The translations under genes and the position numbers were made by a program. The notes under the pieces were generated by a model, which was not told where the DNA came from, did not search any database, and saw nothing but the letters and a program-made list of their open reading frames with translations. Positions 1 to 64,000 of a DNA stretch of 64,000 bases are shown here, piece by piece. The DNA is taken from positions 12,365,453 through 12,429,452 of the forward strand of contig NC_087084.1 in NCBI RefSeq assembly GCF_026151205.1. The letters run 5' to 3'. The stretch comes from Bolinopsis microptera (taxonomy: Eukaryota; Ctenophora; Tentaculata; Lobata; Bolinopsidae). The stretch's first letter is position 1. The number at the start of each line of letters is the position of its first letter.

Positions 1-591
1 GGGCCCACAATTTCATATGGTCCACGATCTGCCCGAATATTGGCCATCTCCAAGATAGCACCATCATTTCCCTCGACCAACATATTTTGATGAGGCAAAT
101 AAACTCCTCAAAAATGGTGTAAAATGGCGAAATTTTATAATTTGGATACTCAATTCACCATAAAAATCAGTCACCATTTTTCACCATTTTTCACCATTGG
201 AAACCCCCCTATCGGCTCGCTGACTCATGACCATGTTATAATGCTGCTCGATATAACATATGGTTGCTCATTGTAGTTTCATCTACATTCTACATACACA
301 GTTATACAAGTTCTACTTCTAGCCGCTTGTTAGGTTTTGCTGGCCATGTTTTTCATATATAATATAAGATTGATGTTATCAGGCTTTTATCCAGGCTGAA
401 ATCAAAATCACAATATTGATTGTATTATCTTATCCTATACAGTTGCTATTTATAATTGAATAAGTTAGTAACTCTTTTTGTTCTCATTTGTGTATCGCCT
501 TCGTATCTATTTATAGATAGATTTATTAATTAATGTACATTTGTCGTGTATGATTATGTTAATTTTTTATTAATTTTTCACTTTAATTCAG
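1..591. other. Upstream flank, no gene recognised
   Basis: AT-rich sequence with no convincing coding exon. A short direct repeat (TTTTTCACCAT) lies around 170-197. The bases just before the ATG at 592 end in a pyrimidine run plus CAG, so the ATG may sit at the start of a second exon with a 5' UTR exon further upstream. Confidence 0.5.
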
Positions 592-3500
592 ATGAAGCGG
601 CGAGATGCGACCAAGATCTCGCTAGCGGTTGTTATGATAATTGTATTCTTTAACTTATCAGGTAAACTTATGAGAGCTAGTGTGTTTCGTCTACTCCCTC
701 GATATCGAGATTCAAGGGTCACAGCATTTTACCCTAAATATTTGGAATATTTCGGCATCAAGATAATCATAATCAGGCATTCTTATAATGCTCAGCAATA
801 TGGCTAAATTGACGATATCAAATTCCCATTTTAAATTATTAGTTATATAGATTAATAGATATAACTGATAATTTAAAATGGGAATTTTAGACCTATTAGT
901 AAGTAGATCTACTTACTAATAGGTCTAAAATTGAAATGCATATTATATTCTCAACATTACTGTAATCTAATTATTAAGTAAAAACTCTATATTTACCAGG
1001 TTACTACTACCTCTCATTCGCAGACGATTCAGACCGACAGGAACACACATTAGAAATTATAGGAAAATATTCCACAGAAGAAGACTCTTTAGAGGACTAC
1101 ACAGAGATTAGTTTCGGTGGGCATCTGGATAAGATCTCTGTCGATACCAAAAACTTTCATCAACCTGAGCTTCAAATTCCCCTTAAAAACTCAGAATCAG
1201 AATCAGAAATTAATAATGATGGAATTTTAGATAAGGAGCTCGAAGAGCTGGAGACAAATCTTAAAAGGGTTAATCAGATAAACAAAGATGTGACTGCTCG
1301 AAATAATGCACCAGATATTGTTAAAAACTATCAGCATGACGAAAATGATGAGCTTGTTGGAAATAAACATCATGAGGAAAATGATATAAACAACTCTATA
1401 TATTCGGGTAATAATGTTCCTGAGATAAATCACGGGGATCAGTCACGTGATGATACTTTAAAGTTATTAAGAGAAGTGCATAATCTTCCTCAGTCTGATC
1501 ATAAGAATGAGATAATCATCGAGCCTATTGAGGATTCCACCCCATCACAAAAACCTAATCAAGTATTATCCGACGTTATAGAAGATGAAAATTCTATTGA
1601 AAAAAATGAACAGGGCGTTGGAACAGGTCCAGATAGGCTTGGTCAAGAAACAATACTGGAAAGAAATAATGATGAGCCGATAAACAATGACTGGGAAAAT
1701 AACTGGGACAATACAAATGATGATCCGATCCCTAACGATTCAGAAGATAACGATATAAGTCATAACTATCCAGATGATAAAGATGTAATTATTGAGAATG
1801 GCGCGGAATCAAACAAAGACGTATACCCTATTAGTGATCAGATAAAAGAAACGGGGCTAGACTCGGCGGATCTGGACGCCACGTACAATCTGACGAGGGT
1901 CAAGAACGTGGACCTGCACAATCTTAACTTCCTGGATAACTACTACCGCTACAATTACAAGGTTAGTTGGGTTGGGATCTGAGGTATTTTATCGGAGGTA
2001 TTTTTAAAGTATTTTTTAAGATTCCTGGGGTTTTGAGCTGCAGAGTGAAGAATGTTTAAATAAATAGATAAAATAATGATAAACTAGATCAAGATAAAGT
2101 CGTGCGTATTATAAAATAGTAGTAATACTATTGTTGTCTAAAAATAAGAAAAGATGTGTGATGAGAGTTGATCAGCAAAATATTAACAACAATTTAGATA
2201 ATCACAGACACACAGTAATCATATAAAGAGAGGGTTGGGAAGCTTCTAATTAACTAGTTAAATAAGAAGTCTTTTGTCTGCACTTCGATTAAAGTCAGTC
2301 ATTTATCTCTGTACTTTCACAGGCTATAGAGAAGAGAATACAGGAGAGAATGGAGAAAATAAGAAACTTATGCCGGGAACCAAACATTGAACGAGGCAGA
2401 CAGGGCTTCCAAAGGAGATACAACATGTACCAAATAAGGTAGTTTGGACTTTCTAGACTAATTACTAATTAGAAGTAGTCGTAATACAGGGTTATGATCA
2501 AACATTTATCGTGTACTTCACAGCTACTTCACAGCTACAGCTGTAATTAGTACAGTTACTCTAGGAATAAAGGATTTCAGCTCACAGAGACCATATTATA
2601 AGTGTTATACAAGTTATAACATGGTGTGAGTTGTGACGTGAGCAGCTGCTGTAACGTCATCACGACATGTATATCGTATATGACGTATTTATGACGTCAT
2701 TCATGTGACGTACGCTTTAATATATCGTTTTATATTCCATCGTACTGTCGCACTGTAAAGATAAAAACACCACGTTGTATGAATGGTGGTATTTCAGTGA
2801 ACTGGGAATGTGTTCAAATCAGGTATATGACGTATTTATGACGCCATTCATATGACGTACCACGTGATATAAATGTTGGTATTTCAGTGAACTAGGAATG
2901 TCGTGGTGTCCAGTATTCAAGTCAGGCAGTACCACGTGGAGGAATTACTTTATAACCAAGTTGGTAAAGGAACCCCCCGAGGAGTATTACCTGGATCTTC
3001 TGAAGAGCAGGCAGCTTACCAATGTGCGTTTATTATTTGTTAATTAATTAATTAATTAGTTTATTAATTAATTAATTATTTGTCACAAACCACTATTTAT
3101 AATGACATGTTTACCTAATATCTTACAGCTTGTTTGTAACGACTAATAAAATGTTTTTTAGACGTAAGACCGACAATACGACAAACTTGACACATAAGAC
3201 AACAAATGACAGTGGAAGTAACACGTGACAGTGAAAGTAACCATGGTAACGCTTATGAAGGTGTTTTGCAACCAGGTGTACTTAGTTTGGACATTCAATC
3301 CTGAAATGGAAGACATTGATTACCTTCTATTTAGCCATTTTAATAGTTTGAAATTCAGTTGTAAGACTTAAACAAAGATTCAAAACGACTTTTAAAATGA
3401 CAAAAACTCTGATAACTTAATTACTAATCGTAGGTAAAAAAACTAAGAAAAACATCAGAGGGGAGGCAGTTGTACAAAGATGAGAACGAGGATAATGTTA

Positions 3501-4984
3501 GATTCTCTGTTATCCGGCACCCCTACTCTAGATTGGTAGGTTTATAATGATCACGTGTCATGACGTACAACGCGTTATGTTTAATTTTGAGTCCATATAG
3601 TTGCAATGTGTTACCCAAATTTCCACCTCCCCCACCCCTCTTCTTACCCCTCCAACTCCCACCCCACCCTTCTTCTTACCCTCCTTAAACTTCCCCCACC
3701 CCTCTTCTTACCCCTCCCTACACCCCTCCACCCCCTCTTCTTACCCCTCCCCTCTTCTTACCCCTCCCCGCCCCTCTCCTTACCCCTCCCTAAACCTCTC
3801 CCACCCCTCTTCTTACCCCTGACTACACCTCCGGTCCCCACCCCTCTTCTTACCCCTCCCTCCCCCAACCCTGCCCCTCTTTTTAGCTTTTTACACCACC
3901 CATCCCTCCCTCCCGCCCCCACCCCACCCCTCCCCCACCCCTCTTCTCACCCTCCCTCTCCCTCAGGTGAGCCACATAAAGAGCTCAGGTCGGGACCAGG
4001 AGATGGTTAACCAGCAGGGTATCTGGATACAAAGTGCCATGATGGAGGCCAGAACACGGTCCGTTACTAACCACTCTCGCATCTCCGAGTTCAAGGCGGA
4101 GTTTATCAAGTACTTTCAGTGGGTTAGTGCTGTTGTTGTTGGGGAGCCTTTATTTACTTACCATTTATACTTACCATTTACTTATAATTATTTACTTACT
4201 TACCATTTACTTACTATTCCTTCTCAGATTCGAAAATTTCGGTGAAAGGTTTTCAGCTCAATATTAAATGACAGTTTATACTCTATTTCTGATTACAACC
4301 TTAAACCAATATAATATTTCAAGCTAAAAGACGGGAAGCCAGGAGGCGAGTTTAACAAGTCAGCAGATAATCCTTATTTAGATCCGCCCTACCCTAAATT
4401 ATCAGAGATGATCGATCATATAAAAAAGTAAGTTAAAACCTCTACTAAGTACTCACCATTAATTCAATATGTAGTTAGCCGCAGGGACATCATCAAATTT
4501 GACGGTTTTTGTTAATTTTAATTTGTCGATGATTTTATAGTTTCAATGAGTATTGAACGGCGTGTAACACACCACTGTTAAATTACAAATTTTCAAGGTC
4601 ATTTATATTGAATGATACTCAGAGCCCCTTCTAAATAATCTCCAATTATCTCCCAGAAAACGACAATCACGCAACGACTGGGACGGCCACTGGATGCCTG
4701 GCCACGAGTTCTGCGACTTCTGCCACCACTCCTTTAACTACATTATAAAACTAGAGGAGGAACCGCTGGAGCTATGGTTCTTAGTGGATAAACTGGGACT
4801 TTGGAATGACAGAGGAGTGTTTTTAAATAGAGCAAATAGCTCGACTAGGAAGTCAACTGAGATGTTGGAGGTATGGGAGCAGATAAGGAAGTTGAGTGAG
4901 ATTCAGCGCGAGTTTATTGAAAATCATTTTGATGTGGACTTTAGGATGTTTGATTATAAGCGGAGAAAAGAGGGAGAGTTATAG
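592..4984 (+). CDS. Carbohydrate sulfotransferase, HNK-1ST/CHST8-14-like (type II Golgi membrane enzyme)
   Basis: Predicted to transfer sulfate from PAPS to a glycan hydroxyl in the Golgi lumen. Exons read as 592-661, 1024-1961, 2323-2438, 2888-3023, 3470-3535, 3967-4122, 4324-4427 and 4657-4984; all phases agree and give about 637 residues. Residues 1-25 are a short basic tail plus one hydrophobic anchor. A long acidic, Asn/Asp/Glu-rich stem (about 25-300, almost all in exon 2) follows. The catalytic part shows the 5'-phosphosulfate-binding motif CPVFKSGSTTW (GSTTW at about 388-392), the 3'-phosphate-binding motif VIRHPYSRL (about 434-442) and the C-terminal family signature HWMPGHEFCDFC. 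These motifs place it in the Sulfotransfer_2 family. The acidic stem is longer than usual. Acceptor sugar is not predictable. Which CHST subtype it matches is open; family assignment is secure. An AATAAA lies at 5330-5335. Confidence 0.88.
821..932. repeat. Two adjacent hairpins in sulfotransferase intron 1
   Basis: 821-848 pairs with 859-886 with one mismatch around a 10-base loop. It is followed at once by a perfect 50-bp palindrome, 883-932, centred on AGATCT. Both lie inside intron 1. They look like a small foldback element or a strong RNA hairpin pair. Confidence 0.8.
2676..2901 (+). repeat. Local duplications that copy a 3' splice site
   Basis: GTATATGACGTATTTATGACG occurs at 2676-2696 and 2823-2843. 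A second segment, including TATTTCAGTGAACT and its splice acceptor, occurs at about 2769-2810 and 2860-2901. The downstream copy (acceptor ending 2887) fits the sulfotransferase reading frame. The upstream copy is a decoy acceptor followed by a possible GTATAT donor. Confidence 0.75.
3620..3965 (+). repeat. C-rich pyrimidine minisatellite in sulfotransferase intron 5
   Basis: Degenerate tandem units of the type CACCCCTCTTCTTACCCCTC fill most of intron 5 up to the CAG acceptor at 3964-3966. The tract acts as a greatly extended polypyrimidine tract. The proline-rich reading frames across it are by-products of the repeat. Confidence 0.85.
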
Positions 4985-7900
4985 GTTTTAATGTTTTGTG
5001 ATAGGTTTATTAAATCGGTTTATTTGTTATGCTGGTTTTATAAAATGTTTTCAAACTATTTAAGCTGTGTTTCAGTTTTGGTTTAATAATTTAATTAAAT
5101 ACAGGTTGCTAGAAGGAAAAAAAAGCGAAAAAAGATACATTGCGATAGATTATATTAACAGTTTGTGATTGATATCAAACGCTGTAAGTGAAATGCATAA
5201 ACAACTCTTGCATCGACTAATAAACTGTACAAAAGAATTAAGATGATAGAAGCTGACCTAGCTTGTTGATAAAACCGATTTAAATATTATCACCGTGTAT
5301 ACGTTTCCCTTACCCTGTTTTAATATTTAAATAAAAGCACGGTTGAATTGAAAAGGCTATCAATCAAGGCTATCAATAGATTTGCAGCATGGGCAGCATA
5401 GCATCCCTTTAAGACTTAAAAGTCTAGTTACTTAAAGTTCGGCTAGGTTATTATCAACTTACAACACTGTTCAGCATCTCAAGTATATCCTTAGGCTTTA
5501 GATCGAGGCGCTTATAGTAAAAGTTTAACACATTTCAATGATTTAAAACAGAGCGTAGCAAGCATTAGATAAAAGGCTTCAAAACTTGTCCATCGTAAAT
5601 GTTATAACAAATCATTTGTCTTAGCAGATAGTAGTAAAAAAACATCACTTACAGTTACATAATAGTCATAACAACATCGATTAAATTTTGTGAGAAAAGT
5701 AAAGATGCAAATTGTTATTAGCTAAAAAGCTGTAAAAGATTATTGACAAGACAAAGATTCTGATGAAACAACAAGATCAAAAACTGCTCATTTATCCAAA
5801 AACCAGTGCACTGTGCAGTCATACTGACCACCATTAGACCAATCGATCTGCCTAAACTTGAACACTGCGTAGTAATTGTAAATAATAAAAATAAAAAATG
5901 CAGATATCACATCTACGCCTCACATTCTTCATGAATTTCAATAACAAACCAATGATTAAACCTAATGTGGCATAAACAGATGCATATTACACGTTATTCA
6001 GTTATTCCTAGTTCAGAGATATATGGACAATGACAATGAATTCTGAGCAGTGCCTAGTATTTACCGTCTTGGTTTGTTCACGTTGTTCCTTTGTTCGTTA
6101 TGTGATTCTGACGAGTCATCCACCAACTTATACATATATGTAGTTTAACTCGTAGATAATATCCATAAATGATAATTGTATGGATTTTACCGAAAACTGG
6201 AGTGATCCTTCATCCTGCATGTCTGGCTCCAAAACGTGACTTTATTCCTTAGTAATTAGTAACTCAGTAAATAGCAACTCTAAAACGTTAAATGATAATG
6301 AATTGCTAGCAATATAACAATTTGAAGCTATTATCAGAGTGAAACTACACATAGCACAACTGAATAGAAACTGAATCAATTGCACCACGATTATTAGTTC
6401 GTCACATATATACAAGAAAAGTCAGCCTGAAACAACTTTAACTGCAGTCTGAACACTGAAGATTAAAAACTGGAAGTCAACTAGCTCAACCGGTCATATC
6501 AGACTGAAGACAGACTTCATGTTGTGGACCGGACAGATTCTCCCAGAACTCAGTGGTCGATAGCTGTCTTCACTCAAATCGTCCTGCTGATTTGCTGATA
6601 TCAACCGACAAATTTATGACCTGCTAATTACCGAATCCCATTAATTGGCAAATCATAAACCAACAATTTTAAAATTGTTAACCCGCCGGATTAACAGCAT
6701 ATTTCACAAAATGACATATTGTCAATATATAATAGTCATAAGCGATTATGAACTTGCTTTAATTTTAATCATTAATCTTTATAATATGTACTTGCCTGAT
6801 AATGTTTGCCTCGACCAGATCTTCTTTTAATTCGAGACTCCGATCCTTCCCCTGCTACAGAACGGACAATGAAACCAAAATCTCGAGTATCGTCAATTAG
6901 CATGCTCATACAAGAAAAAGAATCAATCAGTATGCCATGCATCACCATCGATATGAACGTACCAATACTTATTTAGAAGTTGATCTCAAATTGACGAACA
7001 AATGCGCGGCTCCAAAAAAAGATGTCGATTTGACTATTTGATTACAAAATTGTATTTCAGCTATTGCGCGTTACATAAAATGTAATGTTGAAGCGACTGC
7101 AAATCAGTGTCAAATCAGTTAATTTAATCGATTTATAATGCATTCGATGAGACTCATTTTTCAAACTAACGACCGCATGTTTATATGGGCAAAGTAAAAT
7201 ATCTCCAAGAAGATTTTGTTTAGATAATGCAATATGATAGGAGCTGGGAAGCGTACGCCTTCCCACCATTTCACTGTTTTAGTCAAGGGAATGCCGCCAA
7301 TGTTCATTCAATTACTTTTACTGATCCCCTTGGCAACAATCATCACAACTTGCACCGCCCCTCTTAGAACATGCCAATGATCTTAAAGAAATATCTGGTT
7401 ACACAAGTGGTAAGATTTTTAGACATTAACAGTTTTTGGATACAAGCCAAGGGGACATTTTTTTTGTAAATAAACTTAAATTGTTATTAGTTATAATATC
7501 AACATATTTGAAACATTATGATAAGCTTTCTCAAGGAAAAAAAGGGCAAATGAATCATTTCAAAGTACACAATTAACCAATTTAAGTTTTAATTAAACCA
7601 CAGTGTAAACTGCAGTGCAAATCTTCCTTCTTTATCTTCCTAACTTTATTGGCCCTGAGTGGGCTAACCTTCAATAAAAAATACACTACAACGATAGTGA
7701 TACCATCTCATTTTGTGTACTCAAACAAGCTTTGATTTATCATTCGCTATTACGTATAAAATTGTTAAAGTTATTAATAATCAATGTCTGATACATCCCA
7801 TGTTTATCATCTTAACAAGCACAGCGTGTAAGGTAAGCAGTAAGTGTTAGGTATCAGCAATGTGATAGTTACTACTTTTAACATTCCTCGCATGCTTGCT

Positions 7901-7993
7901 ATTTTATAACAACACTCCGAAAATTGACTCTGATAATCGAACAAACTTGAGTAACTAAAAGAAGTGTTTTAAGTACTTTATTACTTTAAGTAC
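4985..7993. other. Gene-free AT-rich interval
   Basis: No exon with convincing coding character on either strand. It holds the likely poly(A) signal of the sulfotransferase (AATAAA at 5330-5335) and otherwise unremarkable AT-rich DNA. Confidence 0.5.
7977..7982 (-). terminator. Poly(A) signal AATAAA for the 7994-8707 gene
   Basis: Read on the minus strand, AATAAA begins 12 nt after the stop codon of the intronless gene, implying a very short 3' UTR. It supports this reading frame being a real gene ending here. Confidence 0.6.
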
Positions 7994-8707
7994 TTAGATT
8001 ATACAATAAGTTGGGTTTTTCCCTGATTTATACTTCTGAATTTCCCTTCTCAGCATCTTCTCACACTGCAGAGATTTCTCATCAAACACCAGGGACAGAT
8101 TCCCCTTGTTTACGTTTATATTCAACATGTCACGTGTTAACTTACTCTGTCTGACGAATGTCTGAATGTCCTCCTGTGTCAGTCCTGTTTCCATCGAGGA
8201 CAAGTTGTCCAGGTTTAGCTGTGAGAACTGGGCAGCAGTTTGTTCAACTGATGGTGGTCGGGGGTTGTTGAGGAGGATGTTTGTTCGTTTCTTGGCGGAG
8301 GAAGGTTTTGGAGGTGGGGATGTTTTAGGTGGATTAACCTCCATGTAGCGAGGTCTGAAGCGCAGTTTCCGTTCCAGGGCCAGCTCCTCCTGGCGTCGGT
8401 TCACCAGATCTTTCTTCCGCTTTTCTCTCAACACCACCGCAGCTTCACGTGACTTCTTCCGCTGGACTATTGCTTCTGGAAGTTTCTTATCTAACCGCAC
8501 AATGAGTGGGGGTTCAGGTTGGGTACACTGCACGCGGCGCGGGTAACACCCCACTCCTTCATCACTGGAATCCTCTTCTGTCATGGTGGAGGGAACGCGC
8601 ACCGCGTCATCATTCCACGCTTTACCTCTGTCAGCATCTTCTGGTTCTGAGTCTGAAGATACTGTTAGTTCAGAGAAGAGCGATATTTTGGAGTGGACTG
8701 AGTCCAT
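7994..8707 (-). CDS. Hypothetical 237-residue protein, charged, single exon
   Basis: An uninterrupted 237-codon frame starting at an ATG, with a poly(A) signal 12 nt after its stop. I do not recognise the family. The N-terminal 60 residues are Ser/Asp/Glu-rich (SSDSEPEDADRG, EEDSSDEG), like casein-kinase-2 target tracts. Residues about 70-125 are strongly basic and helical (QRKKSREAAVVLREKRKKD, then RRQEELALERKLRFRPRY). A Pro/Lys-rich linker (KTSPPPKPSSAKKR) follows, then a C-terminal helical part ending PTYCII. There is no signal peptide or membrane segment, so it is probably cytosolic or nuclear. Base composition is more GC-rich than the flanks, as expected for coding DNA. A terminal exon of a spliced gene cannot be excluded, but no splice site is needed. 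Confidence 0.7.
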   Translation of the reverse strand: MDSVHSKISLFSELTVSSDSEPEDADRGKAWNDDAVRVPSTMTEEDSSDEGVGCYPRRVQCTQPEPPLIVRLDKKLPEAIVQRKKSREAAVVLREKRKKDLVNRRQEELALERKLRFRPRYMEVNPPKTSPPPKPSSAKKRTNILLNNPRPPSVEQTAAQFSQLNLDNLSSMETGLTQEDIQTFVRQSKLTRDMLNINVNKGNLSLVFDEKSLQCEKMLRREIQKYKSGKNPTYCII

Positions 8708-8798
8708 TGTGTGAGCTGCTCTAGAGGGTTAGTCTTTCATTGTGACATCGGCTTAGACATAGAACAGTCAGTTTAACATGATGATATATGGAAACATA

Positions 8799-8985
8799 AC
8801 GATACTAGAACACAAGAAAAGAAGAAACAATATTGTTGCTGTTATAACTTTGTAACGATACTAGAACACAAGAAAAGAAGAAACAATATTGTTGCTGTTA
8901 TAACTTTGTAACGATACTAGAACACAAGAAAAGAAGAAACAACATTGTTGCTGTTATAACTTTATAACGATACTAGAAGACAAGA
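8799..8985 (+). repeat. 56-bp tandem repeat, about 3.3 copies
   Basis: The unit beginning GATACTAGAACACAAGAAAA recurs at 8801, 8857, 8913 and (diverged, truncated) 8969. It starts about 90 bp upstream of the ATG of the minus-strand gene at 8707, so it sits in its likely promoter region. Confidence 0.85.
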
Positions 8986-9760
8986 AACAAGCAAAAAAAG
9001 AGCACAGCTGGATTGACGCATTGTTAGAATGATCGGTAAACAATTTTGGTGAATGGATTGCCAGTCTAAAAAGCTGGTCTTACAGCTTAAGAGGATCATG
9101 AAACTCAAATAAGTTATTTATATTAAATATTTATGAGATATCCATTTTTCGAATATGAAGCATAATCCTAGAAAATAAAGTTAAATTACAACTTTACAAC
9201 TGTGTTTCTTTGGTCGCTATACCAGCGGAAATATTGATGGTGTTAATTTACAACTTTTGTTGAGTAAGATTATTGGTAACCTAACAACCAACTGTATCAA
9301 CTATCAAGACAATTATTTACTTAATTACGATATACACAGTAATTAAGGGAACTTGATATGATTCAAACTAATGACAACACTACAAATCTGTTACATTTTT
9401 TGAGGGCGTCCAAGAATGTCGTTTCTCTTGTCTTTAATATGCGGTAGTTGGTGTTACTCTTCATAAGATAAGGAACCAATTCTTGGCACTATTCCAGCAA
9501 AATACCCAAAATTTAAATGATCATGGAAAGGAAGTTTTACTGTTATCGTTAAATACAGTAAGATACGTTACTTAGACAACTGAAAAAAGACAAGATACCA
9601 GACTAAACCACTGCATACAAAAACTAAGGACTGTATAGAAAATTGGAGTGATGATAATTAAAAAGCTTGATAAGCAAGGCGACCACAGCAGTAGAGAGAC
9701 TGCTTCTCAAGAGTAGATACGTGATATGATGTGGAACAATGAAACACTTCTTCATAAGAT

Positions 9761-9781
9761 GGGGGGGGGGGGGGGGGGGGG
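9761..9781 (+). repeat. Poly(G) tract, 21 G
   Basis: An uninterrupted run of 21 G. Exact length may be unreliable because homopolymers are error-prone in assemblies. Confidence 0.8.
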
Positions 9782-10934
9782 CAACCCCATACATGCCCAA
9801 ACCCATTTGAAGAAAATTTGAGGAATAGATGGGCAAAATAGGCATTATTAACATAATTTTTGGTAAAAATCTAAAAATTAATATTCCTTATACCAAACTC
9901 TATTTAGCGAGATATAGCTGTATTAAATAATTAGAAGACGGAGAACACAATGTAATGGCGATGTTTTCATTACTTCATTAAAACTGAAGTTTAAGCTGTT
10001 TTTAAGCACATTGCCCATGCCCATTTGAGCAAAAATCTAAAAATAATTGGGCATCGGGTTGATTAGGATTTGAATGGAGACTAAATAAAATGTATTCACG
10101 TGGTAATAGAAAAGTTATTTTTACAGTCAGTTTAAACTTTTAAAGGTTATCCTTTTTATCTGAACAGCTGGAATCTGAAGTGCATGCTATAAAAACAACC
10201 AATTTATTGATGATATTTTCACACAATATTTTATTGAATGCGAATTTATCAGCAGGAGGTCCAGTCTTAGATTTTTAAAAACACGTGACCAATTTCAACC
10301 AGTCACCTCACGAGAGACAGCCGATGAAATTACAGTAGAAATTGGAATTGAATCAAGAAATTTACATTGAAGTGCATCATGTATCTAGCTTTTGACTTGA
10401 AGGTAGCAAGCACGTTTCAATTAACAATCGTAGATCAACAGTCCAGTAATTTGAATTACTGACACATATAAACTAACTAAATAACTAGTAACTTAGTTAG
10501 TAACCAGTAATAAGTAACAAATAACCCAGTTAGACTGTCACTACAAAAGTGTAAAGCAGGAAATTAATCTAACTAGTAACTTAGATAGTAACTAGAAGTA
10601 ACTAACTAAACTAACTAATAAACTAGCTAGAATGTACAATTAGGCTGCACGACAAACCAGCAGACTAAGAGAGACACAGTCTATTGAATAGACTACACAC
10701 GTATTAATAGATTACACACGTGGCAATAGATTACACACGTGTAGATAACACATGTGTTAATGTGTGCACAAATGTGATGTCCATAATATTTATTATTGAA
10801 TAAAAGTTCTAAACAAGGGATAGTTTAAAACAGCGCCCAAGTCTAATCTTTGCCTAAAACAAATAACTAAATATCAAAAATGTGATGTCGAACTATTAAT
10901 TACACATGGTCAGGATAACTGAGTTGTTAAAATA

Positions 10935-10955
10935 CAGGGTGGCCCAAAAGTAACT
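10935..10955 (+). mobile_element. Mariner-like terminal inverted repeat, remnant
   Basis: TA followed by CAGGGTGGCCCAAAAGTAAC resembles the outer ends of mariner/Tc1 elements, which insert at TA. I could not find a matching opposite end or transposase frame nearby, so this is probably a solo end or a decayed copy. Confidence 0.45.
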
Positions 10956-11441
10956 ACCCACACGCAACCCTTTAATAACTCACGTAATTCGTCTCCAAAT
11001 TGCACCAAAATTTCAGAGATTATAGATATGGGTCAAACTTAAATTTCCTGAAAGTTTCGTAAGCCACGCCCAATTATGTATGTAAAATGATCAATCTATC
11101 TGTATTATAATTAATTTGGAATTTAATAATAAAGGATGATAATAAAAGTTTAACTATAAAACAGATCGACTGAAGGACTCCCTACTGAACTGTTTGAATA
11201 ACCCGGCCAGGATAGTAGGACGATATTATGTAATCTGAGAGGCCGGTACTGTTAGTTCTAGAATGTGGTGTCAGAGGAAATGCAATTATAGAACTACATC
11301 ACCTTTATTTCAGACCTGGTTATCTGTACTACTGCACTGGGGATAGGATTAAAACTAATGCGATACAGTAGAAATGAGATGAGTAGATAAATTGGTGAAA
11401 CTGAAAACAGCTCGAGTTCGTGTTTATTACTTAACCTAGAT

Positions 11442-11460
11442 GGGGGGGGGGGGGGGGGGG
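11442..11460 (+). repeat. Poly(G) tract, 19 G
   Basis: A second long G run, 1.7 kb from the first and in the same orientation. No shared flank was recognised. Confidence 0.8.
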
Positions 11461-13200
11461 TGGTTGGACTCAATACTGCTTCAACCTGTAACTAGACTGC
11501 TAAGTGGCGTCTTTCTTGATAATGATCACGATGAGGCCCTATTTTACTTTGGATATGAAAAAAAAACTTAATAAAAAACTTTTAAACATATTCTAATACT
11601 TAACTCAAAATAGCATGTGACATCCAATAATGTGGTCCACTTTTATATAAGTTTAATAACTTTGTCATGTTCATTTGAATGCTGGATTGATATGATAAAA
11701 CAGCCCGTTAAATATTGATCCAATGCTTGTCTAGTTGTTTATAAACCACACTTTTAAACGAAAAACAAGAATTTTCAAAACACATGCACAGCTTTGCATG
11801 CAGCCCATTACGATTACACCTGATTACATGCAGCAGTGTGTGCTGTGTTCTGATTAAACATGCATATCAGTTAGTTTGTCAGCTGAGAGATGTAACAGTT
11901 AACACATTGATTGACGGGCAAATATTTAACTGTCACACATATCAGAAACATCCACGTTAACTCTATCATTATATTAATATTAAAGTCATTATTGTAACGG
12001 TATATTAGAACCAGTGTGAAGGGCCTGAACGGAATCCCTCGGTTTCAGTTCCTTGTTTAACACTGCCGTACAGCAAGGACATTCACCGAGTTCGCCAATA
12101 TAACACTTTCATTGCATTAACACTATTGACCATTTCAATACAGCTGATTTTCAGTGCGATAGAATATTTCAACAATGGTTACAATCAAAGCTCTAAATAT
12201 TATTCAAGCTGACAAAATAAGTATTGACAGTGCAGTCATTTAAATCATTAGAACTAAATGTATGAAGTTGACTTATTAATTATCATAATTACCTAATTGT
12301 TATAATTGTTACCTGAACCGAGGTTATATTTAGGTGGGGCACTGATGGGTCTTTCAAATCTAACTGGAATCTTCTTAGTCCTGGTGGAGTGGAGAGATGA
12401 TTACTTAATTCTTTGTCCGTTTTCAGAAAATAGGGTACCAAACGGACAAAAACGGACAAAAAACATGAGCCCCCCCCCCTCCCTAGGTAACAAATTAGCT
12501 GGCAACAGAGAGTAAGCTGCAGTATAAAAAAGGGGAGACGATTACTTTAACTCATATTTGAGATGCTTAAAACTAAATGACTCACTTTTCAGGTTGCTTC
12601 AACGGGGAGTAGCCGGGTTTCTTTTGGGGCTGAAGTTAAAATAGATTTTAATTAATGTTCAAATGATCTTTAATTGAAAGTTACATTACTTTTTTATTGA
12701 TCTTGATATGCTTTATATGGGGCTCAATCTGTTGGTGCTAAAGCACTTAACACAACTTACTGCACTGGAATACACTTAATGACGTTTACATTATTCTATT
12801 ATTAGAAATACTAGCTTACCAGTTTATTGATCAAAATAACATTGGAATAGAAATGTTTGTTTAATAGTTAATTGATCATGATCGCTTTTGAAACTGACCG
12901 AAAACGGTGGACACAGCTTTGTTCTGTCAATGGCTATTTGTCTTGATAAATTTGTTAAAACGGCACCGAGTTTAACTCCAGTAAAGTTCAGTGTTAATAG
13001 CAAGTCGTCTTATTTGTGAAATGGTATTCACATGGGGACAATCATACACAATTGTATCAAATCTTATTGAATAATAATCGGTAATTATTTTCAAGACAAT
13101 AATATGATAGTGTCATGAGTGTGCGCGATAGAGCAATAGAAATTAGAACATTTTGAAGTGTAAGAGTGTCGCCTACGCCGTACATTTAGTGAGTCATCCT

Positions 13201-13446
13201 GTTTCACTACATTACATTTCACTACATTTCATTACATTTCACTGCATTTCACTACATTTCACTACATTTCATTACATTTTACTACATTTCACTACATTAC
13301 ATTTCACTACATTTCACTACATTTCACTACATTTCACTACATTTCACTACATTTCATTACATTTTACTATATTTCACTACATTAAATTTCACTACATTTC
13401 ACTACATTTCACTACATTTCACTACATTTCACTACATTTCACTACA
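13201..13446 (+). repeat. 10-bp minisatellite (ATTTCACTAC)n
   Basis: About 24 units of ATTTCACTAC with variants ATTTCATTAC and ATTTTACTAC. The 104-residue frame across it is a translated repeat, not a gene. Confidence 0.9.
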
Positions 13447-13559
13447 TGGCTGATGGCATCAATATAAAATTCTTGAATTTTTCAAGTCTCTGGTCGTGTG
13501 TACCTCGAAAAATGCAAAGCTGCATGATCAGCTGCTATAAAAGCAATTTTTGGTGGCTC

Positions 13560-14035
13560 CACTCTTTGATACGCTCACTAATTCAATAAATGAAAGACCA
13601 TCGTGATTCGCAGGCATGATGAATTTATTAAATCCACTTAAAAATCACGGCTTTATATTCTGCGACTGTAGTTCTGGACTCTACTTTGATACGTACTCTA
13701 GTTAGACAGCTAAAGTTTGCTGGAAATCACCCCTGTTGAAATCGCACCCTGTCGAAAATGGCTACGTGTCGAAAATGACTACGTGTGGAACTAGAATTAA
13801 ACATGTAGCAGCTGTCTGCTGTACCTATTCTCAAAACAACCCACGACAAGTTCTTCAGTCGCTTGACCAAGATAAGTCACGTGAATTGCAACCCTTTATA
13901 ACGTGATCTCCAGTGGTCAATCAAATCATCAGAGACAACATGTCTCCCTCGTCCGCGAATACGATAAAATACTGGAGTTTGAAATGGTTCTTCGATCTGC
14001 GTAGGAGAATAGAGCCTTTATCTTATAATATGATA
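13560..14035 (+). repeat. Dispersed repeat R1, copy 1
   Basis: About 470 bp that recur inverted and diverged at about 37505-38025. Shared blocks include the ends (AATTCAATAAATGAAAGACC) and GACCAAGATAAGTCACGTGA. Both copies retain pieces of one reading frame, encoding segments such as ILKTTHDKF and IKYWSLKW, broken by frameshifts and stops. This suggests a repeated protein-coding sequence or transposon fragment of a family I cannot name. Confidence 0.7.
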
Positions 14036-15575
14036 TTGATACAGAGCGTGACGTTGTTTGATGTTTCTGTCTTATACTGCCCATCCCATTTTTCCTTTAT
14101 TATAGCAGAGTATTTAAGTTTAAATACAGTTTTATTGAGTCACACCTGACAAGGCATCTGACTGGGCTCGTCAAAAATGCAGGGATCTAGCAGGGATCTA
14201 GCATCTTTTATTGAGATCTAGCATCTTTTATAAAGGCCCAATGCTCGCTATTTCAGAGCATAACACTCGCATTACATGCCCATCCAGTATATTTTCTATC
14301 AACATATATAAGAATTCGTCAAAAAAAGTACTACTAGACTTGCAAAGTGCTGGCTGCAACGACGAATGGCCACCATTTTTACTCCACAACCTACCTGGAT
14401 TACGTAAATCACAAAGAACATAGTCAATAATCACTCAAAACCAAACTCATACAGCTCAAATTAAACAATCTGAATCAGGACAACATTTCAAACCACCTGC
14501 CATTCTAACAGCACATTCCTTATTTCACTGCCACATAGCGCATATCTACACTGATAACACACCTAATTGCGGTGAGGCAGCATCATAAAGTTACTAATAT
14601 CAAATATGTTTGCAGATCAGGGCCAGTCGACTCGACCAATAAAATCTTAATCGATTAGTTTTAATAGATAACATCACAATTATAATCTGCGTGCCCCTCG
14701 GGGATGAATATTTAACTTATTACAATTATATATTACTTTTGAGTAAACATTTGGCTGGTACTACGGACCAGTCCCCCAATCAATCATAAAATTCTTTAAA
14801 ACACTCCTTTTTTCCCTCCATCTGTCTGAGAATCTCTCTCACCCTTACTTTAGCTAACTCACTATTAGAGAGACTGGATCATGTGACACTCTCTGTGATC
14901 TTATACCGTGCACTTTTCATTCCCTCCCTCACAGAGGTTTTAAGAAGAAATAAAAAGAACTTTTGGTGCATTCTGTTTTTATCACAGGAAACAAAAAACC
15001 ATTTACGAGCTATTTAATTTTATGGACAAGTAAAAACTGCACTGTAAGTTTTCTCGACAATTATTTCTTTTTGTTGCGTGTTATCATATTGCTGGACCAC
15101 TTAAATTCTTAAAACTGTACGTTTTTTCTCAGTTCTCATTGGTCGTGTGTTATAGTCACATGACGTGACGGTTCATTTTTTGGGGAAAAACTGTTTCTTT
15201 CTTCTTTTTTTTGTTATCTTGATTTTCCGGTTTTTGTGCTTTAAATTGTCTTTTTTTCTATATTCTATGGAAACGATTAATCATTTATAAAAGGGACTCC
15301 TAAAAACTCAACCTCACTTTATGATTTTAGCCAAAGACCGTTGAGATCTCTCTTTCTGACCAACCATTAGTAAAGACTCATGGCTATAGAAATGTGGGGC
15401 TAACACTGTTCTATCGGAGCCCAAATGTTATTTGCTTGAATAACCCATATGATTTCCCCTTGAAATTTTATTGAATCTTATACCATTTCTATAGAAATTT
15501 TTGTTTCAACTCATAACGAATATTTTCCTTACGACTACCCCTTTAACTAAAGAAAATATATACCATCAGGAAGTA

Positions 15576-18500
15576 ATGGCTGAACTACAATACACAGTCA
15601 TGTTTGTGGTCTCACTCATTCTGAGCGTGACAGCTGGTCCTGATACTGATGATTGTAAGTTATTTTCATAAAGACTTATTTTTTATAAACGTTTAGATTT
15701 AGATGTAGCTATGGGTAAAGTACTCTGCATGTACAACATTTCTCATTTTGCGTTAAAATTAGAAATTATTTAACAAAATTGCCCATCAAAATTAATTTTA
15801 CAGTTGGCGAGACGTGTGAGATTAAAGAAATGCATGGATTTCTTCAGGCTGTTTGCAGTAGTTACCGCGGTATTACCATATACAAGTGCCCCTTCTCTCA
15901 GACACAATATTATGTTCTGGAAAAGCTGAGCTTCTCTGAGCAACACACCTTCAGTATGATCTGTCCTAACGATCCACTTGGATATCAGGTATTTCTTATT
16001 CATATCATTGTATTGTGTGAAATATTTTTCCGTTTTCTAATCGAAACTCGACTATTTGTTTTGTTTATCAAAGATCACGAATAGTACAGGGCCACCATTC
16101 ACTGCACCCTTATTTATCAACTTGGTTAAAGTTATTTTACTAAATATGATAATTTCTCTGAAACCCTCCTCCTATCAGGTATGCGGCTCCACACCCAGTA
16201 TGGTAATCTCCTCAGATGAGTTCTCTGCCTGTGGGTCCCTGCTTTGTAAAGCAATAAAAATTACGAGCACTAATTCTTACGTACCCAAAACAGTCAGTGA
16301 TATATGCTCCAACAATACAATTTGCCCGAATCGTCCCGATTTGGAGGAGATAGGCTGTTCTTCAACCGGCATTGTGAAATTGATGAGCGATAGAATTTGT
16401 AACGATGTTTGCGATGATAGGGACTGCGAGGACGAGAGTGAATGTAACGGATTTAGATACGGGATCATGTGTCAACCAATTCCATATCACGTGAGCACGG
16501 CTAACATTTGCGATGGAACCACTCACTGTTTGGGGAAAGTAATAAATAAAGAAGATGGACGTCGATTTATAGACCCAGCATATAGAAATTTTAACTTAGA
16601 TCCCAATCTAGGTGTTGACGAGATTTATTGCCGAGCTGCAATACAAAAGGGTATGCCCTGGTGCGTAAGTGGAACAGATAACCGGAAGATAGTCCCTATA
16701 TTCAACTTCACCCGGTGTGCCGCTATTTCCTACAACCGCGGTAGAATAGCAACCGGCAAACCACAGCCTTATTGTGCTAACTTTCACGACCAGACAAACT
16801 GCACAGATACCAGTAAGATTGCAGGAAGATGTCACGTGACGGGTTATGGACTGAGCACCATCTCCAACGGTGTGGTGTGCAGGGGCAAGCAACTAGAGGT
16901 GGGTATCTGCACCAACCTGATGGACATTCAGTGTCACACCCTGTACCCTGGCTGTACTGTTCACAAGCACCAGCTCTGTGATGGGGTTAACGACTGTTCT
17001 GATGGAAGTGATGAGCTTGTTGCTGCTTGTAAGGATATGACTATACAGAAGTGCTTGCGGAGTTTCAAGCACAATATACCATACAACATACCTGTATTGT
17101 GGATAGTAGATGGTATTTCTGATTGTGTTGATGGTGTTGATGAGAATTTATCTCTTTGGCCGACTTGCGGAAGGTTTGGAAACGAACGTTATGTTCGAGA
17201 TAACTCGACATGTCATGATATTTTCTTATGCATGGATGGAGCAATTCGGTTTATTAAAATGAACGAACTTTGTGATGGAATCGAAACATGCGGTAATGAA
17301 AACAAACTCTGCAGAATAAGCCGAGGAACACTTACCTTCTCCACTTCAAAGCAAACAATCGGATCTTCAACATTTCTAAGCTACTGTATCGCCGGTCTTG
17401 AAGATATGCAGCGTAAGATGGGTTCATGCACATCTGAACCGTTTGACAAGTTCCGAGAAGACATATACGGTTTACCTCGAGAAAGGACGAGTATATCGTA
17501 CCCTCAAGTAATGACAGACTGTAACCATTTCTTTGGTGATGCTTATCTGTATCTCAGTTGTCTGGGAACATGTCAGAACTCCAAGTGTCCCCTGGTACGG
17601 AAGGTGACATACAGCGATTGTAAAGAACAGTTCGAGGCTAACAGAGTCTACACCTTGGTCAATAACCAGTACCTCACCTTCGTTGTCAAGAAAGCTGGGG
17701 TCTACCACAATGATTTCTTTGTCTGTGAGAACGGGATCTGTGTGGAGTACGATAAAGTTTGCAACCTGGTGGATGACTGTGGAGACGGGTCGGACGAGTG
17801 GAGCTGCAGTAACCATTACCAATGCGACGAAAATCGCACTTACATTGCACTTACCCAGCGATGTGATGGCAAGGTTAATTGTGAAGATTGGTCTGATGAA
17901 TGCAATGATCAATGTGGCACACAGATCATTAACGGCTTAGTCCTGAAAGGCTCTGCTTTTGCAATCAGTTCTATAGCAATAGTGTTCAACATAGTCGTTC
18001 TGATTGAAAGCAGTTTGGACTTGCAGAAAGGGAACAGCAGGCGGCTGACCCTCATCAATAAGATCTTGGTTGCAATGATAGGTCTTGGTGATTTAGTGAT
18101 GGGAGTCTACTTATTTTCAGTTGCCGTGACGGACATTATATACGGTACATCGTTCTGTAGGAAACGAACCGAATGGCTCACCAGTAGATACTGTTCAATA
18201 TTGGGTGTTATCAGTACGATTGGGAGTCTTATATCCCTTTTCTCTTTAACTCTTCTCAGTCTGTCTCGGGTTATTGGTATTAAGAGCAGCGTGATGCAGC
18301 CGAATCCTGGGTCCAGCGGGAAGACTCTCAGCTACAGAGTTGTACTTTTATCAAAACTAATGCTGTGCCTGGTTGGTCCTTTGGTGCTTGTCACAACACT
18401 CATAGCTACTGCACCACTTTTCCCTACATTTGAAGACTTCTTTGTCAATGGGCTGGTCTACGATCCAGAAATAAAACTGTTTATTGAACCCATAGGGAAA

Positions 18501-21500
18501 GACACACACTTTGACTTGATTGCCGGATACTTTGGAAGAGCAAAAAGACAGGACATAAAGTGGTCACTGATAGTCAGTCTTGTGAGGAAAATGTTTTCCA
18601 GTGACTATGGAAACTTAGACGGCAAAGTGCATCAGGTTGATTTCTATGGAAATGACGGAGTCTGTCTGTTCAAATATTTTGTAAACAAACATGATCCTCA
18701 GAGAGTTTACAGCCTGTCCGTCCAGGTAATCAACATTATATGTTTCGTTATAGTGGCTGTTTCTTACATAATCATTAATACAACAACCATCAACACTTCA
18801 AACCTGCTGACAAAGACTAATAACCCCACTGCTAAGTTGATCAGAAAAAGAAATAAAAAACTGCAAAGAAAAATTGCAGCAATTATCGCAACGGATTTTG
18901 TTTGTTGGATCCCTTTTGTTGTTATAAGCGGTTTGCACTTCCTCGAGGTTACAGATGGTTCTAAACTTTATGGAATCTTCTCTATTGTAATACTCCCTAT
19001 TAACTCCGTTATCAACCCGTTCTTGTACAGTAAATATATAAGTTTATATGCTGTTAAACTCAACCCTACAAGTTATCTTGTGTCCAGATACTCTCAATTC
19101 AGAAGAAGAAGACAGTTAAGATGTCAAAAAGAGGGAAGAAGTGAAGAAATTCAGATGCAAGACATGACTGGAAGCAGCGATAGTAAAGTGAACACTACGG
19201 GTATCCAGGTGACGCCTAGCAGCGATAGTAAAGTGAACACTACGGGTATCCAGGTGACGCCTAGCAGCGATAGTAAAGTGAACACTACGGGTATCCAGGT
19301 GACGCCTAGCAGCGATAGTAAAGTGAACACTACGGGTATCCAGGTGACGCCTAGCAGCGATAGTAAAGTGAACACTACGGGTATCCAGGTGACACCTAGC
19401 AGCGATAGTAAAGTGAACACTACGGGTATCCAGGTCACACCTAGCAGCGATAGTAAAGTGAACACTACGGGTATCCAGGTGACGCCTAGCAGCGATAGTA
19501 AAGTGAACACTACGGGTATCCAGGTGACGCCTAGCAGCGATAGTAAAGTGAACACTACGGGTATCCAGGTGACGCCTAGCAGCGATAGTAAAGTGAACAC
19601 TACGGGTATCCAGGTGACGCCTAGCAGCGATAGTAAAGTGAACACTACGGGTATCCAGGTGACGCCTAGCAGCGATAGTAAAGTGAACACTACGGGTATC
19701 CAGGTGACGCCTAGCAGCGATAGTAAAGTGAACACTACGGGTATCCAGGTGACGCCTAGCAGCGATAGTAAAGTGAACACTACGGGTATCCAGGTGACGC
19801 CTAGCAGCGATAGTAAAGTGAACACTACGGGTATCCAGGTGACGCCTAGCAGCGATAGTAAAGTGAACACTACGGGTATCCAGGTGACGCCTAGCAGCGA
19901 TAGTAAAGTGAACACTACGGGTATCCAGGTGACGCCTAGCAGCGATAGTAAAGTGAACACTACGGGTATCCAGGTGACGCCTAGCAGCGATAGTAAAGTG
20001 AACACTACGGGTATCCAGGTGACGCCTAGCAGCGATAGTAAAGTGAACACTACGGGTATCCAGGTGACGCCTAGCAGCGATAGTAAAGTGAACACTACGG
20101 GTATCCAGGTGACGCCTAGCAGCGATAGTAAAGTGAACACTACGGGTATCCAGGTGACGCCTAGCAGCGATAGTAAAGTGAACACTACGGGTATCCAGGT
20201 GACGCCTAGCAGCGATAGTAAAGTGAACACTACGGGTATCCAGGTGACGCCTAGCAGCGATAGTAAAGTGAACACTACGGGTATCCAGGTGACGCCTAGC
20301 AGCGATAGTAAAGTGAACACTACGGGTATCCAGGTGACGCCTAGCAGCGATAGTAAAGTGAACACTACGGGTATCCAGGTGACGCCTAGCAGCGATAGTA
20401 AAGTGAACACTACGGGTATCCAGGTGACGCCTAGCAGCGATAGTAAAGTGAACACTACGGGTATCCAGGTGACGCCTAGCAGCGATAGTAAAGTGAACAC
20501 TACGGGTATCCAGGTGACGCCTAGCAGCGATAGTAAAGTGAACACTACGGGTATCCAGGTGACGCCTAGCAGCGATAGTAAAGTGAACACTACGGGTATC
20601 CAGGTGACGCCTAGCAGCGATAGTAAAGTGAACACTACGGGTATCCAGGTGACGCCTAGCAGCGATAGTAAAGTGAACACTACGGGTATCCAGGTGACGC
20701 CTAGCAGCGATAGTAAAGTGAACACTACGGGTATCCAGGTGACGCCTAGCAGCGATAGTAAAGTGAACACTACGGGTATCCAGGTGACGCCTAGCAGCGA
20801 TAGTAAAGTGAACACTACGGGTATCCAGGTGACGCCTAGCAGCGATAGTAAAGTGAACACTACGGGTATCCAGGTGACGCCTAGCAGCGATAGTAAAGTG
20901 AACACTACGGGTATCCAGGTGACGCCTAGCAGCGATAGTAAAGTGAACACTACGGGTATCCAGGTGACGCCTAGCAGCGATAGTAAAGTGAACACTACGG
21001 GTATCCAGGTGACGCCTAGCAGCGATAGTAAAGTGAACACTACGGGTATCCAGGTGACGCCTAGCAGCGATAGTAAAGTGAACACTACGGGTATCCAGGT
21101 GACGCCTAGCAGCGATAGTAAAGTGAACACTACGGGTATCCAGGTGACGCCTAGCAGCGATAGTAAAGTGAACACTACGGGTATCCAGGTGACGCCTAGC
21201 AGCGATAGTAAAGTGAACACTACGGGTATCCAGGTGACGCCTAGCAGCGATAGTAAAGTGAACACTACGGGTATCCAGGTGACGCCTAGCAGCGATAGTA
21301 AAGTGAACACTACGGGTATCCAGGTGACGCCTAGCAGCGATAGTAAAGTGAACACTACGGGTATCCAGGTGACGCCTAGCAGCGATAGTAAAGTGAACAC
21401 TACGGGTATCCAGGTGACGCCTAGCAGCGATAGTAAAGTGAACACTACGGGTATCCAGGTGACGCCTAGCAGCGATAGTAAAGTGAACACTACGGGTATC

Positions 21501-22190
21501 CAGGTGACGCCTAGCAGCGATAGTAAAGTGAACACTACGGGTATCCAGGTGACGCCTAGCAGCGATAGTAAAGTGAACACTACGGGTATCCAGGTGACGC
21601 CTAGCAGCGATAGTAAAGTGAACACTACGGGTATCCAGGTGACGCCTAGCAGCGATAGTAAAGTGAACACTACGGGTATCCAGGTGACGCCTAGCAGCGA
21701 TAGTAAAGTGAACACTACGGGTATCCAGGTGACGCCTAGCAGCGATAGTAAAGTGAACACTACGGGTATCCAGGTGACGCCTAGCAGCGATAATAAAGTG
21801 AACACTACGGGTATCCAGGTGACGCCTAGCAGCGATAGTAAAGTGAACACTACGGGTATCCAGGTCACACCTAGCAGCGATAGTAAAGTGAACACTACGG
21901 GTATCCAGGTGACGCCTAGCAGCGATAGTAAAGTGAACACTACGGGTATCCAGGTGACGCCTAGCAGCGATAGTAAAGTGAACACTACGGGTATCCAGGT
22001 GACGCCTAGCAGCGATAGTAAAGTGAACACTACGGGTATCCAGGTGACGCCTAGCAGCGATAATAAAGTGAACACTACGGGTATCCAGGTGACGCCTAGC
22101 AGCGATAGTAAAGTGAACACTACGGGTATCCAGGTGACGCCTAGCAGCGATAGTAAAGTGAACACTACGGGTATAATCCAAGGCACGTGA
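15576..22190 (+). CDS. LDLa-ectodomain class A GPCR with giant repetitive cytoplasmic tail
   Basis: Exons 15576-15654, 15804-15988 and 16179-22190 join in phase and give about 2091 residues. Exon 1 encodes a signal peptide cleaved near AGPDTDD. The cysteine-rich ectodomain (about 27-660) includes LDL-receptor class A-like modules with Ca-binding acidic motifs, for example LCDGVNDCSDGSDE (about 354), VCNLVDDCGDGSDE (about 615) and a last one near 649. Seven hydrophobic helices follow from about 671 to 1036. TM3 ends with SRV in place of DRY, ECL2 is very long, and TM7 carries NPFLY (NPxxY). These mark a rhodopsin-type receptor of the LDLa-GPCR kind known from invertebrates. The ligand is unknown. 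From residue about 1086 to near the end the tail is 66 copies of a 15-residue unit, SSDSKVNTTGIQVTP. The gene at 38228-42137 is a paralogue without this tail. Confidence 0.88.
19173..22173 (+). repeat. In-frame 45-bp minisatellite, 66 full units plus a partial unit
   Basis: Units start every 45 bp from 19173; 66 are complete and a 67th is cut at about 22173. Only a handful of substitutions are visible, such as GACACCT near 19391, GTCACACCT near 19436 and 21865, and Ser-to-Asn changes near 21790 and 22061. Because 45 is a multiple of three, minus-strand frames are open too; they are artefacts. A degenerate unit remnant continues past the stop codon to about 22212. Confidence 0.97.
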
Positions 22191-22287
22191 CCAGTATCCA
22201 GGTCACGCCTTTATAAGTTTAGAAGCACGACCCTAATTTAATATTTTGAAACATGTTTCAACTCAACACTGATTTCTTCTGGACAAA

Positions 22288-22592
22288 ATCCATTAAGTCA
22301 CTGTCGAAGTATCCAATGCCCGTTTACAGACCGCGTACTTACCAATTAATCATGAGTAATCATTTAACTTTCAATTTTTAGAAACACATTAATCTTTTAA
22401 TGCTAGGAATTTGAGTATAGATAATTTTGGTGAGCTAAATGAAATTAAATACACAGCAAAGTGCAGCATGCGTTGGGAGAAGGTGTATCGGTGCCTATAT
22501 TAGAGGCATTATAATATACCATTTTTGGTATGTGATCCTGTTTAATAATAACAAGTAAATATTATAATTACAATTATAATTATAACAACCAT
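22288..22592 (+). repeat. 300-bp direct duplication, copy 1
   Basis: Nearly identical to 23092-23393, about 804 bp downstream, from TCCATTAAGTCACTGTC to the ATTATAATTACAATTATAAT tract. No coding potential was recognised. Confidence 0.9.
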
Positions 22593-23091
22593 GTGATAGA
22601 AAATCATGCGTTACATGCTTAAACCGCCTTTCCTTCGACAACTATTCATTTATTGCTTGTTTAATTTGTTTTTTGTGTTTAATTTATGATTATTTGTTTC
22701 TGAGATTCTGTGATTAAATTTATTTTGTTGATTGTAATGTTGTGATATTGCATAATTTATTGTAATTAATATAATATATGTTTCAGAATTATGTAATGTA
22801 ACGTTATGGAAATATTTTAAGCGGGCATATCCTGTCCAAACCCAGGATGCACTAAATGAAGAATTCGTTGTTACTTTGTTTGAAAAGCATTAATATAAGT
22901 GATACGAAAAGTTTTTTTAGCACTGACTTCTTCAGTCTTTTGAAAACATGTTATCCTCTCAAGGACAAAATCTCTCGGATAATGATAATTTATATAATCA
23001 TATACATGACATATCTATACATATCTAATATCTATGTTCTGTATCTATAAGCGAATTCTTATCATTTTTTTCTGGATGTGCTTGACAAATC

Positions 23092-23393
23092 CATTAAGTC
23101 ACTGTCAAAGTATCCAATGCCCGTTTACAGACCGCGTACTTACCAATTAATCATGAGTAATCATTTAACTTTCAATTTTTAGAAACACATTAATCTTTTA
23201 ATGCTAGGAATTTGAGTATAGATAATTTTGGTGAGCTAAATGAAATTAAATACACAGCAAAGTGCAGCATGCGTTGGGAGAAGGTGTATCGGTGCCTATA
23301 TTAGAGGCATTATAATATACCATTTTTGGTATGTGATCCTGTTTAATAATAACAAGTAAATATTATAATTACAATTATAATTATAACAAGTGA
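23092..23393 (+). repeat. 300-bp direct duplication, copy 2
   Basis: Second copy of the segment at 22288-22592, with one early substitution (GTCGAAG versus GTCAAAG). It is followed by an AT-rich array. Confidence 0.9.
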
Positions 23394-23512
23394 TTATTAT
23401 AATTATAATATAATAATTATAATATTATAATTACAATTATAACAAGTTATTATTATAATTATAATTATAATATTATAATTACTACAATTATAATTATAAT
23501 TATAACAAGTAA
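23394..23512 (+). repeat. AATTATAATTATAA-type AT-rich array
   Basis: Short-period repeats of ATTATAATTATAA with interspersed AACAAGT, continuing from the end of duplication copy 2. It lies just downstream (in minus-strand sense) of the last identified exon of the 23522-25819 gene. Confidence 0.85.
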
Positions 23513-23521
23513 TCATGTTAC

Positions 23522-25819
23522 CTTTGAATTCCGCCGCCCTGAACCGTAAGCAATGTTGATGAGGTGTGTAGACGGTCCAGTGTACTGTACCAAGCTGGGG
23601 GAGGAACTTGTACTCTTACTTCTACATAAAACTGGAGGTGTTTTTCCTTTCTTAGCTGCTTTTTCCTGGGAAATATTAAACATTTTATAAAATGCACCTC
23701 TCCTCCTCTATTACAATAACCAAGTCACTAGTTACTATAGTTACAATAGTAACTATAGTAACCAAGTCACTAGTAACTATAGTTACAATAGTTACAATAG
23801 TAACTATAGTAACGAAGTTTAAGCAGTTTACCCCACTCACATATTGGCTTATAGCTTGAGCAGTGAGGTTAACGATCTGTTTGTGCTCCATAGAGTTTAT
23901 GTGGGGAGGGGGCCGTCTGCATTTGGTTCTGGGGGGAACGTACCGTGGAACTGCTTGTTTGCTGAAATAAGTTATGGAGAACTGCTTGTTTTTTAGGTGT
24001 TATTTTGGGATTGTTATAGTATAAACTCGGAGTTTTAAGAGGAAACATGGATGAGTTACAGCTAGCTTAAAACATTTTAAATGCTATTTATATCCCCTAT
24101 TTTATATAACGATATGTCTTGAAAAATATCCATGCAAAATGCAGATTCATTACTCATCTTAACTTACATAGTAGTAGTAGTTAACTTACTTATCGTAAAT
24201 GCCCGGCATTGCGGAATGTGAGGAAATAGGATGTTTTGTCATGTTTCTCACAGGTACCCAGATCTAAACTCGAATACAGTACTTTAGTTTTATTTGATTT
24301 AATATTAGATAAAGAAAAATTGTGTTTCCTCGTCGGATTGGTTGTAGTGAATTTATTACGTCGAATAAGCTGTTCATCTTAGTAAGTTGTGAGTGGAAAA
24401 TCTGAATTATTTACACTTTTCAATTGTTTATGTTCATTATATTCTATTCAACTCTATTCATTCATTTGTTAATGATTCTTTCTTTAAGGATCGTATTATC
24501 AAGATTTACAGTCATTTGTTTGAATTTTTCATGTTATATCAGAGCTGGCAAAGCATCAAGTCTGTTGTGATTGGAAGGTTCTGTGATATGCACTACCTAA
24601 TGTTTTCCGACGAGGTGTTTTTATCATGATACAAATTAACGGTACACTCACCACAGCATCAAATCGTATACAGGTTCCTGCAAAGCTTCATATTGAAAGA
24701 GAGATAACCATTTTAGGAAACCCAAAAATATGGCAAAATTAATTGAGTTTAACTTGAAATGACAAACTTATTAAGGTAATGTTACCTGTGTATTTTCAAT
24801 CTCTCCAGAAGCAATCAGTTTTGCAACATCTGCCCTGAGAAAGAAAGAAAATATTATTATTTCATATTTTAGCATTCATGTTTACTATAAGTTGCGCCAG
24901 GACTCGGGCCAAGTGGCCCAGGCTCAATAGGCGTATTGCGTTCGGCCCCTAGAGCAACTATCAAACTGTCAATTTCTGCATGCTCAGGACATAATCTTGA
25001 CCGTTTTTGATTATTTTAGACTGCTACAATGACAATACAATTGATAAAAGTGAATAAGATGACGTTAAAAACAGCAGAATTCAGGAATCCATAGGATCTA
25101 GTGAAGTTTAAATGTGTGCGTGCTCCATATTAATGACAAGCACCCTAGCTTATTCCGGCAATGATTGACATTAAACTGTGCATGTTTATGGTCCACCTCT
25201 TAATTCGAAATAAGCATAAGGTAATAATGTCAATCATTCACCATATTAGCATATTACTGTATATCATGCTGTTTGTCAAAAACTTACTTTAGCTCTATCT
25301 CTTCCAGTTCCCGAGCATAAAGCTGAAAAATTAATTGTCTTGAGGTGGGGGAATTCATAAACTATTTCATAATCAGGCATGTCAGACATATCAGGCATGT
25401 CAGGCATGTCAGGCATGTCAGGCATGTCACTACTATTGAATGATGAGGTAGCTTTTATATAACGATGAACATCACAGTTCAAATTGAGATGAATAACTGT
25501 GTAAATAGGCACATGATAATATTAATGGAACTAACATAGTTGAGCCGTTTTAAGAAGTCATGAAGCTCCTCGTTTGGAATTACTTTGTTTCTCGATATCT
25601 GGAATGTAAACGTTTATTAGTACTTTAGTATGCAATCTTGTCACAATGGTACAAGGAAGCTAGTAACTTAGTAATGGTATAACTGTTTAAGTTACTTGTT
25701 TATAATGTAGCAACTCTCTCACCATGCACGACGACCATGATGGTTGAGTATGTTTTGCTATTGATGCTGCTGACAAGTCAAAACCAGCTTCTCTTCTTCT
25801 CCTGTCAGCGGACTTATTT
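23522..25819 (-). CDS. Partial gene of unknown function, at least seven exons
   Basis: Minus-strand exons 25723-25819, 25536-25598, 25288-25322, 24786-24834, 24652-24677, 23841-23961 and 23522-23665 each have AG acceptors and GT donors. They join in a single open frame through every phase (0, 0, 2, 0, 2, 0, 0), which is strong evidence of a real gene. The product reads RRRREAGFDLSAASIAKHTQ, then VIPNEELHDFLKRLNY, LYARELEEIELK, ADVAKLIASGEIENTQ, a Cys/Pro/Arg-rich stretch (RYVPPRTKCRRPPP) and a Lys/Ser-rich part (EKAAKKGKTPP). I do not recognise the family. The first and last exons were not found, since both ends run into repeat-rich DNA. It is probably cytosolic, possibly helical in the middle. 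The 9-bp repeat at 25375-25428 lies in one intron. Confidence 0.6.
23700..23815 (+). repeat. AGTTACTATAGTTACAATAGTAACTATAG repeats in an intron
   Basis: Tandem and inverted iterations of AGTAACTATAGTTAC inside the intron between the last two identified exons of the minus-strand gene. Confidence 0.8.
25375..25428 (+). repeat. 9-bp tandem repeat (TCAGGCATG)
   Basis: Five to six units of ATGTCAGGC/ATGTCAGAC in tandem, within an intron of the minus-strand gene. On the minus strand they would read Asp-Met-Pro repeats, which is incidental. Confidence 0.85.
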
Positions 25820-26309
25820 CTGAATTGGACTGAATATCAAATTTTTTTGCATGAAAATTTTCTACACGAAATTGATCATAATCAAGGTTTTGAAAAAGTC
25901 ACACCAATGCCCAATAACCACAATTTCACAAATTATAGCCTTGATAAAGTTCGAATCGATACAAACATTTTGCCGGATCTGTTCATCTGTTTGTATTTGC
26001 GTAGATCACATGAGTTAGCTACAACATCATTCCTCGGCTACAGTGATGAAATAAATAATAATGGGGTACAGGAAGCAGAACTTATAAGGAAATTCAAATT
26101 TTAAGGAAACACAAATTAAATTTGGGTCTTAAACAAATTAAATCGTATAATATAGACTCATAACGCTTCTGTTAACTGGCTGCCTATGTTAAACTTGTAA
26201 AATTAGAATTAATTGATAGTCTATTATAATCGTCATTTGCAAACAATCTTACTATATATGTATAAAGCGAGACGATATCTTACTATATATAAAGCGAGAC
26301 GATATATAT

Positions 26310-28515
26310 ATTTATTTATCCGTGCCATTTTGCTGACACCACGGCATCAACTTTAACGCGAATTTCTGCAAAAAACCGTAAAAGATATACAACTGAAACT
26401 TTTTTGACTGGGTCAAATGCTTTAATGGCCTCCAAATCATAATGAAAAAATAAAAAATTGGCCAAGAAATAGGAGTTTTAGAGCCCAAAATTTGGTACCC
26501 CAAGTGGTGTCAAAAACGCGAATTAAATAGGTAATAATTGTTTTAGTCTCTTGAGTCTTGACACCATTTTAGGGTTAGACGGGTTCCTGCTAGTATATAT
26601 AATATTATATATATGGATCCGTGCCATTTTACTGACACCACATATATACAACTGAAACTTTTTTGACTGGGTCAAATGCTTTTATGCTTTTCAAATCGGC
26701 ATGAAAAAATACCAAACGTTACCAAACGTTGAGGAATAAATGGGCAACTTCTGACCAGGCATTAGGGCCTAGGGGTGGTAATTTTGGAGCTCAGAGGTGG
26801 CGGTATGTTATGGCACCACCTTGAGGCTTGAAGTGTACTTTACTGAATAATGAATGAGTCTGGTCAATAATATATATAATATAACTCTAAAACTCTGGTC
26901 ACAAGAGCAACTGCCTAAACGTACAGAAGTGGAAAAAAATACTATCAGTCCTTAATGCTCGTAAGGGTCTGCCCACATTACCTGGGGACCTCAGGCTATC
27001 ATGTTCATAAACATATATGTATAGAGATTAGGCGGAATGACAGGCTGAGCGCGGCCCAGTAACTGCCCACACTACGCCATGTGGCGACGGGCCACATGGC
27101 GTGGGTCAAAAGGCACAGTGTGTTAAGAGCTCCCGCCATGTGGCCCGTCTACCTAAACACACTGTGCCACTTGGCGTGGATTTAGCAAGGGGAATAGAGG
27201 CACGGATTTTAAAAATCCGTGCCTCTATTCCCCGAGAGTTTCCACACCAACTGGCGGGAGCTCTAAACACACTACACGCCTTGTTATGTGAATCCGGTGA
27301 CTAGTGGAGGGAGCTCTAAACACACTGTGCCTTTTGACCCACGCCATGTGGCCCGTCGCAACATGGCGTAGTGTGGGCAGGAAATCTGTGCCTCTGAATA
27401 GAAGTACAGATTTGCTAAATCCACGCCAAGTGGCACAGTGTGTTTAGGTTGATCGGGCCATGTAGCCCGTCGCCACATGGCGTAGTGTGGGCAGACCCTA
27501 ATAAATAGATTCATTCATTGTCATAAAACTCTTAACCATACATGTGACCCGTAAAATAATTTAAATTGGTCTATACGGGTAAGCCCCCCTTAAACGTCAC
27601 CTGGTTTTTGGGCCCAGATTGCCGAGTTAAGGCTAAATTTACAGGGTTCTGAAGTGTCTAGGAATAATATTTAAACCTTTTTCTAGCCTGCCAGGAAGAT
27701 TTGGAAATTTGAAAATAAAATAGACTACTGTATAAAATTCTCAATATAAACTTTATTAACAATAGTTAATTAATCAAAAACACACAATATCTTTCATAAT
27801 ATTGTAGTATATGCTATAATATTAAAACTGTTTAGTTGAGTTTAGGTAACAGGATTTAACTGTAATAGCACCTATGCAGTATTATCCATTGTTGAGATGA
27901 AGCCATTTTTCGTCCGGTCTTGACTAACCTGGCTCACGATACATATGCTTCATCCGGTCTCACTAATAATAGGGATGGTGTAGTAGATGGAATATGACAC
28001 ACTGTTTACAGTTTTATTTCTGTTTGAAAGAATTCTTTTGCATCCCTTGTTATTTCAACCGCTAAATCAAAGAACTCGCGAAGTCTGCTCCACGCGATAT
28101 CAACATTGAGTTCCCACCATTATAGCCCAGCTGACGACGATTAACACATGTTTATTGAAAGCTTCTACAAGTTAAACCATCGTATCTCTTATATGTTTCT
28201 AACCCAACTCCATCCAGCATTATAGCCATGGTTTAAGATGTTGTGGAAAGGGGAGCTCTGAGAAGCTCACTCATGCTGTCCCTTTTATTTGGTTTTATAT
28301 TATGACAGAAAATAAGCAGGTGAAGTGAGTTTTGCTCCCCTGGTCCATATTCACACAGTGGAGAATCAAATTTACTGCTGTTGGATCGGTGAAGAAATTC
28401 ATTCATATCTTACTATATATGGATGGATATATGTGTTTATCCGTATCATTTTACTGACACCATGGCATCAACTTTAACGCTACAAACTTTTTTGACTGGG
28501 CCAAATGCACTTTAA
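26310..28515. repeat. Dispersed repeat R2, three partial copies
   Basis: CCGTGCCATTTTACTGACACCA plus, about 60-70 bp on, CTTTTTTGACTGGGTCAAATGC occur at about 26320-26420, 26620-26700 and 28438-28512. Copies differ by internal deletions and are flanked by short AT-rich stretches such as TATATA. They probably belong to one non-autonomous transposable element. No intact reading frame. Confidence 0.7.
27067..27495. mobile_element. Nested foldback / MITE-like element
   Basis: Built from inverted copies. 27067-27139 (CTGCCCACACTACGCCATGT onward) pairs with about 27312-27384. About 27150-27205 pairs with about 27386-27450. A central perfect hairpin, GAGGCACGGATTTT/AAAATCCGTGCCTC, lies at about 27200-27232. 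The right end repeats GGCGTAGTGTGGGCAG. The GC-rich composition contrasts with the flanks. No transposase; a non-autonomous foldback is the best reading. Confidence 0.75.
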
Positions 28516-28934
28516 ATGTCTTTAAAATCCCCTCAATTATGATCGCAATAAGAACATTTTACTTCACATCGCTTTTTGCTCCCATTACAAGAACACTTGA
28601 ATTTAACAGTTATTTTTTATTAACGTTTTATTAACATCCCTTCACCTCAGAATAGAATTTGAGAACATATCGTCGACTGGAAAAACAGCGGATGCAGGTG
28701 TAAACGAATTTGAAGCAGGATTTGGACAATTTTTCGTCGAGAGAGCACTAAGATTTGGATATTTGTAAAGAGGTCAACCATATTTGTTTGATATATGACA
28801 GTGATTCTGGGTTTCATTATTCAATACTGCAAGCTTATTTTTAGTTATTCACTGTCATCTGTCAGAAAATATGGATGTCATCCCCATTTATAGTACCCAG
28901 ATATATACAATGCATTAACGTTAACAGTTAACAC

Positions 28935-29240
28935 GACTAATAAAATCAAACAACAAACTTTAAAACCAACAAAACGCCTCACTAAATGGTTAACAAACAG
29001 CACATTAACCTTTTTTTGTTAAAAATTTTGAATCTCGAACATTTTATTGTTATACAGAGGACTGATTTGTCATACGTTGTATACCCCTGTATCGTCCTGT
29101 ATCGTCCTGAAACGACCGTGGGTGTCACAACGTGATACAAGGACTAATGGTATGGGGTTCCCATTGCTACTAAAATATGTAGCAGCACAAACAATGTTAG
29201 CATTTAAAATGTTTCGAGTAAACAATTTACGCGTTTTTTA
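28935..29240. repeat. Inverted repeat R3, left copy
   Basis: Reverse complement of about 36880-37270, which itself holds two diverged tandem copies. Shared blocks include CACTAAATGGTTAACAAACA and GAATCTCGAACATTTTATTG. It forms an outer, more diverged shell around the large palindrome. Confidence 0.75.
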
Positions 29241-29248
29241 ATTATCTG

Positions 29249-29366
29249 GGGGAACGGGAGACTATAAGTAATTTTAGGTTTTGAGACACTCCTCACTATT
29301 TGAAATGATACTCTACAGTATACTGCAAAGTTAAATCTGGAAACATCTACCCGAAAGTGAGTATGA
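29249..29366 (+). pseudogene. Decayed copy of exon 1 and upstream DNA of the 38228 GPCR gene
   Basis: GGGAACGGGAGACTATAA through CTACCCGAAAGTGAGTATG matches 38150-38287, including the intron donor. The copy lacks the start codon and the signal-peptide codons (the block after GGAAACAT), so it cannot be expressed as the same exon. It lies immediately outside the palindrome shell, 8.9 kb from the intact exon. Confidence 0.85.
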
Positions 29367-29603
29367 CAGTGGTTCGAGATGACTTTGACGGATGTTACTC
29401 GTCTAAATTTCTTCGAAGTAGCGCGCGCCGCTTTCTTCTCGAAATGTTAAATGGCCCGATGGCAAGTGCTACGAAGCAGCGCGCGCCGGGCCAGACCATT
29501 AACAATGGTCAAAAGATGATTGTATCTTTTAAGTAGTATAGTGTCATGGTTTGGACCTGCATTCGAGCTCTATCCGAGACACATTTTACTAAAATGTCAT
29601 TTT

Positions 29604-29852
29604 AGCACAGTTGACTAATCTACCACAACTTTAGTCGGAGGTTTCAAGTTCGAATCCCAGCCGGAGCCATTCTTTTATTTGACGAAAATGTTGACACAGT
29701 TGACTAATCTGCCACATTTTAGCTGAAGGTTACAAGTTTGAATCACAGCCGTAGCCATTCTTTTTATTTGACAAAAATGTCAACACAGTTGACTAATCTG
29801 ACACATTTTAACCGGCCGGGGCCACAAGTTCGAATCCCAGTCGGAGTCGTTC
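29604..29852 (+). repeat. Three tandem tRNA-like units (about 95 bp each)
   Basis: Each unit has ACAGTTGACTAATCT followed by a B-box-like tail; AAGTTCGAATCCCAGCCGGAGCC spans the best tail at about 29648. The B box matches the polymerase III consensus GTTCGAATCC, but a matching 5' acceptor strand and a clean anticodon arm are missing. They look like tRNA-derived (SINE-type) repeats rather than functional tRNA genes. Inverted copies lie at about 35210-35455. Confidence 0.5.
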
Positions 29853-31249
29853 TCCAATGTGATTACATTATTATGGTACAAATTTTAACCTAGTTTAACC
29901 CATCAATCAATTTAACCCTATATCATATATACGTAATATAACGATACAGATGTATCAACTTAACATGACGTTCGTCACACAACAAAGGCCGTTAACAGTA
30001 TATAGTAATTGTATACATGTTCACGTAATAACAATACTGTTGAAATGATATGGTAGCGTAATGAGAAAGCACTTTTCAGGACGGTTACTCAATAGTACCA
30101 AGATTGTACCGTCATTGTATAGTATAGTTACGGTAACAGCTGTGTTTTTACTTGACAGATATTTGCTTAATTTAAGAACCAAATACAACTAAAGTGAATT
30201 GATAAAAATATGGCTTTCTTAAAAGAAATACGTGTCAACAGAATGTAGAAGCTGATAAATATATAGTGTACTCGGTCACGTATTATACTGACTGTTTGAT
30301 ATGAAATGTAATTTTTAGAGAGTACTTACAGGACGGTTACTTTACAGCCTCAAGAATAATACGTCATTGTATAATAACCATAGACCTAGTACAGAATAGT
30401 CACGGTAGCAGCTGTGCAATGTATTTGACTCAAATTGAATCTCTTTTCAGGACTGGTCTAGCTATTTTATATTTTCTACAATTATATCAGAAGATCTCAA
30501 CAAATTGAACAGTGTGCGAGGAATTTTTAAATATAATAACCAATGAAAGATAAAGCTAATTCTTACCTCAAAATAATGACCGTCCCTCAACATTACAGCT
30601 CAGTGTTTGTCTTTGTTAAATATCTTGATAAGGTATAATTGCGAGCAGGTGCGTGTTTTACTGGACAGTCTCTCTGCGCTCCTGAAACGTTGTTTACACT
30701 ATCATTCAGCGTTCAGTTGTGTGTTGTGTAAATTTTGACTCTGCTTCAGCTTTAATTGTTTTTATCTTTAACTTTATGCTTAAGTTTTTAATTCCTTTAC
30801 CGTAGTCGGTCACGTAACATTGACTGTTTGATATGAAATCTAAATTATAAATAGTACTTACAGGCCGATGCTGATGGTTACTCTACAGCAGCTCAAGAAT
30901 AATACGTCATTGTATAGCCGTAAACCTAGTACAGCATAGATACAGTAACATCTGTGCAATATATTTGACACAAATCTCTTTGCCAAGAACTGGTCTAGAT
31001 ATTTTCTACTTTCTAAAATTTTAATTATATCAGATCTCCATCAGGTAGTATGACGTGATGAATAAATATACAACTGCCAGTGCACCATGTTAATTACTGT
31101 TCCCAATTCTTTAATCATACCCGTAAATATTTGCTCGGTATCTGGCAGCAGTTCATCGATTGATGTTCCGTGTTCTGTTTCCTGGTATTTTGTGAGCGGA
31201 ATATTTTCTTGAGTAGGATAAGGTGAAATCCGTCACATTATCCTACACA

Positions 31250-31800
31250 ATACTGAATCCTAAATGAATACTGAATACTGAATGAATACTGAATGAATAC
31301 TGAATGAATACTGAATACTGAATGAATACTGAATGAATACTGAATGAATACTGAATGAATACTGAATGAATACTTAATACTGAATACTGAATGAATACTG
31401 AATGAATACTGAATGAATACTGAATGAATACTGAATGAATACTGAATACTGAATGAATACTGAATGAATACTGAATACTGAATGAATACTGAATGAATAC
31501 TGAATGAATACTGAATACTGAATGAATACTGAATACTGAATGAATACTGAATACTGAATACTGAATGAATACTGAATGAATACTGAATGAATACTGAATA
31601 CTGAATGAATACTGAATGAATACTGAATGAATACTGAATGAATATTGAATGAATACTGGATAAATAATGGATAAATACTGAATGAATACTGAATGAATAC
31701 TGAATACTGAATGAATACTGAATGAATACTGAATGAATGCTGAATGAATGTTGAATAATGAATACTGAATAATACTGAATAATATACTGAATACTGAATG
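31250..31800 (+). repeat. (ATACTGAATGA)n array, left arm
   Basis: About 50 units mixing 11-bp ATACTGAATGA and 7-bp ATACTGA. The reverse-complement array fills about 33270-33806 in the right arm. The small length difference between the palindrome arms may come from this array. Confidence 0.93.
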
Positions 31801-31950
31801 ATAATTATGATGTATTATTTTTAAAAGTTATAATGTAGACAAGGAAACGCATGTTTAGATTTTTGAAGATAACTTTAACTAAACTATATTCAATAACTCT
31901 ATATATCCAAATACTTATCTCAATAATTATCAACGTTTTGGTTATAAAGT

Positions 31951-32448
31951 TCAAGAATCTTCCTGACGATATATTTGTGAAAGTTTAAGAAGCTTGATGA
32001 TAATATTTTTGTTCTCGTTCATTAGTTTGTTGACATCAGATAGACTAGTAGTCGTGATAACTGCAGTCAACAGAGCTTGTTCTTCCATACTTAAAATTTT
32101 GGCGATGTCTTGTCCACAGTCAATGAGATGCTGCTCAAATTTCTCAAACATTTCCGTTTTCATTATGTAAGAGAATAAAAAGTCCATACATTTGTTTTCC
32201 TCCTTACACAATTTACTTTGTAACAGGACATCTAGAGATTTGAGTAATTTCGACATATCATTTACCTTTTTATTTATTAGCTTGATTGCTACGCCTTTCC
32301 GCTTGCCTTTGTGTTGCTGAACTGAGTCAGATTCTAACTCATCACTACTTGACACACTTCTACTATCACTATATTGTGTTTTTGACTCATCATCACCACT
32401 TGTTTCCTCAGAGTTAGAACCGTCTTGTTGAGATTCTTCAGATATTAT
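31951..32448 (-). CDS. Palindrome-borne protein, left copy (no family recognised)
   Basis: On the minus strand the frame ends at 31951 and is open past the palindrome centre, to about 32600, without an ATG until residue MSSSDELE at 32355. It probably represents the 3' exon of a gene whose 5' part is missing or spliced from elsewhere. Within the arm it encodes the same sequence as 33120-32623 on the other strand. It has a Ser/Asp-rich acidic segment (SDSRSVSSSDELESDS), then a basic stretch (HKGKRKGVAIKL), then a helical C-terminal domain ending KLLKLSQIYRQEDS. No cysteine motif, signal or catalytic residues are recognisable. It may be a transposon-encoded or a host-duplicated gene fragment. 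Confidence 0.4.
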   Translation of the reverse strand: MISEESQQDGSNSEETSGDDESKTQYSDSRSVSSSDELESDSVQQHKGKRKGVAIKLINKKVNDMSKLLKSLDVLLQSKLCKEENKCMDFLFSYIMKTEMFEKFEQHLIDCGQDIAKILSMEEQALLTAVITTTSLSDVNKLMNENKNIIIKLLKLSQIYRQEDS

Positions 32449-32565
32449 CGTATCAGCATCTGAATATGTGGAAGCAGGATAATCCAGTTTTACATCAGTC
32501 GCATCCGAGTTAGCTTTTGATAGTGGATGAATGTTAGAGCTTGTTTCTGACTCTCCGGTCTCTCG

Positions 32566-33120
32566 ATGATACCGACTTTTGTGAGAGGACAGGCTATATT
32601 TATTGACAAAAGATTATCTCTGATAATATCTGAAGAATCTCAACAAGACGGTTCTAACTCTGAGGAAACAAGTGGTGATGATGAGTCAAAAACACAATAT
32701 AGTGATAGTAGAAGTGTGTCAAGTAGTGATGAGTTAGAATCTGACTCAGTTCAGCAACACAAAGGCAAGCGGAAAGGCGTAGCAATCAAGCTAATAAATA
32801 AAAAGGTAAATGATATGTCGAAATTACTCAAATCTCTAGATGTCCTGTTACAAAGTAAATTGTGTAAGGAGGAAAACAAATGTATGGACTTTTTATTCTC
32901 TTACATAATGAAAACGGAAATGTTTGAGAAATTTGAGCAGCATCTCATTGACTGTGGACAAGACATCGCCAAAATTTTAAGTATGGAAGAACAAGCTCTG
33001 TTGACTGCAGTTATCACGACTACTAGTCTATCTGATGTCAACAAACTAATGAACGAGAACAAAAATATTATCATCAAGCTTCTTAAACTTTCACAAATAT
33101 ATCGTCAGGAAGATTCTTGA
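32566..33120 (+). CDS. Palindrome-borne protein, right copy, 184 residues
   Basis: Opens with an ATG in the unpaired centre (MIPTFVRGQAIFIDKRL) and from about residue 20 continues as the same protein encoded on the left arm in the opposite direction. The first 19 residues are therefore unique to this copy and may be accidental. The body is acidic and Ser-rich, then Lys-rich, then about 110 residues of predicted helices (MSKLLKSLDVLLQSKL, FLFSYIMKTEMFEKFEQHL). The two copies form a divergent, head-to-head pair. I do not recognise the family; whether either copy is expressed is unknown. Confidence 0.4.
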   Translation: MIPTFVRGQAIFIDKRLSLIISEESQQDGSNSEETSGDDESKTQYSDSRSVSSSDELESDSVQQHKGKRKGVAIKLINKKVNDMSKLLKSLDVLLQSKLCKEENKCMDFLFSYIMKTEMFEKFEQHLIDCGQDIAKILSMEEQALLTAVITTTSLSDVNKLMNENKNIIIKLLKLSQIYRQEDS

Positions 33121-35520
33121 ACTTTATAACCAAAACGTTGATAATTGTTGAGATAAGTATTTGGATATATAGAGTTATTGAATATAGTTTAGTTAAAGTT
33201 ATCTTCAAAAATCTAAACATGCGTTTCCTTGTCTACATTATAACTTTTAAAAATAATACATCATAATTATCATTCAGTATTCAGTATATTATTCAGTATT
33301 ATTCAGTATTCATTATTCAACATTCATTCAGCATTCATTCAGTATTCATTCAGTATTCATTCAGTATTCAGTATTCATTCAGTATTCATTCAGTATTTAT
33401 CCATTATTTATCCAGTATTCATTCAATATTCATTCAGTATTCATTCAGTATTCATTCAGTATTCATTCAGTATTCAGTATTCATTCAGTATTCATTCAGT
33501 ATTCATTCAGTATTCAGTATTCAGTATTCATTCAGTATTCAGTATTCATTCAGTATTCAGTATTCATTCAGTATTCATTCAGTATTCAGTATTCATTCAG
33601 TATTCATTCAGTATTCAGTATTCATTCAGTATTCATTCAGTATTCATTCAGTATTCATTCAGTATTCAGTATTAAGTATTCATTCAGTATTCATTCAGTA
33701 TTCATTCAGTATTCATTCAGTATTCATTCAGTATTCATTCAGTATTCAGTATTCATTCAGTATTCATTCAGTATTCATTCAGTATTCAGTATTCATTTAG
33801 GATTCAGTATTGTGTAGGATAATGTGACGGATTTCACCTTATCCTACTCAAGAAAATATTCCGCTCACAAAATACCAGGAAACAGAACACGGAACATCAA
33901 TCGATGAACTGCTGCCAGATACCGAGCAAATATTTACGGGTATGATTAAAGAATTGGGAACAGTAATTAACATGGTGCACTGGCAGTTGTATATTTATTC
34001 ATCACGTCATACTACCTGATGGAGATCTGATATAATTAAAATTTTAGAAAGTAGAAAATATCTAGACCAGTTCTTGGCAAAGAGATTTGTGTCAAATATA
34101 TTGCACAGATGTTACTGTATCTATGCTGTACTAGGTTTACGGCTATACAATGACGTATTATTCTTGAGCTGCTGTAGAGTAACCATCAGCATCGGCCTGT
34201 AAGTACTATTTATAATTTAGATTTCATATCAAACAGTCAATGTTACGTGACCGACTACGGTAAAGGAATTAAAAACTTAAGCATAAAGTTAAAGATAAAA
34301 ACAATTAAAGCTGAAGCAGAGTCAAAATTTACACAACACACAACTGAACGCTGAATGATAGTGTAAACAACGTTTCAGGAGCGCAGAGAGACTGTCCAGT
34401 AAAACACGCACCTGCTCGCAATTATACCTTATCAAGATATTTAACAAAGACAAACACTGAGCTGTAATGTTGAGGGACGGTCATTATTTTGAGGTAAGAA
34501 TTAGCTTTATCTTTCATTGGTTATTATATTTAAAAATTCCTCGCACACTGTTCAATTTGTTGAGATCTTCTGATATAATTGTAGAAAATATAAAATAGCT
34601 AGACCAGTCCTGAAAAGAGATTCAATTTGAGTCAAATACATTGCACAGCTGCTACCGTGACTATTCTGTACTAGGTCTATGGTTATTATACAATGACGTA
34701 TTATTCTTGAGGCTGTAAAGTAACCGTCCTGTAAGTACTCTCTAAAAATTACATTTCATATCAAACAGTCAGTATAATACGTGACCGAGTACACTATATA
34801 TTTATCAGCTTCTACATTCTGTTGACACGTATTTCTTTTAAGAAAGCCATATTTTTATCAATTCACTTTAGTTGTATTTGGTTCTTAAATTAAGCAAATA
34901 TCTGTCAAGTAAAAACACAGCTGTTACCGTAACTATACTATACAATGACGGTACAATCTTGGTACTATTGAGTAACCGTCCTGAAAAGTGCTTTCTCATT
35001 ACGCTACCATATCATTTCAACAGTATTGTTATTACGTGAACATGTATACAATTACTATATACTGTTAACGGCCTTTGTTGTGTGACGAACGTCATGTTAA
35101 GTTGATACATCTGTATCGTTATATTACGTATATAGGGTTAAATTGATTGATGGGTTAAACTAGGTTAAAATTTGTACCATAATAATGTAATCACATTGGA
35201 GAACGACTCCGACTGGGATTCGAACTTGTGGCCCCGGCCGGTTAAAATGTGTCAGATTAGTCAACTGTGTTGACATTTTTGTCAAATAAAAAGAATGGCT
35301 ACGGCTGTGATTCAAACTTGTAACCTTCAGCTAAAATGTGGCAGATTAGTCAACTGTGTCAACATTTTCGTCAAATAAAAGAATGGCTCCGGCTGGGATT
35401 CGAACTTGAAACCTCCGACTAAAGTTGTGGTAGATTAGTCAACTGTGCTAAAATGACATTTTAGTAAAATGTGTCTCGGATAGAGCTCGAATGCAGGTCC
35501 AAACCATGACACTATACTAC
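32622..35520 (+). repeat. Large palindrome, right arm
   Basis: Inverted copy of 29533-32449. Segments compared by eye, such as the block around 34720-34810 against 30240-30330, are identical base for base. The arms differ by 18 bp in length. This implies a very recent origin or ongoing gene conversion. Confidence 0.93.
33270..33806 (+). repeat. (TCATTCAGTAT)n array, right arm
   Basis: Reverse-complement counterpart of the array at 31250-31800. Confidence 0.93.
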
Positions 35521-35721
35521 TCTTTTATACTTTTGAATATACTGACACTTGAACATTGAATGTAGGCTGCAATTGACTGCCAAAGCGTCTATACATATAT
35601 ACGCTTATATATACATATATAAGTACATCCATAGACACAGTGTTTCGTCCTAGCTATAAGCAATTTGTAGCAGTTAGTAGCAGTTGCGCGCGGCGTGCGT
35701 TGCGCAGTATATAAAGACACG

Positions 35722-35825
35722 CATAAAACTGCTGCAAACTGCTACTAACTGCTACTAACTGCTACTAACTGCTACTAACTGCTTCTAACTGCTACTAACT
35801 GCAACTAACTGCTACTAACTGCTTT
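35722..35825 (+). repeat. 10-bp repeat (CTGCTACTAA)n
   Basis: Nine to ten units of AACTGCTACT with variants. Inverted relics (AGTAGCAGTT) flank it at about 35668-35690 and 35930-35950. It lies in the DNA that interrupts the outer palindrome shell on the right side. Confidence 0.85.
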
Positions 35826-36314
35826 GTAGGTTTATAACCTACCAGGACGCGCGCCGAGTTGGACTCGTCGACGGTCCTAAATATGGAACAGATATTTCAC
35901 GAGTATCACCGAAACTGCTACTTTGTACTTAGTAGCAGTAAGTAGCAGTTTCTTTGCACTTTGTTCCTCGGCCTGTGGCCAGTGTCTATCTTTCCCAAGC
36001 ATGAGCAAATGGAAATGATATTAATTTGAATGACCGTCCGCAAATGCAAATGATACCGAAAATGAAATCGGTCGCTCAAAACATTTAGACCATTGTCAAT
36101 GATTTGGCCCGGCGCGCGCTACTTCGTAGCACGTGCCATCGGGCCATTTAACATTTCGAGAAGAAAGTGGCGCGCGCTACTTCGAAGAAATTTAGACGAG
36201 TAACATCCGCCAAAAAACATTTTAAATGCTAACATTGTTGGGAAAGAGAGACACTGGCCACAAGAGGAGTTAAGTGCAAATTAAAGGTAGTGCGCCATCG
36301 ACAGTGAGCCACGC

Positions 36315-36870
36315 GTGCCGACTGTAAGATGGTTTTTAAGCGCTAATTTCGGCGAGCACAAAATTCTTGAAACAAATGCGTATTGATTAACTTTCCCTTG
36401 ATCCAATTTTAACAAAAATTGGTAAACTTACTCATAAACTTACAAGGAAAGTGTCCAAATAATTTAAAGCATATCCAACCATTAAAAATTATGTTACAGC
36501 TAAAAGTAAAAGCAGCGTATTTTGCCCCATTTTCATCATTATGTCAACTTCGATATCCACCAAATTTTTCGGACAGTTGTGAAAGCCCTATTTTCAGAAT
36601 GATCTCATTCAAGGAACCGAAGATATATCAGAATAATACAACAAAAATCAACGAATTTGGTCAAATTACGCGACTTTAAAATTGACCATTGTTAATGATC
36701 GATCTGGCCCGGCACTTGCCATCAGGCCATTTCGAGAAGAAAGCGGCGCGCGCTACTTCGAAGAAATTTAGTCGAGTAACATCCGTCAACTTTAAAAAAG
36801 AAAACAATGGTACACAAATTTTTAAGATCCGAGCAAGTTTATTTTTATTGTGCACCCCCTACAGTAACAT
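36315..36870 (+). repeat. Dispersed repeat R4, copy 1
   Basis: Direct, diverged copy of about 42960-43435. Shared blocks include CAAATGCGTATTGA, TTCGGACAGTTGTGAAAGCCC and GTGCACCCCCTAC. No intact frame. It contains a further copy of the palindrome-end motif GCGCGCGCTACTTCGAAGAA near 36745. Confidence 0.75.
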
Positions 36871-36879
36871 TGTTCGTGC

Positions 36880-37270
36880 TGCTAGGCTACATTTAGTAGC
36901 AATGGGAACCCCATACCATCAGACCTTTGTATAACAATAAAATGTTCGAGATTCAATATTTTTAACAAAAAAAAGTTGATGTTGAATGTGCTGTTTGTTA
37001 ACCATTTATTCAGTATCAAAAAAGCTAAAATTTGACGGTGCTTGTGCTATCTGGATATTATAGCATAAATATAATGTAGTATGAGTTTGCTGGATAGGGC
37101 TAATAGCAATGGGAACCCCATTATATTAGACCTCTGTTAGTGTATAACAATGAAATGTTCGAGATTCAATATTTTGAACAAAAAAGGTTAATGTGCTGTT
37201 TGTTAACCATTTAGTGAGGCGTTTTTTTTTGTTTTAAAGTTTTTTGTTTGATTTTATTAGTCGTGTTAAA
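36880..37270. repeat. Inverted repeat R3, right copies
   Basis: Two diverged tandem versions of GGGAACCCCAT...TTCGAGATTCAATATTTT...GTGCTGTTTGTTAACCATTTA (about 36898-37015 and 37108-37225). Both are inverted relative to 28935-29240. Confidence 0.75.
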
Positions 37271-37504
37271 TTTGTGTTTATACAAAGAGGTTTTTTAAAA
37301 GGTTACTCGTATGTCATTCATGCCTCTAGTATCATTTTCACATATGCAGTTATTTGTCTGGGTCAAGAATTCATATTTGCGCTTATATTCAGGATATAAC
37401 GAGCAACCGATTTCATTCTCGGTATCATCTTGCATTTGCGGACGGTTATTCAAATTAATCTAAAAAAACTTTGCCAACAAAACAAATTTTTCCGTTGAGC
37501 TTTT

Positions 37505-38025
37505 ATTTAACTTTAACGTGAATTATAAAATAGTTGTAAGATAAAGGCTTTATTCTCTTACGCAGATCAAAGATCCATTTCAAACCCCAGTATTTTATCG
37601 CATTGAAGGATGAATTAAGGAGACATGTTTTCTCTGATGATTTTATTGACCACTGGGATCACATTATAAAGAGTTGCAATTCACGTGACTTATCTTGGTC
37701 AAGCGACTGAAGAACTTTTCTGATGAACTTGTCGTGGGTTGTTTTGAGAATATAGGTACAGCAGACAGCTGGAACACGTTTAATTCTAGTTCCACACGTA
37801 GCCATTTTCGACACGCAGCCATTTTCGACAGGTTGCGATTTCAACAGGGGTTATTTCCAGCAAACTTTAGCTGTCTAACTAGAGTGCGTCCCAAAGTAGA
37901 GCCCAGAACTACAGTTGCAGAATATAAAGCCGTGATTTTTAAGTGGATTTAATAAATTCATCATGCCCGCGAATCACGATGGTCTTTCATTTATTGAATT
38001 AGTGATCGAGCGTATCAAAAATTGG
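37505..38025 (-). repeat. Dispersed repeat R1, copy 2
   Basis: Inverted counterpart of 13560-14035, with about 80-85 percent similarity by eye over the aligned blocks. It ends about 200 bp before exon 1 of the GPCR gene. It keeps a minus-strand open stretch at 37659-37844 including KMATCGTRIKRVPAVCC. Confidence 0.7.
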
Positions 38026-38227
38026 AGTCTTTAGAAATTATCAATTATATTGTATTTTTCCTTTATCTTTAGCCACCAAAAAGCACAGTGCTGGCAAGCA
38101 CGACCACCGCCCTTCTACTCACCATACTATTTACCCCCTATCTGAGGGAACGGGAGACTATAAACACTTTTAGGTTTTGAGACACTCCTCACTATTTGAA
38201 ATCTACAGCATAGTTAAATCTGGAAAC

Positions 38228-41200
38228 ATGTTGCTGCTAATAGTTATACTGATACGATCTTTACATACTCTACCCGAAAGTGAGTATGTACGCTAGTTGT
38301 TTAGTGGGTATTCTTTCCAACGATTTCAGAATATGTTGTGGATTGTTGACAAGATTATTCTTAACTGACACAAAACCGTTGCTTTTAGAGTTTAAAACTC
38401 TGTCTTGACAGATTTAATTAGTTACATCAACTTCAAGGCATATCAGATATGAAGGTTTACGTGTCTAAGTGGCTGAAATCTCAACCTAATTTACCAGCAA
38501 GCAATTAATTTCTCACAAAATAATTTAAACAGGTAACGCAAAGTTTTACCTGCTCAACGGTGAGGGTGCACAAGCAACGAATGGATTTGGTGTCTTGTTC
38601 GTCCAGAAGGGCCAACTCTCGGGCCATGTTTTATTTGAAGGAAACAAAGGATTCGATCAAGAGTGTCTGCCGAACCACATATGCCAAATGATGGGGTACC
38701 AGTTTACAATAAGTTGGTTCTTAGATATAAAAACCGTTCTTGACACCAAGCGGAAATCTATGCATGCGTTTACATTCGACGATATTTTCTGTCCAGTGGA
38801 TAACAACGGCACTGTTAATGCGACGTTTAAAATAAAAAAGATAAAAGAAACAAATGTTTTTTCAACTATACCATATTCAGCTGTAGTCCTCTTCTGCGGT
38901 CCTTTTAAAAGCACTTGTCCAATCGTGGAGCGATATAATTTCCTTAAGAGAGTTTGTATTGAGGAATTTGGCAGCTTAGTATTTCAATGTCACTACTCTG
39001 ACAAGCTTTACATGGCCATACCCGGGTACCACCACTCTATATTTAACACCGTCTGCGACAACGACCCTCATTTCTATCAAAGCTGTGGTATCAGAAATTC
39101 ACTGACCTCATCAAACTCTGCTGCAATTTGTGACGAGTACGTCTGTGAAGTGAAAAAAAATGACGTCCTCCCGACGATAGGTGTTATGTCTACCGTCACA
39201 GTTTCTTCAGCGATGTTGTGCCAATTGCAATTAGCTGACCCAGCATTTGAAAATCTGCCCTATTCACAAAGCTGCTCCAATTTACCAGACAACATTTGTT
39301 TAGCAGAAAATGAAGAGGAAGATAAAGTTCATACAACTTTAACTTTAAGAAGCGGACTAACAGCGGGGAAGTCCTCAGTTTGCAATGGACGCTGTGATGG
39401 ACGTCATTGTGAGGACGAGGCTCTCTGTGGTGGCTATCTGTACGGTTTGTACTGCATTGGCTGGCAACAAAGACTCAATTACATCAAACCAAGTGAAGTG
39501 TGCGATGGGTCCTCGACGTACCTGTGTCTAAATGGTGAGGACGAAAGGAACTGTTCTGAACACGACTCCTTACCAAGGCACGAAAAATGTAGAAGGTCCA
39601 CCCTTAATATATTCACAGGAAGACAAACTTCTTCGGTGATCCCAATTATGAATATTACAAGGTGTGGCGCTCCATTCAGCTCTGCAGTATTAGTTGACCC
39701 TGTATCAATCTGTGATAACTTTCTAGATCAAACCAACTGTACAGACCAGAGCCGTTCAACACTAACCTGTTATATCAACGGCTATCTTTCAACCATATCC
39801 AAATTTGTTGTGTGTCATGGTCAAGAGGAGATTCCAACATTATGTGACAACGGAATAGACCAGGTCTGTGTCAGGGTATCACTCACCTGTGAGGTACATA
39901 AACACCAACTGTGTGACGAAATTGAAGATTGTCTGAGCGGGGCTGATGAAAACATAGCAATCTGTCGCTCCATGACAAAGAGGGTTTGTCACAGAGCTTA
40001 CAAGCCCGACCAGGCATTACAAATTCCCATTGCATGGCTAAGGGATGGGGTTGAGGACTGTTTAGATGCAATCGACGAGGAGGACGTGTGGCAAACTTGT
40101 GGCATTGGTTCAACAAAACGATTCGTAGTGTCAATAGATGAAACGTGCGAGGAGGTGTTTCTTTGTAAACATGATCAAGCAGCCTTCGTAGAATTTAAAA
40201 ATATATGTGATGGGATTGATACGTCATGTGGTATTGAAACAAATATATGTGCGAAGTCGCATAAGACCAATCCTACGTTTGACATTGTACTGACTGTGCA
40301 GAAATCAGGTGGAGAATTGAAAACTTTGATGTATTGCTTGCCTGGTCTCGAGAGTCTGCAGCAAATAGCAAATCGTTGCGTTATCAATGAAGTCAATCTT
40401 TCGGGACTTGATGTCTTTGGAGTTCAATCCATTTTGACAATTATCCGCCCTAACACAATAATTAACTGCGATCATACCTTTGGAGAAATTTACGTGACAC
40501 TGAGTTGTGCAGGGTATTGTGAAGACTCGATCTGCCCTTTGCAAAAAAGGGTCCAATACAATTCTTGTCCTCAGCAACACCCAAAAAGGATATACACAGT
40601 TGCTGATAATAGATTCCTTTCGTTCGTGACAAAAATAGGTAATAAGTCGTACAGAAATGACTATTTTCGATGCGACAACGGTGTTTGCTTAAACTATGAA
40701 CAAGTTTGCAACGTGGTCGATGACTGTGGGGATGGTTCTGACGAAATACTCTGTACTAATGTGTTTTTGTGTGATTCCAAAGACCAACTGGTCCCGATCA
40801 CTGAAAAGTGTAATGGAAATATTGACTGCATGGATTTCTCAGACGAGTGTAACTTACACTGTGGCAAACAGATATTACAAAGCATTTTTCTAAAGATTTT
40901 GAGCTGGAATCTAGCTGTGCTAGCCATATTCCTTAACTTGATTTCACTCTATCGAACTCTAACCGATTTCAACAAAGAAATGTCAAAAGTGGCTATGAAC
41001 AATAAGATGCTGATACTTCTCATAAATCTCGGTGATCTGCTGATCGGAGTGTATTTGATCTATATAGCAATAATGGACACGGTAGTTTATAAGAGTGGAT
41101 ACTGCTCCGAGCATATAAATTGGCTGTCTAGCGCTCATTGTAACATAATAGGCGTCATCAGTACGATTGGTTATGAAATGTCTCTTGTTTCCATGACAAT

Positions 41201-42137
41201 TCTTGCCGTAACTAGGTTGGGGGTGATAAAAGATAAGACTCGGATCAGCGAACGATTTACAAGAAGAGTCCTTTTCAAAATTAGTCTAGGTGCACTAATT
41301 ATCGTCATGATGTGTATTACTATTGCAGTAATTCCTCTGGTGCCTCAATTTGAAGACTTCTTTGTCAATGGCATGACATACAGACCCTCAGTAAGACTCT
41401 TTATCGGAGCTCCCGATAAACAAATCCACCTCAGCATCCTACAGGAGTACTATGGCAAAATTAAGGGCAAAAATCTTAAATGGAGAGTGATAAATGATCT
41501 TGTTGATGGTATGTTTTCTAATGATTATGGAGGTGATGTACTTGGTCGAAAGAAGATTGACTTTTACGGGAATGAAGGAGTTTGTCTATTCAAGTTTTTT
41601 GTTAAAGCAGACGATCCTCAACGAATTTATGCTTGGGGCATCCTATCATTAAACATGGTTTGCTTTTTAGTAATTTCAGTCTGCTACATTTTCATCAATA
41701 ATAGAACCAGAACCACGTCAAAAGTGCTTACCAAGGGTAAAACACATACAGGTCATGAAGTAAGGAAAAGGAACAGAAGATTGCAGCGAAAAATATCGCT
41801 GATCATAGCAACGGATTTTCTTTGTTGGTTACCAGTTACCATAGCTTCCTGTCTCCACTCGGGAGCAGTCATCGACGCTACACCATACTACTCTCTTATA
41901 TCCATAGTATTTTTACCTATCAACTCTGTAATCAACCCTATCTTGTACAACGATTTCGTTACAACCTTATTAGAAAAAGTCAAAGAAAAATCGAAACCAG
42001 TTTTTGCTAAGAAGTGGAGAAATAAAAAAGTTTCTCCTGAACAATTTAACACTACCTGTATCAATAAAAATGATTGTTGCCATGATCAAGTTCAAATGAC
42101 TGTGATGAAAGTTTTAAAAGCAAAGGATCGAAAATGA
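38228..42137 (+). CDS. LDLa-ectodomain class A GPCR with SRCR-like N-terminal domain
   Basis: Exons 38228-38279 and 38533-42137 join in phase 1 and give about 1218 residues. Exon 1 encodes the signal peptide MLLLIVILIRSLHTLPE. Residues about 20-135 (FYLLNGEG, CQMMGY, DDIFC) resemble a degenerate scavenger-receptor cysteine-rich domain. This domain is absent from the paralogue at 15576-22190. A shared cysteine-rich region and LDLa-like modules follow, for example CDGRHCEDEALC (about 304) and VCNVVDDCGDGSDE (about 742). Seven hydrophobic helices run from about 798 to 1155 with NPILY in TM7; TM3 ends TRL rather than DRY. The C-terminal tail is short (about 60 residues) and lacks the repeat seen in the paralogue. 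It is a cell-surface receptor of unknown ligand. The two genes share long identical runs, such as FEDFFVNG before ECL2. Confidence 0.88.
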
Positions 42138-42593
42138 TTTAACGAAGATCAGTATCGCGAAGTGAAACAAAACGTTCTATTATATTATTTCTCATTTGGG
42201 AAACTGGTACATACATTTTTAAATATTTTACGTTTACACAGTACAAACTATGAACTAATATAATTTAATTTCAACTCAATTGTACAAAGATGATTTAATT
42301 AAAATCCTATAATTATATATAAATACCACCAATTAAAATTTAAGAAACACTTGTAATTGTTGTAGGCATAGTTCAACATTCAATGATAAATTTATTTTTA
42401 TCGAAAATCTTTTCATTGAAATCTAGTTAATGGAATCAGTGTTAATATTATAATGCCATAAGTTGGCACATAATCTTTTGTCTCCAATTTGGGTACATTT
42501 AGTTAAAGTTAAGTTGCTTTAAAATGTGATCAATGAACCGTAATTGTAATCAACTTTTTTTTGGTTTTGCAGCCGTACAAAACGGTTTTACAT

Positions 42594-42680
42594 AAACCCT
42601 AATCCCAACCCTAACCCTAACTATAACCCCGAAGCTAACCATAACCCTTTCCACAACTATAACCCTAACCCGAGCCCTAA
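42594..42680 (+). repeat. Interstitial telomere-like repeat (ACCCTA)n, degenerate
   Basis: AACCCTAATCCCAACCCTAA and variants over about 85 bp, matching the animal telomere unit TTAGGG on the other strand. Many units have substitutions, so it is old. Confidence 0.8.
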
Positions 42681-42959
42681 ACAATCGAATTCATGTTTTA
42701 CTAGCCTGTCACGTGACCAAAACGGTTTTTTCCCATAACTCTCCGTGGAAGCATTTTTACCCTACGTCATGTGGGGTGATTCGGAATCAGCGTCTAAAAA
42801 TACACCGATACAGATCAAAATACACCGATACAGGGCCTTTTCACAAGAATTTTCTTAAAATTTGGGCGAGTGATTTAGTAGGAGCGAGACTGCTAAGTGC
42901 TAACGTAACTGCTGCTAGCTGCTGCTAGAACTACTGCTAACTATAGTGTAAAGAAACTG

Positions 42960-43435
42960 CTGCTAATGGTTTTTTAGCGCTAATTTCGGCCAGCACAAAA
43001 TTCTTGAAACAAATGCGTATTGAGTAACCTTCTCTTGATCCAATTTTAACAAAAATTGGTTAGCGTTAGCTTACTTGTAGACTTACATTACTAGGAGACT
43101 TTTTCGGACAGTTGTGAAAGCCCTATTGAAAGGTCGTCACAAATTTTCAGAATGATCTCATTCAACTTTCAAGGAACCGAAGATATGACAGAATAGTACG
43201 ACAAAAATCAACGAATTCGTCATATTACGCCAAATTACGCACCATTTACACCTACTTTTGCTCCAAAAGCCTAGCCGCGCACCATTAAATATGGCACCTA
43301 TGCGAAACTTATTGATCAAATTTGGTACTGTAAAAAAGGTACTGTGAAAATTCTGATCTCACAGTCTCTAGAAAACAATGGTACAAAAATTTTGAAAATC
43401 CGAGCAAGTTTATTTTCATCGTGCACCCCCTACTA
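42960..43435 (+). repeat. Dispersed repeat R4, copy 2
   Basis: Direct copy of the sequence at about 36315-36870, with indels. The copies share GATCTCATTCAA and GAACCGAAGATAT. Confidence 0.75.
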
Positions 43436-43754
43436 ATAGTAATAAAGTCCCATTTATATTTCTAAACATATTCTTGATCCTTACACATCATACTATTGTG
43501 TGTTGTATCAAATTAATGGTTAAGTCTCCAAACTCATACATCATAGCAGAAAACACGTATTTTTGCTCGTAAGGCCTTAAGGCATTCTACTAATAGTAGT
43601 AGTACTATACTTATAGTACTAGTAGTACATACTACATTATTATTATGGTGTGATAATGATATGAATACTCCAATTTGGATTTGACGATAAAAAGCGTTTA
43701 AAACAAGACAATAAAATCGGAAAATTTCACTATTAAAATGGTGTCCCTTATAAA

Positions 43755-45839
43755 TCACTCATCAAATTGCAAGTCCTTAAAAACGATTTTGGTTGCTTCG
43801 GGTCGGTGACAGACCCTGCATCGGGACACGTAACTTCTTGCTTCTGTGAACGGTACCCTGGTTTCCTCCTCCGTGTATGGATCCTGAAGAGAGCAGGGTC
43901 AAAATAAAAGAAAAATTGAATCAACTTAACTTTAACGAAATGTGACCATTTTGATTTCATAAATGGGCTTGCAGATTAAACGTTTGAAAAGCTAACACTC
44001 GGCTCAAAACATATAAATATGTTATAGTCCATCTATACATCTTATATCTACCTTTTTCGAATCCATCTGCCATGACGTTTTCTGGTCGGAAGATTTAAAC
44101 TTGCAGCCCTCGACATCACACTCGGCTACAGCAGTGGGACTGTAGTACAATAGACACGAGGCTGGTTCGTCTGAAGTTGTTCAATAGTTACTTACGTATT
44201 GTATATATTATATGTAGTGGCCTTTTAATTTCATAGATTTTAAAATCATTTTGGACCAGAAAATATTTATTTTTAACAGCAGCACGTTAAAAGCTTTTCC
44301 TAAATAAAACAGCACAGATTTGATTAAAAGACTGAAAATCGGAGAAACGACAATCTGCACAATGTCATATTATAACTATATTATATTATAGACTGTTGTT
44401 ACTTTAAACTTTTTAAAAACTATTATCCTGAAAATGAGTCATATAATGTATAATAGCACAGCTCTCGGCAAGCTATAAACCCTCTCGGCTCTCATTGGCT
44501 GAATAATCATCCAATAAAGCGATAAGAAGGCGGCATGTTATAATCACTGACCTGTTAGCACTCCTATTGCATAGTTATCCAAGGACACTTCCCAGAAGCT
44601 GTAACCGATCCAGTCCTGTGATTGTGTTGCGGAGGGGATGAATCTGTTAGGAGAGGCTGCGGACACGTAGCTGAGAGAATATTTATCTTTAGAGAGAGAT
44701 TTATTTACCATTGATATTGCTAGATTGTGCCGTAACACAAAACACAATTGTTTTGTTAAATAATTGTTTTATTAATAAACAATAAAGAAAATCCGGATAA
44801 TATCACAGTGTCATCGCAAGGAGCTTAGGATTTCAAAACTTTAAGTTAACGTGCGTGCATACAGTTTTTTAAAGTAATTCTGTGGTACACTGTAAATGGT
44901 TATGAGCCGTTCGGCGGGCACGCGCTACTGCAAGCACGAGGGCTCTGGTTAGAGCAAGGTTATGAGCTTTCTCTCTTACCCATCAGGACAGTCAGGTACC
45001 GTGTTGGTCATACTGTGCACCACCACCATCTTAAAAATAGTGTCACACACCACACATCTAGATATCAGATTCAGCAGTTCTTCTCGTCTCGATCCCATCT
45101 TCAGCTTACCTGGCAAACAATAATGTTAAGTTGTTGAATCATGGTTATTAAAAAGGTTGTGTGTCTGTCATTCATGATACCAATTTACTCCCCATCTACA
45201 AACCAGAATTCAACCTCAACTTTGTACGGAAATAAGCAATTACATAATACAATATTATAGTTAATGTTATGATATTAATATTATAATATTAATATTACAA
45301 TATTAATATTACAATAAATAGTTAATATTATAATTATCTGTATATTTTGAATGAACCTCTGGGTAGTCGGCTGGAGCTGTCATCAGTTAGGAACTCCGGA
45401 GCAGTGGCCAGCCAGCTGAAATAAATTGTAAAATTAAGTTTTCAAAATAAAATAAAAACGTGTTTAAGGTTCAACAACATAACAATCTTAATTTCATTTA
45501 TTTATACGAATTTATTTAGCACTAGTTTGATGAATTTTTATTAGTTGTAGTTGTGGTACGATGGTGATCAGATATGACTTATCTTGTATACCTTTATAAC
45601 AGTAGCCAGTCAAAAGAAACAACAGTTACAAGGGCCGAGGCATTTGTAAATTTTTAATAATTTATTCTTTTAAAAAAAATTAATAAACGTTTAAAAAAAA
45701 GATGCTTACGTAGTCTTGTGACCCTCGTTGGCGGAAGAACAGCTGTCAATGGTGCACTGAGTATAAAAGCCAGGGTAAAACTCAGGTAGGCATGACCCAG
45801 GCTTTCCCAAGTCCTGACTCCATTTCGACTTTGAATCAG
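43755..45839 (-). CDS. Distal NC1 cassette of collagen IV unit A (alternative C-terminus or NC1-only gene)
   Basis: Minus-strand exons 45710-45839, 45357-45415, 44980-45109, 44552-44670, 44052-44170 and 43755-43883 join without a break into about 228 codons of collagen IV NC1 domain. The donor of the second exon (GTTCAT) is weak. Landmarks are DLGKPGSCLPEF and LISRCVVCDT in the first half, PDCPDG, IGYSFWEV, EPASCLLYY and YVSRCRVCHRPEATKIV in the second. It carries 11 of the 12 canonical NC1 cysteines. The missing one, with the start of the domain, is exactly what the shared first NC1 exon of the collagen gene (47886-48023) supplies. The entry phase (1) equals that of the proximal NC1 exon at 47242-47473. 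No start codon or signal peptide was found between the collagen stop (46511) and this block. It may be an alternatively spliced collagen C-terminus, or a separate gene with an unseen first exon. Confidence 0.75.
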
Positions 45840-46211
45840 CTGAATTTCATTTAGAGTCAGTGATATATAATGAATTTTAACAAACAATAATAAATCGTTA
45901 GAGAAAATCGAAAACGTTACCAGATCGATAATTTAAGAAAACTTACATTGCGAACCAGGCATACCCCTTTCAGACAGTCCATTGTATTAGAAGCTTGTGG
46001 AATGTGAACTGTTTCTTTTAGAAGTAGATATTTCACAATTTACCCTACGTGACCGTGTTTATTTGTAAATTAAAGCAAAGATCCATTATTTGAAGAAATT
46101 GTTGCGCGATTAACATACTGAATTGACCCAGTATGCTATTTTAAGGTACACTGTATGTTACCTTTTTCCTAATGCAAAAGATGGAGACAAAACAGAGACA
46201 AATGTGCCAGT

Positions 46212-46226
46212 AAAAGCGGCAGCGTG
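46212..46226 (-). promoter_or_regulatory. Complementary element A2, downstream of proximal NC1
   Basis: In the minus-strand transcript this reads CACGCTGCCGCTTTT. It is perfectly complementary over 15 nt to element A1 (47756-47770), which lies upstream of the proximal NC1 exons in the same transcript. Pairing would loop out both proximal exons. A promoter or protein-binding motif is an alternative. Confidence 0.55.
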
Positions 46227-46268
46227 GTTCGCTTGAAGCCCAGCCATCCGACCAGTAAGCGGCAACGT

Positions 46269-46306
46269 GTTGTCATGGAAACACGCGGGGTTGTCGTCAT
46301 GGAAAC
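46269..46306 (+). promoter_or_regulatory. Two X-box-like (RFX-type) motifs
   Basis: GTTGTCATGGAAAC (46269-46282) and GTCGTCATGGAAAC (46293-46306) match the imperfect inverted repeat bound by RFX factors, 24 bp apart. They lie between the stop codon of collagen A and the distal NC1 cassette, so they could be an enhancer or an internal promoter of a separate NC1 gene. Confidence 0.4.
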
Positions 46307-46510
46307 CCGCGGTAAAAGAATGAGGCCAACTTTCGGAAAAATATCAATCGATCAGCGAGTTTTGTTTCCCCTTCATACACCTCTTAATTCTCTGACGAAT
46401 CCAAGTTTGTAAACAAAATAGTCAAACAGTTGGCAATAAAATAAATCGGTTTGCAAAATATAAAAATGTTAGAATCTCGGTTAAAAGCCATAAAAAGTGT
46501 TCGTCAATCT

Positions 46511-49500
46511 TTATACGCGGTCGTTAGGAGAGAAGTAAACAATTTCTCGTTTTGTAGAGGTTCTCCTCATTACCACACATCTTCCCAGTTCGTTATCTCT
46601 GAATCTAGATCGAGCTACTCCGGACATCACGTCATTTATAATTTCACCATCGTCTAGGTCGTAGTTCCTCAGCTTTTCATAGTCGACGATCCAAAGTGAG
46701 GTTGGAGAGTTGGAAATCCATCTCACTTCTCGGCCATTTGTTTGCACAATAGAAACAGGCGAGAAGTATTCCAAACAGGAGCCGTGAGCCCCGAGTTCAG
46801 TTCCTGACCCTTCTCTCGCTCCACTTTGGTAAATGTAGCTGTATCCGGAGTATAATTCCGACCATCCGGCTGACACAAGTTTGTTCAGATTAGGCTTCTT
46901 GTTTCGGAAGCTGTGCACTGCCATGAGCTTGTAGTCACTTACACAAACAACACATCGGCTGAAAGAAAGTACAGTTCGTTACTAAGCGCTTACAAATCAT
47001 GGAGATCCAAGAAACTATCGTATTTATTTCTAATTCTCAAATAGATGATGGTTATCATGGAGGTCGGACGGGTGACAGTTTTCATCAAGTATCACTATCA
47101 GTTTAGTTGATTGGCTTCTATTATGAAACTACTGTCACCGCATCTTGTCCATCTCGTGTAAAATAACCACACTTTCAGAAAAGAACGCAATGAAAAATCA
47201 GTAAAATATTACTACAAATAAATAATCGCACTATATGATACCTGATATATTTCTTGATTTTTTCCGCATTATCCGCATTATAAGTCATGGAATCAGGATA
47301 CCAATCATCAACGGTCGCATCGTCAGGTATATCTGCAGTGGCCATCCAGAAGATATACTCGTTCTTAGACTCAATACAGGCAGCACTGTCACACAACTGT
47401 AGAGGGTTCATGTAGAACTCCCTCCAGCAAGACCCCGGCCGGGACAGACTTTGGGCTGACACTGATTTTGTAACTGGGAGAGGGTGGTGAGTTAGATCGT
47501 GGTGTGTATGGGGATAAGTTGACATGTTGGGACATAGCTTTAGTTGGAACGGGGAATCGTCAGATCATTGTCAGAATGGTGTGGGGCATCAACTCCAGGT
47601 GTTGTTGATAAAGGAGTAACTTGGTGTTTGAGCTTAGCAGGAAACGCTAACAAAACAATCGAGTAAACAAGCAAAGAAAGAATCAAAACTGCTGATCAAT
47701 CGAGAGGCAATCAAAATTTGATGGTCTCGCGCACAGAGGACTGTCTCCTTAAAAACACGCTGCCGCTTTTGGACGAACTTTTGGAATCGGAAAATGAGAA
47801 CGTTTCCTCTTATCAAGTTATCTAATTGATTAAATTAATACATTTTAATAGTATCATCATCAGGATTGGTTGGTTTTATACTTACCATCGACAAACATGA
47901 ACGAGTACCCCGTCCAAAGCTCAGTCATTCCATCGAAGCACTTTGGAGCGACGTTCTTTTGAGAGTGGAACGCCACGATGTAAGGATTCAGCTGGATGCT
48001 CTGGGCTGCTTCACCAGGTGCACCTTAGTTATAAAAGATATTGGATTAAGTTCTAAGTAGATATGCTCCCTTGAACACAAATTCGTCATCCATTTTATTC
48101 CAGTTATATAACTTAACTATGACAACGATAGAAACATTCATCAATATCTTAACCCTCAAAAATGCAAACCAGGATTCACGATTATCGGTTATTTCAATTT
48201 GAACGTCATTTTTACATACCAGCTCTGCCAGGTGCCCCCTTTTGTCCCCTTGCTCCTTTGACTCCAGCACCAGCGATACCCTTGGGCCCTGCGATACCTT
48301 TGATTCCAGGGATACCTTTGCCTCCTGTATCTCCTCTTTGCCCCATGACACCCTTTTCTCCTGTGGTTCCCTTGAACAAAATATATTGATTATTTTCTAG
48401 CAGTTACTTTTTTTGTGGTTTAAACGTTTTAAAACAATAAAATCTTAAATTTTAATAGAGAAAGACGTTTAAATACTTTAATAGAACTAAACTAACCTTT
48501 GTTCCAGGTGGTCCTGTGATTGTTTGACCATCACTGCCTCTGTCTCCTTGTCTACCTGGCATGCCTGAACTACCGGGATTACCATCCCTCCCTGGAGTTC
48601 CTGCTCTTCCTAAATCTCCCTTAGCTCCAGGTAAACCGTTTGTTCCTGGATTACCATTTGTTCCTGGAGGTCCAGGGTTTCCTCTTTGTCCAGTTGGTCC
48701 TGGTGGTCCAGCTGCACCGTTTGGACCAGCGGGACCTAAATCTCCAGGGGAACCAGGAGCTCCACTGAGACCCCTGTCTCCCTTCATTCCTTGCTGTCCA
48801 GCCCTGCCAGCCATTCCCTGAAGACCATTTTCCCCGGGTGGTCCAGCTATTCCTGGGTTACCGGATCTACCAGGGTCACCTTTTTGTCCTGCTGCTCCGG
48901 GCATACCAGGTCTGCCTAGTTCCCCGGGAGTTCCAACACCCGGTGTTCCAGGGACTCCAGAATCACCCTTAACTCCGAGAGCTCCAGCATTTCCGGGATT
49001 TCCTGGGTTTCCCTGCAAAACATTTAATTGGAATTGGCTAGTGGACTGAAATAAATATCCTGCGCCATACATAGAATGAGTTAAAACGTAGCAATTAAGT
49101 CTTGCACTGATACAGTGTCCTAGAACAGGTGTTAATGTGAAATATAGCTTACGTTTCTTCCAGGAGTTGCGTCTCGTCCCCTATCTCCCTTAGCTCCAGG
49201 TAGCCCGTCTCTTCCAGGAGTAGCTCTTCCAGGTGTACCCTTTCCTCCAGCCTTGCCAGGCGTTCCCCCATTTCCGGGTGACCCAGGAGGTCCTCGTGCT
49301 CCTGGGGAGCCCATCCTTCCTGCAGTTCCGGGATCACCGTTCTGTCCATTTAGTCCTGACTCACCTTTAGATCCTGGAGTTCCGGAGGTTCCAGGATTTC
49401 CTGGAATGCCTGCTTCTCCTTTTATACCAGCGGTTGAACCTCCCTAGAATAGAAAGAGAGTTGTGACAATGATTTTCAGAAATGATTTTGGAATGTGATA

Positions 49501-52500
49501 CAAGCATAGTTAATTTTACAACTCGAAGAAACAATATCATGACCAACTTACCGGTCGTCCGGGTAGACCAGATTCACCCTTGAGTCCGTTATTTCCAGGT
49601 GTTCCCGAGAAACCAGTCTCTCCTTTTGCACCGGGCAGTCCGTTAACACCATTGTTACCGATCCCTGCATCTCCCTTTTGTCCTGGGGAACCAGGCATTC
49701 CATTAGCTCCACGATCTCCCTTCCCTCCGAGAATACCATCATTTCCTGGTCGTCCTGGCTCTCCTCTTTGACCATAGTTGTTGATTGTCTCTCCCTTGTC
49801 TCCCTTCATTCCATTCATACCAGGATTTCCAGCTTCTCCCTGAAATTTGAAATACCTGTTACCGAAGAAACAAATTAAAAAAATTGTTATTTAAACCGTT
49901 TGACTTGAACGGTTAACTTCCCCATCATTATCCAGATCTATAAGCAATCTCTAAATATGACCTCACCTTCTTGCCATTTGTTCCAGTGATACTTTCTCCA
50001 GGTTCTCCCCTGGGTCCAACAGGTCCGGTTACAACAGGAGAGTCTCCTTTAGTTCCTGGAAGACCGGACGAACCATCCTTACCAGGTGTGCCAGATAACC
50101 CTGCATCTCCCTTCATACCGGGGAGTCCAGGATTTCCAGGATTTCCGTCCTTACCAGAGTTGCCTCTTCCACCGGGCCGTCCAGCGGCTCCGAGCAGACC
50201 TTGTAATCCCATGTCTCCTTTCTCTCCTCTTTGGCTCATTCCTGGAGCTCCTGGGTTACCCTTGGCGCCGGGGAGGCCGTTGTTACCAGGACGTCCATCT
50301 AAACCGGACAGACCGTTATTTCCTCGATCTCCTTTTTCGCCGGGTCTTCCAGGGATCCCAGCTGCACCAGGAGTTGCAGAAGGTCCTCTGTCTCCTTTAG
50401 CTCCTGCCAGTCCATTCCTTCCCTAAGTGTTTATAGAATTACAAGAGTGATAGTTTAATTATGTTTATTTATTGTTTAACTATTTTGTAAATAAATTCGT
50501 GTAAGATACTGAAAAACCTTTGATATCGATAAAAATTGTATCATAAACTTACATCATTTCCAGGTCGCCCAGGGAGACCGTCTTTACCAGGGTTACCAGG
50601 GTTACCGTTAAGCCCACCATCTCCCTTACTACCTGGCATACCAGGTAGACCGTCCTTACCAGCTAATCCTGGTTCTGCATCCCGTCCTGGTATACTTCTC
50701 CCAGCTTCACCTAAAATAAGGGTATACTAAGGTCCTTAAACTGAGAGAGCTGATATTACTTATTGGTGACATCAGACATGTCAGACGTGTAGGTTTGCAA
50801 AGTAGTTGGTAGGGTTTATTGTTGGTTTAAATAGTAGATTCTGACTGACCCTTAGCACCAGGGCGTCCATTTGTTCCAGGCAGGCCCCTGGAGCCCTTGT
50901 CTCCATTAAGACCGGAGGCTCCATCTGAGCCACGGTCTCCGTTTACTCCTGGTCTTCCAGGTAGCCCTCCATTTCCCTAAAAACAGATTTGATTATCATA
51001 TGCTGACTTCTGTAATACATTTTATAGATCCGGATTCCGGACTCTGAAGTAAAAACAGTGAAACGCTGATCTAGTGTGTTACAGATTTGTTCAACCCACC
51101 TTTCCTCCATTGAGTCCCGGTCTGCCTGCGTCACCCTTTGCTCCAGGGATACTTGTAGCATCTCGCCCGTTAGTACCAGCCTCTCCTTTACCTCCGTTCA
51201 AACCAGGGTTACCAGGGCTACCATTATCTCCCCTAGCTCCAGGGTTACCAGGCCGACCTGCCAGGCCACCTGCTCCTTTCATTCCAGGAGCTCCAGACAT
51301 ACCTGGATGTTGTTCAGATTGTCAGATATTTGGCTACTGCAAGTAGCCATGTGACCTCAAACTAGTCAACAGGAATCTCTTACGATGTAATGAAATAGCT
51401 AATAATAATAATATCAACTATCAAAACTATGCTCCATCTTAAAAATATCCTGAAGTATACGGAAGTGATTATGATTAATTAATTAACTAATTAACTAACC
51501 TCTCTCTCCGGGAGTTCCCATAGCTCCAGATAGACCAGGTTCTCCCTTTCCTCCTCTCAGTCCAGGAGTACCAGGGGTTCCAGCAGTACCTGGCTCTCCT
51601 CTGTTTCCTGGTAAACCATCACTTCCAGATCGACCAAAGTTACCCTTCGCACCGGGAAGTCCGGGGGATCCTGAGGTACCGCTGTCTCCTTTCGATCCAG
51701 GCAGGCCCTGAAATAACGAATTATCAAGTCGTTATTATGAAAAGTTGGAAAACTTGTATATTTATGGTAAGGATTTATAGTAAGAAGGCGAAATTTTTAA
51801 TTCAAATGACTTAAGAGTTTGTGCTAAATGACTTACAGCAGAACCAGGCCGTCCGACGAGTCCACTTTCTCCCTTTCTTCCGGGAACACCAGGTCGCCCT
51901 GGCTCACCGTTAGCTCCTGGGGTTGCTACTCCAGGACTACCTGCTTTTCCTGAGAAACCACGATCTCCCTTCATCCCCATCAGACCTGAAATGTTACAGA
52001 GATAAGTGATACACACTAAATATCTTGAAAGAATTGCAGTATTTGACTCAGAATGAGCCATAACGATTTGAATTTTGAAGTGTTCCAAGTAGATCGACAG
52101 TGACTATCATTTTGATCTTTAACAAATCTTCACAATTGTTTTATTCCTCTGAAGTCTCATCTAAAAGTAAAAACGCCCAGACCCACCAGGAGTGCCATCT
52201 CTGCCACCAGTCCCCGTATCTCCCTTCTCTCCATCTCTTCCAGGGGTTCCAAGCATTCCCGAGGACCCCTTTACACCAGGAGCTCCTACCACTGTGGCTC
52301 CTTTAGCTCCAGGCAGACCAGGACTGCCACGTTCTCCAGGGGATCCACCAAATCCTGGTGTTCCTCTGTCACCTGTGATAATAACGTTAGCACCAAAGCT
52401 GCTATAATTAACGATAAATTGTAATACAGTGTTCGGGGTTAGTCAAGTTAAAACTCGCTAAACCAGTATCTACAAATCATAATTCAGGACGTAGACTTAG

Positions 52501-55140
52501 TTAAGTAAATAAATATAATTGGTACCTTTCGTGCCAGGGAAACCGGGTTCTCCTTTACCTCCATCTCGACCATTTCCTCCTGGTAAACCATCGTTACCAT
52601 TCCGTCCTAACATACCATCTTTTCCTCTATCTCCCTGGATAAGATATTTCCGATCTTCAAATTAAGAAATATTATTCACAAGTTTTATTTACTACTGCAG
52701 TTCTACATCATTGTTTACAATTAAATAACACAGTTAACAATTTAGATTTTTAGTAATGATTAAGAAATAAAATGTAAAAAAATTAAAATCATATCAATGC
52801 TTAAAATTAAAAAAAGAAAACACATCGACAAACCTTGAAAAAAGAAATAAAAAATGAAAATAAAACAAACCTTGTCTCCAGGTCTACCATCAGTTCCCCG
52901 GCCTCCTTTGTCTCCAGATTGACCAGGCAGTCCATTCCTTCCTGGGGTACCACGAGCTCCCTTGGACCCCGGGAGCCCAGCCAGACTGACTGCAACTCCT
53001 GGCTCCCCACGATCACCTAGCGGTTATTAATTAATAATTAAGGGGTGTTGACTGTTGATTCAACTAAAGTGGGACTGTTAAAGGTATGGTACTGATATCT
53101 TAACAATCTGTAATCTTATTTATACGTCAACTTATTGGAGCCTCTGAGGAGGGTGAAACGTACCTTTTTCTCCGATTCCAGGTGCTCCAGGTCTTCCTTG
53201 GTCTCCTGGTAAACCAGGTGCTCCACTCTCTCCTTTAGATCCTGCGAAGCCTGGAGTTCCCTGAAATTATCGAAATATTATTGGATAACATTGACTGTTC
53301 CAGTAGTGCTCAATTAATAATACAGCTAGATCAAACGTTTTTTAATTGAAATGTAATGGGCATAAAGTATTAGCATTCTTTCTGTATGGTCATTAACTTA
53401 CATCTTTTCCAGGTAAACCATTAGCACCAGCTCTTCCACCATCACCCTTCAACCCATTCAACCCATCCTTACCAGGCATACCAGGCAGCCCCCTAGTTCC
53501 AGGGGTACCCCTGTCTCCTTTACCTCCTGGTAGACCTGCAGTTCCGTCATTACCAGAACGACCCGGCTCTCCTTGGTTGCCCTTCATTCCTGGGGCTCCG
53601 TTTCGGCCGTTAGTTCCTGGACTACCTTTCCCGCCATTAGATCCGTCCCTGCCAGGTTCCCCACGCTCTCCGCCTAAACCTCTCTCTCCAGGGCGTCCCT
53701 GCTCTCCCTTAGCTCCATCTATAGCAGCTCTACCAGGGTTACCATCTCTCCCAGAGGAGCCCTTACCTCCGGAAAGCCCCGGCTCTCCCACACCACCAGG
53801 AGTTCCAGGCTCTCCTGTGTCTCCTTTTAGTCCTGGAGCTCCAGCTAGTCCATCGTTACCAGGGTAACCTAGCTCTCCCTTTGTTCCGTTACACCCGTCA
53901 ACACCAGGAGTACCGGGGATACCGTCAACTCCATCCCGGCCAGGGTAACCACCTTGTCCAGCATCTCCAGATTCTCCAGAGGATCCCTGGGTTGGTTAAA
54001 AGGGAGGATTTTAATCAGCGCACTTCAAGTATGTAAGTTATCTAAAGGGAAACTTATTGAAACATTGCATTCACACGTACGAAGCAAGAAAGCAGAAATG
54101 TTAGAAAGAAAACAGGAATTATTTTGCACTTACTGCGGGCCCTCTGAGTCCTCTATCTCCAGGCAGACCGATTGGTCCTGGCTGACCTGCTTCACCCTGA
54201 ATCAGTACTTTTTATCAAGCGGGTAAAAAGATGGGTCTGAGGAGAGTGTTGTTTTTGATAGGACTTTTGTTTGATTTTAGCTTTAATTTAAAAATAAAAT
54301 TTGTATAATTAGTTTGCATTGTACTTAAAGTTGTGATTTCTGTTTATACAATTTATCATGCTCTTTGTTTATTTATATAAAAGTGAGATTTTCTATAAAT
54401 AGTGTTAACTTTGCAAGTATTTGTGAGATGTAAATATTTAAAATTAGGTATGTTTTCTTTTAATGAAGATGAGATGTTTGTTTTTAATGAACATGAGATT
54501 TGAAACGTTGCCAATACTAACAAATAATAATTGTGACTCCACTATTCTATAGTTTTAGAGAGTAGAAAAATTGCCATCCACGACGCTTGTTCATTCATCA
54601 TGTCTATCGTACTAACTTACTAAAAAACCTGTCTATGCGTCTCATCAATCTTATTTTCAAGAATACAAAAACTTTTCAAAAATGAAATATCAACTAACCC
54701 TGTCTCCCTTGATACCAGGAGAACCAGGAACACCGCGCTGACCGATCGTACCCTCAGAACCTGGGGGTCCGGGACTTCCTGGTCGACCCTGCGGGAGGTA
54801 TTATTATTAACTATCAAGTTAAGGGATATGAAATATATCGATTTTAAGTTGTAAAGTAATCTGTTTCAAATTCCTAAGTGGTGCCCCATCGTGTAAGCAA
54901 ATACACGATTTATAAATCAGGTTTTTGGTTGAAATTATAAAATTGCTTAAAAAAGGTACTCCTTCCGTAAAAGAAATAAATTTTCCAACGAATACTTATT
55001 ATTTATTGAAAACTACTTACTCGTGCACCCTTAATGTAAGGGGGTCTCTGCCCACAGTTATTACAAGCGGGATCAGCCTCTGCCTCAGCTTCAGCGCTGA
55101 CTAATCCAGCAAAACACACCAACAGTAACAGTGACCTCAT
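46511..55140 (-). CDS. Type IV collagen alpha chain, unit A (proximal NC1 form)
   Basis: Basement-membrane network collagen. Twenty-one minus-strand exons join in phase: 55021-55140, 54699-54788, 54134-54196, 53402-53986, 53164-53260, 52871-53016, 52526-52634, 52193-52372, 51837-51985, 51500-51707, 51100-51302, 50850-50976, 50553-50710, 49967-50422, 49552-49839, 49153-49443, 48497-49012, 48220-48370, 47886-48023, 47242-47473, 46511-46958; about 1584 residues. Exon 1 gives a signal peptide and a short CNNC segment in place of a full multi-Cys 7S domain. The collagen IV hallmark [10 protein letters not shown] lies in the fourth exon. A Gly-X-Y triple helix with interruptions follows, then NC1 from [14 protein letters not shown]. 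This NC1 has only 8 cysteines: the first half is complete (6), the second keeps only GSC and GRC. Its second half is a single exon. The start follows from the signal peptide. Confidence 0.9.
47756..47770 (+). promoter_or_regulatory. Complementary element A1, intron before proximal NC1
   Basis: CACGCTGCCGCTTTT on the plus strand, so the collagen pre-mRNA carries AAAAGCGGCAGCGTG. It lies in the 412-bp intron between the shared first NC1 exon and the proximal NC1 exon. It is the exact 15-nt complement of element A2 (46212-46226). Confidence 0.55.
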
Positions 55141-56979
55141 TTTAAGTGGTGTGGTACAGCATGTACCTCCTTACTATGCCACAGTGGGGTGTTAATTGGA
55201 CGGACGTTAATTGTACGACCGTTAATTGTACAAACGTTAATTGGACGGACGTTAATTGTACAGATGCAAAGAAATCTGCTGATTCTCCCTTTCAACAGAG
55301 ACATTATCATTATCTATACGGTAGAAAGTTGCATATGCCAAAGTCATAGCGGAAACGATGTTGATCGACTGCATTACGATCCTTAATAACAAAGGAGTTA
55401 AGTGGCAAGGACGTGATGTGGAATGTTTTTTATTCATGACGGTCATGCTGCGACTGGACTTTGGAAGTCTGACATGTACCAGATACTTTTTATAAAGTTA
55501 TGAGATCTTTTCTCTAAAAATATTTAAAAAAAGTTGTATAAATCAAAGTATCGTGATTACGAATAGAAGCTAAAACATTCTACTACTAAGACCAAGTTAC
55601 CTCATTACTAGAAAAGTATTCAAACTTGCCAAACATTAATCACACTCCTGCGGAGTCTGTGAGTTAGGTTTACTAACTTGAGGAGGAAACAGAAGCTGAC
55701 TCAGGGACCAACTACTGGCCTGCAGTCTTAGTAAAGTATTAAGTAAGTTCACTGAAGCCCTATAACTTGTACCCCAGCGAGTAAAAGCTTGGTTAACATG
55801 ACTTCTTTCCACGGCTATTAAACTCTGCTGTTACAATTACTTATGTGAATGTTATGTTCTCAATTTCCTTGCTAGAATGAGATTAAAAAATAGGTTCCTC
55901 TCATGAAAAGCCACTCCTACGTTATTATTCAGTCAGATAGCAGTAGTGGACGAGGTCGAGAGAGAAAAACAAGAAATACCCAAAGCCTCGACGGTCATAA
56001 GATGGTGAATGCGTGATGATAAATAAAGCCTGACGAGTAGAGCCAATCAGCGTCCACCAGTCTGGGTTTTTCAGCCAATCAGCAACCAGTAAACATTGCA
56101 TGTTTGCTGGCACCCTTTTTCCGGCACGAGTCGTATTGTTATTATTGGCTGGCGAGGTGAGAAAATCACAAAGCGAGAGAGACGCACGTCCCGCCCGGGC
56201 ATTTTCGTCTTTATTATTTTCAAATTTACCGTTTGTTTTACTTTAAACTAATCGGGTTAGGAATGTGCCCCAGGACCGCTGGTCGGTATCCCTGTCATTA
56301 GATTAGCTGTAACCTACCGGCGGCTCCTACTTCCGTTCTGTTAACCTATCTCCTCTGGAGACTGCACTCCGGGGAGAGTGCGGTGTTAAACTAGACTGGA
56401 GATTAAGTTCCCAGGTGTTCTCCTATTGCTTGCGGAGGTCTCCCGCTGCTTGCTGTGTTCTTACTGGACAGATGTTTTGTCTCAAGGAAACGTGCCTTTC
56501 AGCCAGCATATTTGTCTTTTAATTTGTACTCACAAGTTTACATGCTGCCTCTTCGCCTGGTTGCTTTTCTAAGTTTTTATATCACATGGACGGGTCATTT
56601 TAAAAGCTTCCCATCTAGCAACTAGATCAGCAGTCAATGTACAAATAGAGTTACTATTTGGTAAATGACGTCACCATTTATGAACATATACTTTCTGGGC
56701 TGTTGCTTCTTGGAACCTCAATATTTTTCTCAGAGTTGCTCAATTATTTTTAAATTGCATTTTTCCAGTCTACTGTTTGTTTAGAAATGAATTTCATATA
56801 TTTATTATGCAGTGTAGTTTATGTGCATATGGTAAGTTGAACAAAATCATCATTCATAGATTAACTTGAATCAGCATAAAAATAAATGAATTTTTACAAA
56901 TAATCAATCATTCAACAGATTTTTGATAATCGTTTCCAATATTCCAGTCCCAAAAACAACCATTATAGCCGTTTATATC
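55141..56979. other. Interval between collagen unit A and the NC1 block of unit B
   Basis: Presumed promoter region of collagen A, which starts at 55140 and runs leftwards. It includes a 15-bp repeat at 55191-55262. No other gene was recognised; the frames around 55925-56113 show no family features. Confidence 0.5.
55191..55262 (+). repeat. 15-bp repeat (GTTAATTGGACGGAC) upstream of collagen A
   Basis: Five units of GTTAATTG[G/T]ACG[G/A]AC begin about 50 bp upstream of the collagen A start codon, so they lie in its promoter or 5' UTR. The ORF-like reading Asn-Cys-Thr repeats is incidental. Confidence 0.85.
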
Positions 56980-58718
56980 TTAAACTCTTTTCTTCGATTC
57001 AAAAGACCAGCTGCTTCCTTGAAGGACCAATTTCTTAGCTTCAGGTCTTCTGCAGACAGCACATCTCTTGAAGAATCTTTCGGAATCGTAAAATTCTATG
57101 TTGTTAATCTCTGATTCCTGAGAGATATTTTAAGTGTTAAAATCTGCACGCGACAATAAAATGTTAACGTTAAATCCAGACACCAATAAAATTGTACACG
57201 TGATCACTGTTAAATCTGTTTGCCAACCTCTCATTAATGAATTAAAATATTCAGCTGTTTTGTTACCTTATGACTTTATGAGTAGGCCAACAGTTACCAC
57301 ATAACCATCAGAGGTTCAAAAATTAAGAGGTCCCACATTAAGTTGAAACAGTTTCTCTAATCGTTCGTTCAACACAATTTAAACACTACTTTAAAACCAA
57401 TATCTCACCTCTCCCTCCTTCATCTGCCAGTAAGACTTAACAGTGCTGTCTTTAGAGATAGTGCACATTTCCCGCCCAGGAGCCATCTCTTTGCACTTAA
57501 CAATGGGCAACATTGAGAACTTGGTGAGACATGCCGCAGCAGACTCTGCAGGAGAAGGGGTTCATGTTAGGATAAAAATAGCTGCTTACTCAGCTATATG
57601 ATAATATGTAGCTTAGAAAGTCCTGATAATCTATGGCAGGACCGTCCTGACAGGAAGTCAATCATTGGGTGATAACTGGCACTTGCTATTGAGCAATAAA
57701 TTTGTCCAGAGGAGCTGCTAGACCAATATTATAATCTTAAAATCATAACAAGATAACACACCTGATGTAACGCCCAAACCGAAGTTTCCGTCAGATATCT
57801 GCCAGAAGCTGTACCCATACCAAGGTGTATCTGCATCTTGACAGTCTTGACCGTATGGAGCAGCTTTGCTGGGGACTCGTCTGTTTTCATCACCGGGGTG
57901 ACAAGCAACCTAAAATAATTGGTGAATTTATTTGATTGAGCAGTATTCAAGCCTGATGGGTGCTATAATCTAAAATACTTTGTCTTAAAGTTCAGTTGTA
58001 AAATTGAAATGCCTGTCGGATGCAATTCCAACGTCTCAAATCACGAAAGGCATACAGTCTACAGAAGTTAACAGCGAACATAATGCCAAACAAATTGAAC
58101 AGGATGATAAGACGCTAGAAACCTCATATTCCAAATACTCCTCTTTCCCCTCGGGAGTTACAACAATCTGATCCTCAGGACAGGAAGGCTGATCATCATC
58201 ACTGTGAACAATCACCAAACTGTAGATGCTCTCACACACTATACACCTGGAGATGTAGTTGTCTACCTCACTCATTTCCACCCAGGTGGAGAGGTTATCC
58301 ATGTAGTCCCTGTCTCCTGCCACGGCTAACCAGCTGGGGGTGTGGTTTAGTTTAACATTTCATTGGATTTATCTGGGGTACCGTTAAGATTAACATTTTA
58401 TTAGGGTCCCTGTTTGAATCACAAGTTTTACTTCAGATCATTGCTATTCAACACTTTTTTGGGAAATATTTCATTCATTTTCATTCAGAAATAGTGAAAC
58501 AACCAAATGCAGAACTGAATTTATCGGATTAAATCAACATAGCATTACACTCAAAACAACACTTCTTAATTTGTAAAACACTTACGCAGACTGATGTCTC
58601 TGAGAGTTCTTGCCGCAAGTAGTGGCGGTACACTCGGAGAAGAACGAGACTTTGAACTCTCTCATGCAACTACCAGGGTCTCCAAGGTTCTGCGCCCATT
58701 TTCCTGCTCCACTGCCAC
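56980..58718 (-). CDS. Distal NC1 cassette of collagen IV unit B (alternative C-terminus or NC1-only gene)
   Basis: Minus-strand exons 58586-58718, 58123-58333, 57762-57909, 57409-57545 and 56980-57117 join in phase into about 255 codons of NC1. Landmarks are NLGDPGSCMREF, YISRCIVCES, PSCPEDQ, YGYSFWQI, ACLTKF and FFKRCAVCRRPEAKKL. It has 13 cysteines: the 11 seen in the unit A cassette plus an extra pair (ACHPG, QDCQD) before the second GYSF. Together with the shared first NC1 exon (60930-61085) this makes 14. Entry phase is 1, as in the unit A cassette and in the proximal exon it would replace. The exon boundaries match the unit A cassette except that exons 2 and 3 of A are fused here, so the two cassettes are paralogous. 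No own start codon or signal exon was seen upstream to 59735. Confidence 0.75.
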
Positions 58719-59167
58719 CTGATCGGAGAATTAGTTCAGTGAATTAACTTAAAATATTGTTGTCTCAATCAATAACTCGTTATGCAAGTTCGTTTATTTT
58801 AAATGGTATTAAAGTATAATAAAGTATAGGGTATAGAACTAACAGTCGACTCCCCGAATAAGCATTAAACCACGTACCTTTTGAAAGTTTGATAAATTTT
58901 AAGAAATCAGGTCCCTTATTGAGTTACTAAGGGTCGATTTGTTTTTACTCTTCTGAAATCTTGAGTTAGGACTATCGTATATTCAAATTTCAGAATAAGT
59001 ATTCAAGTCGACCGAAAAAGCGTATAGGTATGACATAAGCAGTATAAGCACCCAAAGGGCCACGACCAGGAGATCAGCTATAAGCCATCAGCTTCAGATT
59101 GAGTCAATTATTGACTAACTAATCCAATTATTGAGTATAAAGGTACGCCACGAGCAGGAAGTTGGTT

Positions 59168-59180
59168 GGCGGCAGCGTGG
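59168..59180 (-). promoter_or_regulatory. Element B2a, downstream of proximal NC1
   Basis: The transcript strand carries CCACGCTGCCGC preceded by GCAAA. This resembles element A2 and its flank (GCGAACCACGCTGCCGC), so it is the likely paralogous site. It is complementary over 11 nt to element B1. Confidence 0.5.
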
Positions 59181-59210
59181 TTTGCATGACGGGGGCGACG
59201 CGTCCTATAA

Positions 59211-59229
59211 CCTGAAGCGGCAGCGGGAG
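59211..59229 (-). promoter_or_regulatory. Element B2b, downstream of proximal NC1
   Basis: The transcript strand reads CTCCCGCTGCCGCTTCAGG. Its core CGCTGCCGCTT is the exact complement of the B1 transcript sequence, and AGGTT follows in both after a short gap. It lies 31 bp from B2a, giving two candidate pairing sites. Confidence 0.5.
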
Positions 59230-59734
59230 ATTTCCGTGAGGTCGCACCACACTCAGTCACATGATCACTAGTCCAACTTGGTCCCTAGTTTACCTAAACA
59301 TACTTCTCTACTGAGTTAAATACTTTACTTAGTTAAATACTCCTACTTTACTTAGTAATTAGTTTAAGTTCTTAGTTTATATTCTATTTAGTTATTCTGT
59401 CTGTTCAGTTTTTTTGGAAAATACCTCTGTCCTAATGAAGTAATGATGAGCGCTGCCTATCATGCTCATTGTATGCTTAACTATTCAAATGTTTCTTTGT
59501 TCACTGTGATACCATTATTGAAAGTTAGATTTAAGAAGGGACCAAGTTAGACTGAGTCATGTGACCTGGTGGTGGAAGGGCAGAGCAAACGTTTTTGAAG
59601 AAGAACCGCTGGGTCAGAGATGCAGCTTCCAATAAAGAGAGAGAGGGAGCTTGAGAAAGTCAGACACAACACATTGAGAAAAATTTGCAATTTCAAAGGT
59701 ACATGTTCACATTATAACAAAATAATAAAAGTCC

Positions 59735-59740
59735 TTTATT
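59735..59740 (-). terminator. Poly(A) signal AATAAA overlapping the collagen B proximal stop codon
   Basis: On the minus strand the last codons read GAA TAA A, so the TAA stop lies inside AATAAA. If used, the proximal NC1 mRNA has almost no 3' UTR and ends well before the distal cassette. Confidence 0.5.
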
Positions 59741-62700
59741 CTTCATCGTAGTTGTCAGGTGTATCACTGTAGTAGTACATCCTCCTCTCTACAGACCTTC
59801 TCAGGACAACACACTTGCCCAGGTAGTTCTGGATAAAGTTGGCCCTGTCTGCGGCAGAGTCTACCTTGATGTTCTTATCCACTTGAGCACTGTTGTCAAT
59901 CAGCCACATGCTCTTAAAGTTAGAGCTAATGAACCTCACGTCTTTCTTGTAAGTTTGAGCAATCATTGTGGGAGTAAACTCTCTTCTGCAAGATTCATGG
60001 TCGAAGACAGCGTTTCCGAAGGCTCTTCCAGGGCCAACTTGCATGATGTAGCTGTAACCAGAGTAAACCTCTTCCCAGCCTTTTTGTGCGATTCTTGCCA
60101 TTTCGGGGGCGGTTGGTGGGCTGGCCGTGAAGGAATGGTATGAGACCAATTTGTAATCACTCACGCACACCACACATCGGCTGAAAACAGCAGTGTAAAG
60201 TAATTTGGTTAGTAGCAAGACGTTCTTATTACTAATTTTATTCACCATGATTAATGCTCTGCTTATGGACATAATTAAAGTATCAGTACTGTTACAAATT
60301 TTTGTTAAAACCTTATGTATTTATCACGTGCTTCTGCCACTCCAATATCGCCATCAGGGTAGAAAGCACTGCAAGACTGCTGTTTAGGCACACGGGTCGT
60401 CATCCAATAGGAATAATCCTGGTCACTGTTCAGACAGTTCTCTCTTTGGCACTTCATCACACTCATGGGGTAGAAATCTCTCCAGCAGGACCCCGGTTTG
60501 GAGAGATGCTGGCCAATAACCATCTTGTCAACTGAACAAAGATAAATTAGATGGAGCAGTTACTTTATAAGCGGCACACAGAAGATCAGCAAATGAAACC
60601 TTCTCAAGCACCCTCTCTCTCTATCAGATGAAGCGTTCTTTCTCTTGGAGACCTGGTGTCGAGGTTACTGAAGGAGCCCCACCCTCGTGAAACTCACGCT
60701 GCCGCTTGAAACAGGTTGAACTTGGCAGACTCAGCAGCCCCACTACCCAAGATCATGCATATCGTGCTGTCAATGACATGTCTCATCTCTCTTAATACGA
60801 GAGAGGTCAGATCTCTTGCAGAGGATGAGAAATGTTCAGGAAATATGAAAAGTAGCAGATCATATGAGGGTAACAAGTTGGGTAGCCTTATGCCAAGGAC
60901 AACGCTGGAAATCAGTAAATTTTACTTACCGTCCATGAACATGAACGAATACCCGGTCCAGAGCTCAGTCATACCGTCCAGACACTTTGGCGGGGTGGTG
61001 GTTTGAGAGTGGAATGCCATGATGTAGGGGTTCAGTTGGATGTTGCTTCCAGGGGGTCCAGGAAGACCAGTTTGCCCTCGGGGTCCTGGAATAACACATG
61101 ATGGTAGGTTAAAACTATCTCATTTTCATCTTTTAGCATGCTTAGGATTGAGGAATCCACTTGAAAAAAGACTTCGACAAAAATTACCTGGTGCACCAGA
61201 TGGACAGTCAGATGTATCGAAGGATTGTCCAGGAGGTCCCTTTATTCCCTTGATTCCGTCAATACCTGAGGGGCCTGGTGGTCCTCGGGGGCCACCAGAT
61301 CCATCAGCTCCGTCAAATCCCTGTTGTGTAGCAAAGTTACGGCTGGTATAAAGTTTAAAACATTCCGTGATGATTTGAAAGCAAAAAGATCCATGTCAGA
61401 GTAGACTCATCGACAAAATTATCATCAAAGATTACTTACAGGAGGTCCAGGGGGTCCTTGGCCAGAAGCACCATCTTCACCAGCAGCACCAGGGGATCCA
61501 GGGTTTCCTCTGGGACCCGAAGTTCCGTCTCTTCCGGCGTTACCATCATATCCACGGTCTCCTTTAACTCCTGGGCCTCCATCTTTACCGGGGCTACCGT
61601 TACCTCCAGGTGAGCCATTATTTCCTCGAGCTCCAGGTGATCCTGTAGTGAAACAAATTCAGTGAAGTTTTTGCTATCAAAATTCAAATGCTGAATTTTA
61701 AGCGAGTTTAATAAATTTTTATATTTGAAGCTCTGACTAGTTTCACAAAACAACTAAATTACCTGCAGTTCCCATAAGACCATCATTTCCAGGCAGGCCT
61801 GAACCTCCAGGGCTACCAGGATTACCAGAGTTACCCCTGTCTCCTTTTTGTCCATTTCTTCCAGGTGTTCCAGCACCTCCTTGTAGGCCAGGAGATCCTG
61901 CAGATCCGGGGCTTCCAGGGCTACCAGGTGTACCACTGTCTCCTTTCAGTCCCATGGCACCGGGAGAACCAGGTCGTCCATCATTGCCGTTTCTGCCATT
62001 GCCGTCTAAACCAGCTCTACCAGGTTCTCCTTTAGCTCCAGCTCCTCCTGGGGTTCCGGCAGATCCTGGGCTTCCCTGTGAGAAAAATGTTTTAAATTTT
62101 AAGTTTCTTTGAGGTTTGCTTTGCCGATAAGTATAAAAAATGTAGCTTAAGGACGACATTTACAATTAAAGATAAAGCAGACTTACAGGGTTTCCTGGAT
62201 TTCCATTGCGGCCAGCGAGTCCCTTCATTCCAGCAGCTCCATCTCTTCCAGGAATTGATCGCCCAGGGTCTCCCTTAGCTCCAGCCCCTCCAGGAGTCCC
62301 GGAAGATCCGGGGTTACCAGGACTTCCGCGAGCTCCTGGGTTGCCGCCCCTTCCGGGGCTTCCTTTGCCTCCGTCTCTGCCGGCGGTTCCAGGGTCGCCC
62401 CGTCCTCCAGGTGACCCGTTTAAACCATCTTTACCGTTAAGACCGGGTTCACCTTTAGCTCCACCTTGTGAACTTCCCTGAAAACAGATGTGTTATTTCA
62501 TATTTAAGGTAATGATTCAATTAGGAAACAATAAAGCTTACAAAACGTTATGAACAGATTAAAATGTATTAGTATTTAGAAAAGTCTTCAACTTACGGGG
62601 AGTCCTGCTCGTCCAGCGTCTCCCTTGAGTCCAGCACCACCATCTCTTCCATTCATTCCAGGTTCTCCCTTAGCACCTGAAGCACCAGGGGTACCTGGAG

Positions 62701-64000
62701 TACCAATTCCATCAGCTCCCTTCATTCCAGGGCCTCCCGGGTTACCAGCTCTACCTTGACTTCCCTTTGCACCAGCTGCTCCCATAGCACCAGGGGTTCC
62801 AGGGTTACCTGGAGATCCGAAGTTGCTGACAGTTGCTCCTTTAGCTCCATCACGTCCGGGACGTCCAGCGGTACCAGGCTCACCCTGAATGTTTTATCGT
62901 AAACTAATAAATACTTTTGCTTTTGAAAAACCAACCAATATTCCCAGTGCACGGTTTTACGATAAAATTGAAAAAGACTTAAAAAAATATAAAATCTATT
63001 TACCTTAGCTCCGGGGGTTCCAGGAACGGAAGGTCCAGGTGACCCAGGGGGTCCAGGAGGAGCATTAATAGTTCCAGAATCTCCTTTTATTCCAGCTCTT
63101 CCTGGTGCACCATCTCGACCAGGTGTTCCTGCTAATCCAGCATCACCCTTAGATCCAGGGAGACCATTTGACCCTGGGAGGCCGTCCTTTCCTGGGGAAC
63201 CAAGTCCTCCAGATCGGCCAGGCATACCAGCATTTCCTGGGGTACCCATATCTCCTTTTGTACCGGGGGTTCCAACTCCAGGGGCTCCAGCGTTACCTTT
63301 GGAGCCCAATGCCCCGGGGTTTCCTGGTCGACCATCACTACCAGGAAGTCCTGCAAGTCCAGAATCTCCCTTTGTTCCAGCGGTTCCAGGGGTTCCGGGT
63401 GATCCGGGGGTTCCAGGGTTTCCTCTATCTCCTTTAGTCCCTAATCCGCCATTTCGTCCCTAAAGACTTATGTATTAAAATATCAAAATAACTCCTGATG
63501 AGAAAAGAGATTTGACCAAATGGCTTTGTGAAAAAATGTTTGTTTGGTGAATTCAAACAGCTATCTGATATCTGACTAAAATCTTTCAAAATGTGCTTAC
63601 ATCATTTCCAGGCCGCCCTGGTAGTCCATCTTTACCAGGATTTCCAGAAGAACCACCCAAACCCATATCTCCCTTCATTCCAGGCTGACCAGGAACGCCG
63701 TCTTTGCCAGGAGAACCATCATTACCGGAACGACCAGCAATTGCTCTTCCAGGTTCACCTTTAGCTCCATCTTTAGCAGCTCGACCAGGTAAACCAGCGT
63801 CTCCCTTAGATCCACCCATACCAGCAGATCCAGGACTTCCTCTTTCTCCAGGGTTTCCATCTCGGCCAGGCAGACCTGGATTACCCTAAAGAAGTATGAT
63901 ATTTTAGTATATTCATATTTCTGTGGTGCTTTCATCAATAGGGCAAGTTATCTAATTGTGATAAATGATATCAAGAAAAGAATTGATGATAAGTTTAACA
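59736..64000 (-). CDS. Type IV collagen alpha chain, unit B (5' part beyond the window)
   Basis: Minus-strand exons, 3' to 5': 59736-60180, 60312-60531, 60930-61085, 61188-61320, 61440-61642, 61763-62075, 62187-62477, 62597-62884, 63004-63459, 63601-63885, continuing past 64000. All join in phase. The Gly-X-Y helix shows short interruptions and KGD/KGE triplets. NC1 begins [14 protein letters not shown]. The first NC1 half has [21 protein letters not shown] and SRCVVC. The second half, in a single exon, has GYSYIMQ, ESCRREF and GKCVVL. It has 9 cysteines in all, and the second half lacks the same four as unit A. Exon structure around NC1 equals that of unit A (156/220/445 nt against 138/232/448 nt), so the units are tandem duplicates in the same orientation. 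It would function as a subunit of the basement-membrane network. Confidence 0.9.
60695..60707 (+). promoter_or_regulatory. Complementary element B1, intron before proximal NC1
   Basis: CACGCTGCCGCTT on the plus strand lies in the intron between the shared first NC1 exon (60930-61085) and the proximal NC1 exon (60312-60531). This is the same intron that holds A1 in unit A. Complementary partners B2a and B2b lie after the proximal stop codon. Confidence 0.55.

What the first reader, a model, noticed from the sequence alone, without database searches (positions are those of the whole stretch)
43755..48023. Collagen IV unit A carries two alternative NC1 C-termini
After the shared first NC1 exon (47886-48023, ends in phase 1) come a proximal NC1 block with a stop at 46511 and then a six-exon NC1 block (45839-43755). 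The distal block lacks only the part the shared exon encodes and enters in the same phase. Spliced shared-plus-distal gives exactly the 12 NC1 cysteines of canonical collagen IV. Open frames across six exons show selection on the distal block. I infer a mutually exclusive terminal-exon choice that would swap the network-assembly domain of the collagen. I know of no described collagen IV gene of this kind.
Basis: partly seen in the sequence, partly recalled or inferred. Interest (0 to 1): 0.92.

Follow-up and report, generated by a model that had tools for sequence, protein, structure and literature searches.

The report
Collagen IV genes with two ends
Two neighbouring collagen IV genes in this animal genome each carry two alternative versions of the end domain that links collagen into sheets, with matching RNA-pairing sequences around the first version that look like a splicing switch; no RNA data were available to prove the switch.

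Summary
Unit A has a shared first NC1 exon (48023-47886), a two-exon proximal NC1 ending in a stop at 46511, and a six-exon distal NC1 (45839-43755). Both blocks enter in phase 1, and shared-plus-distal gives 12 cysteines. The tandem paralog, unit B, has the same layout (61085-60930; stop at 59736; 58718-56980), which the given finding does not mention. A and B blocks are only 43% (proximal) and 39% (distal) identical, yet frames are open and all 12 cysteines of A's shared-plus-distal NC1 are kept in B. No start or NC1-beginning exon was found before either distal block.

New: GCGGCAGCGTG lies in the shared-proximal intron of both genes. Its complement lies twice (one copy with a mismatch) before each distal block, at matching distances. 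A search of the 265-Mb genome found 20 exact copies; four are these. Best reading: alternative 3'-terminal NC1 blocks, with RNA pairing that loops out the proximal block. No transcript was seen, so junction and pairing are inferred. My paper searches listed no such collagen IV gene.

The parts
47886..48023 (-). Unit A shared exon S: end of collagenous region plus first part of NC1; donor GTAAGT, phase 1
47242..47473 (-). Unit A proximal exon P1
46511..46958 (-). Unit A proximal exon P2, with stop at 46513-46511; S+P has 8 Cys
45710..45839 (-). Unit A distal exon D1, phase-1 entry; in-frame TGA 10 nt upstream of the acceptor
45357..45415 (-). Unit A distal exon D2
44980..45109 (-). Unit A distal exon D3
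44552..44670 (-). Unit A distal exon D4
44052..44170 (-). Unit A distal exon D5
43755..43883 (-). Unit A distal exon D6 with stop; S+D has 12 Cys
47756..47770 (-). Unit A putative docking element AAAAGCGGCAGCGTG in intron S-P1
46257..46271 (-). Unit A putative selector 1 (15-bp helix with the dock, including one G-U)
46212..46226 (-). Unit A putative selector 2 (15-bp perfect complement of the dock)
60930..61085 (-). Unit B shared exon S, donor GTAAGT, phase 1
60312..60531 (-). Unit B proximal exon P1
59736..60180 (-). Unit B proximal exon P2 with stop; AATAAA at 59740 overlaps the stop
58586..58718 (-). Unit B distal exon D1, phase-1 entry; in-frame TAA 28 nt upstream of the acceptor
58123..58333 (-). 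Unit B distal exon D2+D3 (no intron here, unlike A)
57762..57909 (-). Unit B distal exon D4
57409..57545 (-). Unit B distal exon D5
56980..57117 (-). Unit B distal exon D6 with stop; S+D has 14 Cys
60695..60707 (-). Unit B putative docking element AAGCGGCAGCGTG in intron S-P1
59215..59227 (-). Unit B putative selector 1 (11-bp helix with the dock)
59169..59179 (-). Unit B putative selector 2 (11-bp perfect complement of the dock)
55021..55140 (-). Unit A likely first coding exon (ATG at 55140; reads like a signal peptide, no predictor run); it lies downstream of unit B's distal block
   Evidence: read by eye from the sequence

Best explanation
Units A and B are tandem collagen IV genes with two alternative 3'-terminal NC1 blocks. 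Exon S, which holds the end of the triple helix and the first strands of NC1, is spliced either to P1-P2 (probably the default) or, skipping P, to D1-D6. Each route makes a complete two-C4 NC1 domain and ends in its own stop codon. Inferred regulation: a docking element in the S-P1 intron pairs with a selector in the spacer before D1. This loops out about 1.5 kb holding the whole proximal block and its stop, and brings the S donor within roughly 500-730 nt of the D1 acceptor. The choice would put a canonical 12-cysteine NC1 (distal; 14 in B) or a derived 8-9-cysteine NC1 (proximal) on the same collagen chain, changing partner choice or network links. Shown here: gene anatomy, phases, frames, conservation in A and B, no recognisable separate start in the spacers, and the conserved complementary elements. 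Inferred: the S-D1 junction in RNA, the pairing, and the effect on assembly. The confidence given is for the alternative ends; for RNA pairing as the switch it is about 0.5.
For: Same S-P-D layout, phase and open frames in two paralogs whose blocks are only 43% and 39% identical. The P pair is a clade (100/98), and A_prox+A_dist and B_prox+B_dist are rejected as clades (p-AU 7.5e-4 and 8.6e-6), so the layout most likely predates the A/B split. 12/12 Cys and 6/6 Trp of S+D and 8/8 Cys of S+P are kept between A and B. In-frame stops lie 10 and 28 nt before D1, and the first Met is at D residue 68 (A) or 19 (B). No S-like exon in the spacers. S+D of A aligns with the solved NC1 chain 8tys_A in one stretch, residues 14-258, E 1.4e-30. 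GCGGCAGCGTG and its complement: 6 sites in the 64 kb with up to 1 mismatch against 0.07 expected. 20 exact sites found in 265 Mb, 4 of them here. No exact site in the 16 other fetched C4-bearing loci. Longest word common to both introns and the complement of both spacers: 11, against at most 8 in 1000 shuffles and 6 for the same-orientation control. Dock-to-selector distances 1497/1540 in A and 1478/1526 in B. A's two helices, -31.6 and -30.5 kcal/mol, beat all 60 shuffles.
Against: No transcript evidence. The D1 acceptor of A scores low (0.4, below all 69 reference acceptors; B 7.7, 31st percentile); the reference sites were picked mechanically around Gly-X-Y runs and favour G at +1. In B the dock-selector helix (-26.8) is not the most stable: a purine/pyrimidine-repeat helix is -28.7, and 1 of 60 shuffles reached that; shuffles reaching -26.8 were not counted. 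A whole-intron duplex test showed no excess in A (17 of 100 shuffles as low; the B count was cut from the output). Selectors lie only before D1, none before P1. Two genes are too few for a covariation test. The element was found after looking. A_dist+B_dist support is weak (73/67, long branch), and one clade of all four blocks is not rejected (p 0.20).
Confidence: 0.77

Rival explanations
1. Nested in the best explanation (same anatomy, other regulation): the alternative ends are real, but the conserved elements act otherwise, as protein-binding DNA or RNA sites (enhancer, insulator, splicing factor), or are old terminal inverted repeats of an element that brought the proximal exons into the S-D1 intron.
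For: The elements lie in inverted orientation on either side of the P block, as terminal repeats would. P groups with L015/L016 rather than with D (93/86), which would fit an insertion. Only these two genes among the collagen loci checked share the element, so pairing cannot be shown by covariation.
Against: The other 16 genome copies are scattered and their flanks do not resemble the collagen ones. Outside the element the introns and spacers of A and B gave no blastn match better than E 0.08, so both arms seem to have been kept by selection. The three-element geometry is nearly equal in A and B. One clade of P and D together is not rejected (p 0.20).
Confidence: 0.33
2. The distal block is a separate standalone NC1 gene with its own promoter and a first exon not recognised here.
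For: Standalone NC1 genes with signal peptides are reported for ctenophores (PMC5395295, section 7). L012 is an NC1 locus with no Gly-X-Y exon seen in its 9 kb, and D groups weakly with it (74/47).
Against: Both D blocks lack exactly the part that S encodes and enter in S's phase. The spacers (671 and 1017 nt) hold no S-like exon and no ATG frame of 10 or more codons with a strong phase-1 donor. The L012 model has its own exon for that part.
Confidence: 0.08
3. The distal block is a downstream cistron that receives a spliced leader at the D1 acceptor.
For: Spliced-leader trans-splicing is widespread in ctenophores (PMC8527503, section 37).
Against: The first in-frame Met is at D residue 68 (A) or 19 (B), inside the domain, so no complete secreted NC1 could be made. 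The Hormiphora leader was not found in this genome with up to 3 mismatches, though the species' own leader may differ.
Confidence: 0.04
4. The distal block is a decaying relic of a neighbouring collagen gene that lost its front.
For: A tandem array of collagen IV genes makes truncated copies likely; a broken partial copy exists on C5.
Against: Open frames and 12/12 conserved Cys in two genes with 39% identical blocks. The young C5 copy already has frame-breaking gaps in two exons and an inverted exon.
Confidence: 0.03

Closest known systems
Ctenophore collagen IV family (Fidler et al. 2017, PMC5395295; outline, sections 7 and 9 and passages seen)
   Same: Many collagen IV loci in one genome, genes in tandem on one strand, NC1 of two C4 domains, at least one NC1 locus without Gly-X-Y exons nearby.
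   Different: The parts I saw describe one NC1 per gene, and 'splic' does not occur in the main text. Here two genes carry two NC1 blocks each. The crosslink residues discussed in the paper were not examined here.
Docking-site/selector mutually exclusive splicing (Dscam exon 6; also 14-3-3zeta, Mhc, MRP1; PMC6071210 abstract and introduction; PMC11802352 passages)
   Same: One element in the intron after the constitutive exon; complementary elements upstream of the alternative exon; pairing would loop out the intervening exons.
   Different: The cases named are exon arrays with a selector per variant. Here the choice is between terminal multi-exon blocks, and both selectors lie before the distal block only. 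Not tested in RNA.
Exon loop-out by complementary flanking introns (PMC11802352 passages: DNM1, FGFR1, TBXT)
   Same: Complementary intronic elements either side of a skipped segment.
   Different: The segment looped out here holds two exons, a stop codon and probably a poly(A) site.
Alternative last exons and human COL4A3 NC1 splice variants (recalled; one search gave a listing only)
   Same: Alternative 3' ends; variants that alter NC1.
   Different: COL4A3 variants are recalled as truncating NC1, not replacing it with a second complete one.
C. elegans let-2 alternative exons (recalled; one search gave no passage on it)
   Same: Regulated exon choice in a collagen IV gene.
   Different: Recalled to lie in the collagenous region, not in NC1.

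Membership tests
Collagen IV (NC1-bearing chain) | C-terminal NC1 made of two tandem C4 domains (PF01413) | tested here: met
   All four spliced ends of A and B give 2 stretches, 127.4-145.2 bits, cut-off 27
Collagen IV (NC1-bearing chain) | Interrupted Gly-X-Y region upstream in the same gene | tested here: met
   17 Gly-X-Y open segments before A's NC1 (48215-54800) and 8 around and before B's within the window; B continues into L033
Alternative terminal exon pair | One donor, two acceptors of the same phase, each leading to an open frame and its own stop | tested here: met
   A and B both
Alternative terminal exon pair | Both junctions present in RNA, with poly(A) use after each | not testable with these tools
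   No RNA. AATAAA at 46063 (A) and 59740 (B) after or at the proximal stops, but AATAAA is common in this AT-rich stretch
Docking/selector splicing | Docking element in the intron next to the constitutive exon, complementary selector upstream of an alternative exon | tested here: met
   for D1 in both genes; sequence only, no RNA test
Docking/selector splicing | A selector before each alternative exon, competing for the dock | tested here: not met
   Two selectors, both before D1; none before P1. So it may work like this system but is not filed as a member
Docking/selector splicing | Compensatory changes that keep pairing | tested here: inconclusive
   Only two genes; core identical, one G-U and one mismatch in the second selectors
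Standalone NC1 gene | Own signal peptide and own NC1 start | tested here: not met
   Spacers searched for an S-like exon and for ATG frames; first in-frame Met at D residue 68 or 19. No signal-peptide predictor was run, and only the spacers were searched
Spliced-leader operon cistron | Own start codon giving a complete product after the acceptor | tested here: not met
Pseudogene | Broken frame or lost key residues | tested here: not met
   contrast

The most novel reading that the evidence does not exclude
In an early-branching animal (probably a ctenophore), two collagen IV genes choose between two complete NC1 assembly domains by a long-range RNA pairing switch that loops out a whole terminal block. 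Both arms of that switch have been kept since the two genes diverged. The same triple helix could thus be sent into two networks with different disulfide or partner chemistry, and docking/selector-like splicing would exist in early animals and act on 3'-terminal exons.
Probability: 0.5. Interest if true: 0.92.

Novelty: new variant of a known kind. Interest (0 to 1): 0.86.

Why it matters
NC1 decides which collagen IV chains pair and how their networks join (PMC5395295, section 9), so a gene that swaps NC1 would give one chain two assembly fates. None of the papers listed in my searches describes such a layer of basement-membrane diversity. The RNA element would also extend structure-guided splicing beyond the insect and vertebrate cases named in the papers I saw, to a lineage near the base of animals. 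Both claims are directly testable with RNA reads from such species.

Tried and rejected
A whole-intron duplex calculation was uninformative: long regions always pair, and A was not beyond shuffles (17 of 100). Ungapped helices replaced it. dN/dS between A and B fails because synonymous sites are saturated, so conserved cysteines, tryptophans and frames were used. Transposon origin of the element: the 16 other genome sites were fetched with flanks and did not resemble the collagen sites, though four of them (L022, L023, L031, L032) resemble each other. Back-splicing of P1-P2 into a circle: considered and dropped, since P2 ends in a stop with no modelled donor. P1-to-D2 hybrid splicing would keep the frame (both phase 2, by my reading), but would join P1 to a D exon that re-encodes part of the same first C4 domain; judged unlikely, not excluded. 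An ATG frame at 45982 before D1 of A is followed by a GTAAGT, but in the wrong phase for D1 (by eye; one search lists no phase-1 donor for it). A note of mine took the D4/D5 intron to match an intron of the other loci; rechecked it lies about 12 residues further on, so the claim is withdrawn. Identity of the organism by the Hormiphora leader: no match. Structure prediction was not run, because spliced chains are not letter-for-letter window translations.

Tree rows: L001 and L002 (partial) and L014 (close to L016) were left out, and L011 was joined to L010; exon models of the other loci come from my own simple spliced aligner and may be wrong in places, mostly at the ends of L012, L015 and L016.
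Full report
The window is G000:C13:12365453-12429452 of a 264.65-Mb genome in 232 contigs. PF01413 (C4) matches 48 places in it, exon by exon. Many collagen IV loci, tandem genes and a non-collagenous stretch of some 40 residues inside some collagenous regions (seen in L005, L007, L009, L010) fit the ctenophore features described in PMC5395295. The Hormiphora leader sequence was not found.

Observation. The six distal exons, two proximal exons and the shared exon were verified with GT..AG boundaries and phases. Counted from the start of S, shared+proximal is 271 residues with 8 Cys; shared+distal is 273 residues with 12 Cys. Each spliced end has two C4 stretches. Shared+distal of A matches NC1 chains of known structure, for instance 8tys_A over residues 14-258 at E 1.4e-30. 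In the alignment with 8txn_A the junction S|D1 falls in the normal register: '[30 protein letters not shown]' pairs with '[29 protein letters not shown]' with one gap.

Unit B. Reading upstream on the same strand showed that the neighbouring unit B has the same design: S 61085-60930, P1 60531-60312, P2 60180-59736 with stop, then D1 58718-58586, D2+D3 58333-58123, D4, D5, D6 to 56980. Entry is again in phase 1 and frames are open; S+P has 9 Cys and S+D 14. The given finding does not mention it. It turns a single odd gene into a conserved layout. The intron between D2 and D3 of A is absent in B.

Conservation. A against B: S 71%, P 43% and D 39% amino-acid identity over 45, 215 and 216 aligned codons. 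Alignment scores are far above 300 shuffles each. Synonymous sites are saturated. All 12 Cys and 6 Trp of A's S+D and all 8 Cys of A's S+P are kept in B; Gly, Pro, Phe and Tyr of S+D are kept in 7 of 13, 9 of 17, 7 of 14 and 4 of 11, and Trp of S+P in 5 of 7. In the alignment both proximal blocks lack the same four C4-2 cysteines: the one after HS..P, the two of the small loop, and the last of RC.VC. From recalled NC1 disulfides these make two complete bonds, so the proximal NC1 looks derived but tidy rather than decayed. A recent partial copy of A's distal block on C5 (L034) is rearranged and has frame-breaking gaps (7 columns each) in D3 and D5, which shows how fast an unused block breaks.

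History. NC1 sequences of 12 other loci were modelled with a spliced aligner (L001, L002 and L014 left out, L011 joined to L010) and a tree was built on 16 rows and 200 columns. A_prox+B_prox is a clade (100/98) and joins L015/L016 (93/86). A_dist+B_dist group together weakly (73/67). A_prox with A_dist, and B_prox with B_dist, are rejected (p-AU 7.5e-4, 8.6e-6). One clade of all four is not rejected (p 0.20). So both blocks most likely existed before A and B split. The S donor position (phase 1, after GYSFMFVD) matches an intron of L003 (after GYSLVMLE). Which block is older is not settled: D has the 12 canonical cysteines and more introns, while P groups with two other collagen genes.

No separate start. 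Upstream of D1 the NC1 frame meets a stop after 10 nt (A) and 28 nt (B). The first Met lies at D residue 68 or 19. Neither spacer has an S-like exon: best scores 23-28 against shuffle means of 23.8-25.3 (24, 29, 154 and 48 of 200 shuffles as high), with 173-214 for the true S exons. In four other collagen loci used as controls the best scores were 42-83, and not always at their S exon, so a very divergent exon could be missed. Whole-genome searches with the two D blocks found, among the candidates scored, no further complete D block; the only other close matches are the C5 copy. A search with B's P block found A's P block and otherwise only distant C4 exons.

The paired element. Comparing non-coding parts of A and B gave one shared 13-mer in the S-P1 introns and one shared 14-mer in the spacers, complementary to each other over 11 bases (15 within A). 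With up to one mismatch, GCGGCAGCGTG occurs six times in 64 kb (0.07 expected): once in each S-P1 intron, and twice in each spacer in the opposite orientation. The whole-genome search found 20 exact copies (4 for the reversed control pattern). Four of them are these sites; the other 16 are scattered and their flanks are unlike. None of the 16 other fetched C4-bearing loci has an exact copy. In 1000 dinucleotide shuffles of the four regions the longest common word was 8, against 11 observed; the same-orientation control gave 6. Helices: A 15 bp at -31.6 and 15 bp with one G-U at -30.5, 0 of 60 shuffles; B 11 bp at -26.8 and 11 bp at -25.4, where another, repeat-like helix is lower (-28.7) and 1 of 60 shuffles reached that. 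Distances are alike: dock to selectors 1497/1540 in A and 1478/1526 in B; selectors to D1 430/387 and 509/461. The arrangement was noticed before it was tested, so the shuffle figures are not a planned test.

Mechanism. The simplest reading is that S joins P1 unless dock and selector pair, in which case the roughly 1.5-kb loop removes P1-P2 and S joins D1. The S donors are good (60th and 93rd percentile of 66 reference donors). The D1 acceptor is weak in A (0.4) and fair in B (7.7); P1 acceptors score 3.0 and 2.6, and P1 donors are weak (1.5 and 0.8). The reference sites were picked mechanically and favour exons that begin with G. In B the proximal AATAAA overlaps the stop codon; in A it lies about 450 nt after it. 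Pairing needs the spacer to be transcribed before the proximal 3' end is cut, so poly(A) timing could be part of the control (inference). Functional effect, inferred: different NC1 disulfides and surfaces, hence different partners or cross-links.

Known kinds. The layout works like docking/selector splicing and exon loop-out (PMC6071210 abstract and introduction; PMC11802352 passages). It differs in having terminal multi-exon blocks and selectors before only one of them, so it is not filed as a member. Searches that could have shown alternative NC1 ends listed no such case: 6 of 6 papers, 20 of 39, 15 of 18, 10 of 38, 12 of 1,104, 12 of 30, 5 of 5, judged by titles and abstract starts. PMC12141075 was seen in passages only and does not hold 'splic'. 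Most subscription papers are not held, so this is not proof of absence in print.

Limits. No RNA, no second species, and two genes only. Confidence is about 0.77 for alternative NC1 ends and about 0.5 for RNA pairing as the switch.

Noticed in passing
L034 (G000:C5:12259001-12269000) against window 36405-40699 and 43272-45295: A recent rearranged copy of the region downstream of unit A, including D3 (inverted) and D4-D6 with 7 gap columns each in D3 and D5; no S, P, D1 or D2 found in these 10 kb.
   Followed up: partly
L014 (C13:4.51 Mb, - strand) and L016 (C13:12.47 Mb, + strand): Collagen IV 3' ends with almost the same translations about 8 Mb apart on one contig in opposite orientation; L016 points away from unit B, as in a head-to-head pair.
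   Followed up: no
L012 (C1:19758001-19767000): An NC1 locus with no Gly-X-Y exon seen in its 9 kb, a candidate for the standalone NC1 genes reported in ctenophores.
   Followed up: partly
window 16041-22184 (+) and 38529-42131 (+): Long frames with LDL-receptor class A and rhodopsin-family 7-transmembrane matches; 19119-22202 within the first reads as a repeat in the minus-strand translation.
   Followed up: no
L022, L023, L031, L032: Four of the scattered GCGGCAGCGTG sites share their flanks with each other, so they may belong to a small repeat unrelated to the collagen sites.
   Followed up: no
window 47691-47703 and 46344-46356: A further 13-nt complementary stretch between intron S-P1 and the spacer of unit A (-22.2 kcal/mol), not among the five best helices of unit B.
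   Followed up: no
L006 (C13:11416629-11417300): A collagen IV gene whose NC1 lies in one open frame without introns.
   Followed up: no
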